Below are positions 1-64,000 of a DNA stretch of 64,000 nucleotides, piece by piece. How positions within the stretch are numbered: the first letter of the stretch is position 1; every line of letters begins with the position of its first letter. This DNA is from Desmodesmus armatus (Eukaryota > Chlorophyta > Chlorophyceae > Sphaeropleales > Scenedesmaceae): positions 1 through 64,000 of the forward strand of contig VIIQ02000785.1 of assembly GCA_007449985.2 (NCBI GenBank). The letters run 5' to 3'. The notes under the pieces are model-generated. The model saw only the letters and a program-made list of their open reading frames with translations, had not been told where the DNA came from and made no database searches. The position numbers and the translations under genes are program-made.

Positions 1-227
1 TTTCCAATGACCGAAGAGAGTCACTCAGAGAATAACACGAGGTTACAATGACTGATACAACTGGAATGATGTAGGAAAGATAACCAGAAGGAATTGGAGT
101 GTCGAGCATGAGCGCAGGGCTCGTGCTTGATGCCGAAAGGTCGACTGGCCTTCGACCGACCAACCGGATTACGGTTGTGACAGGCCGTTGACAACCAAAA
201 GATAAAGTATCGAGCTTACTCATAACA
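1..227 (-). repeat. 3' LTR, partial
   Basis: Direct repeat of 5688-5957. Bases 99-227 match 5829-5957 exactly. The distal part is shorter than the right copy because of internal deletions. The start of the minus-strand LTR is TGTTATGAG (base 227 leftwards). The far end and the outer target-site duplication lie beyond the left edge. Confidence 0.9.
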
Positions 228-247
228 TCACGCCCCCCCCCCCTTTT
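228..247 (-). other. Polypurine tract next to the 3' LTR
   Basis: On the minus strand a run AAAAGGGG followed by further G's, then CGTGA, immediately precedes the LTR start TGTTATG. This is the expected position and composition for the plus-strand primer of an LTR retrotransposon. Confidence 0.8.
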
Positions 248-261
248 CAACGCCAATGTCC

Positions 262-738
262 TCATTGGCGCCTGCGAGGACTACGGCGCGTGCTGCGAGT
301 AGCAACAGGTAATGCAGCATGGTGGGTGGCTTCATAATCATCAACAACATCATCATCAATCTGCTTCACATTTATCCACATGTCATCCTCAGGGCCATAG
401 CCACGCCACCGCACAAGATACTCAATGCTGACACCACGACCACGCTTGCGCTGCCGCTTATCCAAGAGCTTCTCAACATAGAAGCGGTCCTCTTCAACAT
501 CAACAGGAGGAGGACGAGACATGACAGCAGGGTGCGGCAACTCTGGTTGTGTGTGCCAGGGTTGCAAAAGACTGACATGGAACACAGGGTGCACCTTGAG
601 AGTAGGAGGCAGCTTCAGCCTGTATGCGACAGGGCTGATGACCTGCTGTACTGGGAATGGTCCCAGATACTTAGCAGCAAGCTTTTGCTCATAGTGCTGG
701 GCAAGGAAGGTTGGCTGCCGACAAGCGCACAAGGTCAC
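262..738 (-). pseudogene. Integrase C-terminus with chromodomain (pol fragment)
   Basis: This reading frame carries the end of the retrotransposon integrase. The AAKYLGPFPV and HPVFHVSLLQPW stretches are the typical integrase C-terminal/GPF-like region. A chromodomain follows (EYLVRWRGYGPEDDMWI, about residues 106-123), which in chromoviruses directs integration to particular chromatin. The frame is shifted relative to the upstream integrase piece around 700-720, so the first residues are not authentic. The arginine-rich tail ends just inside the polypurine tract, as expected for the end of pol. Confidence 0.9.
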
Positions 739-1039
739 CTACAGAAAAAGTAACGTCACGACGATGCGCATTCTGCTGTGCCATCATACGCTGCTGGGCG
801 GTATGCAAGTTGGTCTTGGCATGCTGTAAGACAGAATGCATGTCATCAGCAGTCACTTGGGCTGCTGGCACCAAGACAGGGCCTAATGCAACATCCAACA
901 CAGACAAAGGGCTCTGGCCAAAACACAAGAAAAATGGAGAGTAACATGTGGCTGGGTTGACAGAGTCATTGATGGCGTACTCAGCCAAGTCCAGCCAATC
1001 ATCCCAATCATCCTGCCGGGGAGAAACAAAATGCCGCAA
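689..1039 (-). pseudogene. Integrase middle segment (pol fragment)
   Basis: Continuation of the integrase core after a frameshift near 1105-1115. It has the AEYAINDSVNPATCYSPFF region typical of Ty3/gypsy integrases (WDDWLDLAEYAINDS block, then the FGQSP block). The reading frame ends at a stop near 689 that arises from a second frame change. The glutamate of the DD35E triad falls in the shifted stretch between this piece and the previous one. Confidence 0.85.
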
Positions 1040-1047
1040 GTACTCCT

Positions 1048-1719
1048 CTAAAGTGCGATTAGCACGCTCAGACTGGCCGTCAGTCTGGGGATGAAAAGCA
1101 GTAGAAAATTCAAGTCAGTGCCTAATGCAGAAAACAATGCACGCCAGAACTTGCTCAAGAAGCGCCTGTCGCGATCAGAAACAATGCTTCTTGGCAATCC
1201 AAAGGTCCTAAACCACTCTTTGCGCACAAGCGATGCAATGGGGTCAGCACCTGCACCCTTGGTTGTGGGAATGAACCGCACAAACTTAGTAAGACGGTCC
1301 ACAATGGTAAGCACAGCATCATGACCATGCTTAGTTGGTGGAAGGTCGGTGATGAGATCCAAGGAAATGCATTCAAACTTATGGGTGGGGATGGGTAAAG
1401 GGTGCAACAAGCCAGCTGGTGCTTGTGTGCTGGGCTTGTTCAGCTGACACGATGGACAAGACACGACATAATTGCGGACTGTCCTAGCCAGGTGTGGCCA
1501 CCAGAAGCGCTCAGCAACGCGCTGTAGGGTTTTAGCAACACCCAAGTGGCCAGCGCTTGGACAGTCATGACACTCCCGCAACACCTGTAGCTTGAGGGGC
1601 TTGCAGGCGGGGATAGCAATGCGATCATGCATGTACCAAATGCCGTGTTGGCACTTGAGGTACGTGGGAGCACGCAAGTAGTACGGATCCTGCTCGTATG
1701 CAACACGCAACTCATCCAA
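1048..1719 (-). pseudogene. Integrase zinc-binding and core domains (pol fragment)
   Basis: Contains the HHCC zinc-binding module ([10 protein letters not shown], then CPSC) and the first two acidic residues of the catalytic core (in the DLITDLPP and VSDRD motifs). It is in a different frame from the RT-RNase H part, the change falling near 1720, and it shifts again near 1105-1115, where a T run appears one base short. In an active element it would be the C-terminal part of one Pol polyprotein. Confidence 0.9.
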
Positions 1720-4382
1720 AAGGAAGCATCATGCACAGTGGACATGGTTGCAAGGTCAGGCCGACGTGACAAGGGGTCAGCAGGGTTGGCCTTGCCTTCC
1801 TTCCACTGAATATCAACACCACCATAGTAAGACTCAAGCCACTCAGTCCACTTCGCTTGACGACGTGACATGTTTTGAGCCTTCTTGGCTGCAAACCATG
1901 TATGATTCAGGTGGTCAGAGTTCACAGTGAACTCAGCACCCTCAAGGTAGCAGCGCCACTGCTGCAATGCATGCACAATACCCAACATTTCACGGTCGCC
2001 AGTGGGGTACCGCTTCTCAGTATCAGAAAGCTTCTTACTAATGTAAGCAACTGGCTGCAGACCGTGACCATGATCCTGAAGTAAAACAGCACCCAAAGCA
2101 AAACCTGATGCATCAGTGAACACCTGATAAGGGCGGCTGGGGTCCGGCATCACGAGAGCAGGGGCTGTGGAGACGGCCTGCTTCAAGGCCTCAAAAGCCT
2201 GCTGCTCCACCGCTGGGCGCCAACGCCAGGGGGAGTGCTCTCGAGTGAGCTCTGTCAAAGGCAGAGCCATGCTGCTGTAATGCCGAATAAACTTCCGACT
2301 GTAGGAGGTGAGCCCCAAAAACTGCCGCACTTGATGCATATTACTGGGAGCGGGCCAATCCTGAACGGCAGAGATCTTAGCCGGATCAGGACGGATGCCA
2401 TCTGGGGACACCACATGGCCCAAGAACTCCACAGTATTCAGACCAAAAGCACACTTAGTGAGGCCAGCATGTAGCTGATTTTCCTCCAATGCTTGCAACA
2501 CCAAATCAAGATGCTGGGCATGCTCAGCCTCAGTAGCAGAGTAAACCAAGATGTCATCCAGATACACAATGACAAAACGGTCCAGATACGCATGCAATAC
2601 ATGATGCATGAGACCTTGGAAAGTGGCAGGCGCATTAGTGAGACCAAAAGGCAGCACCTTCCACTCATAATGACCGTAACGGGTCCTGAATGCAGTTTTA
2701 GGAATGTCTTGTTCCTCAATTCTGACTTGGTGGTATGCACTGTCCAAGTCAAGCTTGGAAAACACAGTGGCATTATGCAACCTGTCAAGCAACTCATCGA
2801 TACGAGGCAAAGGGTACCGGTTCTTAACAGTGAGCTTGTTGAGTGCCCTGTAGTCAACACACATTCGCAGCTTCCCATTCTTCTTGCGCACAAAAAGGAT
2901 GGGCGCACCATAAGGTGACTTGCTGGGCTGAATGAAATCCTTCTCAATCAGCTCAGTTAGCTGACGCTTGCACTCTTCCAGCTCAAAAGGGCTCAGCTGG
3001 TAGATGGGACCAAACGGAGGCTTGGCCCCTGGCTGCAGTGAAATATCATGCTCAACCCCACGCAGGGGTGGCAGACCTGTGACCTTGCTAAACACACCTT
3101 TGTGCTTCAACAGCACATGGCGCACTTGAGTGGCCGAACTGCCGTGACAGGCAGGCAGAGGCATGTCAGCAACAGCTGAGGCAAAGGGGTCAGGTTCAGG
3201 AGCATCAGGACCTGACTGCACCTCAGTAAGAACCGCCAAAAATGCAGATGCACCACGCTCAACAGACTTGACTGCTGCCATAGCCGAGATCAAGCTAACA
3301 TCCTCGGGGTCAGCAACAACAGTTGGCAGGGTATGCTGAACACCCTTAGATGTGAGAACGACAAAATTGCTTGACCAATCAATGCAAGGGTTATGAAAAG
3401 TCAACCAAGGCTTCCCAAGAACAATGTCATCAACTGCCAGGTCAGTGACAGTAAAGGGCTGGGAATCCTTGAAAGAGCCAATCCTAAAAGGCAATGCAGC
3501 AATTTGCTGGGATGCATCCTGCAACATGCCATTGGCAAGCTTGACAGACTTGCCTGGAACAGATGTAGCAGGAAGTGACAACTCCGTAGCCCACCTGGTG
3601 TCAACGTAGTTGTCAGTAGCACCAGAATCCACCAATGCAACCAAATGCTGCCCACGAACAGAAACACGGAGCCTGATAACAGTGCTGGCGATGGGGTCCA
3701 ACCCAGGGGAGGGCTGTGCTGGTGAGGGCGCAACCTGAGACGCAGTGGGCCTCCCAATGCGCTCGTAGTAGAGACCCTGGGTGGAGGTGGCCGTGATAGG
3801 AACCTGAAGGGGCTGAAAGGCAGGGCCATAGCCGCACCCAGCAGAAGCTGACCTGAGGCGGAGAGGGGAATCCCGCAGCACCACCACAGGCCACCTGAGT
3901 GTGCCCATGTCCTGCCAACTGCCGTCAGGCTGGGGCGCCTGAAACAAGCCGGGAGTACCAGCAGGGTACTCATGGATGATCTGAAAGGTGTGTGTGAGTG
4001 GCCACCATGGCTTCTTGGTGAGTTTCGGCACCAGGAAGACGGACTCCATCACTGGGAAGGTCTCATCAAGTTTGCTGTTGTGCTGCTGGCGCTGTGTGAG
4101 GTAATGCTTGAGGAGGCTGCCTGCTGAGCGGAAAGGGGCACAGATCCAATAGTTGTCTCCCGCGACTTCTGAGTGCCGCTGAAAGTCACCAAAGGACATG
4201 GCGTCAGGGCTGTAAGCCCATTCGCCAGCGCACGACTGCCGGAGGCGAGACTGGCTGGCCTGCCAAGTCGGGTCACCTGGGCTTGCCTGGCACAGTGCTG
4301 TCTGAAAGCCCCCAAACTGCGCTGCATATTTTGCTGCTTCCTCAGGGCAAAGCTGCCAGTCCTGTCTGTCCCTGTTACGCAC
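1440..4382 (-). CDS. pol: Pol: protease, reverse transcriptase and RNase H
   Basis: A 980-codon open frame, counted from a GTG that is probably not a true start. Residues about 1-240 are a low-homology N-terminal extension. The aspartic protease motif DSGAT is at about 252-256, the reverse transcriptase runs from about 460 to 700 with the catalytic YLDD at 607-610, and RNase H follows (FTDAS near 757, DREML near 798, NSDH near 823, and the ADPLSR block near 869). Only the final hundred or so residues, after about 887, are out of frame with integrase. The frame is the same as gag but separated from it by four in-frame TAG codons (4605, 4542, 4464, 4440; lowest base of each). Expression as a Gag-Pol readthrough product is possible but unproven. 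Protease, RT and RNase H all keep their key residues. Confidence 0.92.
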
Positions 4383-4604
4383 ACGACCAGCGCTGGTTTT
4401 GCCTGGGACAGGGGTGGTAGCTCTTGGGCAGTAGCTGGCCTAGCACACTGCCCCGCACGCCAGCTAAACCGAACACCGGGGAGGGGGGAACCTGAGCTGC
4501 CAGAAGACCGAAGACTGGAACCTAGTAGGCTTCCCATACTGCTACGGCAGGGCAAAGCCGACTTGCCTTGCAGTACAGCCCACTCCTAGCACAGCAGTAG
4601 CGAA

Positions 4605-5564
4605 CTACTGCTTGGCCGCCTTGCCGTCAGGGTGCTGTGTGCGCATTGAGCGAGCACGCTGACGACAGTCGGCGGTCCAGTGCCCTTGGCGGTGATGCCA
4701 GCTGCAGTAGGGCACTTTGCCGCTGGCAGGGGGTTGCTGAGGGTTGCGCTGTGGGGCACGCTGCAGCGACCCAAGCTCCATGGGGGCGGGGTGGCTGCTG
4801 CTGCCACTGGGCCTGCTGCCAAATGCTGGGTTGCGGTAACCGCCACCGCTGCTGCTGCTGCCGCCAAAGCTGCCGAAGGGGCTGAGCGCTGCCAGCCTAC
4901 CACTGAACAGCATGGTGTCGGCTGCCATAGCCAGGCTGACGGCTGCGTCCAAGGACCGCGGCTGGTGGAGGGCCACCTGCACCCTCACTGCGGGCTTGAG
5001 GGCGCGCACAAAGAAGTGAATGCGGGTGCCCTCATCCATCGCCGGCAGCTGCAGCATAAGGGCGGTGTACTGCGAAGCATACTCTGCAACACTGCGGGTT
5101 TGCAGCAGCCTGTCCAACCGGGAGCGTGCAAGCTCATGGGTGTCGTAGGGTGCAAAGCGCTGCATGAAGGCTTGCTTCATCTGCTGCCAACTGGTGAAGG
5201 GTGCTGCTCTACCTGCTGACACCTCCTGCTGGTAGATTACATACCAATCAAGGGCAGCATCCCTCAGGAAGGTTGCTGCAAGCTGGCAAGCTGCAGGGCT
5301 GTTGAGATTCACACCCTTCTGCTGAACATACACCTCAAACGCCTCTGAGAAGTGCTCCGGTGTGGGCTTCTTACCGTCCGTCTTAGGAGGCTTGGGTGTA
5401 CGCACCGATGACATCACGTGCTGCTGTTGCAGTTGCTGTTCCAACTGCACGCGCGACTGCCGCTCAAGCGCAAGCTGTTGCATCAGCTGTTGAAGTTGCT
5501 CCGACTGCTGAGACAGCTGCTCCGACTGCTGGGACAGCTGCGCCTGGAACTGTTCGAATTCCAT
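4605..5564 (-). CDS. gag: Gag capsid/nucleocapsid protein
   Basis: A 319-residue protein starting at the first ATG (5564); the open frame extends upstream to the primer-binding site without another ATG. Residues 1-60 form a glutamine-rich coiled coil (repeated LSQQSEQ). The middle is a retrotransposon capsid domain (AAQ-type WYVIYQQ, FAPYDTHELARSRLDRLLQ, ALKPAVRVQV). Near the C-terminus is one zinc knuckle with spacing C-X2-H-X4-H-X4-C (CSWHHRQGHWTADC). The usual second cysteine of CCHC is a histidine. It ends in TAG at 4605-4607, in frame with pol. It would package element RNA in cytoplasmic particles. Confidence 0.9.
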   Translation of the reverse strand: MEFEQFQAQLSQQSEQLSQQSEQLQQLMQQLALERQSRVQLEQQLQQQHVMSSVRTPKPPKTDGKKPTPEHFSEAFEVYVQQKGVNLNSPAACQLAATFLRDAALDWYVIYQQEVSAGRAAPFTSWQQMKQAFMQRFAPYDTHELARSRLDRLLQTRSVAEYASQYTALMLQLPAMDEGTRIHFFVRALKPAVRVQVALHQPRSLDAAVSLAMAADTMLFSGRLAALSPFGSFGGSSSSGGGYRNPAFGSRPSGSSSHPAPMELGSLQRAPQRNPQQPPASGKVPYCSWHHRQGHWTADCRQRARSMRTQHPDGKAAKQ

Positions 5565-5624
5565 ACGATGATTGTGAGGCGAGTGGGAAGCTGATGGGCT
5601 AAATTGGGCAACGAAGACCGAGGT

Positions 5625-5635
5625 CTCCGCTACCA
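5625..5635 (-). other. Primer-binding site, likely initiator tRNA-Met
   Basis: The minus strand reads TGGTAGCGGAG five bases inside the LTR end. TGG is the complement of a tRNA CCA tail, and the rest fits an initiator methionine tRNA acceptor stem ending CTCCGCTA. The tRNA identity is inference from family knowledge of chromoviruses. Confidence 0.7.
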
Positions 5636-5640
5636 CTTGC

Positions 5641-5957
5641 TGAGAGCTATGGGACGCTCTGTGAGTGCATGCATGCCAAGACTAGACTTTCCTATGCCTT
5701 TGGATGCCATGAAGAGAGTCTGGGCTCGGACTCAGAGAATCCTGCGAACGACGAGGTTACCAATGACCGAACAAGATAACAGATACAACTGGGAATGATG
5801 TAGGAAAGATAACCAGAAGGAATTGGAAGTGTCGAGCATGAGCGCAGGGCTCGTGCTTGATGCCGAAAGGTCGACTGGCCTTCGACCGACCAACCGGATT
5901 ACGGTTGTGACAGGCCGTTGACAACCAAAAGATAAAGTATCGAGCTTACTCATAACA
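5641..5957 (-). repeat. 5' LTR, 317 bp, TG...CA ends
   Basis: Bounded by TG (5641) and CA (5957) on the plus strand, matching the left LTR over most of its length and set next to the primer-binding site. It should hold the element promoter and start of transcription, directed leftwards. The first flanking bases to the right, CACGT (5958-5962), are the candidate target-site duplication; the partner copy is outside the window. Confidence 0.88.
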
Positions 5958-7229
5958 CACGTTGCTTGGGTCACGGCCAGGGCAAGACGGGCTGGCAGCA
6001 GCACTGCTGTTGCTACCAGATTTGCAGCATCTCAGCCTCTTGACCGGCCGGGCCAGTGACAGCCGGGGAACATGCAGCGTCCTGCAGGGGCTGAAGCAGC
6101 TGACGTACCTTGAACTAGGAGGTGGCTGGTTGCAGGACCAGCACGGCCCATGGCAGTTGCAGCGGTTGACTCGCCTGCAGGATTTGCGATTGTCATGCGA
6201 GGATGGGGACACCCTTCTGGCCAGCATGCTGTCAAGGTTGCAGCGGTTGACACGCTTGACGGTGCGAGGGTCGGATGATGGGGGAGTGTTTGAGCCAGGC
6301 GCTTTGGCAGGCAAAACGCAGTTGCAGCACTTTGAGGTAGCTGGGTGTTGCAGCACTGGCAGCTCAGCCGGCATTGCAGAGCTGCTGTCCCACCTGCAGC
6401 ACCTGCAGCAGCTGACTCACCTCAGCTTGCAGTTTTGCTGGGCGGATGAGGTGCCAAGCCCTCCAGCAGAGGGTTATTCAGCCCTGACGGCCAGTAGCCA
6501 GCTGCAGCGCCTGGATGTTTGCTCCTTGCCCTTGCCAGAAGGGTTCTGGCAGCAGCTGTTGCCTGCTGGCAGGCAGCTGCCACACTTGACGATGCTTGCC
6601 GCTTACAGTTACCACCCTTCAAGTAGCGTCGCAGCACCCCTTGAGGGCAGCTCTCTCGTCAACAGCTGCCCTAGGCTGCAAACGCTGCAATTGGACGGCG
6701 AGCACAGCAGTCCTGAGCTGCTAGCGCAGCTACCAGGGCTGCGCAGCTTGTCTGAGCTGGCGCTGTATCATAGTGCTGAAAGCTCAGCACAGGGGATGGA
6801 GCTGGTGGGCCAGCTGACAGGGCTGATTGATCTGGACCTGTGGGACCCCAGTCAGGATGGCAAGCTGCTGCAGCAGCTGACACACCTAAAGCAGCTGACA
6901 CACCTGCATTATCTGTGTCAAGGCAATGATTGCAAGGATGCTGATTTGGAGGTGAGCTTGCTGTTGGAGTTTCTTCAAAGCTGGGATCGTGTGCATGCTC
7001 AATGCAAAGTCCCTCACCAACGCGATGGTTGGGTGGGTACCTCAGCATGGGTTATGAGGTTGTCATGACCTGCATCAACACCCACTTTTGTCTCTGCTTT
7101 CCATGCCATGTTGCTGTTGTGCAGGCGGCTCCTGGTGAGGAGCCTGTGTGGTGCCAACTGCTGCAGCATCTGTCTCGCCACACAGACCCGGCAGTGGCAC
7201 AGCAGGCGGCCGCAGCCCTTGCAGAGTGA
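5958..7229 (+). pseudogene. LRR gene copy 1, 5' part removed by retrotransposon
   Basis: The 3' two-thirds of an F-box-like/LRR family gene. The frame opens directly after the LTR within the conserved GLAAAL-LLPDLQHL block, so the F-box-like start is missing here and should lie left of the element. Exon 1 remnant ends at a GT donor after 6951. A short last exon runs 7125-7229, encoding the family's terminal P-G-E-E-P-V-W ... AAAALAE signature before TGA. The remaining frame is uninterrupted, consistent with recent inactivation. Repeats follow the plant-type L-x2-L-x-L pattern with recurrent LTYLEL, LTRLQDLRL and LLPAGRQLPHL blocks. Confidence 0.85.
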
Positions 7230-8537
7230 CGGCGTCCAGCGTGGGTATGCGGACTGCGTGTGGCTGGGCAGGTGGGCACAACTTGCAGGCTACTGCAGCA
7301 TGGGTCTCAGCTGAAGGCATCATCTGCTGGGGAGAGAAGGGAGGGGTCCAGTGTGCATCAGGATAGGTAGTTACCAGCACACATGTCGGAAGCCGAAGCA
7401 CACAGCCAGTCAACTTTGACTCTCCGTGCTTGTTGAGTGTGCTGGGCGCAGCAGCAACACCATGTCTTGCAGTTTTGCTTGCACGTTCTGCTTCACTGCA
7501 ATGTCGCTGCATCACTGCCTTGTTGCTGCTTGTTGCTTTGGTTTGCGCTGCTGTCGTGTGCGCAGGAGGGCTTCGCCAGCTGCTCTTCAGGCATGCAGGA
7601 CAGCAGATGCTTTGACACTTGGGGCAGCTCAGCAGTGCAGCTCAGCAGTGCAGTAGGCAGTCGTGTTGCTGGTTGTGCTCCAGTGACCCAGACACTCAGC
7701 AGCAGTCAATGACCGTATGACAGCAGCAGGACTGTCAGCAGCTTGAATAGCGCGTGGTTGACAACTGCTGTGAGCAGACTTATGTGTGGATCGGCACAGC
7801 TGGTGTACATATACACAGGCATGGCTGCTGTCGATGTGCACATGTCTACCTGGTAGATTGGGAGTTCGAGGCCAGATCCCAGCAATGCATGATTGTATCG
7901 TATGCTGGTGCTGGAGTTGGCACACCAGCGGGCAACTTACAGAGGTGTTGGTGGTGACAGCTGTAACGCTGCAACGTGTGTTATCATGTGTTTGCGGGGG
8001 TGACAAAGCATCTGCATGCATGCTTCACCTATTGATATGCTGGGCCTAAGATGGTCAGGATGCTTGCTGATCATGTTGATGACTTGTTGTTGTTGCCGCT
8101 TGCAATCGCTCCAGTGCACCCCTGCCTGAACGTTCTCTGAGACATCAGAGAGTGTTACATCAAGTCACAATCACTGTGATGTCCAACACAGCAACGAGAG
8201 GCCTGCCTCAATCATTTCGTCCCTCACTGCTGTACAGCCTCAATAGATTCACTCAGTCCTGAACTCGCATTACTCTCAAACGAACAGGCCAGAATCGAGA
8301 CTGTAAAAGTTGGCTGCTCCTCACACTGCACTGGTTGACTGCAAGTCAGTCCAGCTTGCAGGTCAGGCAAGTAAGGGACCCACCCAAACCCAACCTGTTG
8401 CTGCTGCCTTGCTGTCATGTCTTGTGACTCCAGCAGTACTAGTCCTGCTTGCCAACCACCTGCATGCCAAGTATCTGCATGCTAAACTCACACCTTACTG
8501 TTCTGTTGCATGCTGGCCGTTTGATGCAGGGTCCAAC
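7230..8537. other. Intergenic, no gene recognised
   Basis: Between LRR copies 1 and 2. Only short reading frames and CTG/CAG-rich sequence are visible. It should include the 3' end of copy 1 and the promoter/5' UTR of copy 2; no motif can be assigned with confidence. Confidence 0.6.
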
Positions 8538-10288
8538 ATGCCCCAGTCAGAGTCTTGGCTGCTGCAGCTGCCCGACCCATGTCTGCTGGCAGTGCTGCGC
8601 AGATGTGCTGGCGATCCCTGCAGCTTGTTCAGCGCTGCGCGAGCCCACAGCTGGCTTCACCAAGCAGCCGTGCTGGCAGCCAGCAGCGTCAGGGCTGCGG
8701 TGCCTCTGCAACTGGACAGCGTGCTGCAGTACCTGCAGGACTATGGCCAGCATGTCAGCAGCCTCTACCTTGACGGCACACTTGACTTTGTCCATGAAGA
8801 AAGTGGAGGAGAAGATGAAGACGACGAACATACAGTCACAACCCTTTTCCAGCTACCCCACAACACGCTGCACAGCCTTGTGTGCCTCAGCTTCGAGTCT
8901 TTGCAACTGCAGCTGCAGCCAGGGAACGGGTTCCAGGGCGTGCTGGCAGCTCTGGCACCCATTACGCAGCTGCACCTGGACATCTGCATGCTGCTTGATG
9001 GGGATGAGGGATTAGCTGCGGCACTGGCACTGCTGCCTGAGCTGCGGCATCTCAGCATCGCCTACAGCCATGGGCAGTCTGGCAACAGGGATCATATTGG
9101 CTTCCCAAGCAGCAACTTGCCACAGCTGACATTCCTTGACCTGAGAGGTTGGATGCATGACTCAGCTGGCATGCTGCACCTGCAGGGGCTCACACGCCTG
9201 CAGGACCTGAGGCTAGAGCGCGCTGCACGTATCGTCCATGCTAGCGCATTGTCAGGCTTGCCGCTTCTCACACGATTGATTGTTGATGGGGCGAATCACA
9301 TTACTGTGTTTGAGCCAGATGCCTTGGCAGGCAAGATGTTGCTGCAGCACGTTGCGGTGCAGGACTGCAGGGTAGACGGTGGCTCAGCAGGAGTCACTCA
9401 GATATTGTCCCACCTTCAGCACCTGCAGCAGCTGACACACTTGGATGTGTCATGGAGCTTGCACAGCCAGGAGCCGAGCCCCACAGCAGCAGCATACTCA
9501 GCACTGACGGCCAGCAGCAAGCTACAGTACCTCAACATCAGTGGCTGCAAATTGCCAGCAGGTTCATGGCAGCATGTATTTCGTGTTGGTCGGCAGTTGC
9601 CGCATCTAAGGGTGCTGACTGCCTGCAGTGCAAGGCAGCCTACATGCCCTGCACCAGCCCCTGAAGGCAGCCGCCTGGTCACCTGCTGTCCGGGGCTGCA
9701 GTGCTCTACATGTGGGGATTGCAGTACGGCACAGAGCTGCTTTCCCCTCGGGGTTGAGCAGCTTATGCACGTAGATGCTAAGTTCGGCTGACAACTCATC
9801 AGCGGGTTTGGAGGTGGTGCCCCAGATGACAGGGCTGCAGCACCTGAGCCTGTCAGAACCCAATGGTACTACCAGCAAGTTGATGCAGCTGACACAGCTG
9901 AAGCAGCTGACACACCTGGACTATGGCAGCGCAGGCAGAACCCGTAATGGCCCGTATGCTAGATTCGAGGTAAGTATGCGGTTGCCAGGCTGAAGTGGTT
10001 GTCGCACACCCTGTCCTTTTGTGTTGTGCATGCTTGCTGTTGTTGCTGTTAATGAAACATTAAAGATGCCCCCAGGCATGTCAGCATTGTTAGTTCTGGC
10101 CCTGTGCTGAGCTTTCCAAAATGCGCCGCTGAAGCAACAGTTTGACGTCATCCCTGTATCTGCTGTTGTGTGCTGTTGTGCAGTGGTCTCCTGGTGAACA
10201 GCCCGTGTGGCGCCAAGTGTTGCAGCATCTGCTGGACAATAGCGAGCCTGATGTAGCTGCACAGGCGGCCGCAGCCCTTGCAGAGTGA
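8538..10288 (+). pseudogene. LRR gene copy 2, damaged near the C-terminus
   Basis: Start chosen at ATG 8538 (MPQSESWLLQLPD), which aligns with the starts of the other copies. Residues about 5-50 are F-box-like (LLQLPDPCLLAVLRRC ... SLFSAARAHSWLHQAA), followed by a D/E-rich insert and LRRs to about residue 390. Exon 1 ends at 9969 (GAG before gtaagt); the last exon is 10184-10288 (PGEQPVW ... AAAALAE, TGA). Between about 9698 and 9775 the frame changes twice and an in-frame TAG (9772-9774) appears, while sequence on both sides still matches the paralogues. This is either a recent pseudogene or carries local sequence errors. A full-length product would probably be an SCF-type substrate receptor or similar; that role is inference from F-box/LRR proteins generally. 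Confidence 0.8.
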
Positions 10289-11844
10289 CAGCCACTTGAG
10301 TCCTGCCCCATGAAGGTGGGTAGGGCATGCATGCAACGCTGCCAGTGGCTGCTGGCTAGTGTAGGGGTGCTCCATGGCATGCTAATCTGTTGCTGTTGAA
10401 GGTACTGCAGCTGTTGACAACCATACTATTGAAGTAGTACTTCAAAGCAGCCTGGAGGGGCCTTCAAGGAGTCTGTCCTTGCCGTGCTGTTGTGTGTCTG
10501 ACAGGGCCTGCTTGTTGTTTGCTTTGATTTTGTGTTGTGCAGTCGCAGGAAAGCAACCGATACAGCTGTCCGCGCCATAACAGCCTGGTACATCGTATGT
10601 GCTTGATGGGCAGCACTATTGCATCAGGGACAGAAGCAGCCAACGGCAGGAGTGCTGATGAGTTTGGTGATGAAGCGGAGTGACCCTGAAGGCCCTGGGT
10701 AGGACGCTGACGTACTCATGGGTTGTGCACTTTCCCTGCATCGGTGTGCATGCATAGATGTTGCTGGCTGCCAAGCTCAAGCAGCGTTTTTTTGTCAGTG
10801 TTGCTGCAGCAGCACTTGCGCAAGTTTGCTAGGTCGTCAGTATCAGTGCCTTGTGTTTGGCACTCTGTCCTGCAGCAATGTCGGCCTTGACAACGTTGTG
10901 TGCGTTTGATCAGGACAGAAAATGGCTCTCCTTGGTGCTGATTGGTGTGGAGTAGGGCTTGGGTGTAGGGCTCTGTGCCCTCAGAGCTTGTGCCTAGGTG
11001 GCGTAATATATACAGCAGTGCCCTTGAGGCATGCACGGATGCAGTCAGTGGCCTCTGTTCGATCCTTGGAGTGCTGCCAACGCACGCTGGTCCAGTGTTT
11101 GTGACTGTGACTGGATTATGACTAACGCAGAAGCAGTGTGTGCATGATGGATCCCAGGTGAAGAAGCTGCAAGCGTTGGCTGGTGCCCGTGTGGCCAGCC
11201 TGGCACAGTGTCTTATACAGTACTGTTCTTGTGGACTGAGTAGTAAGGTAATGTATGCGTGCAACGTGACTTTTTTGTGGTGGTTGCCACTGGGATCCTG
11301 GTGATTTCCACTGGGCTCCTCGTGGGCCAGTCCCCACCAAGCCCACCATCGAGACTGGCCCACACTGTAACAGGGGCTGTTGCCAGCTGGGAAATGGGAG
11401 ATGCGCACACAAGCCCTGACCCTGAAGCATGAGCTCAGTGCCCTATGATCATGTTGCAACAACCATGTGCAGATCTTTGCCCAACACAGCTACAACCCAG
11501 ATGACTTTGACCTGATCACACATCAGTGACAATGCTGACTACCGTCTCCCATGTCACTACTAACCGTTGTGTCTGCATTTCGAACGTACCATCCGTATTT
11601 CAGAAAGTGTTCAGCCAGTCTTCACCTGACCTTTCCTCGGACTCGCTTCCCACTCCGTAACCTCTTCGTGGCTGTATTCGGCATTGGATTGAGCGTTCAA
11701 GTTATTCAGTGCGTGCCAGAGCATCAGGAGCACGTACGTGGCCTGCAGGGAGTGCTTGACAGGAGTCCTGTCACAGGACAAGCAGCAGAGCAGCATGCAG
11801 GGACGCCAGCAGGGCCCCACCCGGGCAGCACGGATCCAAGTAGC
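10289..11844. other. Intergenic, no gene recognised
   Basis: About 1.5 kb between LRR copy 2 and the TMEM230-like gene. No frame here resembles a known family. The frame of the downstream gene stays open back to 11551, so part of it may be 5' UTR or an N-terminal extension. Confidence 0.6.
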
Positions 11845-12452
11845 ATGAACAGGAACCTTCTAGACTACCGGGGCTATCAGGCCAGCACCAGCTGGGAGGA
11901 GATGCTGGCTGAGGAGGCACGGGACAAGAGGCCGTGGAAGAAGGTTGCCCTGGCAGTGGTCCTATGCCTTCTTGGAGCGATACTGCTCACAATCGGCTTG
12001 GTGGTGTGGTACAAGACTCCAGTAGACGGGCTAGGTGAGTCTCCTGCACGCCTCACGTGTGCATGGATCTCCCTACAGCAGCAACGCAGTTGCAGCACAA
12101 GCGCTGCTGATGCTGGGTGGCCGCGACGATCAGCACTGATACCACACGCATGTCACAGTGACACATATATTCACTCCATGCGTCACATCAGTACTTGCAG
12201 AAAAGCCTTGCTCAGTGCATGCTGTGTCAACTTCGGTTCTTGTGCTTCCGCGCAGTGGCTCACACACAGTCACTGATTGCCATCTCACCAGTCGCTGTAC
12301 TACTTCTTGTTGCTCCTCCTGTGCCTGCAGCCATTGCCCTGCTAGTGCTGGGCTCCATCTGTTTCCTTCCAGGGTTCTACCACACACGCATCGCATACCT
12401 GGCCTGGAAGGGAGTCCCTGGGTACAGCTTGAATGACATCCCAGACATGTAG
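11845..12452 (+). CDS. TMEM230: TMEM230-family small membrane protein
   Basis: Two exons, 11845-12034 and 12331-12452, give a protein of about 103 residues (human TMEM230 is 120). The intron begins gtgagt and ends after a strong pyrimidine tract and gcctgcag; a weaker acceptor at 12255 would keep the frame and add 25 residues. There are two transmembrane helices: [20 protein letters not shown], and [15 protein letters not shown] running into the family signature [17 protein letters not shown], then GYS-NDIPDM at the C-terminus. In animals TMEM230 is a two-pass protein of secretory, recycling and synaptic vesicles. The N-terminus is uncertain because the frame is open upstream to 11551. Single gene on the plus strand, not linked functionally to its LRR neighbours. 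Confidence 0.88.
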
Positions 12453-15357
12453 CAACTGCAATTGGTCGGTCGTGCATGGTGAGTGCAGGTCTGGGTGCAG
12501 GCTTCAACTCCCCACGGCACACAGTGCTCAGCAGCAGCTAAAGCAGCCGTCAGCACTGTTGGGAGCAGCAGCAGCAGAAGGTCGAGCAAACTTCAGCAGG
12601 GGCATCCTCAGCAGGGTTGGCTTGACCCTCACCAGTCGCAGTACTGCGCAGACCCACACGCGCGCTGCGCAGCACCATGCTCACTCCTTGCATGCAGCTC
12701 TGGAGCACAACCCATTGTTGCTGGTAACGCCAGCATACCCCAGATTGCCTGCTGCATGATTCAGCACACCGTGCTGCCGCTTATGCTGCTGACACTGTTG
12801 TGACTCCGCCGCCTGCTGCTGTTTCTGCCCTATGGCTGCAGGCTGTTGGTGTGGGCGTCTTATCTGCAGGCGTGGGCTATGCAGTGCAGCACCTGCAGCC
12901 GTTTTGCCATCAGCACATGCAGCAGTGTTGCGCAGGAGTGCCCTTTTGTATGCACGTATGCCTGTTCTGTCATGGCGTGCTGCAGCTGGCACGTTGCGCA
13001 GGCAGCAGCAGGCACAGCTACCCTGGAGCTGCTGGCGCCTAGAACCTTGTGTTTGTAGTATTGGGATTTTGATTGCGCGAGCTTCATATGTATAATATGT
13101 TCTGAGGGCACCCGCACGGCCGCAGCCTCGTGCTGGGCTCTTGGCACCAGCAGCACGTTTGCTCTGTCGCTCATGACAGCAGGCGTGGTAGCAACAGTGT
13201 GGGGTGTATGTCTCCCCCGGGATGCCCAGTACGTTCCGTGTGTCTTTTTGAATGTGTCACACGCTTTTTGGAGGCAACCAGATAGCCTGTGCATCGTGTT
13301 GTTGAGGCGTTGGATCGCTTTTCACAACGACCATGTGATGTGTGAGGCTGTGATGTGTTCCTGCAGTGCATGCCCTGTCTGCACTGCTGTAGTCAAAGCC
13401 AGAGCCCCCCTTGGTGTCATTTGCGCCCAATTGGCACATACGTATGCATGCGCTGGCGCAAGCAGCCGCGCAGGCAAGCCGAGCCCGCCTTGCAATCGAT
13501 ACTGCACACTGCATGTTTCATTGATGCAGCCTGTGTCACAGGCACAGTGCTATCAAGTCTACAGCACACATCGTGGCACTGAAGTGTGTGACTGCTGCTG
13601 CAGTTTTGTCTGTGGCATGTCTGTTATGTGTTTGTATCCTGTGCTTTCGTGCGGCTCTTGGCTGACAATATTGAGGGTGGAGCCGACTTTGTTGTTTGTG
13701 CAGTCCCATGCTGTGTATATCCACCCGCAGTAGTAACTGAGCAAATGTGATTGGGGCTTATCTCAACTCGGTGTGCTGACGACTTGTGTTGATCAAAACA
13801 GATTCACCAACTGGTGTGCTCTTGGCAGCTGAGATAGCTTATCACCTGGCAGCTGCTGGTTGGTACAGTCGCACCCCGCCCTGGTACCAGCGTCGTTCAC
13901 AGCATATGTGCAGAACCAAAGCTGCTGCGTTCTGACAAGTGCATGCCCCTTGGCTGACGCACTGCTTAGAAAATATATCAGCCATTCAAGTACCGAGCCA
14001 ATTTGGTCAGATGCGCGCGGTTACTTTCACATACAAAGCTTCAGGGGTGTGGCTGCTGCACCTATTTGGGGACCCAGTGCTGTCATCAACCAGGGCACGA
14101 CTAGGGTGACTGAGGAACCCTAACATGCCCAATGCTGGCGCAGCACACCACAACATGCTGCACGGGATACGGGCAGGCTGCGCTGCACCCTAAGCCTGCC
14201 CACATCCAGCAATATGTTACCCACATGACAGCGCTGCTGCCAAACAGCCAGCAACCCATCTGCTGATTAGAAGCTTCCTCAGCTGTGCAACACATCAAAG
14301 ATCCCAGTGCAGGCCAACGGCCCAGCGTGCATGTGGTGGCGTCAGCATGAACAAAACTCATGCTGTGTTGGGTGCTACTACAAATACTCTTCTGACACAT
14401 GGGAGCGCACCAAATCCATGCAGTCAAACCCCCACTGGCGCCAGAGCTGGATAGCCAGGACGCACAGATTGCCACCCCTGCTATCATAATGCAACAACCA
14501 CAAACCAGCTACTGCTGAAACTCTCAGCACAGCAGCTGCTGAAGCTGGTGTAATAACACACCAGCGCTGCTGAGCCGACAACTGCTGAAGCTGAAACACG
14601 GCTCAAATCCAGTCAAACCTATACCAACAGTACCAACGGCCTGGCAACAATGCAGAGAGCCTGGAAATCCCCAAACAGCAGCACTTGCCGTGTGCACTGA
14701 GGCTCACCGAGCTGATGCAACTGCTTGTCCCCGCATATAACACACACTGTCAAACAACGCCAGTAGGCGTGAGGTGCTGCTTTTTAACTGCTGTTGTGAG
14801 GTCAGAGCAGAGCCTGGAAGAAGCAGTGCTGCAAACCCACAGGCCAATGAAAACAACTGCTCAGCACATGGGCATGTGGCACATGGGCATGACCACTGGC
14901 ACCTGCACAGCCGCACAATGCTTATGCTGCACACTGCAGCATAAAAGCACACAGCACCAGCTGCAACGGCCAGGCGTTGCAGACAACTATGCATCAAAGC
15001 AGAAGCAGCGGCTTGAATGCACCTGACATGCAATGCGCCGTTGACGCTACGAGCACACACAGGATATAAATTCAACACCCCCGCCAACCTTTTGCTGACT
15101 GCTGCTGTGCGGCATTGACTGCAGGGACTCAACAACAGAGGCAGCCAGCAGGGGAGGGGCGTGAGATTCAACCCTGTGCGTGCTGCTGTTCGTGGCACTC
15201 CAAGCACCTGAGCACAGGTGCCAGCAAGCGGACTCAGGGTGACACGTGGAGCCACATCTGCTGGCAAACAGCTGTGACTGGTGCTGAAGCTGGTGGTGGG
15301 ACCCAATCCTGTGCCAGACTCCTACAGACTGGTGCTGCCTACCGCCACACTGCTGCC
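12453..15357. other. Long intergenic stretch, no gene recognised
   Basis: About 2.9 kb with CAG/CTG-rich sequence. Its short reading frames occur on both strands with no recognisable domain. It holds the 3' UTRs of the convergent TMEM230-like and SRP14 genes. Confidence 0.6.
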
Positions 15358-15651
15358 TCACTTCTTTGTCTTAACCTTCTCACGCTTTTTGAGTGCGTCC
15401 ATCTGCGCTCGCAAGATCAGTCCGTAGCTGGCCTGGAACTTGGGGTACTCTGAGGCTGACACTGCTGTGCTGATCTTGCGCTTGCCGTCAGTTGCACGTA
15501 TGAGGCACACATACTCTGCTGTGTGCTGCTTCTTGCTCTTGCGGGGCTTCTGATTGGTGCGCTTCATCGTGACCCACACCGTGCCACCCTTCTTCTTGCG
15601 CTCAAAGAGCTTGTGTAGCTCATTTAGGAAGGTGTCTGCCTCGCAGAGCAT
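15358..15651 (-). CDS. SRP14: Signal recognition particle 14 kDa protein (SRP14)
   Basis: A single-exon 97-residue protein starting at ATG 15651. The N-terminal FLNELHKLFE helix, the basic GGTVWVTMKR strand, the CLIRATDGKRKISTAVS block and the FQASYGLILRAQMDALKKR helix match SRP14 along its whole length, ending in a lysine-rich tail. SRP14 pairs with SRP9 to form the Alu-domain protein of the signal recognition particle, which slows elongation while ribosomes are taken to the ER. Human SRP14 is 136 residues with a longer alanine-rich tail; plant and algal versions are shorter. It is divergently arranged with the POC16 gene, about 510 bp apart. Confidence 0.95.
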   Translation of the reverse strand: MLCEADTFLNELHKLFERKKKGGTVWVTMKRTNQKPRKSKKQHTAEYVCLIRATDGKRKISTAVSASEYPKFQASYGLILRAQMDALKKREKVKTKK

Positions 15652-16164
15652 GCTGCTGTTGCTACTGTGCTATGCTGTTGGGTCAGCCCACGCCTCTTAG
15701 CTGATGTAGCACTCAAGTAGCACTAAGATGGTGTGGAAGCCAACAAGGTGGTTGGATCCGACGGAGCGACCAAGGCCGGTTCAATGCTTGCAGATCAGAA
15801 GTTGGGGTTGAGACAGGAGGCTGAAATGATACAGGCGCTGACGTATATTGAGGCACAGAATGTGAAGCTTACTAAAAGGAACTGATGCTGTTCAGGATGC
15901 TGGTCTGCCCTGCACACCACTGTGCATGCAAAACCTCGCAGAGCAAAGACCAAAGCACAAGTTGTGATGATGGCTGTGACGTATTGGTGACCTCCTCACA
16001 ACCGCAGTGGCCTCAGAATGATCTGCTGGGTTGCTGGGAATCACATCAGCGATCAGATGGACCATGCCATGAACACTTTCAAAATTGTGGGCAGCTGGAG
16101 TGCCCTTGGGGGCTTGTTCAGTCTGTTACTTGTGCTGTAGTACCTGCTCTGTAGCACCCCGATC
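15652..16164. promoter_or_regulatory. Probable divergent promoter between SRP14 and POC16
   Basis: The 513 bp between the starts of two divergent genes must carry both promoters and 5' UTRs, unless POC16 has an upstream exon. I see no TATA box or other motif that I would place with confidence. Confidence 0.4.
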
Positions 16165-19100
16165 ATGGAGGGTACGCCAGGCCATGTTCCCGCTCACAGC
16201 AGCAGCAGGCAACAATTTGCTCCTAACTTGGGCTGTGCTGGGTGTGCAGGCTGGCAGAGCACTCCAGTGGTCAACATATTCAAGCAGTGTGATGTGGAGA
16301 GCAAGAAGAATGTCGAGCTGTCAGGCAAAGTCGGCCTGCGCATGGTATGCGTAGCCGCTTCAGCAATCGCTCCCCAGCAGCACACGCAGCACACTGCCGT
16401 AGTCGTCCATGACTTAACACTGTCTCCTCCTGGTATTTGCAGGATGAGGTCATTCACAAGAAGGTCTTCAGGATTGTTGGCTCGATACCTGCTGTGAACT
16501 TCCTCAAAGTGCCAAAGGACAAGGCACTGGGGTTGTCGGGCAGGTTCCTGTACCTACAGGTGATAGCCAGCACACCTTGCTGCAACTTGTGAAACTGCTG
16601 CTGGTGTTATGCGCAAAACAGCAGCTGAGCACCACGGCACTTTCTGATTGACGTGCGCAGGTCAAATTTGAGCCAGGTGCCCCGCTGTTCTCAGTGCACA
16701 CGGAGCTCCTGACAGCAGACGGCAACACATGCAGGGTGTCAGTGGGCAACATCTTCAAGGCAGAAAACCTCAAGGCAAGCCAGTACATAGACAGCTGTTT
16801 GAGTGGTGTGCAGCATGTCCGGTATGGAATTGAGGGTACTGCACCAGCAGGAGAGGGGTCACCAGGCCAGGCCACAGGAGTCGGTCCCAGCAAGGGCATG
16901 AGGCCTGAGAAAGAGCGGTACTGCGATGCAGAAAGGCATGGATGTGTGAATACACAGGTATGACCTAATGAAGCAGCAGTCACTGTTTGTGTTGAGCCGC
17001 CTGGGCCACCACCAGCAGCAGCGCAAGACGCTCACTAGCGCTGTCACTCTGCTGCTGCTGCTCTGCTGCTGCTGTGCTGCTGCTGTGCTTCTGCTGCTGC
17101 CGGTGTTGCTGCTCTGATCCTGCTATTTTCCTCGTGTTCCCGGCTCTCCTGTTGCCAAATTGTTGCCTGCAGAAGAAGGCTGGCTGTGTGCAGCTGTCAC
17201 TGCCAGACCCGCCAGAGGGCTGGACGTTGCTGTCACTGGACCTCAAGGTGGGACCCTCACTCACTTGCGGTTCTACTCCTGTCTTGTGGGCTGAGCTGAG
17301 CGATCCAGCTGTCAGCTGTCAGTGGATGCAGCAACTGCGGTCTTGGCTATGAGTGACCTGTGCAGGTATTGCTGCCTTCCAGTGACTACAGAACCCTGAA
17401 GTCAAGGCGTGTGCATGATATGAGCAGCACATGTTGCTACATGTGTTTGTTGTTACTGTTGCAGGCGGCAGTGGCGGCTGGGGGCGCTGGTGCATCTCCC
17501 TTCAAGGCGCTGAAGAGCATCCAGCTGTGCTCAACCATCACTGTGCGTGGCGCATTCAGCAGCGATGTGCGCTTTGGGCTGCAGGTATGTTGGTTGCAAA
17601 CAGGTTGCAAACGACAGTTGAAGTGTGCAGCTGTCAGCCTTGAAACGCAAGACAGCGCAGGCTCTGCCCATGGGCAGCAGGACAGCATATGTTAGCAGTT
17701 GGGCATGTGTATGCTGCCTCTGGTGTATGCACTATGCACACACTGCCTTGTAGCATAACAATACAATTGACCATGCCGTGCCCTATACCACAATGACCCC
17801 TTCCCGACACAACCCCCACAAAAACACACTCGAACTGTCCGTGCTGCAGACCCTGCCGCGTGAGATGGTGCTCAGCCACTCCCTGGACCCATCACAGCTG
17901 CGACAGGTCTGGTCGCCTGCTGAACCCACAGATGTGCCAGAGCCTGTGCATGTCAACAAGTGAGTGTGTGGTCCCCATTAGCCTGCCAGCTAGAGCAGCT
18001 GGAGCACTGGTTGAAGTCACTGAGGTTGAGTTGCTGCTGAGAGCCGCGTGCACAGCAATGCCAAAATGCCACTGTTACAGGGTTGTGTTGCTGACACTGT
18101 CGAGTGCGCTGCCTAGCGTGCATACACACGTGTGCTTTTACCCTTGCACGGTGCAGTTAGCTCCATACTGCCGCTATGTCCATCCGCCGTGTGGTGTTAA
18201 GGGGCGCTGCTGCACCCACCCACAATACTTGCTGCTGCTGCTGCCGTTGTCCAACAGGCCCATCCTTCCCAAGAAGAAGCCGTCTGTAATACCCAGGCGC
18301 CAGGTCACTTCTCCGGCAGACACAGCAGCAGCACCAGGGTCAGACCAGGCCCCTGCAGCTAACAAGGCGACCGCTGGAAGCCATGCAGCAGGGGTGCGTG
18401 CCTTGTCAGGGGAGCTGTCAGGCCTGAGTCTTACTCCAGAGGCATCCGCTGCCAGCAGCTGCAGGTCTGGCGGCAGAGCAGTGACGGCAGCGATGGCGGC
18501 AGCAGCGGCGGCTGCTCCGAGGGTGCTTCTGCCGCACCCGTATGTGGAGCTGCAGCGGGTGAATGGGTTCACAGGTGGGTCTGAGAGGGAGGGGTGAATT
18601 GGCGCGATGTGTAGCTGTAGAGGCTTTGGGATTTGTTGTGGTGGGGACTAGGATGCGCATGATGCGTTGGTCCTGTCAGGGGGCTGTCAGGTCTGAGTCT
18701 TACACCAGAGGCATCAGCTGCCAGCAGCTGCAGGTCTGGCGGCAGTGCAGTGACGGCAGCAATGGCGGCAGCAGCGGCGGCTGCTCCACGGGTGCTGCTG
18801 CCGGACCCGTATGTGGAGCTGCAGCTAGTGAATGGGTTCACAGGTGCGCCTGCAGGGGTGGGTGAAGCCGTGATACAATTTGTCCTGACAAGTGGTTTAT
18901 GGGTGGGTCCCTGTGACCCAGTATGGATCCTGAGGGCCCTCCCGCCCCCTCCCACCTGCTTTTCTTACATAATACATCGCAGTCTGAGCGCTGCGCTTGG
19001 TGCCTGCAGGCCTATATTGCCAGTTTAGCCCTAAGAAAATGAAAAAAGTATGCGCTCCCCCCTCCCCTCACCCCCTGTGACTTATCACTGTGCATCACTT

Positions 19101-22100
19101 GCAAATTTATGCTTCAGTGGCAGCTTATCGTGTGACTTTTTGGCGTCTGCAGGAGAGTACTGCCGGTCTGTGTTGTACAACTCAGCAACAGACGAGCTCT
19201 TCTTCCCAGCAGGCTCCCTTGTGATCGCCCTGGCAGCCAGCAACAGCAGCACAGCAGCAGAAGCAGCAGCGCAGGGAGCAGACGAGAGCAGTAAGCAGCA
19301 TCAGCAGCGGCGGCAGCGGTTCTTCATTGGCCACAGTGCCTTTGTGTCTTGCATGGCGGTTTGGGGCCAGGGGATGTTGCTGGCAACTGGGCAAGAAGGG
19401 AAGCAGCCGCTCATCCGACTGTGGGACTGCAGCAAGCAGGGGGCAAGCAGGTGCTTGGCAATCTTGTGTGGTGAGTGGCAGGCAGGATGGGACGATGGCA
19501 GCAGACACGCAAGACCGTTTGTGCTGATTGGTGTTGCAGGTCAAGCTGGGAGAGGTTGGGGCATGTGAAAGCAGCAAGCAGGGTGGGTGTGCACTTTCAT
19601 GTAAAAGCATGTTTTATGCAGCCAGCTTGGAGCTCCGATGCACCAAATGTCTAGCGGTGCCAAACCTGCACATGGTATATACCGCCCCCCCATGTTGTAT
19701 CGCATCTGCAGCCCACGCGTCAAACCTGGCAGCTCTGGATGTGTCTGCTGATGGCCGTGCGTTGGTGGCGTGTGGCGCTGATAGCCTGGCCCGCCAGACC
19801 ATCGCGCTGTGGGACATACGGGATGTGCGCTCGACGGGCAAGGTCAGTTTTTTCTATAGCCTGGCCACCATCGCGGTGCATTTTTGGCTGACACGTGTTT
19901 TTTTGTGTGCTGACATGTGGTCATCCCAGGGTGTGGGGCCCGTGCCTCTGGCGTCACAAGCGGCATCCGGGTGTCACAATTTCCTCCACCCCCTGATGCT
20001 TGCCAAGCAATGGCTGTGTCTCTGGGGCTGCCTGCTTGGTCCCATACCCTGTTGTACTGCCGCTCAGCTCCTTGTTCCATTGCGTGTTGCCCAAGTCCGC
20101 AAGAGCTCTTTTTCGCATGTTCAAAAAACTGTGTTGTTTTGCGCAGGCCCAGCTGCTGGTGAGGACTGTCACCAGCTACCATGTGCGGGTGCTCAAGTTT
20201 TCCCCCTTTGAGCCTGACCACTTTGTGAGCGCTGGGCGCGACAGCATCCGCTGCTACAGGATGAAGGGGGAGGAGATACGGGGCATCAGCATCAAGATGC
20301 AGGTGGGAAGTTGGGGGCAGAGCAAGGCAAGCGTTCTTGCCTACACTGTCACGGCAAGAGAGCCACTATGAATGAATCAGATTGCCCCTGAAGTGTGGCC
20401 GGCACCTATACAAACTCCTTTTTTTGGGGGGGGCAATGAGGTATGGTGATGGTGCCTCATCAGGTGCCTAGTGTTCACAAGCACACACCACTGCTTTTCA
20501 CACCTCATGACTGCTGTACCCCTCCTGTCTGCTGTTGTGCGCAGGCGCCCCTGAATTCCTCTGGCCTGGTAGTGGGTGGTGCAGCAGCCAGCGTGGTGAC
20601 AGGGCCCAAGGTGTTCACTGACATTGCCTTTAAGGCCTCCAGCAGCGGCCTGCTGCTGCAGACGCAACACATCTATGTGGCCACGGCAGCAGGGGCGGTG
20701 TTTCAAGTGGACTATGGCAGGTGCGGGCGCAGGTGCTGGCAAAATGCTCATGTGCTTGATCAACATAAAGTAAAGCTGCTTACTACCAGCTGCTGGTTGT
20801 GCATGCACACAGCGGCCGGGTTCCTTGGATATAGAAACCGGCCAAGACAGCAGACGAGCCGCCTGAACCCTGCGGCTGTGAACCCTCAATCTTAGCTGCT
20901 GTCTCTACCTCCGTGAAGCTCAGCGCCGCCTTGTATACCCCCACCTCATGGAGTACCGCTGTGTGTTTGACCTCGTCTACCTGTGCGGTGGCCGGCATAT
21001 GTAATTAACTACATCGGGTGCTGCTCCATCAACCTGTCAAACACTTTCCCCACCAACCTACCCTGTGCCTCTGCACCTGTCGCGAACTGCGCAGGCGTGC
21101 GCTGACTGCAGTGTACCAGCTGCATGCCGCTGCCATCAACAGCATGTGCATCGGCGAAGGCCTCGCTCTCACCGCATCTGACGATACCACGCTGCGGCTG
21201 TGGCCCCTTGACTTCAGCAGCTACCTGCTAGAGGCACAGCACGAGGCCCTGTCACCTCAGCATGCCTGGGAAGCAGTGATGGGCTGCTGCTGGTGGCGGG
21301 GTGTGAGGACGGGGCTCTGGGGCAGCTGGATGTGGTGAGCAGGCAGCACACAAGCCTGTTAAGGTCACACTGTGGGGCCGTGATCAGCATGGAAGCACAC
21401 CCAACAAGGTAGGAGCTGGATGGGTCCGTGGGTATGTGCCATATCCCCATGGCATGGGGATGGGATGGGTGGGTGGGTGGGTGGGTGGTGCGAGTTCGAA
21501 TGGGAGGGGCGGGGCAACTGAGGTTGGTTATCTGGGTGGGTAGATGAGCGGGTGCGCAAAAGAGCAAGAGTTGGGTGGTGGGTGGTTGGGCGGGCGGGCG
21601 GGTGGGGCGGGCGGGCGGGCGGGCGGTGGGTGGGGAAAGCAGTCACAGCCAGCCTCATGCAGATGCCACAGAGACCAGCTGTTGCGTATGCTGTGCGCCG
21701 TCTGATGTAGCAGAGATGGCTAAGCGGACGCATGTATGCTTTGCGGCAGTTGCTATGTCCGGGGATGGTGTGCATCATGTGCTGACCTGCTGTACGCTCT
21801 CACAGTCTGCACCAATGCATTCGAAACCTTGTGCGCCTATCTGCTGCATAGCTGCTGCTGCTGCTGCTGCTGCTGCCTGACTGTTCTTTGGTACTGCTGC
21901 CGGCCCGTCTGCGGCACAGTGTCACCAGATGCATACCACATATACGTGCGCCCGGCTTGCTGAGCTGCTGGAGTGCTGTTTCTGCTGCTGCTGCTTGGCT
22001 GCTGCAGGGCTGACTGTGTTATTGTGTCCTCTGATGCATCTCCTATAGCACACATGGCATCCTGATCCTGTCACTGACTTGGTTGCTGCTCCTGCATCTG

Positions 22101-22940
22101 TTGTCGCTGCCGCTGCTGCTTGGCTGTTACAGGCCTGAGTACGTCACAGTGTCCACAGATGGCAGTGTGCGCATCTGGGATGCCACAACACACCAGCAGC
22201 TCTTCGAGTTTGGCCGCGGCAGCCACTCCCTGGGCAGCAGCAGCAGCAGCGGCAGCGCTGCGCCCTGCCGTGCTAGCTGTGCAGCCTTCAGCCCTGCTGG
22301 GTACCAGCTGGCAGTGGGGTTCAGTGAGGGCATGGTCAGGCTGTTTGACATTGCAACCACGCAGCTGCTGCAGGTGGGTCGGGGACAGGGAGTGGGAGGG
22401 GAGGTGTATGGATGGGGGGGGGGGCAGCAGACACTGCCCGGTGAATCAGAATGAAGGGTGGCGCCAGGCAGTGGGGATGTGATCCACTCTTGCAGTGTGA
22501 GAGTAAGAATGGCAGTTCAAGAGATGGCGCTTGTCAGTGTTTTCTATGACAATGGGGTCAGGTACAGTGGACTTCAGCAAAGTTTTGGGCAGGCCAACTG
22601 ACAGCGCCACCACGCAGCTGCTGCAGGTAGGCTAAGGACTTGCACAAGGACACAGAACAGCCTGCATAACACAGACATGGAATCTGGGTTGACGAATGTG
22701 GCATATGAAAATCCTCTGGGATTGTGCATGCCAGTTTCCATGCGTCTCTGTGGTTGCTGATGCATATTGCTTCGTGTCTGCAGGAGCGTCAGCAACACGT
22801 GGGGCCCATCACACAGCTCATGTTCACCCCAGAAGGCAGCCGGCTGCTGTCCTGTGGTGCTGACGGCCGAGTGGTCGTGTACGCCCTGCACCACGGCTGC
22901 CTCCCTGTCAAGGCTCTACACAACCCACCTCCTCGCCCAG

Positions 22941-22971
<31 letters not shown>

Positions 22972-23561
22972 GGGTGGTGGTAATGGGGCTGGTGGTACCC
23001 CTGGCAGCAAGAGCAAGAGCTCGGCCAGCAGCAGCAGCAGCAGTAGGGTGTGTGCTGCGGTCAGTTGTGACGGCAGCTGGATTGCTGTGGGCCAGCCGGC
23101 GGCCGGGCCGGGTGCTGTTGGGCCAGATGGGAGCAGCGGCGGCGCGGCGCTGGTGCTGTTTGATGCTGGGCTGGAAGCCGTGATGCAGATCGAGTCTGCC
23201 GCAAGCAGGTTTGAGAGGTGGGTGTCCCTCTGACCTTTTCATGGGTGTGAAAGCGAGTGTATCACTGACGCCAGAGAGTGGGGGCATGGGCGCTATGTGT
23301 TGCTGGCTTGAGGCGGTGATGCAGAACATGTGGATTGTCAGCAGCTTCTGGAGGTGGGTGGCGTTGCTGCCTTGCCTGGGTTTTGAAAATTGGTGGCATG
23401 GGTGCTGTTTGTAGCTGGGTTGAAGGCGGTGATGCAGATTGAGTCTGCCGCCAGCAGCTTTGAGAGGTGGGTGGCTCTCTTGCCTTATCCTGGTCATGAA
23501 AAGGGATTGAGTCGGTGGTGGTGGTGGTGGTGGTGGTGGTGGTGGTGGTGGTGGTGGTGGT

Positions 23562-23617
<56 letters not shown>

Positions 23618-26600
23618 GGGGGGGGGGGGGGGGGGGGGGCTGTTCAAAACTTGGCTACAGGCGGGGGTGCAGCCTGAGCCTGCAAACAGCTGGCTTGAGG
23701 GGTCCTAGTTCTCTAGCATCTGTCAAACCAGCAGCAACAGGGGCTGGATGCGTCCAGTTGTGCTGTTTGGGTCAGCGGTGGATCAGGGCTCTCGCTGCCA
23801 GATGGCTGCACGGCCCTGACTGGTGGGCGGGCGTGACAGCAAGCCTTCAGCACACAGAGGCCTCCCACCAACGCTACAAGATGGTGATGCGTGGCTTGCT
23901 CAGGTTTCGTCTGCGAGCTTGAAACTGTTTTGATACTGTTAGTGTTACTGTTACTGTTACATGGTTCAGGCTGAGCCTGAACACCCCGTAGGGAGATACC
24001 CTATCTTTGTCACCGAGTGTTTGCCGCCGCTGCTGCTGCTGCCGCTGTTGCTGCTGTTGCTGCTGCTGCCGGTGCTGCCGGTGCTGATGCCGCCGCTGCA
24101 GGATCCAGTTCAGCCCTGATGGCACCTGCCTGTGGGCGCTGGCCACCCTGCGGCAGCCAGATGACGGCACCAGCACCGACGCACCGCCAACCTCCCAGCA
24201 TTCTGACAACAGCAGTAGCAGCAATGAGGCCGGCATGAGCTGCCTGCTGTGCTTCTCTGTGGCTGACGGAGCCCTGCTGCAGCAGCTGCAGCAGCCTCAC
24301 GGCACCTCACCAGTGCGGCACTTCTGCATGGATGCTGCTGGTGCTGTGATGGCAACGTGTGGGACGGACCAGCTGCTGAAGCTGTGGAGTATAGGGGGTG
24401 CGGGCGTGCCTGTATGCCAGAGCTTTACTGCACACCATGGAGCTGTGTCAGGTGAGCGAGTTCAGTAGCTGTAGAGCCCGTGGTTACATGTCAGCTATGG
24501 CCTGCTGAGGCATGCGCTTATTGGCACTTCGTGTGGATGATGTTGTGGGCCCATTGTTCGCTGTCATTAGGAGCACCCCAATCAGAACAAGGCAAGATGT
24601 GAGACCGTTGGATTACTGGCCTCTACAGCCAGTGGGCTCTACAGCCAGTTGGTGAAGACTGTGATGCTGCTGCTTGCAATAGCCTGCCAAAAATGTGTTC
24701 TGACCCCCCCCCCCACCCCTCTCATGTGTCTGCAGGTGCTGCTTTTATGGGCCACCAGCTGCTGAGCGTTGGTGCTGACGGCAACATCTGCGTCTGGGGA
24801 TTAACAGCTCCCTCATACAGCACCACAGATGGCATCCTGCTGCCCAACAGCACAGCACCTGATGCAGCAGCATCGGCAGCAGCCAGCAGGGGCGTAGGCA
24901 GCGCGGTTGGCCAGGAGCGACAGCAGCACCTGCTGCAGCAGCACGAGCAGCAGGAGTCAGAGGGCGTGTCGAGCCTGCGCAGCTGGTTGGAGCCGAGGCG
25001 GTTGGCCGGTGGTGCAGTAGCCGTGGCGGGAGGGGTGCATGTGAGCCAGCAGCAGCCCATGTTGGTGGACGAAGGTGAGAAGCACCGCAATGCCAAAGGA
25101 CTGTGCTCTTCTGGAACAGCGCCCGGACTTACCAACATCCATCAACACTAGCTAAACCACTCAACCATTGTTTCGCACAGTGTGCAACACAATGTAAGTT
25201 GACCTGCATGCAACAACGTGACTCACTTGGCAGTTGCCTGCAAGGAGTTCACCAGCAATTTAGAGAGTGTGGCTACAATACTGCTGCTCCAACTACGGCT
25301 GCACCAACGCCCTTGTCCTTCTCTTGCACCCATGTCAACAGGTCTCCAGCCCTCTCCCCTGTTTGCGGAGCAGGCATTCCAGCAGCAGGCAGCAGCAGCA
25401 GTGATTACAGGACCATCAGCATCATCGGCAGCCCATTCCAGCAGGTCTGTCACCCGGAGGACGATTGACCCACTGCTCTCTTGCAGCGCCGTGCTGGGCC
25501 TCGACGCGTCACGCTGTGGCGTGCTGTGGCTCAAGCGGGCGGGTCTTCTCGCCTACCCAGCCGCCAACACCCTGGTGCTGCTGGACCTTGCAACCAAGCA
25601 GCAGACTCTGCTTTCGCACCACCGGCAAGGCATTGGGGCGCTTGCTGTCAGTGCTGATGGGGGCCTGCTTGCTACTGGGTCCATCGCGCCGGAGCCAGCA
25701 GGTGCGTGTGATGACTTTGTGAGGCTGATCTGGGGATGGCAGCGCATCATTGCAGCAGTAGTGTGACCATAGATGTTTCAGGCTGCAACCTGTTGGGAAG
25801 CCAGAGGTCTGCATTGGTTTATCAATGGCAAAGCCATCAATGCATGGCCGATATGTTCTGCATGCGCGCCGCATCTTCAATGCATTCAAGAGCTGGCCTT
25901 CAAGAAAGACGCAAGACTGCTACTCAAAGTTCACTCACCCATGTTTGCAAACTGCACCTGGTGCATGCAGGTGGCTATGCTGACGTGGCTGTGTGGGATG
26001 TGCAGCGCCGCTGCCTGGTGATGCTGCTGCAGCAACACCCGTGTGTGTGGAGCAGCTGGCCTTCTCCCCTGACGGCTGCTGGCTGGTGTCTGTGGGGTCT
26101 GGGCGTGTGGTGGTGTGGGACATAGCGACTGGCCGGGCGACTGCTGTTGGGGCGGAGAAACAGGTGAGGGCGCTCAGGGTAATAGCAAACGTGTGGCCTG
26201 GTGTGTTTCAGTGTTGTTGCTGCTGATGCATTCTGCCAGCACATCATGGTCAGTACACTGTACTACAACCAGCTCAATTGTGTTGCTCATACCACACCTG
26301 CTGCTGCTCTCCAGGGTGCGACTGATGTTGCCTGGCTGCCCTACAAGCCTCTGCCCGTTGCAGGCTGATGCACTGTGCACTCAGCTCTAAAAACAGATGC
26401 TGCAAACAAACAAACCCTCAACACCCTCTGCACTGCATCCTGCCCTCCCTGCAGGGCGTGACTGGCATCGCCTGGCTGCCCTACAAGCCCCTGCCGACTT
26501 TTGTCAGCTGTGGAGGTGACGGCCTGCTGCTGTGGAGCCTCACACCAAATTTTCTAGAGCAGCGGCAGCTCGACATACCAGACATCGCCCTAGCAGTCTC

Positions 26601-29453
26601 TGCATCAGCGGCCGCAGCGGCGTCAACAGTGACTGCTGCTGCCGGCAGCATACAGCCAGGCTGCCACATCACTGCTGTGTGTACAGCCGCCAGCAGCGGC
26701 AGCTGTGAGATTGACAGCAGCGCAGTGCCGACTGCAGCAGGAGCAGTAGCGGGAAGGGTGGATCAGAGTGACCCTGTCATGCAGAAGAGGCAGCGAAAGG
26801 CAGCGGCTGTGACGGTGTTTGCTGCTGACAGCGCTGGAGGGGTGTGGCAGCTTGCACTAGGTGAGGTGATAGCCCCCGCTGCTGCAAGAAGCAAGACCAA
26901 CAACTGTTGCAGCTTTGGCAGCACACATATAGCACCATGCAAATGAACGCAGGCAACTGCATATCTGATGGCAGCAGCAGCACACCCTGGGTTGCGTAGC
27001 ATTGGCACGTGCCAACTGTATTTGCTGCCGACTCCATCATGTGCTTGCAATACGCAGGTGAGGGGCGGCTCTGCGGCTGCGTCAAAGTCACCACCCTGCC
27101 CCCCGGGGAGTCTGCTGCAGCACTGCAGTGGTCGCAGGCAGCTGGCGCTCTCGTAGTCGGCACCAGCAGCAGGCGCTTGCTCAGGTTTACTTGCAGCCGC
27201 AACAGCGGCTGCGGCAGTGAGGTGCTTCTGCCAGTAGGGGAGGGGGCTTGTCGACGGGTGTGGAGGCTGCTGTAAACAGTGCAGGATGCCACCCAGTGGT
27301 GGGCGGCAGCAGCAGCAGGAGGAGCGGCAGGGGGTTCTGTTGGCAGCAGCTCAAATGCCAATACTGGCTGGCTGCCTGCTGGACGGAGTGCAGCAGCAGC
27401 AGCACAATAGCAGCAGTGTGCAGCCGCTGCAGGATTCGATGACGCTCGATGGGCCCGTCACGCATCTGTGTCTGGAGCCGCATTGCTTGAGCGAGGGGGG
27501 TGGGCGGGCAGGTGCTGCGTCAGCATGGTATGTTGACCTGCAGTCGCAGCAGAAGGCACCACTGCTGGCAGGGCACTCTGCCGCTTGTGAGCTTGCGGCC
27601 TGTTGGGGATGGCTCGCTGGTGGCGACGCTGGGTAGCGATAGCCGTGTGGCTGTGTGGCAGACGGCAGAGGTCTGCCAGTGCCGACAGCATCAGCAGCAG
27701 GCAGCAGGGAGAGGGGCAGCCGTGGAATGGCGCAGGTGCCCTTGCTGAGTGGCGATGCCAGCCGCAGTCGCCTGTAACAGCAGCAGTATTCTGCCGCATA
27801 CGCCCGCTTGTGTGTTGGGACATGCGGACGGCCCGCATCGCTGCTAGAGCTGCTGCCATCAAAGCAGCAGGGGGTGTGGCGAGGGTGCCAAAGGGGCTAG
27901 GGAGGGGGTGGGGGTGGTGGTGTCCTGCGCTGGTGTGATGCGGCAACCGTCTGCAGTGGTGGCACTGGGCCTGCACCCTGACCAACGCTGGTGATGGCTG
28001 CTAGCAGGTGTGTGGGGGTGATATTGTAGTGTCGCGGGGGGGGGGGGGTGGGGGGGTGATGTAGTGGGGGGCCGGGGGGGGGGGGGGGGGGGGGGGGGGC
28101 TCTACGTACAGCGACATTGCTGTCAGAGTGATGTGCTTGTGGCACATCAGCACACAAGGTTCGCCAAACATCTTCGCCGCTTTTTGTGCCTGTCAGAGCC
28201 ACCACCAGTCTATTTTTTTGGGGGAGTATGTTACATGGACTTCACAGAACATACCGTCATGGTTGCAGCGTTGTGGGCAACACGAGTGCTTTTTGTTGCG
28301 CTGTTCTGGTACTATCCACCTTGCACGATCCATGTTTATGATGATACCCGCCAGTCAGGCTATGTTGCTGCCACCATGGGTGTGCAACAACACCATGTAG
28401 AACGGCAGGCATGGATCATTGTCTACTTGATGTATGCAGGGATGGACTCATCACGACGACCCACACCGACTGCGGCCGGCTGGTTGCCACCTGCAAAGAC
28501 CTTACAGGCACTGTCACCCCCTGCACGACTTTGTGGTCAACCCCTCACCGGTGGCAGCAACAGGGACCCAGGCAGGAGCAGCGGTACCAGCAGCAGCTGG
28601 GTGCAGCAGTGTTGCTGCTGCTGCTTGGTTGGACGGGCTGCTGGTGTTCAGGGCCCCATGGCAGGCAGACGTGGCACCCGTGCTGTGCAGCTACAAGTGT
28701 CCCCAGGTAATCGGTTGGGCGGGCAGTGTACGTGCACCTATGTGAGCTTCACAGGACCATGATTGCTTCACTCAAGAGTGCATAATGTGGATTGCTAGCA
28801 TCTAGGAATGGGGGTGCTGCGGTACAGTGTGTTGGGCCGTCACCGTTATTATGTGTCACAAAGTCAAAGCTTCAGAAGGAGGGCACACGCGAGTTGTGGC
28901 CTTCTTTGATGTATGGCATCTACCTCTGTCATGGTTTCATGCCAGTGGCTGTTGGTCTTACAAGTGCTGCAAGTCATTCTAGTGCGTCAGACATCGCACA
29001 TGTGCTTGCTCGCTGCATTCACAGGTCTCTGACAACCTGCCAGCCGGTCTGCAGTCCAGAGTATCCTTCATCCCAGGCAGCTTCTCTCTGCTGCTCTTCA
29101 TCAGCCCCTGCCTGGGCCCCAGCGCCCTGCTGTTTGACTTCACAGCAGGCCAGCCCCTGAGGCAGCTAGCCCTCACCAGCCAGCCCAGCAGCCTTGCAGT
29201 TGCCCCGGCGGGCCAGCTGTTTGCCTTCAGCCTGGCGGATGGCTGTGTTCTCCTGACAGACGCAGCTGCAGAAAGCAGCTTGGAGCTGAGGGCGTGTGGC
29301 GGTTCAGCAACAGTGGGAGGGGGCTGTGGTGGTAGTGGATGTGGTGGTGATGGTAGGGTGGCTGTTCAGGCAGTTGCGTTTGTGCAAGGTGGGCGCAAGC
29401 TATTGGCAGCTGTGGGTGGGGTTGTCACTTGCTGGGATGCATTAGGTGTGTGA
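16165..29453 (+). CDS. POC16: POC16/WDR90 centriole protein (DUF667 + WD40 repeats)
   Basis: Recognised exons: 16165-16344, 16443-16559, 16661-16774, 17173-17247, 17366-17410 (uncertain), 17465-17584, 17850-17959, 18258-18574, 19153-19470, 19712-19842, 20147-20302, 20545-20720, 21095-21408, 22133-22373, 22784-23217, 24102-24451, 24736-25074, 25342-25701, 25971-26163, 26455-26860, 27058-28007 (internally unclear), 28440-28706, 29025-29453. All inferred phases agree. The first seven exons encode a CFAP20-like/DUF667 domain (VGSIPAVNFLKVP, LGLSGRFLYLQ, VSVGNIFK); the rest are many WD40 repeats, including a WPLDFSSYLLEA block almost identical in form to WDR90, and the C-terminal ALL-CWD end. The product is roughly 2,000 residues. 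WDR90/POC16 binds microtubules of the centriole inner scaffold. The intron after 16774 has a GC donor. Single C/G-run contractions interrupt the frame at about 21247, 26038, 27990 and 28517. Confidence 0.92.
16775..17172 (+). other. POC16 intron with GC-AG ends
   Basis: The upstream exon ends ...CTCAAG and the intron begins gcaagc, close to the strong GC-donor consensus. The acceptor is a normal tgcctgcag. Joining these ends keeps phase 0 and places GNIFKAENLK directly before KKAGCVQL, as in the WDR90 DUF667 domain. The next GT candidates would add residues or break the alignment. The intron holds CTG microsatellite sequence at about 17050-17105. Confidence 0.65.
18415..18843 (+). repeat. Tandem duplicated exon segment in POC16
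   Basis: 18415-18574 (3' part of exon 8) recurs at 18684-18843, about 93% identical over 160 bp, both ending in a GT donor. With the acceptor ctgtcag before 18691, the second copy makes a 153-nt exon that starts and ends in phase 1. It could therefore be added between exon 8 and exon 9, or skipped, without a frame change. Only three codons differ in sense (R/S, H/D, R/L). Confidence 0.85.
21465..21640 (+). repeat. GGGT/GCGG-rich intron segment
   Basis: Runs of GGGT and GGCGGGCG repeats in the intron after POC16 exon 13, with many G-tracts of three or more close together. Such sequence can form G-quadruplexes in RNA or DNA; that is a prediction from composition only. Confidence 0.7.
22590..22626 (+). 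repeat. Relic of POC16 exon 14 3' end
   Basis: The 3' end of exon 14 (ACCACGCAGCTGCTGCAG plus donor) recurs about 250 bp downstream, with gtaggc as a decoy donor. No acceptor accompanies it. Confidence 0.7.
23296..23480 (+). repeat. Two relics of POC16 exon 15 3' end
   Basis: The exon 15 end at 23163-23217 (encoding GLEAVMQIESAASRFER) recurs at about 23296-23356 and 23413-23472, each still followed by gtgggtgg. The second is closer to the parent than the first. Neither has an acceptor, so neither makes an exon. Confidence 0.8.
23514..23639 (+). repeat. Compound microsatellite GGT, GT, poly-G
   Basis: A (GGT)n run to about 23565, then (GT)n to about 23612, then an uninterrupted G run of about 25. 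It sits in the POC16 intron directly after the exon 15 relics. Its length is likely polymorphic and hard to sequence. Confidence 0.95.
26315..26361 (+). repeat. Relic of POC16 exon 20 5' end
   Basis: A copy of the exon 20 start (encoding WLPYKPLP) with its own ctctccag acceptor lies about 140 bp upstream of the real exon at 26455. It breaks off after about 47 bp. Being upstream, it keeps the acceptor side only. Confidence 0.8.
28020..28245 (+). repeat. Poly-G tracts and LTR-like border in POC16 intron
   Basis: Long G runs at 28036-28098, then a stretch with GGGGGAGTATGTTACATGG at 28220 that recurs, inverted, at 54509-54529. A purine run followed by TGTTACATGG resembles a polypurine tract/LTR junction of a copia-like element. 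No flanking coding remnant was recognised. Confidence 0.4.
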
Positions 29454-30457
29454 AGCTTTTTTCGGAATTACTCCACACAACATGCGATTCGCTCAAAACC
29501 GATGTGAACGATGCAGCAGTCAAGGTTGCCGCACCCAGGCACCCTTGCTGACATGCCACACTGTGAGATGTGAATGCACTGAGTGCTTTACCGCGTGCAC
29601 ACATCTCCCTGGCAGCCTTGCGGATTTGTAACAACAGCAGCACCAAAACACAGCTGTGCACCAGGGGTCTGCCACTCTGCGTTTTCAAGCAGCTATCAGG
29701 GGCCTTTGCCTTCTTGTGCCTGTGGTGTGATTCTTGTGGGGCTGTAATGCCATCAGGACTGTGAGCTGGCTATTGTCAGGCATAAACCCAGGTTGCCAGG
29801 AGCCAGCGAACTTCCTTTGTTCTATGTATGCTTAGCGAGTCTGTGGGCTTGAATGCCAAGTTGAAGGCGAAGGTAGTACCGCATTCTTTCACGCTTGCAA
29901 TGACATTGCAACGTGCAGACCGGCTTGCTCCACGGCTGAACACGATGGAAATCATTGCAAAAAAAGGTTTCAACCTCTTTTTTTGGGTCTGTATTTGTAT
30001 CCACACTTCTGCTCATGTCATGGTCAACATGCTCAACTGCTACAGCCTGGAACCTAGGTCACACCAAACTCGTGATCTGCTGCTGGTCTCGCTCACAAAT
30101 CTAAGTCTCTATGTTTCACACAAGCTGTAAGATTACACCTCGTTCTTTGCCTCTTCCGCTGTTTCTACTCACGGGAGCCCTCTGTTGCAAATTGATCAGC
30201 TCCAGGATGCTGCACCGCGAATCAGATACCGCCAGTTAAAACCAAGTGCGCAAGCAAATGTATGCACCCTTAGTTTGTTGCATAGCTGGTTGGGCATGTG
30301 CATGATTACATCCTATATAAATGGCAGCATGCTAGCATGCTAGCATGCTGCGCAGCGCTGCGCAGCAGCAGCATACTTGCTGTGGGCTAGAGCTTTCAGG
30401 CTCTGTGAGTTACCTCACTTGCAGCTGCCGTTGATCACTGCCGTCTGCTCTACGCAG
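29454..30457. other. Intergenic, between POC16 and LRR copy 3
   Basis: About 1 kb. No gene recognised. At 30326-30370 there is a self-complementary stretch built from repeated GCATGCTA followed by TGCGCAGCGCTGCGCAGCAG, probably in the promoter or 5' UTR region of LRR copy 3. Confidence 0.6.
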
Positions 30458-32308
30458 GATTGACAGCAGCTTTCAGTCAGAGTCTTGGCTGCTGCAGCTG
30501 CCAGACCCCTGCCTGCTGGCGGTGCTGCGCTACTGCGCTCCTGACCCTCGCAGCCTATTCAGCGCAGCACGGGCCCACAGCAGGCTGCGGCAGGCAGCCG
30601 AGCTGACAGTCAGCAGCATCCGGGCTGTGGGTTGTCAACAGCAGCATGTGGACAGCGTGCTGCTGTACCTGACCAACCACGGTCAGCACATCAACAGCAT
30701 TCAGTTGCATGAGGCCATCCCAGATCTCAGCAGCTTTGACATGTTTGCGCCCTCGAAGCCGCCCTCAATCATGCTCCAGCACCTGCCCCACCACAAGCTG
30801 CAGGGGCTTACACACATGAAGTTCAGTGGAGTGTCCCTACAGCTGCAGCCGCTGGGTGGGTCTCCGGGTGTGTTGAAGGCTGGGCTACCCCTCAAGCAGC
30901 TGCAGATCCAATGCTGCACACTGCTGGACGGAGAGGAGGGCTTGGCAGCAGCACTGGCGCTGCTGCCAGAGCTGCAGCATATTGCTGTTATCTACACACG
31001 CAGCGGGGATTATCTGTGCTTCCCCTGCAGCGCCCTACCAGGGCTGCAGCAGCTGACATACCTTGAGCTGGCTGGCGGTCAGCTGAAGGATCGTCAGGGC
31101 ATGCAGCACTTGCAGGGGCTGTCACACCTGCAGGACCTGCGGCTTTCTGTGCCTGTGAACATCCAAGCCAGCACGCTGTCAGCCTCACAGAACCTGACAC
31201 GCTTGCAGGTGGTGAACGGGGGGTGCATCTCTGATGGCAGCAGCTACATAGACCCAGATGCCTTAGAAGGGAAGACTATGCTACAACACCTCGATCTAGG
31301 CAGCTGCACACTAAACGGCGGTGCAGGGGGCAAGACGCAGCTGCTGCTCCAACTGGAGCAGCTGCAGCAGCTCACCTTCCTTCGGTGCAGCTTGTTGTGC
31401 CGGCAGCCAACCCCACCAGCAGCAGCCTTCTCGGCACTAACAGCCAGCAGCAAGCTGCAGCACCTGAACATCAAAGGTGGCAAGCTGCCAGCAGGGGTGT
31501 GGCAGCACATGTTCCCTGCTGGCAAGCAGCTGCCACATCTGCGGGTGCTAGACGTTGGGGGCATCACGCACCCAGCTGACCGGCGCACTCCTGCAGCCTT
31601 TGAAGTCAGCCGCCTTGTCAGCTGCTGCTCTGGGCTGCGGGTGCTGCGGATGGAGTCCTTCCTTTTCAGTGCCGAGCTGCTGGCCCCACTGACCGGGCTC
31701 AGCAGCTTGTGGGAGCTGAGGCTGCGTCCTGCTTGCAGCTTAGCAGAGGAGGAGGTCACCTGTGCGGCAGAGGGGTTGGAGGTGGTGTGCCAGCTGACAG
31801 GGCTGAAGCGGCTGCACCTGTGGGACCCTAGTGCGGAAGGCAGGCTGCCACCGCGGCTGACAAATCTGACGAACCTGACACACTTGGAGTTTGGGGAACC
31901 AATCAAATGTTACAGACCTGTTGTCTGGAAGGTGAGTTGTCTGACGTGGTTGTTCAACGTTTGTAGCTTGTGTAGCTTGTTCATTGTTGGTTGTTGTCAC
32001 TTGGTGTGTGGGTCTTTCTTGTCACTGCATGCATGTCAAGGAGAAAAGCCTCAGTGCACGCTGTCTGCAAATATTGCCAATGCCTTGCCACTATGTGGTC
32101 CTGATTGCGTGGGCGGCCGAGTAGCGGTAACCCGAATGCAGACCTACCCACACTTATGTGTTTTATCCCTGCCTGATGCTTGCCTGCCCCATTGCAGAGG
32201 GCTCCTGGCAAAGAGCCGGTGTGGCGTCAAGTGCTGCAGCATATTGCAGAGAACGGCGATTCCGTGCACGCAGCGAAACAGCAGGCGTACGCGCCCGTTT
32301 CAGAATGA
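30458..32308 (+). pseudogene. LRR gene copy 3, start codon apparently lost
   Basis: Long exon 30458-31931 and last exon 32198-32308 (PGKEPVWRQVLQHIAENGD ... TGA). From the family start position the frame is open for 491 codons, the same length as copy 5. In copies 5 and 6 a cag acceptor-like triplet is followed within one or two bases by ATGGAC; here the same spot reads gATTGAC (30459-30464), so ATG has become ATT. Upstream in frame comes a TGA before any ATG. Either an upstream coding exon supplies the start or the gene is translated from an internal ATG. The F-box-like region (QLPDPCLLAVLRYCA ... LFSAARAHSRLRQAA) and the LRRs are intact. The last exon has drifted from the family AAAALAE ending. 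Confidence 0.8.
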
Positions 32309-34450
32309 CAGCATCCTACTTATAGTGGTGAGTTGAACAAAAAACATGGGCATGTAGGCACGGGCTGTCCTTGCACAACTGGGTCGTTGTGATGCAGCCA
32401 GTTACTATAGTTTTGTGCAGGGGTATGGTTGACGGCACTCAGAATACATGATGTAGGTTGGGCTGGCCAGGTGGTAACGGGCATGTGAACACAACGCAAT
32501 ATGGTGACCGTACAGCACAGCAAGTGGCCGCTAAGTATGTTTGGACTGTGAAGGAGGGTCCCTCACAACCTCAAAACCCCAGCAGCAGTCAGGGGTGGCA
32601 GAGACAGCCATGCGTGCGCGCATGCCTGCTACGACAGCCGTAACGACCACAACACACAGCCGAAACTGAACAAAGCCCAATTGACATTGCGATGACCAAC
32701 ACAGTGCCCTGCACGTGCCAATGGCTGCTTGACATTGCCCTGAAATGTGATGCACAGCACAGTCAAGCCCCTTAGTGAGAACCCCCTTGTCCAGCACGCG
32801 CTAAGCCCCTTGTCTGGATGGAGGCTAAGCCCTCCCCCCTTCACCCAGAGGGCGTCAAGGGGGCCCCCTTCACCCTGGCCGCCCCCCCTTGACGGCCGTA
32901 CGTCAAGGGGGTTGTCCAGCCGTCCAATAAGGTTACCCCCTTGACCGGATAAGGGGGCTGCCGGCCTAGTGGCAACCATGACACTCTTGCCTTGGTTTGT
33001 CTGATGCGGTGCATACAATCAATGAATGTATCAATGCTACAGCCGAAAGAGCTCATCCCAGCCACTCCATGATGCACCTTTGAGTTGTAGCTACTGTTCT
33101 GTAATTACACGCCATCGGAGGCTTGGGCCCTGATGCCAAGGTATCGTCCAATTACTCGGCTGCCGCTACACCATACGATGCCTTGCTAACGATGAAGCCT
33201 TGGCTAAGGATGAAGCTGTTGCGTGCTGTTGATTGCAGGTTTGTGGTGGCAGTCAACAAATAACAAGTGGTGCACAGCGGGGCAGGAGCTGCCAAGTTTG
33301 CACCTGCAGGAGTGGCGCGTGCCACATCGAGTGACAGAGCTTTTCACACCCAGTGATACAGCAATCCAGCAGCAGCAGCAGGGAGCTGTGTAGTGCTCAG
33401 TGGACCCCAACTGCTTGGCAGCCTTGGCATGGGTGGTTTGAGAGCACCGCCGGTGGGCGCGGTGCATGTATGTGGGGACTTCGCGGCTGAGTGTTTCTGA
33501 ATGCGTGCATGTGCTGTCTGACAGTGGCCATCTTGACTGAGCCATGTTTGATATGGCAGCCCAGCAAAGCTGGGAGGAAGGGGGCAGTTGATAGTAACAT
33601 CCTTGGGCGGTGCTTTCACTGCCCCACTCTGTCTGGTGGGTCGGTGGCTGCATACAGCTGATGCATGGGCATTGTGTGCAGGTGTATTTACTGTGTATTT
33701 CTGTGTGCATAATATGCACTGGTGTTGGCAGCAGCTGCTGCAGGCCATGTAGTGTTTTGTCCCAGGGTACATTCTTTGTTACGTGGCAACATACCCAAAG
33801 TGGTACGCACCTGTGCAGTGGCGATGGTGTCTGCTTCAGGCTCACATTCCTTTGGTGTCAAGAGCCCGTAATTTGGGTTTATACGACATGCTGCAGCTCA
33901 ATCTCTACTGTGGCGCTGAATGTATTCATGAACAGCAGTAAATCACTGGAGTCACTCGCACATGGCTCAGTGAGCCAGGTATGTTTGGGCAGGGACCCTT
34001 GCAATGCTGCTGCAACTACATTCTCCTATCACCACAGCCACATCCAAACCACCAATGTTGGTGCTCCTACCACGAGGCCGGCTGTAATTGTTATGATCAG
34101 TACATGACGTCATGCTACAGCCTGCCAGGTGAAGCAAATGCCCAATTGAAAACCAAATGCAGTTGCTGAGTTTGTCAATATACATGTACCACGTCCCTCT
34201 GTGACCTTCTCCGGACGTCTGCAAGTGTGCTGGATCCCGATCACCTTTCCGGAATCCCGCAGGCATCGCCCGTCAGTATTGTGCACTCAGTACATCACTA
34301 CATTGTATCAAGAGGTGTAGAAGGTCAGTGGCAAGTGAGCTTGTGCTCCACACGGATGTTGCTGCTGTCTTGGCCTTGAAGGCCAATCTGGCCAGAGCCA
34401 TGCTAATCCGCGTCATACGTGTCCATGAATGTTGCTGGATGCTGATGCAG
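32309..34450. other. Intergenic, no gene recognised
   Basis: About 2.1 kb between LRR copies 3 and 4. Contains the CCCCTT/AAGGGG repeat cluster listed separately. Otherwise only short unassigned frames. Confidence 0.6.
32765..32960. repeat. Cluster of inverted CCCCCTTGAC/GTCAAGGGGG motifs
   Basis: About nine copies of a CCCCTT or AAGGGG core in 200 bp, in both orientations. Includes a perfect hairpin with 11-bp arms (CCCCCTTGACG at 32884-32894, complement at 32901-32911, 6-nt loop) and a 14-bp perfect palindrome (AAGGGGGCCCCCTT, 32857-32870). Confidence 0.85.
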
Positions 34451-36167
34451 ATGAGTACCGATAGTCAGTCGGGTTCCTGGCTGCTGCAGCTACCAGACTC
34501 CTGTCTGCTGGCAGTGCTGCGCTGTTGTGCTGATGACCCTCGCAGCCTGTTCAGCGCTGCGCGGGTCCACAGCAGGCTGCACCAGGCTGCTGTGCTGACA
34601 GCCGTAGTGTTAGGGCTGCGGTGCAGCAACAGCAGCAGCAGGACAGCGTGCTGCTGTACCTGACCAATCACGGGCAGCACATCGACAGCTTGCACCTTGA
34701 TGGAGGCCCAGGTGATCATAACAGCATGCATCAGCTTCCCAACAGGAAGCTCCAGGGCCTGTCCAGTCTCAGCTTCAGCGGGCTGCGCCTACAGCTACAG
34801 CATTGGGTTGGGTTCCAGGGTGTAGTGGGGGCTGGGCCAGCTATCAAGCAGCTGCAATTCGAACGATGTGTGCTGCTTGATCGAGTGGAGGCGCTGGTGT
34901 CAGCATTACTGATGCTGCCAAAGCTACATCACCTGAGCATTGTCTCCACTTACTCAGACTCGCATCATATCATGTTCCCAGGCAGTGTGTTGCAGTCATT
35001 GCAGCAGCTAACATACCTTGAGCTAGCGAGTGGGAGCTTGCAAGACAGGACGGGTCTGCGGCACCTGACAGACCTGCAAGACTTGCGGCTGAGTGATGGG
35101 AATGCAGACATGCTGCAGGCCAGCATCCTGTCAGGCTTGCTGCGGCTGACTTGCCTGAAGGTGTGCAACCCACACAATATCGGCACCTTCGAAGCTGCTG
35201 TCTTGGCGGACAAGACGCAGTTGCAGCACGTCGAGTTGGTGCACTGCAGCATGAATGGTGACTCAGGGCCTGCACAGCTGCTGTCCCACCTGCAGCCTCT
35301 GCAGCAGCTGACACACCTAAACCTGAGGTGGACCTTGCGTGATGGCACAGCCCCAACAGCAGCCTACTCAGCGTTGACAGCCAGCACCAAGCTGCGGCAC
35401 CTTGACCTCAGGTATTGCACCCTTCCGCCAGGCTCTTGGCAGCATCTCTTCCCTGCTGGCAGGCAGCTGCCGCACCTGCAGGTGTTGTGTGTGCATGGTG
35501 CAGGCCACCTTTTGGGTACAGAAGCTCCTGTAGGCAGCCGCCTTGTCAGCTGCTGCCCTGGGCTGCAGTCAATTACGATGGAGGTTATGCGGTGCAGTGC
35601 TGAGCTGTTAGCCCCACTGACAGGGCTCACCAGCTTGAGCAAGCTGCACGTTTGGCTTGCTGGCACCTCACCAGAAGGTTTGGAGCTGGTGTGTCAGCTA
35701 ACAGGGCTCAGGTGGCTGAGCTTGTGTTACGCAAGTGATGCAGAGGGGCTGCTGCTTCAGTTGACGCAGCTGAAGCAACTGACACACCTTGAGTATGGAC
35801 ACCGGAATGGCGACGAGTTCAACGAGGCTTGTTTCCAGGTTAGCTGTAAGACTGTTGGCTACATTCTTGTTGTCAGCGACATGCTGTGATGCATGACTGC
35901 CCATCTTGGGCCTGCAAGGGTTGTTGACACTATGGCTGCTACGATAACATTGGTTGACGATGTGTAGTTATTCACTGCGATCATGTTGTTGTGCGGTGCT
36001 CCCTGTACGCAGCCACATATGTCACACTCATGCATGTCCTGTCCTCCCTTGCTGTGAAGGCAACCTCCCCTGGTGATGCGCCCGTGTGGCGTCAAGTGTT
36101 GCGACATCACCTCAACCACAGTGACCCTGATGTGGCACAGCAGGCGGCCGCGGCCCTTGCGCAATGA
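34451..36167 (+). pseudogene. LRR gene copy 4, one frameshift after the F-box region
   Basis: ATG 34451 follows a tgatgcag acceptor-like end, as in the paralogues. The F-box-like part (WLLQLPDSCLLAVLRCCADDPRSLFSAARVHSRLHQAA) runs to about residue 50. Near 34601-34606 one base is missing compared with the paralogues and the frame shifts; LRRs continue uninterrupted in the next frame from 34621 to the donor after 35838. The exon is 1,388 nt, one short of a codon multiple. The last exon 36060-36167 (PGDAPVWRQVLRHHLNHSDPDVAQQAAAALAQ, TGA) is intact and begins after an unusual aag acceptor. This may be a pseudogene or a one-base sequence error. Confidence 0.8.
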
Positions 36168-38060
36168 CACGGGGATCTGTGGGACAGTGCAGGGCTGTGC
36201 AGGTGAGCATCGGCTGCTGTTCCCAGTGGTGATGGGTCTGTGCAGCGTCACTGTTGTTGCTGCTGCACATATGTGCTTGTGCGTCAGGGTGGTACCAAGT
36301 CGAGTGTGTGTTATGCTGGTTGTATGGCTTGCTGCTGACTCATTGTTATTGATGATGAGAATTGGGCAATGCTTATTGCTGTGTACCACAAGCATGGCCA
36401 AACCTGACCGTCACCAATGCAGTGTGGGAAGTGCAAACATCTTTAACAACTGATGGTTGGCAACACAGCCCCAGATGGTGCTGAGTAACAGCACGGCAAC
36501 AACCAATGCGCTAGAATACCAAGCTGCAAGTGCATGTACCACACATTTGTCACAATGACTGCATGTGCCTGTTGATGTCCCACTGCCCTCTGCATTGTGC
36601 AGGCACGGACAGCACATCGATGGAGGATCGCAGGCAGCCCCACATCAGCAACTCACCAGAGCAGCAAGCGCAGCGGTGGTAGTTGCCTCAGCGGCAGCCG
36701 GCAGCTCAACTGCAGGTGTGGACAACCCAGGCGGGAAGCTGCTGGAGGTGTGGGGCAGCCACAATCATCAGGTAGGTTGGGGTAGTGGTGGCCGGCACCC
36801 AGTTTGTGAGGTGTGAGTATTGTCTGGGCACCTTGAACTGCAAGGTGCCACGATGTTGGGCAACTTGGCGGGCCTCTTTACTTCCCAGAAATTGTATGTT
36901 GCCGTACACTGAAGCTAATTCAACAGTTCAGAGAGCACATTATGACCGATGGCAGTTGCTTTGCAGTGTCAGCACTGAGATGCCCATATCACCTAGTCAC
37001 TCAACTGCTGCTCAACTTCCTAATGTGTCTTTGTGAGCGGTGGCGGGGAAAACGGGAGGGCAATAGATACCACCGTGGAGCAATCCCCAACATCCATATT
37101 GCTCATGTGTGCTGTTTGGATGCTGTTGCAGACATGTGCTACATCTACATGAGGTCTTGCCCGGTCAGTCAGCAGCTGGGGTGGTACACAGCTGGTCACA
37201 AGACAGCTGGGGTGCTCAGCGTCACAACATTTACAGGTTTTCCCTGGGCTGTACCTGGCTTTTGGGCCCAGTCTTACCCAGCAGTAGTTGCATGGATGGT
37301 ACGAGGGTGATACTAGCGCAGCAGCAGTGTTGCGTCGGGAACAATGCACACGACAGCATTTATTTGTTGAGCAGGGTGGCAGCTATAGGGATTGTTGTTG
37401 CTTCCTGTTGTACATATGCCAAGTTGGTGCTGGTTGTGAAGGGGGGGGGGGGATGTGGTTTGCATAGGTGACTGCGTGGGAGGCTGTAACAACCTTATCA
37501 CATTCATTTGATCGTCACGAGCTTGCTATGTATACACATGCCTCATCCCATGCTTGTCGACAAAGACGTCCCTGGGGCAGCCAACCTGCAGGCTGTGAAT
37601 GTGGCATCTTCCAATGGGCATCCAAGCCCGACAAGCCTGGCCAATATGGTTTGCCTGCAGTTTGTGAACCCCCACATTGCCGAGACAGCAGCACATCCGC
37701 TGCTACAGCCTGGCGGGAGCCCTAGACCCCAACAAACTAGATGCCTGCCCGATTCAAATTACTAGATCGTGCGTTTTGTCTGCATATAAGACCCCCACAT
37801 TGCCTCTGTCTCCCCCTTCGCATCGCTTGCCGATCGATACGCACCTGTCCCTGTCGACCGCTCACGTCCTTTGCAACCTAGTTTATCAACATTTGCCAGT
37901 GTGTTTATAGGTTACTGTTGAGCGTTCCGCCATAAAAGGTACGTGAACGCCCAACAGGCGCATGGTTGCTGTCTTGAGCAAAAGCACACTGTTGTGCTGG
38001 CAACGTTGCCTCGGATGCACGATGCACGCCTCAAAACAATCAGATTTGTGCTACTGCAGA
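36168..38060. other. Intergenic with unassigned exon-like pieces
   Basis: Two pieces look more protein-like than background but match nothing I know. 36601-36775 is flanked by tgtgcag and gtaggt (alanine/serine-rich, ending LLEVWGSHNHQ). 37508-37765 is an open frame with LANMVCLQFVNPHIAETAAH. They may be exons of an unknown gene or decayed remnants. A G run sits at 37440-37452. Confidence 0.35.
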
Positions 38061-41000
38061 ATGGACGGGGCGCTTCAGTGGGAGTCAAGGCTGCTGCAGC
38101 TTCCAGACCCCTGTCTGCTGGCAGTGCTGCGCTGATGTGCTGACGACCCTCGCAGCCTGTTCAGCGCGGCCCGTGCCCACAGCAGGCTGCACCAGGCAGC
38201 ATCGCTTGCAGCCAGCAGCATTAGAGCTGTAGTGCATCAGCAACAGCAGGCCGGCAGCTTGACGCATTACTTGATCAACCATAAGCAGCACACAGAAAGC
38301 CTTGACCTTCACAGTGCCACAGACCCGCATGTGGAAATCACAGTGAGCCTGAGGCAGCTGCCCCACGACATGCTGCAGGGGCTGACTAGCTTGCGCTTCA
38401 GCAGAGTGCGCCTGCAGGTGCATCCAGGGACCGGGTTTGGCAATGGGCCTCTCAAGCAGCTGCAGCTCCACCACTGTGTGCTGCTTGATGGGGTGAACGG
38501 GCTGATCTGGTCCATGTTGCAGCTGCCAGAGCTGCAACATCTCAGCTACGTCTTGAACGAGTCAGCTGGCAGCTTTGTAGGCTTCCCAAGCCCCGTCCTA
38601 ACAAAGCTGCAGCAGCTGACGTACCTTGAGCTGACAGGCGGCTCCCTTCAGCCCGTCAACGGCCTGCAGTACCTGCAGGGGTTGACGCGCCTGCAGGATG
38701 TGCGGCTTATCCGCGTTGTCACAGATCCTATACAGACCAGCACTCTGTCCAGCTTGCAGCACCTCACACGGTTCGAGCTGCAAGGGAACTGCAGCATCAG
38801 CATTGAGCCAGGTGTGTTGGCAGGCAAGACCCGGCTGCAGCACCTTGAAGTGGACAGCTGCAGCCTCATGCCAGCGGCTGGCGGCGCATCAGGGGTTGCA
38901 GAGCTCCTGTCTAACCTGCAGCCCCTGCAGCAGCTGACTTACCTGAGCTTGAACAGCAGCTTGCTTGATCAGAGCCCGCTTTTCAGCTCCCCAGCGTCAG
39001 GTGTCTTCATCATCAACTTCAGCAGCAGCACAGCCACTCAGCCCCCCAGCCCTCCAGCAGCAGCCTACGCAGCACTGACAGCCAATAGCAAGCTGCATCA
39101 CCTTGACATCTGCCGATGCACACTGCCAGCAGGTGTGTGGCAGCACATGTTCCCTGCTGGCAGGCAATTGCCAAACCTGCGGGTGCTTGAGTTGGACTGG
39201 GTCAAGCACCCCCCAGGCCCTGCAGCAGCCCCTGAAGGCAGCCGCCTTGTCAGCTGCTGCCCTGGGCTGCAGTCGCTGCAGATGTTTGGGTTGTGGTACT
39301 CCACAGAGTTGCTGGCCCCACTGACAGGGCTGAGCAGCTTGCATGAACTGGGCTTGAGGCCAGCTGGCCAGCGGCTAGAGGGGTTGGAGGTGGTGTGCCA
39401 GCTGACAGGGCTTAGGCGGCTGCACTTGCAGGACACTAGTGACAATGATGGGCTGCTGCCGCAGCTGACTCAGCTGAAGCAGCTGGAGCGCTTGGACTAT
39501 GTAGGACGCCGCTATCGCATCAACTGCAGGGTGGTGAGTGCCCAGCACCATGGAGTTCACACACTGATCTCAACGGGGATGATGTGAAGGCTTCCATGAC
39601 TCAGTCAAGTTGCTGAAATCTTGCACCCATGTATGAAGCTATAAAGACTGCACTGCGCCCTGCACAGAAAACTGTCAACACATGCATACTGTCAACGGTT
39701 GGTCTCTGACGCAGAAGTCCTACAAACGTAACTTGTTGGCCAGCAAACGACTGGTGAATACATGCCACACAGCCAACAGGCGCTGTGGAGCACGGGCAAG
39801 GCAGACCGGTTTTGACCCCAGCCACGGGGTCTCATCAGTGCCCTTGAAAGACACACGACACACACATGCAATGAGTGCATTGCAAGGGGTACTACTGACC
39901 ACATATTGCATCGATTCCTTTAGGAATAGATGCCAATACAGCGCACGGGTCTCACACCCACACACATGACTGCTAAAACTGGTCTAAAGTAAGGTTCAAA
40001 AAGTGCCACAGCAGGCCCTGGCTAGTCGTTCAGGAATGTTATGGTTATAAGAAGTAATAGTTGCCTTCGTATGCTGGGTATGGATGCTGCGGTAGCAAAC
40101 GCCAACATTGCTGCAGCTGCTGGTTACAGGGACGTCAAAAGGAAAAATGTCACGATGTACGCACGTATTTGTCGGTGACGGCTGGGGCACGCCTGTGTGC
40201 CGCAATAGTCTGGTTGAATAGCGTCACTAATTTCATGGACACAATTTCCTTGCACGTGCAAAGTGCACCGTACACAACAGGGCAGCGAAAACGTGATTGC
40301 AGATAAGAATGAAAAAACGTTTCATGGGATCGTTGGGCAGAGACTGCGAGACAAGTGCGGGGTTGAGTATTTGGTGACTAACAGTCCGTCAGGTGTGGAT
40401 GCGCGTGCCGAGGACATAAGGACTTGAGCTGAATTATGCCCGTCAGCGACGCAGGCACAGGATAGTAATGCGGGCGCAGCAGCTTTGTGCACTCGCTGCT
40501 GCTGCTGTTGTTGCTGCTGCTGCTGCTGCTTGCAGTTGAGCCCAGAGTGTGAGCGACCAGTTCAGTGCCATAATGGTGCTCGATCGTGTCACATGTAGTT
40601 GTAATCTTGAAAGCGCTACGTTTCAGGTCCTTGGAGGGCCGTGAATTGCCATCAGCAGCAGCAAGTCCAGCAGCAGCACCCCAGCAGCAGCAACTGTTTA
40701 ACACCTTGGCAGCAGCAGCCCTGCAATCAGAAAGCCTCACCCTGATAACTACTAGTAGCCGCCTTTGACAGCCCAGTCACAGTCCAGGGTACACCCTCTG
40801 CATCAAAAACAGTAGGACGGAATCGATGCAGTACTGACGCCACCCGGGCGTTAGACGTTCTATAGGGCAAAGCACAGCCCATGACTAAGCCTGACAAATC
40901 GGCATAAGTCAACTGCATGCAGCCAGAAGCTGCCGGAAACACCACATGCATCTCTGCATGCAGCCCAGCAGCAAACTGTAAACACTGCAGATATACACCA

Positions 41001-41240
41001 TGCAGTAGCTCCAACAATGAATTACTGGGTCAGCAGCATACACACACATATGATACATCCCCTTGTTGATCGATCGACAAGTCTCTGACGCAGAAGTCCC
41101 CCAGTCTACATGTCATGTCCCATCATGCTGCACAGGAGGAGTTTGGCATTGAGCCTTTGTGGCGATGAGTGCTCCGGTGTCTGCTCAACCACAGGGACCC
41201 GGCCGAAGCCCAGCAGGCTGCCGCAGCCCTTGCTGAATGA
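38061..41240 (+). pseudogene. LRR gene copy 5, two nonsense codons
   Basis: Long exon 38061-39533 (491 codons) starting MDGALQWESRLLQLPD. An in-frame TGA at 38133-38135 replaces the cysteine codon TGC that the other copies have in the F-box-like segment. The rest of the exon is open. It carries a private insert near residue 310 (FSSPASGVF, serine-rich). The last exon is 41136-41240, and there a second TGA (41166-41168) follows LWR, although the downstream AAAALAE ending is preserved. The intron between them is 1.6 kb, against 170-330 bp in the other copies. Two independent stops make this the clearest pseudogene of the cluster. Confidence 0.85.
39534..41135. other. Enlarged intron of LRR copy 5
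   Basis: Contains a CTG/TTG microsatellite at 40496-40530. A minus-strand open frame at 40727-41017 has about 96 residues with no recognised domain. No insertion element with defined ends is visible. Confidence 0.4.
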
Positions 41241-43134
41241 CTGCATTCCATGCACAAAGGTGGGTTGCTCTCCCCTGTGTTGGGTGATGGATGAGGCTTT
41301 ATGTGCACCAAGGGGTTTCTGTCCGTGGGGTTCAGGTAGATGCTGCTCCCACAGGCCGTGACTGCTGCTCAGCTAGGCTGGCAGCAGAATCTGTTGTTGT
41401 TCAGGTTGGAAAAAGAAAGAAAGAAAGAAAGAATCCGATACACCTCCTCTGTATCGTAACGCCATAGGATTCCTCCCATTGGCCTCGCATCCTGTAAGGA
41501 CGGCTCATCTCATGCATGCTCGAGGGCTAAGGCAATGGCACTCCTGGCCCCACTCACAGGTTGGAAGTCATGCAGGTAAACTTTTGGCTGTTGTTTTGTA
41601 CATCGCGACCCCTGGGTCATACATGGCCATCTACGCATGCAACAGGTCGATGGAGCTTTGATGAGACGCCTAGCAGGGGTGTACAAATGGCTGTGCTTGG
41701 TGCTGCCTCAGTATGTTTGTTTGGCTTGAGTACTCACTGCTCATTTCCATGCCTGCTGCTGCCTTGTTCTGCTGTGCGCACATCACTTGTGCAGATGCAT
41801 GCACCAACATGGTACCCCTGAGCGGCCTTGCTGGTGCAGCACCAGCCCAGAATTCTGTTCTGGGGACATGCTGCAGCATAATTCCCCCGACAGCGGGAGC
41901 GCTACTAGCAGCATATGATTCTTGGAAGCATAGCAAGCAGTTGTTGTGTCTCATATGTGAGTATGCATGCAGCGCTTGGAGGTGTTGACTGTCGCATAGT
42001 ACAATTGGTAGCAAAGCAGCTTTCACAGCCACTGATACTACATCATGCGTGGCTGGCTGGGTCTGGCGGAGGAGTCAAGTTCTAAGCAGTTGTTGTGAGT
42101 CACACCATGGCAGGCTCAAGTGCCTTGAGGATCTTTATAAGCCAGCTGAGGGTGTGACATAGTTGGAAACATCATGACCAGCCGTTGAGTATGCATGGTG
42201 GCGCTGCGGCCGCCGGGCCCAGTGGCATTGTGGTGATTGTGGTGCCACTTGGCTGCTGGGCTAGGATCTCAGTTCCTACAGACGCGTTGTGCCAAGAACG
42301 TGGCAGTGCGACTCTTGCTGAACTGTGGTTGTTGAAGAGGCCGCATGTCAGTCAGTCACTGCGCACTAGTGCTGACTGTAAGCTATTGCCAACTCACCTA
42401 AGCCACCTGCAAGGTGAGCTGTATTGTTGGAGCCATGCAAGTATACTTGCGTACGTAATTGTCAGCATGACAACCACTCGAGCCTTGCTGCTGCCTTTGG
42501 TGCCTAGTTTGGCACATGCCAGCCACAGCAATACAGACCAGCCGCAGACATGCACGAGCATATGCTGCCGCATGCTGTCTCCCTCAAGACATCTCTATTG
42601 GCTGTGCAAATCTGTCCGACGCTGGGCAGGCATGCCCAACAAGATCTGCTTGGCGGATTTGAGGAGCGACGCAACAATGATCCCTTTTGCACAAATTTGA
42701 ATTTGTCTCGTCGATTGCAGCACAGCAAAGGGCCGCTGCAGCGGCACCCTGCTGCGCGTCTTGGGAAGCCCTATACCCTAATAACTGGTCGTGCGTCATT
42801 CAAGTCCAAACAACGTTGGTTGTAAATAATAAATTCATCGACGGTCCTTGTGTGGTCATTGCTGAGCCGAATAACTTTCTAACTTTCTGCCAGCTGGCAA
42901 AGTCTGCAGACTTCCCTGCTGATCACTCTCGCCGTGGCGGCGCTACAAACAGTCTTTGGCAGTGATATTGAAAGCCATACTTGGGTTTCGAGCCACAACA
43001 GGTACATTCGTGCACACCAGCTCCCTGGTTGCAGCTGCTTGCACGGAACAAATTGGCGACAGTACACTTTGCGGGATTAACTTTGCCTCGGATGCCACAA
43101 GATGCCTGAATATTGCTGTTTATGCTTCTTCAGG
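41241..43134. other. Intergenic, between LRR copies 5 and 6
   Basis: About 1.9 kb without a recognisable gene. An AAAG microsatellite lies at about 41410-41432. Just upstream of copy 6, a TTGCCTCGGATGC motif (43083-43095) matches one upstream of copy 5 (38007-38019), probably a conserved 5' UTR element. Confidence 0.6.
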
Positions 43135-45044
43135 ATGGACGGAGCGCCTCAGTCGGAGTCGAGGTTGCTGCAGCTTGACGAGCCCCTCATAATTGCAGTG
43201 CTGAGCTGCTGTGCTGATGATCCTCGCAGCCTTTTCAGCGCTGCTCGAGCGCACAGCACGCTGCACAAGGCAGCCGTGCAGGCAGTCAGCAGCATCAGGG
43301 CTGTGGTGCATCAGCAGCAGCAGGTGGACAGCGTGCTGCTGTATCTGGGCAACCATGGCCAGCATATTGGCAGCTTCGACCTTGAAAGGTTTGATGGTGC
43401 GCGCAGTGTCCTCAAGCTATGCCACCTGCCCCACCAGCAGCTGCAGGGGCTGTCTAGCCTGCGTGTACGTGGGATGAGTGTGCAGCTACAGCCAGGGTCT
43501 GGGTCTCAGGGCTTGTTGGGTGCTGGAGTGCCTCTCAAGCAGCTGCAGCTCCACGACTGCAAGCTTCTGAACAAAGGCAAGGGGCTGGCGGCAGCAATGG
43601 CACTGTTGCCTGACCTACAACACTTCAGCTTGGGGGTGGCCCACCCTGCCACCACCAGGGCTGTACAGTGGCACCTCCCTACTGAGTGCCTGCAGCACCT
43701 GAAGCAGATGAAGCAGCTGACATACCTTGAGCTGACAGCAGCTTGGCCAGAGGACCCAGAGGACATGCAGCACCTGCAGAAGCTGACGCGCTTGCAGGAG
43801 CTGCGCCTGACTGCTCACAAGTGCGCAAGTTCATCAGTCATCAAGGCCAGCATGCTTTCAGGCTTGCAGCAGTTGACTCGTCTAAAATTACGTGGCATCT
43901 GCGAGGGAATAATCTTTAATGAGGACGGATTTGAACCAGAGACGTTGGCAGACATGACACAGCTGCAGCACCTTGAGTTGGTGGAGTGCAGGATAACTGG
44001 CAGCACATCAGAGCTGTTGTCACACTTGCAGCCCCTGCAAGAGCTGACTCACCTGGACTTGTTGTGGAGCCTCCTAGACTGTCCGGCATTGCCTTCCGCT
44101 GCAGCTTGCGCCGCGCTGACATCCAGCAGCAAGCTGCAACACCTGAACATCAGCGGGTGCTACCTGCCAGAGGGTGTTTGGCAGCACATCTTCCCTGCAG
44201 GCAGGCAGCTACCACACATGCGGGAGCTTGATGTCAGCGAGGTGCAGTACCCTGACTTGGCAACATTATATGAATTCAGCGCACCAGCACCTGAAGGCGG
44301 CCTTCTTGTAAGCTGCTGCCCTGGGCTGCAGTCCTTTGACATGCAGCATCTGCAGTACAAGGCAGAGCTGCTGGCCCCACTGACAGGGCTGAGCAGCTTA
44401 CAGGAGCTGAAGCTGCGACCCGGCAACTCGCCAGAGGGTTTGGAGGTCGTGTGCCAGCTAACACAACTGCAGCGGCTGTACCTGTGGGACCTCAACAGGG
44501 GTGCCAAGGCAATGCTGCAGCTGCCAGAGCTGCAGCAGCTGACACAACTGACGAAATTGAGACAACTGGAGGCCGCGGGGCGCAACAAGACACCTGCCAC
44601 CTCTGTGAATCTGACCTGTGAGGTGCGCCCATCTTGACGAGCTCTTCTAGAGTGCTAGACCTTGGAGGTTGATTTGATTGGAAAAGCCTAGTCCAGCCTC
44701 CCCCATTGAGTCAAGGAACAGGGGCGTATGCTTGCGTCTCTTTGCGTTGAGTCAATCATGGTAGATGGCTGCGATGCGCCATGTAGCATAGCCATTACAC
44801 AGGTGGTCGAACAACAATCAGCAAGAACGAGGTTCAGTTCCCTGGGCAGTTGTAGTTGTAGGGCATCAGGTACTATGCAAGCAAAGCTTCCAAAGTTAGC
44901 TTGTTACCCAATCACCCACAACATGGACACAAGTCAAGCAGTTTCTCACTCGTGGTGTTGTGTTATGTACTGAAGGGTCCTGAAGACGAGCCTGTCTGGA
45001 AGCAGCTGCTCAGTGTGCACAAAAAGAAGAAGAAAGGGGCTTGA
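43135..45044 (+). CDS. F-box-like/LRR protein, copy 6 (intact)
   Basis: The only copy with no visible lesion. Long exon 43135-44622 (496 codons), intron 44623-44975 (gtgcgc ... gaag), last exon 44976-45044. The product is 518 residues. Residues 1-55 are F-box-like (LLQLDEPLIIAVLSCC, then SLFSAARAHSTLHKAA), and about fifteen LRRs follow with recurrent LTYLELT, LTRLQELRLT and LPHMRELDVS strands. The tail is PEDEPVWKQLLSV followed by HKKKKKGA, a basic end that replaces the AAAALAE ending of other copies. F-box/LRR proteins usually select substrates for SCF ubiquitin ligases; that is inference, and the motif is divergent enough that a binding role without ubiquitin ligase is possible. A cag directly before gATG suggests a 5' UTR intron. 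Confidence 0.85.
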
Positions 45045-45830
45045 CAAGCGCATGGTCATTGCTCCGCCAGTGCAGCTGCCGCGGCAGCGACGTTTTGCAT
45101 TGTTGGTGTGTCATTTGCAAAGTACAGGATTGCTTTTTAGTACTACCTATGCTTTGGTTCTGCCAGATCTGGTGTCTCTCCGTTGTGGTCATACAATTGT
45201 ACATTGCAATGTAGCTATAGCAGACAGGTTTTGCAGCTGCTGCTCTACACAGCTTGCATGATGCTGCATTTGCTGGCAAGTGCCATATTGTTGATGAGGT
45301 TGCTGTGACCGTCACATCTGGTTTGGTTGCTGTATTTGTGACGAAGTGAGTGTGTGCTGATGCTACCAGAAGGCAGTCGTCATCAGCTGGCACTGCCTGG
45401 CAAGGTCCTGTGGCACACTGTATTGCCAGGTGGACCCATGACCGTGCTGTTGGCAAGCTCACGATGGGTTCACTGTGTTCACAGTGGTGTTGATATGAGT
45501 CAGCGCTGGGTTCAGCTTGGGTCTGATCGGTTGCTGTGTTGAGTTCTGCAGCGTGCAGTGCAGGCGTGCAATTTAGGATTGTAACAAGTGTGTCAGTGTT
45601 GATATCTGTTGGCACCGGGTTGGTGCGTGTGCAGTGGAATTGACGCTGTTAGTGTGCTGCCTCAAGGTGGTCGGTTGCGGTTGTCTTGTTCAGTAGTACC
45701 CTGGCTGCTGAGTGCAACAGGATGTAACGTGAGTTGATGCTTGGATGCAGTTGAAGACTGCCCCTTGGGACATGCGCAATCGGCCCCTTGCCACAATGCT
45801 GCTGGTTTTCACAAGTGCTTCAGCCAGCTG
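45045..45830. other. Intergenic, no gene recognised
   Basis: 3' flank of LRR copy 6 and of the minus-strand GlnRS gene. Nothing assignable beyond short frames. Confidence 0.6.
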
Positions 45831-46690
45831 CTTCACTTCGGGCCTTGGGGAATGACTCCCTTGGGGATGGATACCAGCAAAGTAATTGTGCGGTTGAACA
45901 CCAGCGGCCCGAATTTGCGGTCGGGGATGACAACAAAGTAGCCAGCACTTAACCATCAAACATGACCACAGCCTGAGACAGCTTTTTCAAGCCCTCACAA
46001 CACACAGCAGTCAGGCAGCCATGCAGCAATCAGCCAGCCGAATGCTGGAGGGTGCTGGAGAGACTGGAGGCAAGCTGATCAGGTGAAAAATATCCTTTTA
46101 TTATTGATGAATGAATACGTTTTCCGCACTATACCCGCACTATACCCGCACTATCAACTATGAGAAAAATGCACAGAAAACGTTGATGATGGTATAAGTT
46201 TTCACTGTGCGCCCCCACGCACTTATACCCAACTTCGGAATGTCACATCCTTGGATGGTTGATGCACTGGCTGGATGCACTCCCTGTGTCTACACACACT
46301 GCTGATTGCTGTTCTTGCTGTTGCTGCTGCTGCTTCACTTGAGGCCCTTGGGGAAGGACTCCCGCAGTGTAACTGTGCAGCCGAACACCAGCGGCCCAGG
46401 TTTGCTGTCGGGGTCAACAGCACAGTACCCAGCACTCAAACATGACCACAGCCTGATGCAGCTTTTTGACGTCCTCACAACACACACTGCTAGTTGGTGC
46501 TGCTACTACTGCTGCTGCTCTGCTGCTGCTGCAGCAGCTGCTATGCAGCCATGGCAGCTGCTTCACTCTAGGCCTTTGGGAAGGACTCATGCAGTGTGAC
46601 TGTGCGGTTGAACGTCAGAGCGCCCGGTGTGCTGTCAGGGTAGAAAGCAAAGCACCCAGAACTCAAAAAGCAACATGACCACAGCCTAAT
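45831..46690 (-). repeat. Three relics of GlnRS last exon
   Basis: Copies of exon 15 (encoding the [12 protein letters not shown] end) lie at about 45831-45975, 46333-46460 and 46561-46690. Each is followed on the sense-upstream side by the same CTCACAA-CACACTGCTG tail and CTG microsatellite. Divergence grows with distance from the true exon at 46758. They carry part of the stop-containing end, without the conserved acceptor and first codons. Confidence 0.85.
46245..46299. repeat. 54-bp dispersed repeat, copy A
   Basis: ACATCCTTGGATGGTTGATG followed by about 34 more bases recurs at 59318-59372 with about three mismatches, in the same orientation, 13 kb away within the same gene. Confidence 0.8.
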
Positions 46691-46757
46691 GCACCTTTTG
46701 ATGCCCTCACAATACACACTGCTGGTTGCTGCTGCTGCTGCTGCTGCTGCAGCTGCT

Positions 46758-48112
46758 TCACTTCAGGCCCTTGGGGAAGGACTCCCGCAGTGTGACTGTG
46801 CGGTTGAACACCAGCGCTCCTGGTGTGCTGTCTGGGTCCACAGCAAAGTAGCCCAACCGCTCAAACTGGTAGCGGTCAAAGGCCTGCGTTGTGGAGACAC
46901 ACGAAGGCAGCAAACAGCAAGCCTTGTCAGCTTCCGTGAAACTGCTGCTGCGTATAAAATCTTTCTTTCTGTCAGCATCTAGTACAGCAGATTGGTGAAG
47001 GGAATAGCAATTCGTCAACAAAGACCTACACACAGCACCCAATGCCAACTGCCACACCAATCTTACAGCCGCGGTTCAAGAGGTCCGTAAACATGCAACC
47101 ACACCACCGCCAACCTTGCATCCAGTGTCAACCGTTGACCCAAATCTTTGCTGGCAACCCACCTTTGCTGTCTGCGCTAGGTGTGGTGGGATGAAGGCAC
47201 CCTTGATGATCTGTAGGCTGTCAGGGTTGAGGTCTGTCAGCCACTCGTCACCCAGGGCGTCTGGTGACTCACTCTTGAACAACACCTCGTATAGCCGCAC
47301 CTGCGAGATTTTGCACAAATAAACGGGGGGGGGGGGGGGGGGGGGTGAGTGAATTTACATGCATAGGTGGCCAGCACAGCGCGTCTGGTGACTCACTATT
47401 GAACAGCACCTCATACAGCCGCACCTGGCAAAACAAGACAGAAAGGGAGCGTGCGGCGGAAAACAGGAGATCAAATTGGTCGTGGAGATTGAATGGCTGG
47501 ACAGAAAAAGGGTGGCCTCAGGGAAGCACCTGATAAGGGGGTGCGTGGAGGAGGAAGGGGGTATGATGTGTGGGGAATGTTCAAAGAGAAGGTGTGGGTC
47601 TGAGGTCCGTCAGCCACTCGTCACCCAGCGCATCTGGTGACTCAGTCTTGAACAGCACCTCATACAGCTGCACATGGGATCATGCAGCAGCAAGATGCAG
47701 GACTTAACGCATTATGGGTGATAACACAGCGTAGCTGCTATAAATTCTTTGGAAAGTGGAGGCTGATCGTGTGCATTAATGAAATACAACCACAACTGCT
47801 GGCTCCGGGTCCTAAGCAGCACCCTCATCTGTGAGCATGCTGTAGGACTTGGCCATGTGATCCACTTTCCACTTACACCCAAAGCTCCCCTACACTCTTT
47901 GCCCCCCCCCCCCAATTTTTTTTTGAAAGCTACCCACCTCTGCCTGCTGTGGGTCCTGCCCAGGCTTTGCCTGCCCCACCCAGTTGAGCACACCCTTGGG
48001 AGGCTTGCGGCCGCTCTGCGCAAACTCCAAGTCTGCTTCTGCCTGCACCTCACACACACTGCCGTCTGGGCCAGTACTGTAGCCCGTGACAGTGATGGGG
48101 AAGGCGTACCTG

Positions 48113-48149
<37 letters not shown>

Positions 48150-51100
48150 GGCAGCAACATCGGCTAAATACCTGGATGCAACGACGACTTCAGTGCATGC
48201 TCGGCTGGTGCAGCACCCCCCCCCTCCCCTCGCACAGCTGCTAACAGGACACTCGAAAATGACAACCAATATGGCAGCGCCACATGCACGCCACGAACGC
48301 GGTTCAGCAGCCGCAGCATAGCGCTCTTGGCCAGGCGCCAGGCCGTAGTAGTCCATGCTGTCCTGCAGCCTGAAGTCAGTGGCTTCAATGTACACCACCA
48401 CAACTAGCCCCCCCCCCCCCCGCCCCTGCCCCCAATGTCCTGCTGGTGCAATGCTCTACACGTCGGCACCGCCGCACAGACTGCCACATTACGTGTGGAC
48501 CAGAGGACCATCAAAACTAGCAGCAGCAGCACTCACCGCAGCATAGCGCTCTTGCCGGGTGCCAGGCCATAGTAGTCCTTGCTGTCCTGCAGCCTGAAGT
48601 CTGTTGCCTCAATGTACACCACCCGGCTGACCGGCAGCGGGTAGGGCTGGTTCTCGGGCCGCCCAGGCTGAGTGGCGCCGCTGACTGTTGCGCAGTGCTG
48701 CTCCGGTACATTGGTCAGCACCACCTGTTGCACATGAAGCAAAGCAAGATCATAGAATCATGTAACTTTCGAAGGGGGCAGCGGGTAGAGCTGATTCTCG
48801 GGCCGCCCGGGCTGTGTGGCGCCGCTGACTGTTGCGCAGTGCTGCTCCGGTACATTGGTCAGCACCACCTGTTGCACATGAAGCAAAGCAAGATCATAGA
48901 ATCATGTAACTTTCGAAGGGGGCAGCGGGTAGAGCTGATTCTCGGGCCGCCCGGGCTGTGTGGCGCCGCTGACTGTTGCGCTGTGCTGCTCCGGTACGTT
49001 GGTCAGCACCACCTGTTGCACATGAAGCAAAGCAAGATCATAGAATCATGTAAATTTCGATGGGGCAGCGGGTAGAGCTGATTCTCTGGCCGCCCAGGCT
49101 GTGTGGCGCCGCTGACTGTGGCGCTGTGCTGCTCTGGGACGTTGGTCAGCACCACCTGGGTTTGTTTGAAGCGGCGGGGAGCAGAGTTGCAAAATTCACA
49201 GTTCAGACCAGAAAGACACAGAGTTGAAAGGTTGGCAGGTATGGGCTGATTTACAGGCCGCCCAGGCTGAGTGGTGCCACTGACTGTCGCGCTGTGCTGC
49301 TGTGAAACATTGGTCAGCACCATCTGAAAGGAGGAAGAAGAGGGAAGGTGTACAGATGTTGGTGCAATAAGCTGGTAGGCTTGCAAGCATGGCCACCTGG
49401 CAGAGTGCCCAATAAAGCAATCACCGTGGTTGGACAGTTTCTGGATGATTGAAAAAGACAATCAAGCTGCTGACTATTGCACAGTGCTGCTGGGGGACGT
49501 TTGTCAGCACCACCTGATGCAATGGGAGCGAAGCACAAACTTTGACTCACAGCTGTGCTGGAACAAAGGGGCCCGAGTTGGTGGGTACAGGCTGTCCTGC
49601 AGGTCAGGCTTGCGGCATCCGGAACAGTCAGAGCTGCAGCTGTGATTCCGATAGCAAAATAGCCTCATTCATAATCAAGTTTGCTGATAACAGGAGGCAG
49701 GACTGGGATTGATCAGAGTTGTCGCACCTTCAGCGGCCGCAGCACCATCAGCACGATCACTCGTGGCGTCTAGGTGTGTTCGCACGTGGTGCCCCAGCTT
49801 GTGGTAAGCGATGCTACTAGGTAGGTCGTTTTGTCTTTCACCCCTATACCCAAGTACAAAAATCGAATTGCACATACCTTCAGCGGCCGCAGCACCATCA
49901 GCACACGGTCACTTGTGGCGTCCAGGTGGGTGCGCACATGGTGCTCCAGCTTGTGGTAAGGGATGACGTTGGCGTTGCGGGTGATGCCTATCTCACGGCA
50001 GAAGGCGTTGATTGACTCCGGCGCAACACCGCGGCGCCTCAGACCAGCAAGCGTTAACAACCTGCAGGCAGAAACCCAAGACCCAGACGGAAAAGTAAGT
50101 TACATGATGCCTATCTCATGGCAGAAGGTGTTGCTGGACTCCGGTGCAACACTGCGGCGCCTCAGGCCAGCAAACGTTGACAACCTGCATGCAAAGCCCA
50201 AGACCAAGACCGGCAAAGTGAGTTACATGATGCCTATCTCATGGCAGAAGGTGTTGCTGGCTCCGGTGCAACACTGCGGCGCCTCAGGCCAGCGAACGTT
50301 GACAACCTGTAGCCACAAGGGCCAATTGAGAGGGTAAGGGATGACGTTGGCGTTGAGCTTGATGCCGATTTCACGGCAGAAGGCGTTGATGCACTCCGGT
50401 GCAACACCGCAGCGCCTCAGGCCAGCGAGCGTTAACAACCTGTAGACAAACAAAGACCAGATCCAATGTGGCAAACTGATATTCATGGGCTTGTTTAAGG
50501 CTTCATATGGATGGACGAGCTTCAAAGCTGACTTGCTTTCCCATCAGCAACATGACGACGGCGCATTTCGTATGTTGTGCATTCACGGGTGCAATTGATG
50601 GCAGTGCTGCCAACTAGTGCAGACGTCACACACATAACAATGATAGGGATCAGCGCCAGCGCCGGCGCAGCAACATCAATAGCTCAAAGTATGAAGCCAG
50701 GCGCACAGAAGCCAGCTGGCACCCAGCCCAGTCCTTACCGTGGGTCATCCCAGCCATTGACGTAGTTCTGCATGACCAGCTTGTTGAGCTTGCGTTTGCT
50801 CATCACCGTGTTTGTGATGTTGAGCCGGCTGTACTCCCACACCACTGGCTTGTACAGCCCCAGCTCCTCTAACAACCTGAACACATGCATACATAGCAGA
50901 GGCAATACAAAGTTAGGTTGAGGGTTTGAGCTTCATGGATCATACAAGGCGGGGCCCCAAATGGCTTGTACAGCCCCAGCTCCTCTAGCAACAAGAACAC
51001 ATACATACACAGGAAAATACAGGAAGATCTGATACAATGTTGGGTGGAAAGTTGAGCCCCGTGTGTAGGTGGCTGTTCCACCTGCACGCTCTGGCTTAGG

Positions 51101-54100
51101 GGGCTCTAGCACCCTCCTCGATTGGGGCGAGTGCGATTGCAGAGCACAGAATTGGGCAAGGGCACAGTAGCCCAAACACAACATGCCAGCACCTGGCATA
51201 CTAGTGATGGGGGTACGGCAAAGATGCCAACCAACCACCACACATGAACATGTTGGAGGCCAAAAAGCCGGGTCCGTGCAGTGTGGGCCCCGTGTGTAGG
51301 TGGCTGGTCCACCTGCACACTCTGCTGGGCTCAAGGGGCTCTAGCACTTGTCCCCACTGCGGGCCAAGTGCGAGCCCCACCCACGAACATTCCAACGGAC
51401 ACTCGGCTGCTGGCAGGATTCGAACGCTGTACTGCTCCGCCCACCACAGTCCGCCGCCTTGTACTGCCAATGCCGGCTGGGCTGCTTGGCCTCCTTACCT
51501 GCCGCTATGACGAATTGGAGGCTTCATAAACAGCTGTTATCGGCCAGGGTTTAGCAGTCACGGACGGGAAGGTGACCGCGGTGAGGCGGTGTCGGTCATG
51601 CGGGCTGGTTGCTTTCGCGCACATTATGGTAGCTTACGCGGATTTGGATTGCTCATAAATAACGAACGGCCGCAAAGAACCTGATTGAACTCATAAGCCC
51701 CCCTTCCGAGCTGTTTCGCCAGCACAAGTGCCGTTCTGTGCGTGCTACCGCATTTATAGTATTTTTATTGTAACATATGTTGATGCATCTTCATCCATAG
51801 TCTTCATAAACATTTGCAACGTTCCACCCGTGTTCAATTCACTAGGATACAAGCTGCAGCAACGAGCCCATAGGCTTGCTTGCTTCTGCCCACAATCCAC
51901 CCACCATGTCTTCAAATTTTGCAATTGCTGGCGCAGCTGCTCCTAGGCCGCTACTGGTAACAACCCCACCTGCAGGTTTCATATGTGAGCCCGCCTTCTT
52001 GAAGCAGCAACACAGAGGAGTTGCAGCAGGAGTGGGCGGTCTATAAGGTGGGCACAGTGGGTGAGTGCAACCTCCTGCTGATGTCGCAACTTCTGCTGGT
52101 TACAGGACGCATACCCCTATACATACTCCTCTCATAACTCCCCCCTTGCCTCCTCACCCCACTGCCACCCCACCAAACCACATAATTACCAGTAATAGCT
52201 GGCGCGCCTGCTCTCAAACTCCAGTGTGCACAGTGAGTGCTTGATGTCTTCTATCAAGTCACACAGGCAGTGTGTTGAGTCATAGCTGGGGTAGATGCTC
52301 CTCGGCAGCAAGTCTCTGCCTCCCTCGCCCCCCCCCCCCCTCCCCCGCACCCCCCCACACACATAGTCCTAGTCGGACTATGTTGGTTTGCCTCATAGAC
52401 TACTTGCATGTGACTTGCATGTCCATAGTATGCTAGCTATGCTCAGTACTCCCTGTGCTGACACACATACACACAGCCACCACACCTGGTGGCGAGGACC
52501 CTTCCTCATCCCCCTCCTTCCTTTGCCCCCCCCCCCCCCCCGGGAAGGCAAAAGCTCCCTTCCGCCCCCCCCCCCCCCCACCCCCCCCCCCCCCCACCCC
52601 GCGCCCTCACCTCCCCACACCTCCCCACACTACCCACGGTGCTTACCAGTAGTAGCTGGCCCGCCTGCTCTCAAACTCCAGCGTGCACAGAGAGTGTGTG
52701 ATGTCTTCTATCGAGTCACACAGGCAGTGCGTGAAGTCGTAGCTGGGGTAGATGCACCACTTGTCACCAGCCATGGGGTGCTCCACATACTTGATCCTGC
52801 AGCGGGCGGGGGTCATGGGAACGGGTGAATGGGTGTGGTGCACTGGGTAGAAAACTGAGAACCGAGAAACCTTGGTTACAACACCGCGGCAACACTGTGA
52901 CACAGCTTCAAGTGAAAGCTGCCTCACAAAGTACAGCATGTGCTCCTTTACTGCCCTTTGTTGCATTGTGCAGCTTCTTTTGGTTCACCTGGACGTTACA
53001 TTGTTGTCACCCCCCTAGTTCACGAGGGAAGCCCACTGCATCCCCCCACAACACACCTGTATGCCACGCTGTCCCACATGTTAGGGTTTTCATTCTTGTA
53101 GTCCGTCTTGCCGGTGTTGCCTCACCCTTTCTGTACAACCCCACACACGTGATTCCACACCCACCCACAACCCCACCCAACACCGCGCAGTACCAAAACC
53201 CCACCAGCCCCTGGGAAACACCTGCCTTGTTGCATTCCAGCTTTGCACAACAACCCACAACAACTGAACCACTCAAGAAACTGCAAGACACACCTGTAAG
53301 CCACGCTGTCCCACATGTTTGGGTTTTCGTTCTTGTAGTCCATCTTCATGCGCAGTGTCGCCTCCCCCTCCTTGTACAGCCCTTGCGCATGCCGTCAAAC
53401 AACCAACGACAATCCCACCCTACACCATGCACCATAACCCAGTTGACCAAAGGGACACACATGCCTTGTTGCATTCCAGCTTTGCAACAACACACAACCA
53501 ACAACTGAACCACCCAAAACCCCGGGGACACACCTGTACGCCACGCTGTCCCACATGTTTGGGTTCTCATTTTTGTAGTCCATCTTCATGCGCAGTGTCG
53601 CCTCCCCCTCCTTGTGCAGCCCCTTGCGCATGTCGTCAAACAGCTTGAGGTTCTCCTCTATGCTGCGGTCTCGCCAGGGGGAGGGTGTGCCTGCCTCTCT
53701 GCTGGCCTCAATCTCTGCTTTGGTCTGGGAATCAGCAGGAGGGGTGAGGGCAGCAGAGGAGGGGGGGGGTTGCATGTGTCAGCAGCAGTGGGCATGTAGT
53801 ACTTGAAGACATGCCAACATTGGCCACCCAAGCTTTATAAGAGTGCAGTCTGTTTACTGGTGTGATAAGGGGATGCCTCAGTGTCATTGTTGTTCAATCA
53901 GCTCTCACCTGGTGGCACACGAATGCCTTGCCTGCCTTGATGAGCTGGATAGCCAGCGAATGCAGCTGGCCTAGACCCATGCTCGCACAATCTGGACGCC
54001 GTCCATTTCTAGCTGCAGGACTGAACCCAGTGCATTGCCTTTTGCTGAGCTGCTGCACACTGTCTTCCAAACCAACCCAGTGCCACTCTCAATCAAATAC

Positions 54101-57100
54101 CTTCTACTCCAACTTGGAGTAGGTATTTCAAATACCTACTACTGAGTTGACTCCACCCTCACCTGGTGGCACACGAATGCCTTGCCTGCCTTGATGAGCT
54201 GGATAGCCAGTGAATGCAGCTGACTAGGCCCATACTCACACAATCACAAAAACACCACTCTGTTGCTAGCTGCAGTGCATTGTCTTTGTGAAGATACTCT
54301 CAAGGTACTCCTAGAATGGAGTAGCTTGAGAGCATCGAGAGCAACCCCAGTGTCACACTTAGTTTATATGGCACTTGCTGCAATTCTGGTGGTTCTGCCT
54401 TCTTTGGTCAACCCGGTGTAGGTGGTGCAAACCACCGCAGGGGAGACAACTTATGAGGTTCACCTGGCTCGATCCTGGTGGGCAATGCCATTGTTGTTTG
54501 GCGAAAATGTCCATGTAACATACTCCCCCATATGCCTTGAACTCAACCAGTGAACCCACTCAAATCTCACCTGGTGGCACACAGATCCCTTGCCTGCTTT
54601 GATGAGCTGGGCAGCCAGCAAATGCAGCTAATCCCCCCCCCCCGGCCCATAACCTTGAGAATACTCTGTTGCTAGTTGCAGGATTGAACCCTGTGCATAC
54701 TCCCAACAGTGCTTCGTGACCGTTTCACACCCAGTGCCACTCTCGTTCAAACACTCTCAACTCAGCTCTCACCTGGTGGCACACGAATGCCTTGCCTGCC
54801 TTGATGAGCTGGATTGCCAGCGAATGCAGCTGGTCAAAGTAGTTGCTGGCGTAACTGATCTTCCAGGGAGTCCAGCCCATCCAGGCAACAATCTCCTGCA
54901 GGTGGGCGAACACGACAGCACACCACAGATCAGCCTGAGCCGTGTGCTGTATGTGGAGATAATGACATGACAGGCGGTGACAGGAAAGGAAGCGGTGGAT
55001 CACTAGTAGGTGGTACTCCAGGAAGTCCAGCCCATCCAGCCAAAACATCTTCTGCAGATTCAATCAAGCGAAAGGACGAACTTTCATGTTGCGGTGAAGC
55101 ACACGACTGCCAGGTAGGCATATCAGCAGGCATAAGTTGGACGTTTGAAGGCCTGGCGTCTGACCTGCCAGGTTTGGTAAAGCCCTAGACACTTGGAAGC
55201 CTTTGCAATCTTGTGTGCTGCTGCAGTCACAACTACACACTCTGATGGCCATGCTGCAATGTATGCGAGGAATCCCCCCCCCCCCCCCCCCGCGCGCGCC
55301 GCCCCGGGCCCAACACCTACACACCCGCAAACCTCTGTACGCTGGATGTACTCCCAGGCCTGTTCTGCCTCCACCTTCGTGCAGTATCTTTGTGCCAATG
55401 CTCAAGGCTCCCTACACCTTGCCGCTTCTGCCTCTTTGCTGTTTGAGTCCTGGAAGTGGTGCATAGCAGTCCAGTGCCACCACCCTTGCCCCTCTCTCCC
55501 CTAGCACCCACCCCCACCCCCACCCCCCACATCCCAGCTACACCCCCCCCCCCCCCCGCCCGCACACATACACACCCGCATACTTCTATATGGTCGATGT
55601 ACTCCCTGACCTCTCTGCCTCAATTTTTGGGCCATAAATATACACTGGCGCTTCTGCTTCCCTCCTGATCCAGGTGGTGATGCATAGCAGTCAATTGCCA
55701 CCACCCTGCCCCTCTCTCCCCTGTACCCTAGCCAGCTCTACTGTGCCCTAGCCAACAAACCCACCCCACCCACATATGTCCAGCTGCCCCCCTTCCTTCT
55801 CGCACGCGCATACCTCTATGTGGTCGATGTACTCCTGCTTCTCCGCCTCAGGGTTTGTGTCATCAAAGCGCAGGTAGCACGAGCCACCGTACTGCACTGC
55901 CATGCCAAAGTCAACAAACATCGCCTGCACAGACAACGGCAGAGGAGTCCCAGGGCAGAGGCATCACACAGCACAGCGCAGCTCGGTACAGGCCAGCAAG
56001 ACATGACAGGGCATGAGAGCACCATACATAGCCATCTAGTTGCTGGTGGACCTACAGCATCGAGAGTGACGCCGCACTGCCCACTGCGGCACACTGCAGA
56101 ATGGAATTGTAGACAGTACAGGAGCAGCAACCACCGCAGCCCATCATGTGTATCAGCCTTTCATAAGCCTCTGACTGCTTGGTGGCTATGACCCTGCCCC
56201 CAACACCTGTAATATGATGTAAAGTACTGTACCATACCGCACTGCACCGTACTGTATAGTACAGCATCACATGAAACCCTACAGTACTGTACATGCTGCA
56301 GTGTGTTGTCTGTACAGGATGTACAGTGATGTACAGTGCTGTACATGCTGTAGTGTGTTGTCAGTAGTGCACGCTGACAGTGCTGAGATACCATGGACTG
56401 CTCTGGATTGCACTGTAAATCCTCACCTTTGCATGACCTATGTGTAGGTAGCCGTTGGGTTCAGGGGGAATCGAGTGACCACCTTGCCCCCTGTGCGCTT
56501 CATGTGCTCTGCTAGCTGAGCTGCTGTATTGGAGATGCGCAGCACACTGCCATCACTCATGTTGACCTGAGTGTGCACCTGTAAGCAACAAGCAGACGTC
56601 CATCACACAAACTGTCATGCGCAGCAGTAATGCCCATCACACGGCTGCTTTAGACAATGCCACTCATGATGACCTGAGTGGGCACCTGCAAGGACTGCAG
56701 AAACTCCCAGGCAGCAGTTAGCAAGTTGTGCGGTTGTGTAAGGTATGGTCACGTAAGGTAAGGTCGTTACAGAGTGAGACTAATTATAGCAGCTGATGTA
56801 TTGACCCCCCCCCCTCCTGTCCCACCCCAGCCCGCCCCAAACCCCACCAGCCAGGCCACATACCACATTGTTGTCCTCAGGCTTGGGCATGAATGCGTAT
56901 GGGTCGTCTGTCGTGCCCGCTGCTCCCTCCTCCGGCCCTGCTGCTGCTGCTGCTGGCTTGGCTGCTGCGTCCGGCTTGGGTGGTGCTGCAGCCTTCTTCT
57001 CTGCCTGCACACACAATGAGCAGTGTGCACCAAATTCATTACACTGGGCATCTTCAAAACCACACATCAGTATGTGAGACACAGTGAAACCTTGAGTGGT

Positions 57101-60062
57101 GCAGCAGCCTTCTTGTCAGCCTGCACACAGAGAGTGAGCAGTGAGGAGGAAGTAATTACAGTCTTTGAGCATGTCAATGTACAGCCAGCCACACTGTGAG
57201 ACCCAGTGACAGCATGGGTGGTGCAGCCGCATTCTTCTCAGCCTGCACACAGAGAGTGAGCAGTTTGCACAAGCAGCAGCAGGGGTTGCTGCTGGCTGTT
57301 CTACCCCTTGCAAACAAAAAAATGTTTCATCTCAATTTTTTCTCCAATTTCATTTACAAACTCAAGTTATTGTTTCATCTCAACTCTTTTGAGTGGCGCA
57401 ATGTGGTTGTGCTGGTGGTACTTGTGCCATTGAGATGCCACTGCCAACACGCTGGCCGTCAGGCCGCAACTGACTTGCAACTCCTGGCGCACACACCAGA
57501 TGGCTGTGCAGCTGCAGAGCTGTTCCTAGCTTTGTTTTCTTCTTCTTCTCAGGTGGTTTCAAGTATGCCTCCGTTTTTGGCCCCAGCAGTGCCTCAACTG
57601 CTGACATCAGCTCTGCCCCCCCCCCCCCCACACACACTTTGTGACAGATTCATCACCAACAGTTGAACAATTATGCTCATCCCAGTCATCAGTGACACAT
57701 TCCCCTGCCCCAGGGCACTTGTCGCCCACACTATAGAGCCAGGCTGTACAGCATCTGCACAGCAATGGCATGACACAATCTCACCTTTGTTTTCTTCTTT
57801 TGCTCAGGTGGTTTGAGGTCTGCCTCTGTTTTTGGCCCCAGCAGCGCTTCCACTGCTGATATCAGCTCAGCCCCCCCACCCCCACCCCTCCCTATTGTGA
57901 CAAAATCATGACCAAAAATTCTAGAAACCTTACCTTGGTTTTCTTCTTTTTCTCCGGTGGTTTCAGGTCTGCCTCTGTCTTGGGCCCCAGCAGCACCCCC
58001 ACTGCTGACATCCGCTCAGCCCCCCTTATTGTGACAAAAACATGACAAACAAATCAAAAAACCTGTCAAAACAATTGTCAAACTGCTTGAGCGTACCTTT
58101 GTTTTCTTCTTCTTCTCCGGTGGTTTGAGGTCTGCCTCTGTTTTTGGCCCCAGCAGCGCCTCGACTGCTGACATCAGCTCTGCCCTGACTGCAGCGCCAT
58201 CGGCCCAGCGCAGCTGCTTGGTGATGGGAGCAACCAGCAGGTTGGTGTTGAAGTGGTACCTGGGTGTTGACCATCAGAATAAAGGGGATATCTCTCATGG
58301 AGGGGGGGGCGCATGTATGTTTGGGGGCACGGGGGAGAACAGGGCAACCAGAAACATGTTCAAAGCTGTACATGTACAGCAAGAGCTGGGCCAGTCAAAA
58401 TCAGATGTTGATGGCGGTACAACAGCTGGGTGAAAGCCACAAGGTGAACGAAGTATGGAAATTTTGGGTGATAGACCCCGAGAAGAATGAAGCGGTCATT
58501 TCCTTTTCGTCTGCATTCGTCGTCTTCCAGACGAAATCACTGATAGCCCACCCGACCCACTGCGAGTCCAACACCACATTGCCGGACATGCCGGTCAGGC
58601 TGTAAGCAATGTCAGCATTCGCTTCCTTTTGTTTTTCCACTTCCTTCTGTCGTTATCTGATTTGCAATCGACCACGAAACGAACTTGCAGGCATGTCAAG
58701 GCTCAAAGCGAGAAGAGTGCGCCCCAGGCTCAAACAGCACTCACTCACTCAAACAGCGCGGCTCCTAAACTATGAACGACACCACTGATTCATGTACCCT
58801 CAAGTTTGCAACAGTAGCATGGACTCATGGCTAGATGCACGTTAGCAGGTCATGAGTTGGATACCACCCCTTCCCCCCTGGGCATTTTTTGGCCACTGGG
58901 GGCACTGGGGGCACACCTTGGAGTACACCCATATATCTCGTTTGATGTGCTGCATGTATTTGAAAATGCTATCTTACTTTTGTGTTCACCCCCACTGTTG
59001 AAAGCAAAGTGGATGATCCACTTGTAACAACCTGCCCACAATTCACCCCCCCCCTCCCACCACCAAGGGCACAATCCTGTCACCACCGACACACACGCCA
59101 CCACCACCACGCCCCACATGCCCTGCTCCCAGCTCCTCTATGAGTTCATCCTTCTTTCCCTCCAGCACCTCAGCAACTGCTGCGTTGATCTGTTCTGCCC
59201 CCCCCCCCCCCCCAAAAATACACGCATCTACATCCCGAACGACTTTCATCAACCCTGGACCCCCCCCCCCCACACACACACACGCCACCAAGGAAATAAT
59301 ATCCTGCCTCCACACACACATCCTTGGATGGTTGATGCATTGGCTGGCTGCACTCCCTGTGTTTACACACATGACCCCCCCCCCCCCCCCCCCCCACCAG
59401 ACCCCACCCCACGCATATAGGGTAGAGTCCTCGCCCCCCACCGCCCCTCGTCCCTCCATCTGGCTCACCGCTCTTCAATCAATTCATCTTTCTTTGCCTC
59501 CAGCACCTCTGCAACTGCTGCCTTGATCTGCTCTGGTGTCACCTGCAGCAGCATACAAACAAAAAGGCGGGACAGAGAGGATTTGCCAGTCAGCACAGGA
59601 CTCAACTGAACTGTACAGAACACAACATGCCATCACATCAGAAGCCTCATGGCATAGCACAACACAATGCAACACTCAGTGAGGAACAGCACCCTGAAAA
59701 GTGCCTATCGCAATTTGGCATGGCGTACAACAACAAACAGATCACGATGTGTTTGTTGTTGCACTGCAACAGCACAGCACAGCACCCCACAGCATACCGC
59801 TCACGCCAGCTGACACCATATGCATGCAAGGTTGGATTGGTATGGAGTATGCAGCTACGCCATGTTGTCTAAGCCTGCGATGACTTTTGGTTGTGCGATG
59901 CTGACTGTCTTATTTTGCCACTGGCTGTGACTGAAAATTCATAATGCCTCTGCAGCTTCCCACATCACTCACCACGACACCAACACCTGAAGCCTCTTCA
60001 AATGCTGCACCGTCAAGGGCCTCAGGTCCCAACTTCTTCAGGAACTCAAAGGCGCCATCCAG
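46758..60062 (-). CDS. QARS1: Glutaminyl-tRNA synthetase (GlnRS), 5' end not seen
   Basis: Fifteen exons in sense order: 60062-59973, 59542-59469, 58259-58097, 57004-56864, 56578-56427, 55924-55814, 54895-54773, 53724-53534, 52796-52647, 50876-50739, 50061-49878, 48724-48537, 48109-47938, 47300-47163, 46883-46758. All have GT-AG borders with matching phases, giving about 713 residues; the human enzyme has 775. The N-terminal GatB-like domain is partial (GVGVVVTPEQI), then a K/A-rich linker, the class I catalytic core with HIGH (exon 5), the RFDDTNPE block (exon 6), VMSKRK as the KMSKS loop (exon 10), and the anticodon-binding barrels ending [10 protein letters not shown] and FNRTVTLRE. It charges tRNA-Gln in the cytosol. 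The first about 90 residues should lie upstream, beyond or within the satellite. Exon 5 is one base short before HIGH (C run at 56464-56468). Confidence 0.95.
47317..47346. repeat. Poly-G tract in GlnRS intron
   Basis: An uninterrupted G run between exon 14 and its first relic (plus-strand sense). It marks the break between intron sequence and duplicated segment. Confidence 0.8.
47378..47678 (-). repeat. Two relics of GlnRS exon 14 5' end
   Basis: At 47378-47427 (with a tgccag acceptor, then V-R-L-Y-E-V-L-F) and about 47598-47675 (longer, reaching the DEWLTDL codons). Both lie upstream of exon 14 in the sense direction and lack its 3' end and donor. Confidence 0.85.
48317..48402 (-). repeat. 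Relic of GlnRS exon 12 3' part
   Basis: Encodes [23 protein letters not shown], nearly the same as in the true exon (48537-48724), and stops abruptly at a C-run/G-run on its sense-5' side (48406-48422). Located downstream of the exon. Confidence 0.88.
48725..49515 (-). repeat. Array of five relics of GlnRS exon 12 5' part
   Basis: Units at about 48771-48869, 48915-49013 and 49059-49157 repeat with a period of exactly 144 bp (acceptor, [10 protein letters not shown] codons and about 50 bp of upstream intron). Older copies lie at 49237-49325 and about 49467-49513. All lie upstream of the exon and each keeps the tgttgcag-like acceptor side only. Confidence 0.92.
49727..49808 (-). repeat. Relic of GlnRS exon 11 3' part
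   Basis: Copy of the exon 11 end (codons for [15 protein letters not shown] and VLRPLK) with a ggtgcgac donor-like start of intron. It lies about 70 bp downstream of the true exon end at 49878. Confidence 0.88.
50105..50439 (-). repeat. Three relics of GlnRS exon 11 5' part
   Basis: At about 50105-50184, 50229-50306 and 50331-50439, each encoding variants of [19 protein letters not shown] and keeping a cag acceptor. All are upstream of the true exon (50061). The third extends furthest into the exon. Confidence 0.9.
50961..50992 (-). repeat. Relic of GlnRS exon 10 5' part
   Basis: Encodes [10 protein letters not shown] like the start of exon 10 and lies about 85 bp upstream of it. It is short and its acceptor is decayed. 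Confidence 0.8.
51055..51353. repeat. Diverged direct repeat in GlnRS intron 9
   Basis: 51056-51115 and 51286-51352 share a segment containing CCCCGTGTGTAGGTGGCTG and GGGGCTCTAGCAC, about 230 bp apart. This is a tandem duplication wholly inside the intron. Confidence 0.75.
51408..51477 (-). other. Degenerate tRNA-like sequence
   Basis: The minus strand has a good B-box (GTTCGAATCC), an A-box-like TGGCAGTACAAGG, and acceptor arms GCCGGCA/TGCCAGC pairing in six of seven positions. No proper D stem or anticodon loop forms, so it is more likely a tRNA relic or part of a tRNA-derived SINE than a working tRNA. Confidence 0.35.
52189..52310 (-). repeat. Relic of GlnRS exon 9 3' part
   Basis: Encodes [18 protein letters not shown] and on to SRRASYYW with no stop, followed by gtaatt in place of the donor gtaagc. 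Located about 340 bp downstream of the true exon end. It lacks the acceptor and first codons. Confidence 0.9.
52526..52596. repeat. Poly-C tracts beside exon 9
   Basis: Two long C runs (52530-52541 and 52566-52595, nearly continuous) between exon 9 and its relic. More C runs lie at 52330-52355. Confidence 0.8.
53057..53402 (-). repeat. Two relics of GlnRS exon 8 3' part
   Basis: At about 53057-53125 and 53293-53402, spaced about 238 bp from each other and from the true exon end at 53534. Each has the DSVAYR codons and a donor. Flanking intron sequence (TTGTTGCATTCCAGCTTTGC) is part of the repeat unit. Confidence 0.9.
53905..54632 (-). repeat. Three relics of GlnRS exon 7 3' part
   Basis: At about 53905-53973, 54161-54232 and 54567-54632, each encoding variants of [16 protein letters not shown] plus the gtgag donor. 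The third abuts a C run at 54635. All lie downstream of the true exon (54773-54895). Confidence 0.92.
54095..54332. repeat. Two small hairpins inside the exon 7 relic array
   Basis: 54297-54332 has 15-bp arms with one mismatch (CTCTCAAGGTACTCC and its complement, 6-nt loop). 54096-54132 has a similar ACTCC/GGAGT stem with a one- or two-base bulge. They may be diverged copies of one structure amplified with the relics. Confidence 0.65.
55011..55055 (-). repeat. Relic of GlnRS exon 7 5' part
   Basis: Keeps a tctgcag acceptor and codons resembling WMGWTPWK. Located upstream of the true exon. Confidence 0.75.
55332..55630 (-). repeat. Two relics of GlnRS exon 6 3' part
   Basis: At about 55332-55380 and 55581-55630, encoding variants of EYIDHIE and followed by gtatgcggg or gtttgcggg donor-like starts. 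A long C run adjoins each (55267-55285 and 55541-55558). Shared flank GTGGTG(A)TGCATAGCAGTC at about 55455 and 55676 shows that intron sequence was copied too. Confidence 0.8.
56281..56363. repeat. GTACAGT-rich short direct repeat
   Basis: A segment with CTGTACATGCTG and GTGTGTTGTC occurs twice about 50 bp apart in the intron after exon 5, within a wider stretch of GTACAGT/ACTGTAC motifs. Confidence 0.7.
56655..56690 (-). repeat. Relic of GlnRS exon 5 5' part
   Basis: About 36 bp resembling the exon 5 start (acceptor tgcag, then codons close to V-H-T-Q-V), upstream of the true exon by about 80 bp. Confidence 0.65.
57085..57266 (-). repeat. Two relics of GlnRS exon 4 5' part
   Basis: At about 57085-57125 and 57196-57266: ctgtgtgcag acceptor followed by codons like A-E-K-K-A-A-A-P-P. 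Both are upstream of the true exon start at 57004 and lack the donor. Confidence 0.85.
57536..58021 (-). repeat. Three relics of GlnRS exon 3 3' part
   Basis: At about 57536-57618, 57783-57872 and 57931-58021, each encoding variants of [20 protein letters not shown] and the K-rich end; the two right-hand copies keep a donor (gtgag or gtaag). All begin on the sense side at almost the same exon position and abut a C-rich run on the plus strand. Located downstream of exon 3. Confidence 0.92.
59110..59217 (-). repeat. Relic of GlnRS exon 2 3' part with G run
   Basis: Encodes [22 protein letters not shown], close to the true exon. On the sense-5' side it abuts an uninterrupted G run (59198-59213 on the plus strand as C). 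Located downstream of exon 2. Confidence 0.9.
59318..59397. repeat. 54-bp dispersed repeat copy B and C run
   Basis: Second copy of the repeat at 46245-46299, immediately followed by a C run of about 21 (59376-59396). Confidence 0.8.
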
Positions 60063-60880
60063 CTGAGGCGGGCTCTATAGTTATTGGGGGGGGGGGGGGG
60101 GGAGCCGCAACATAAAAGAATGGGGGTGTTGACATCAAGCCAAGAACGCAGCTTTGCAGTTGCCCATGTAAGATGGAGTGGCTGTGGGGGGAAACACATG
60201 TGTTTCAGCATCAACAGCCTCACACCCTTGACTCTCCCAGAAACAAAATCCGACCCATTGAGCTGAGGCGGGATCTGAAGTTGATGTGGAAGCATGGAGT
60301 GCAACTCCAGTGGTGTAAGTGTGTGTGTGTGTGTGTGGGGGGGGGGGGGGGGTGGACGGCAATGGCAGCTACAATAGGGAAGAACAGCCAAGAGGCGGCT
60401 GCAAATAATTATATGTCAAAGGTTGCGGTCATCACAATCATTGACAAGAAGCACACTGCAGCTGCCCTTTGACTGTACATCCTTCAAACTCCCTACCTAC
60501 AGGGAATGCTTGGAGTGTGTGTCAGGAGGGGTAGACCCAGCCATCCTTACAGGGCGTCAAGCCAATGGGAGGTAATCATAAGGCGTTATTGGGTTTGGAA
60601 GGGGCCCTGAAGCATTATATTACACCGGGGATGTCAACCTCCTAGGGCGCTGGGCAGCACAGTGCGGACGGGTGAGGGATAAAGCGCAGGAGGGGAGGGG
60701 GGCCAGCAGTGCCAAAGTGCTGGGGATCATCCCCCCCCCCCCCCCCCGTAATGGTGCCAATTCAGCCTTCAAGCTTCCCCAGGGGAGCGGGAAAATGTGC
60801 AATGTGAGCCTGGCCCAACCACTGATAGATAAAGACGGTCGTCAAAGGGGATAGGGGGGGGGGATTGCTTGAGTATAGTG
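60063..60880. other. GlnRS 5' side, no upstream exon recognised
   Basis: Contains a weak relic of the exon 1 acceptor region at about 60252-60285, G runs at 60084-60101 and 60338-60351, and a C run at 60731-60747. The missing N-terminal codons of GlnRS are not visible here. An open frame at 60672-60854 has no recognised domain. Confidence 0.5.
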
Positions 60881-63800
60881 TGTAAAATTAGGTTTGAAAA
60901 AGTGAAGCAGCCCGCCACTTGGCAAACTGGTAGTGCGTTTTAGTCTCTCATGGCAACGCCAGGTCTCATTATTTGCTGCATGGTATCCCACACAACTGGC
61001 TCTGGATGGACTGCGATGCAGTTTGAGGGAAGGGGCCCCGATGGTGGTGAACCGCACACGCCTAGCAGGGGCAGCCCGTGAGGTGGGCTTTTCAAGGGTG
61101 TAAACACAGGGAGGGGGGGGTGTCAAGGAAGCAGGTGTAAGGTGTTGGTGTGGAAGATTGAAGGGGCTGACGGCTGGCATAACCACCATACACCGCAGTC
61201 TTTGCTGCAAGGTGTCCCACCCAAGTGGCTGTGAATGGAGTGCAATGCTGTTGGAGGGCAGGGGCCCTGAGGGTGGTGTACGGCACACGTCTAGCAGGGG
61301 CAGCCCGTGAGGTAAAGAGGGCTTTTCAAAGGTATCGACGTGTGGGGGGGGGGGGGTATGGTCAAGGAAGCAGGTGTAAGGTGTTGATGTGGAAGATTGA
61401 AGGGGCTGACGGCTGGCATAACCACCATACACCGCAGTCTTTGCTGCAAGGTGCCCCACCCAAGTGGCTGTGAATGGAGTGCAATGCTGTTGGAGGGCAG
61501 GGGCCCTGAGGGTGGTGTACGGCACACGTCTAGCAGGGGCAGCCCGTGAGGTAAAGAGGGCTTTTCAAAGGTATCGACGTGGGGGGGGGGGTATGGTCAA
61601 GGAAGGAGGTGTAAGGTGTTGATGTGGAAGATTGAAGGGGCTGACGGCTGGCATAACCACCATACACCGCAGTCTTTGCTGCAAGGTGCCCCACCCAAGT
61701 GGCTGTGAATGGAGTGCAATGCTGTTGGAGGGCAGGGGCCCTGAGGGTGGTGTACGGCACACGTCTAGCAGGGGCAGCCCGTGAGGTAAAGAGGGCTTTT
61801 CAAAGGTATCGACGTGGGGGGGGGGGGGGTATGGTCAAGGAAGCAGGTGTAAGGTGTTGATGTGGAAGATTGAAGGGGCTGACGGCTGGCATAACCACCA
61901 TACACCGCAGTCTTTGCTGCAAGGTGCCCCACCCAAGTGGCTGTGAATGGAGTGCAATGCTGTTGGAGGGCAGGGGCCCTGAGGGTGGTGTACGGCACAC
62001 GTCTAGCAGGGGCAGCCCGTGAGGTAAAGAGGGCTTTTCAAAGGTATCAACGTGGGGGGGGGGGATGGTCAAGGAAGGAGGTGTAAGGTGTTGATGTGGA
62101 AGATTGAAGGGGCTGACGGCTGGCATAACCACCATACACCGCAGTCTTTGCTGCAAGGTGCCCCACCCAAGTGGCTGTGAATGGAATGCAATGCTGTTGG
62201 AGGGCAGGGGCCCTGAGGGTGGTGTACGGCACACGTCTAGCAGGGGCAGCCCGTGAGGTAAAGAGGGCTTTTCAAAGGTATCGACGTGGGGGGGGGGGGG
62301 GGGGGGTATGGTCAAGGAAGCAGGTGTAAGGTGTTGATGTGGAAGATTGAAGGGGCTGACGGCTGGCATAACCACCATACACCGCAGTCTTTGCTGCAAG
62401 GTGCCCCACCCAGGTGGCTGTGAATGGAGTGCAATGCTGTTGGAGGGCAGGGGCCCTGAGGGTGGTGTACGGCACACGTCTAGCAGGGGCAGCCCGTGAG
62501 GTAAAGAGGGCAAAGGTATCAACGTGGGGGGGGGGGATGGTCAAGGAAGGAGGTGTAAGGTGTTGATGTGGAAGATTGAAGGGGCTGACGGCTGGCATAA
62601 CCACCATACACCGCAGTCTTTGCTGCAAGGTGCCCCACCCAAGTGGCTGTGAATGGAGTGCAATGCTGTTGGAGGGCAGGGGCCCTGAGGGTGGTGTACG
62701 GCACACGTCTAGCAGGGGCAGCCCGTGAGGTAAAGAGGGCTTTTCAAAGGTATCGACGTGGGGGGGGGGGGGATGGTCAAGGAAGGAGGTGTAAGGTGTT
62801 GATGTGGAAGATTGAAGGGGCTGACGGCTGGCATAACCACCATACACCGCAGTCTTTGCTGCAAGGTGCCCCACCCAAGTGGCTGTGAATGGAGTGCAAT
62901 GCTGTTGGAGGGCAGGGGCCCTGAGGGTGGTGTACGGCACACGTCTAGCAGGGGCAGCCCGTGAGGTAAAGAGGGCTTTTCAAAGGTATCGACGTGGGGG
63001 GGGGGGATGGTCAAGGAAGGAGGTGTAAGGTGTTGATGTGGAAGATTGAAGGGGCTGACGGCTGGCATAACCACCATACACCGCAGTCTTTGCTGCAAGG
63101 TGCCCCACCCAAGTGGCTGTGAATGGAGTGCAATGCTGTTGGAGGGCAGGGGCCCTGAGGGTGGTGTACGGCACACGTCTAGCAGGGGCAGCCCGTGAGG
63201 TAAAGAGGGCTTTTCAAAGGTATCGACGTGGGGGGGGGGGGGGGTATGGTCAAGGAAGCAGGTGTAAGGTGTTGATGTGGAAGATTGAAGGGGCTGACGG
63301 CTGGCATAACCACCATACACCGCAGTCTTTGCTGCAAGGTGCCCCACCCAAGTGGCTGTGAATGGAGTGCAATGCTGTTGGAGGGCAGGGGCCCTGAGGG
63401 TGGTGTACGGCACATGTCTAGCAGGGGCAGCCCGTGAGGTAAAGAGGGCTTTTCAAAGGTATCGACGTGGGGGGGGGGGGGGGGTATGGTCAAGGAAGCA
63501 GGTGTAAGGTGTTGATGTGGAAGATTGAAGGGGCTGACGGCTGGCATAACCACCATACACCGCAGTCTTTGCTGCAAGGTGCCCCACCCAAGTGGCTGTG
63601 AATGGAGTGCAATGCTGTTGGAGGGCAGGGGCCCTGAGGGTGGTGTACGGCACACGTCTAGCAGGGGCAGCCCGTGAGGTAAAGAGGGCTTTTCAAAGGT
63701 ATCGACGTGGGGGGGGGGGGATGGTCAAGGAAGGAGGTGTAAGGTGTTGATGTGGAAGATTGAAGGGGCTGACGGCTGGCATAACCACCATACACCGCAG

Positions 63801-64000
63801 TCTTTGCTGCAAGGTGCCCCACCCAAGTGGCTGTGAATGGAGTGCAATGCTGTTGGAGGGCAGGGGCCCTGAGGGTGGTGTACGGCACACGTCTAGCAGG
63901 GGCAGCCCGTGAGGTAAAGAGGGCTTTTCAAAGGTATCGACGTGGGGGGGGGTATGGTCAAGGAAGGAGGTGTAAGGTGTTGATGTGGAAGATTGAAGGG
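60880..64000. repeat. Satellite array, ~235-bp units with variable poly-G
   Basis: About 13 head-to-tail units continue past the window end. Each has a nearly constant 223-224-bp body and one G tract. Twelve tracts begin at 61344, 61581, 61816, 62054, 62288, 62526, 62760, 62996, 63230, 63469, 63709 and 63944, with lengths from 9 to 19. Two variants are intermixed, differing at the tract edge (TATGG or ATGG) and at GAAGCAGG/GAAGGAGG. The unit from about 61087 is more diverged, and 60880-61086 more so, as expected at an array edge. Long minus-strand frames through it change with the G count and are not convincing genes. Confidence 0.95.

Follow-up and report, generated by a model that had tools for sequence, protein, structure and literature searches.

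Partial copies of their own sequence lie beside 14 of the 15 modelled exons of a GlnRS gene in the green alga Desmodesmus armatus, E13 (47938-48109) being the sole exon without one; our count of 33 copies, of which the one at E1 is marginal, bears out the original prediction of about 30. The gene forms part of a stretch of 64,000 nt that was analysed as a whole (hereafter the window). The copies adjoin their parent exon and share its orientation, they are polar with respect to it, they cover a range of divergence, part of them belong to tandem units with matching intron sequence, and their occurrence is linked to intron length. We consider it probable that repeated local tandem duplications lengthen the introns, that selection removes those duplications that double a whole exon, and that the frozen exon keeps the ends of the copies readable.

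Exon models and exon-edge copies of the GlnRS gene

We relied on splice sites and reading frame to model the 15 exons, all on the minus strand, and the identity of the protein as GlnRS is confirmed by its top matches, which are eukaryotic-type GlnRS structures (best E 3e-171); the solved structures 4ye6 and 4r3z we take to be human. E1 (59973-60074) had been regarded as the first exon but is internal: an AG precedes it at 60075-60076 and the alignment starts at residue 85 of the solved chain, which indicates that the gene continues further upstream, with earlier exons there. In E5 (56427-56578) one base is missing from a C homopolymer and the frame shifts within the exon, before the HIGH motif; this is probably a sequencing or assembly error. 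E15 (46758-46883) contains the stop codon. For the census of copies each exon was locally aligned to its surroundings at E<=0.01, and one spurious row for E2 (57858-57825) was dropped because it lies within an E3 copy, past exon E3. All copies described below are on the minus strand, as is the gene.

Upstream of E1, a marginal copy of 28 nt (60255-60282, E=0.005) carries the 5' part of the exon and an AG. E2 (59469-59542) has one downstream copy of its 3' part (59125-59197), which has lost the donor and has a G-tract just before it; between the exon and this copy lies a dispersed repeat of about 60-90 bp (59307-59397, minus strand), found at dozens of listed places with 78-97% identity. Three downstream copies follow E3 (58097-58259), at 58022-57931, 57873-57783 and 57618-57527; all begin at exon nt 74, and the first two have a GT donor. 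Two copies with AG (57270-57212 and 57142-57091) lie upstream of E4 (56864-57004) and one, likewise with AG (56661-56692), upstream of E5, while E6 (55814-55924) is followed by two copies with GT (55638-55573 and 55354-55322).

Both sides of E7 (54773-54895) are occupied, the upstream side by one copy whose AG is not at the border (55017-55057) and the downstream side by copies A (54629-54558), B (54222-54150) and C (53969-53894), each of which has GT. Partial, though displaced, homology persists between the spacers that follow the exon and copy B, and a 21-nt palindrome with 10-nt arms around one base (54119-54139, minus strand) lies between the donor of copy B and the displaced intron homology. 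Intron 7 also contains a 165-bp block (54369-54533, minus strand) that is 98-100% identical at at least 39 other places among the best 40 of 453 candidates. At all five copies of the block in four fetched stretches the sequence continues beyond it, and it therefore resembles the terminal piece of a longer dispersed element that was active recently.

Downstream of E8 (53534-53724) are two copies with GT, the first of which (53401-53287) has retained intron homology, and the second of which lies at 53142-53051; E9 (52647-52796) has one downstream copy with GT (52149-52301), and E10 (50739-50876) one upstream copy that has lost the AG (50962-51012). E11 (49878-50061) is preceded by three copies, all with AG (50448-50333, 50318-50228 and 50203-50105), and followed by one that carries the 3' part and a GT (49726-49813). 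The largest series belongs to E12 (48537-48724), with five upstream copies, all with AG and spaced 143-190 nt apart (48777-49535), the youngest of which form a 144-bp tandem array, and with a downstream copy of the 3' part (48311-48399) that has lost the donor and has one base inserted. Of two copies upstream of E14 (47163-47300), one has lost the AG (47679-47596) and the other has an AG with an unrelated flank (47427-47377). Local alignment places three copies downstream of E15 at 45825-46652, with homology past the stop codon of 8, 44 and at least 148 nt; they fall outside 46758-60062, the range to which the pattern had originally been confined.

Local direct repeats make up 43% of one half of the GlnRS gene and 35% of the other, 0-10.6% of the window tiles before 46 kb and, on average, 2.6% of the first 23 other loci; no window tile and no locus yielded inverted repeats. 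The tile after 60.1 kb consists to 78% of local direct repeats and represents a satellite array: at 60972-64000, on the upstream side of the modelled GlnRS exons, a tandem series comprises about 13 units of 235 bp, with 34 changes among them, too few for a usable mutation spectrum. Elsewhere in the window, frames at 262-5681 (minus strand) with gag-, RT/integrase- and chromodomain-like parts, recognised by eye, resemble a Ty3/gypsy-type retrotransposon, and several long frames at 8307-44637 (plus strand), in which similar leucine-rich repeats and a common N-terminal motif were read by eye, apparently constitute a local gene family.

Polarity, adjacency and occurrence in other genes

The polarity of the copies in the GlnRS gene is as consistent as had been predicted: all 17 downstream copies reach the 3' end of the exon, all 16 upstream copies reach its 5' end, and a whole-exon or opposite-polarity copy is absent among the 33. 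When the exons alone were used as queries (E<=1e-3), 31 of 31 matches fell in the stretches that flank the parent exon (introns or, in the case of E1 and E15, the outer flank; 25,012 nt summed), with no match elsewhere in the gene (212,850 nt summed over exons) and none inverted. Inverted or dispersed copies within the gene, of which the exon-only matches contain no example, can thus be dismissed as the source of the pattern, and so can reverse-transcribed pieces of mRNA, given that no copy stands next to a non-parent exon. The duplication of whole exons with subsequent loss of one half is likewise rejected, because both polarities would be expected from it.

A second gene, encoding IleRS (L029; 12 exons modelled, identity confirmed), contains 12 copies of six exons, of which 11 have the expected polarity, one of them ending 9 nt short of the exon end, and one is a weak internal fragment; all 12 matches of its exon-only queries adjoin the parent exon, with none elsewhere and none inverted. 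We also considered 26 further loci with kinesin and tRNA-synthetase domains, whose 110 exons are the limits of Pfam matches rather than full models. Ten of these exons were matched, nine of them with a border copy; the matches comprise nine downstream copies with the 3' part, four upstream copies with the 5' part and one internal match, and no opposite-polarity or whole-exon copy was found at the 110 exons. The internal match is in L013, where three such matches appear at a reach of 2500 nt and one was counted at 1500 nt. Many repeat pairs in the 26 loci fall outside the Pfam-limited exons, and several of those in L032 look coding on translation. L014 and L017 are similar kinesin loci that share nine matching pieces of 68-86% identity, with much of the sequence between them unaligned, and are probably paralogues.

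Taken over all genes, 57 of 59 copies have the expected polarity (GlnRS 33/33, IleRS 11/12, the 26 other loci 13/14), and the two exceptions are internal fragments, of 37 nt in I3 of the IleRS gene and of 22 nt in L013. Downstream relics that carry acceptor ends, the observation named beforehand as speaking against the pattern, number 0 among the 59 copies, and none of the 59 is a complete second exon with both acceptor and donor.

Loci with a larger median intron spacing have a higher fraction of repeats (rho 0.70, p 7e-5, 26 loci). Without the four later-fetched loci L032-L035, of which L032, L033 and L035 were chosen for their long introns, rho is 0.56 (p 0.006, 22 loci), and for the 20 kinesin loci fetched first it is 0.52 (p 0.018). 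In loci with a median spacing of at least 450 nt, 7 of 34 exons were matched, and in loci below this value 3 of 76, one of these being the internal match. From the match counts and the correlation with intron spacing it follows that the border-copy pattern belongs to long-intron genes, neither to the whole genome nor to one gene. The polarity recurs in the IleRS gene and other loci, but with matches at 10 of 110 exons the pattern is not genome-wide.

Origin of the copies

We propose that genes with long-grown introns have undergone many separate local tandem duplications of different ages. If one breakpoint of a duplication fell in an exon and the other in an intron, the full exon with its two splice sites would persist next to a partial copy that splicing could skip; a downstream copy would comprise the 3' end of the exon and the donor, an upstream copy the acceptor followed by the 5' end. 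Selection would remove duplications of a whole exon, or within an exon, since these alter the protein, whereas those confined to introns would be tolerated but turn unreadable as intron homology is lost, largely through insertions and deletions. The exon-derived ends would remain legible, their parent exon being held constant by selection, and exon edges may thus serve as a tracer for intron growth. Selection, splicing-neutrality and the order of events are the parts of this scheme that we infer.

Head-to-tail units that include intron homology are present at the first copy of E8, at E11, at E12, at the first copy of I6, and in L030 and L035. If duplications with the unit lengths observed fell at random, 27% would touch one border, 20% would include a whole exon and 52% would be confined to an intron in the GlnRS gene (29, 20 and 50% in the IleRS gene). 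Among the repeat families observed in the two genes, 21 touch an exon and 2 do not, and no whole-exon copy occurs. The 15 of 16 exon-touching families in GlnRS were reached in 6 of 2000 circular shifts and the 6 of 7 in IleRS in 131 of 2000; families that leave the exons untouched are thus scarcer than expected, which counts against the proposal. This scarcity of intron-only families fits a faster loss of intron homology, perhaps helped by a true border preference, and the absence of whole-exon copies fits selection. As for the predicted removal of the remaining duplications by selection, the missing whole-exon duplicates, one fifth of random events, agree with it, but the polarity does not count towards it: polarity is a matter of geometry, since any tandem duplication with an exonic breakpoint yields it, and alone it is no evidence of selection.

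The range of divergence among the copies agrees with the expectation that they differ in age; it counts against the proposal that in E3, E7 and E11 the nearest copy is not the most similar one, as it is in E8 and E12. Over 14 selected pairs we counted 72 substitutions in 1028 exon-derived nt and 160 in 1231 flank nt. The resulting ratio of 1.86 is near the value of about 1.55 calculated for a neutral copy together with an exon that changes only silently, i.e. for a neutral copy of a frozen exon. The same pairs contain 3 gaps per 1028 nt of exon-derived sequence and 80 per 1231 nt of flank; unrelated segments under the same alignment give 13.5 gaps per 130 nt, and some of the flank gaps hence stem from poor alignments.

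Codon, flank and splice-site tests were carried out with E15 left out. For GlnRS without E15 and IleRS together, the AG is at the border in 16 of 20 upstream copies and the GT in 17 of 21 downstream ones; in sum, 33 of 41 copies retain the splice dinucleotide, some with unrelated but plausible flanks. This retention might point to copies kept by selection for a role in splicing, for instance as decoy donors or acceptors, and so might the changes in younger copies at positions that the exon shares with the oldest copy (silent 18, replacement 17, against 29% silent expected). However, several copies carry frameshifts or have lost splice sites, the substitution ratio is near neutral, and it is hard to see why such elements should be needed by nearly every exon of one gene and by few exons of most others, which makes a splicing role very improbable in our judgement. 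In the codon comparison, the GlnRS copies show 87 silent and 67 replacement differences (87/154, with shared changes collapsed) and the IleRS copies 38 and 46 (38/84, with shared changes uncollapsed and the weak internal fragment included), for comparison, random changes are silent in 28.7% of cases, from which about 45% silent differences would be expected in a neutral copy. As the silent excess in GlnRS has no counterpart in IleRS, selection on the copies is not established.

Flank homology beyond the splice site is detectable in 19 of 40 testable copies, some of which may owe it to exon copies in the flank, and undetectable at p<0.05 in 21 (GlnRS 16/30, IleRS 5/10); one further IleRS flank was too short for the test. 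Of the 21 copies without flank homology, 18 have an exon-part identity of 85% or more, and in many copies homology stops within about 26 nt of the splice site despite a well-kept exon part. Several non-coding copy pairs display the same contrast between a kept exon-derived part and a diverged flank, and a stricter anchored test finds flank homology in only 4 of 33 copies. Simulated neutral duplicates that accumulate small indels only, even many of them, keep flank homology in 95-100% of trials at exon identities of at least 0.845. A simple neutral tandem duplication for every copy therefore misfits the flank data and was rejected: the idea of splice-neutral border duplications is supported as far as recurrent tandem duplication with exon and intron breakpoints is concerned, but one neutral duplication per copy leaves 21 of 40 flanks unexplained. 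Candidate causes of the lost homology are large insertions in slip-prone intron sequence, exchange between exon and copy, or exchange between diverged haplotypes.

The second of these candidates can be extended to a different account of the copies, in which duplication starts them and gene conversion or unequal exchange with the exon, confined to the exon-derived part, keeps this part similar while the flanks diverge, with exons as recombination hubs. The homology that ends near the splice site in many copies of 85-98% exon identity is what such exchange would leave behind. Likewise, copies B and C of E7, which are non-coding, differ at 1 of 60 exon-derived sites and at about 4 of 23 sites in the shared junction, and past the donor no homology between them can be detected. 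The youngest E12 copy matches the exon throughout its initial 53 nt and the next copy at the 4 later differing sites, and the older fourth E12 copy agrees with the exon at 3 of these 4 sites, like a product of exchange. On the other hand, this chimera is a single example (run test p 0.15) that later exon changes could explain, and mismatches show no clustering within the copies (42 alignments, still with the spurious E2 row and E15; combined p 0.93), so that we hold exchange with the exon to be possible but improbable. Should it nevertheless operate, repeated exchange would keep exon-derived intron sequence matched to the coding sequence while the flanks drift, introns would grow around self-renewing edges, and exons may acquire silent changes from their own fossils; exons acting as hubs in this wider sense we regard as unlikely.

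Unequal exchange between strongly diverged haplotypes, or with a lost paralogue, whose exons are alike and whose introns are not, would make a copy the exon edge of the other haplotype with its own splice site and intron. Copies without clear intron homology indeed often possess a plausible but different acceptor or donor (E12 c3-c5, E14 c1, E11 c1, I4), and the differences in GlnRS lean towards silent ones. Nevertheless, we think this quite unlikely, considering the lack of a silent excess in IleRS, the frameshifts and lost splice sites of several copies, and the low identity of the L014/L017 pieces, which is paralogue-like; nor was a second GlnRS gene seen, the other PF00749 matches being on C591 (nearest GluRS) and on C113 (not classified). 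That haplotypes or reads were mis-joined in the assembly is barely credible: the base missing from the E5 homopolymer makes small errors probable, but the copies are of many ages, number up to six per exon, combine decay with strict polarity and occur in several genes and contigs, and the window is without any N. Recurrent local tandem duplication thus remains the reading that we prefer for the origin of the copies.

Known systems and the growth of introns

Introner elements and other mobile intron makers leave repeated sequence inside introns. The copies described here differ from these in that they match the neighbouring exon, whose exon-only query has no match elsewhere in the gene. When the genome was searched with intron 7, 46700-50870 and 54900-60060, the best 40 candidates of each search included no outside match that coincided with an exon copy; the outside matches listed were to the 165-bp block, the 60-90-bp repeat and simple repeats.

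A tandem duplication across an intron-exon boundary has been described for potato RdRp (Ma, Lan, Niu 2016, PMC4974935), where one event created a new intron and added exon sequence, whereas here dozens of copies remain within existing introns and decay. In the AGGT model (Rogers 1989; Hellsten 2011, as described in PMC4974935) an intron is gained when an exon segment that bears AGGT is duplicated in tandem; in that description the model resembles our case in being a local, protein-neutral tandem duplication that touches exons. However, what is duplicated in the Rogers model is exonic, and the outcome is a new intron, while here introns lengthen and none is evidently new; the copies sit within introns, each keeping one outer border of its exon, and we rejected intron gain of this type. 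Internal gene duplication (Gao and Lynch 2009, cited in PMC4974935 for duplications containing entire introns, and listed in PMC3488318) is, as far as these citing passages go, similar as an intragenic tandem duplication, but whole-exon copies are absent from our 59. The original view that no standard description exists has to be narrowed accordingly: the single border-crossing duplication is in print (PMC4974935), whereas a gene-wide polar series of border relics tied to intron length was not found in a thin literature search and, to the extent of that search, is the new part.

How introns lengthen in compact genomes is poorly resolved. The loss of flank homology beside well-kept exon pieces presents a concrete and testable anomaly. 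Frozen exon edges, used as tracers, make it possible to count events, to read their polarity and to estimate the ages of intron duplications that are otherwise unreadable, and they permit a gene-by-gene test of selection on splicing-neutral duplications.
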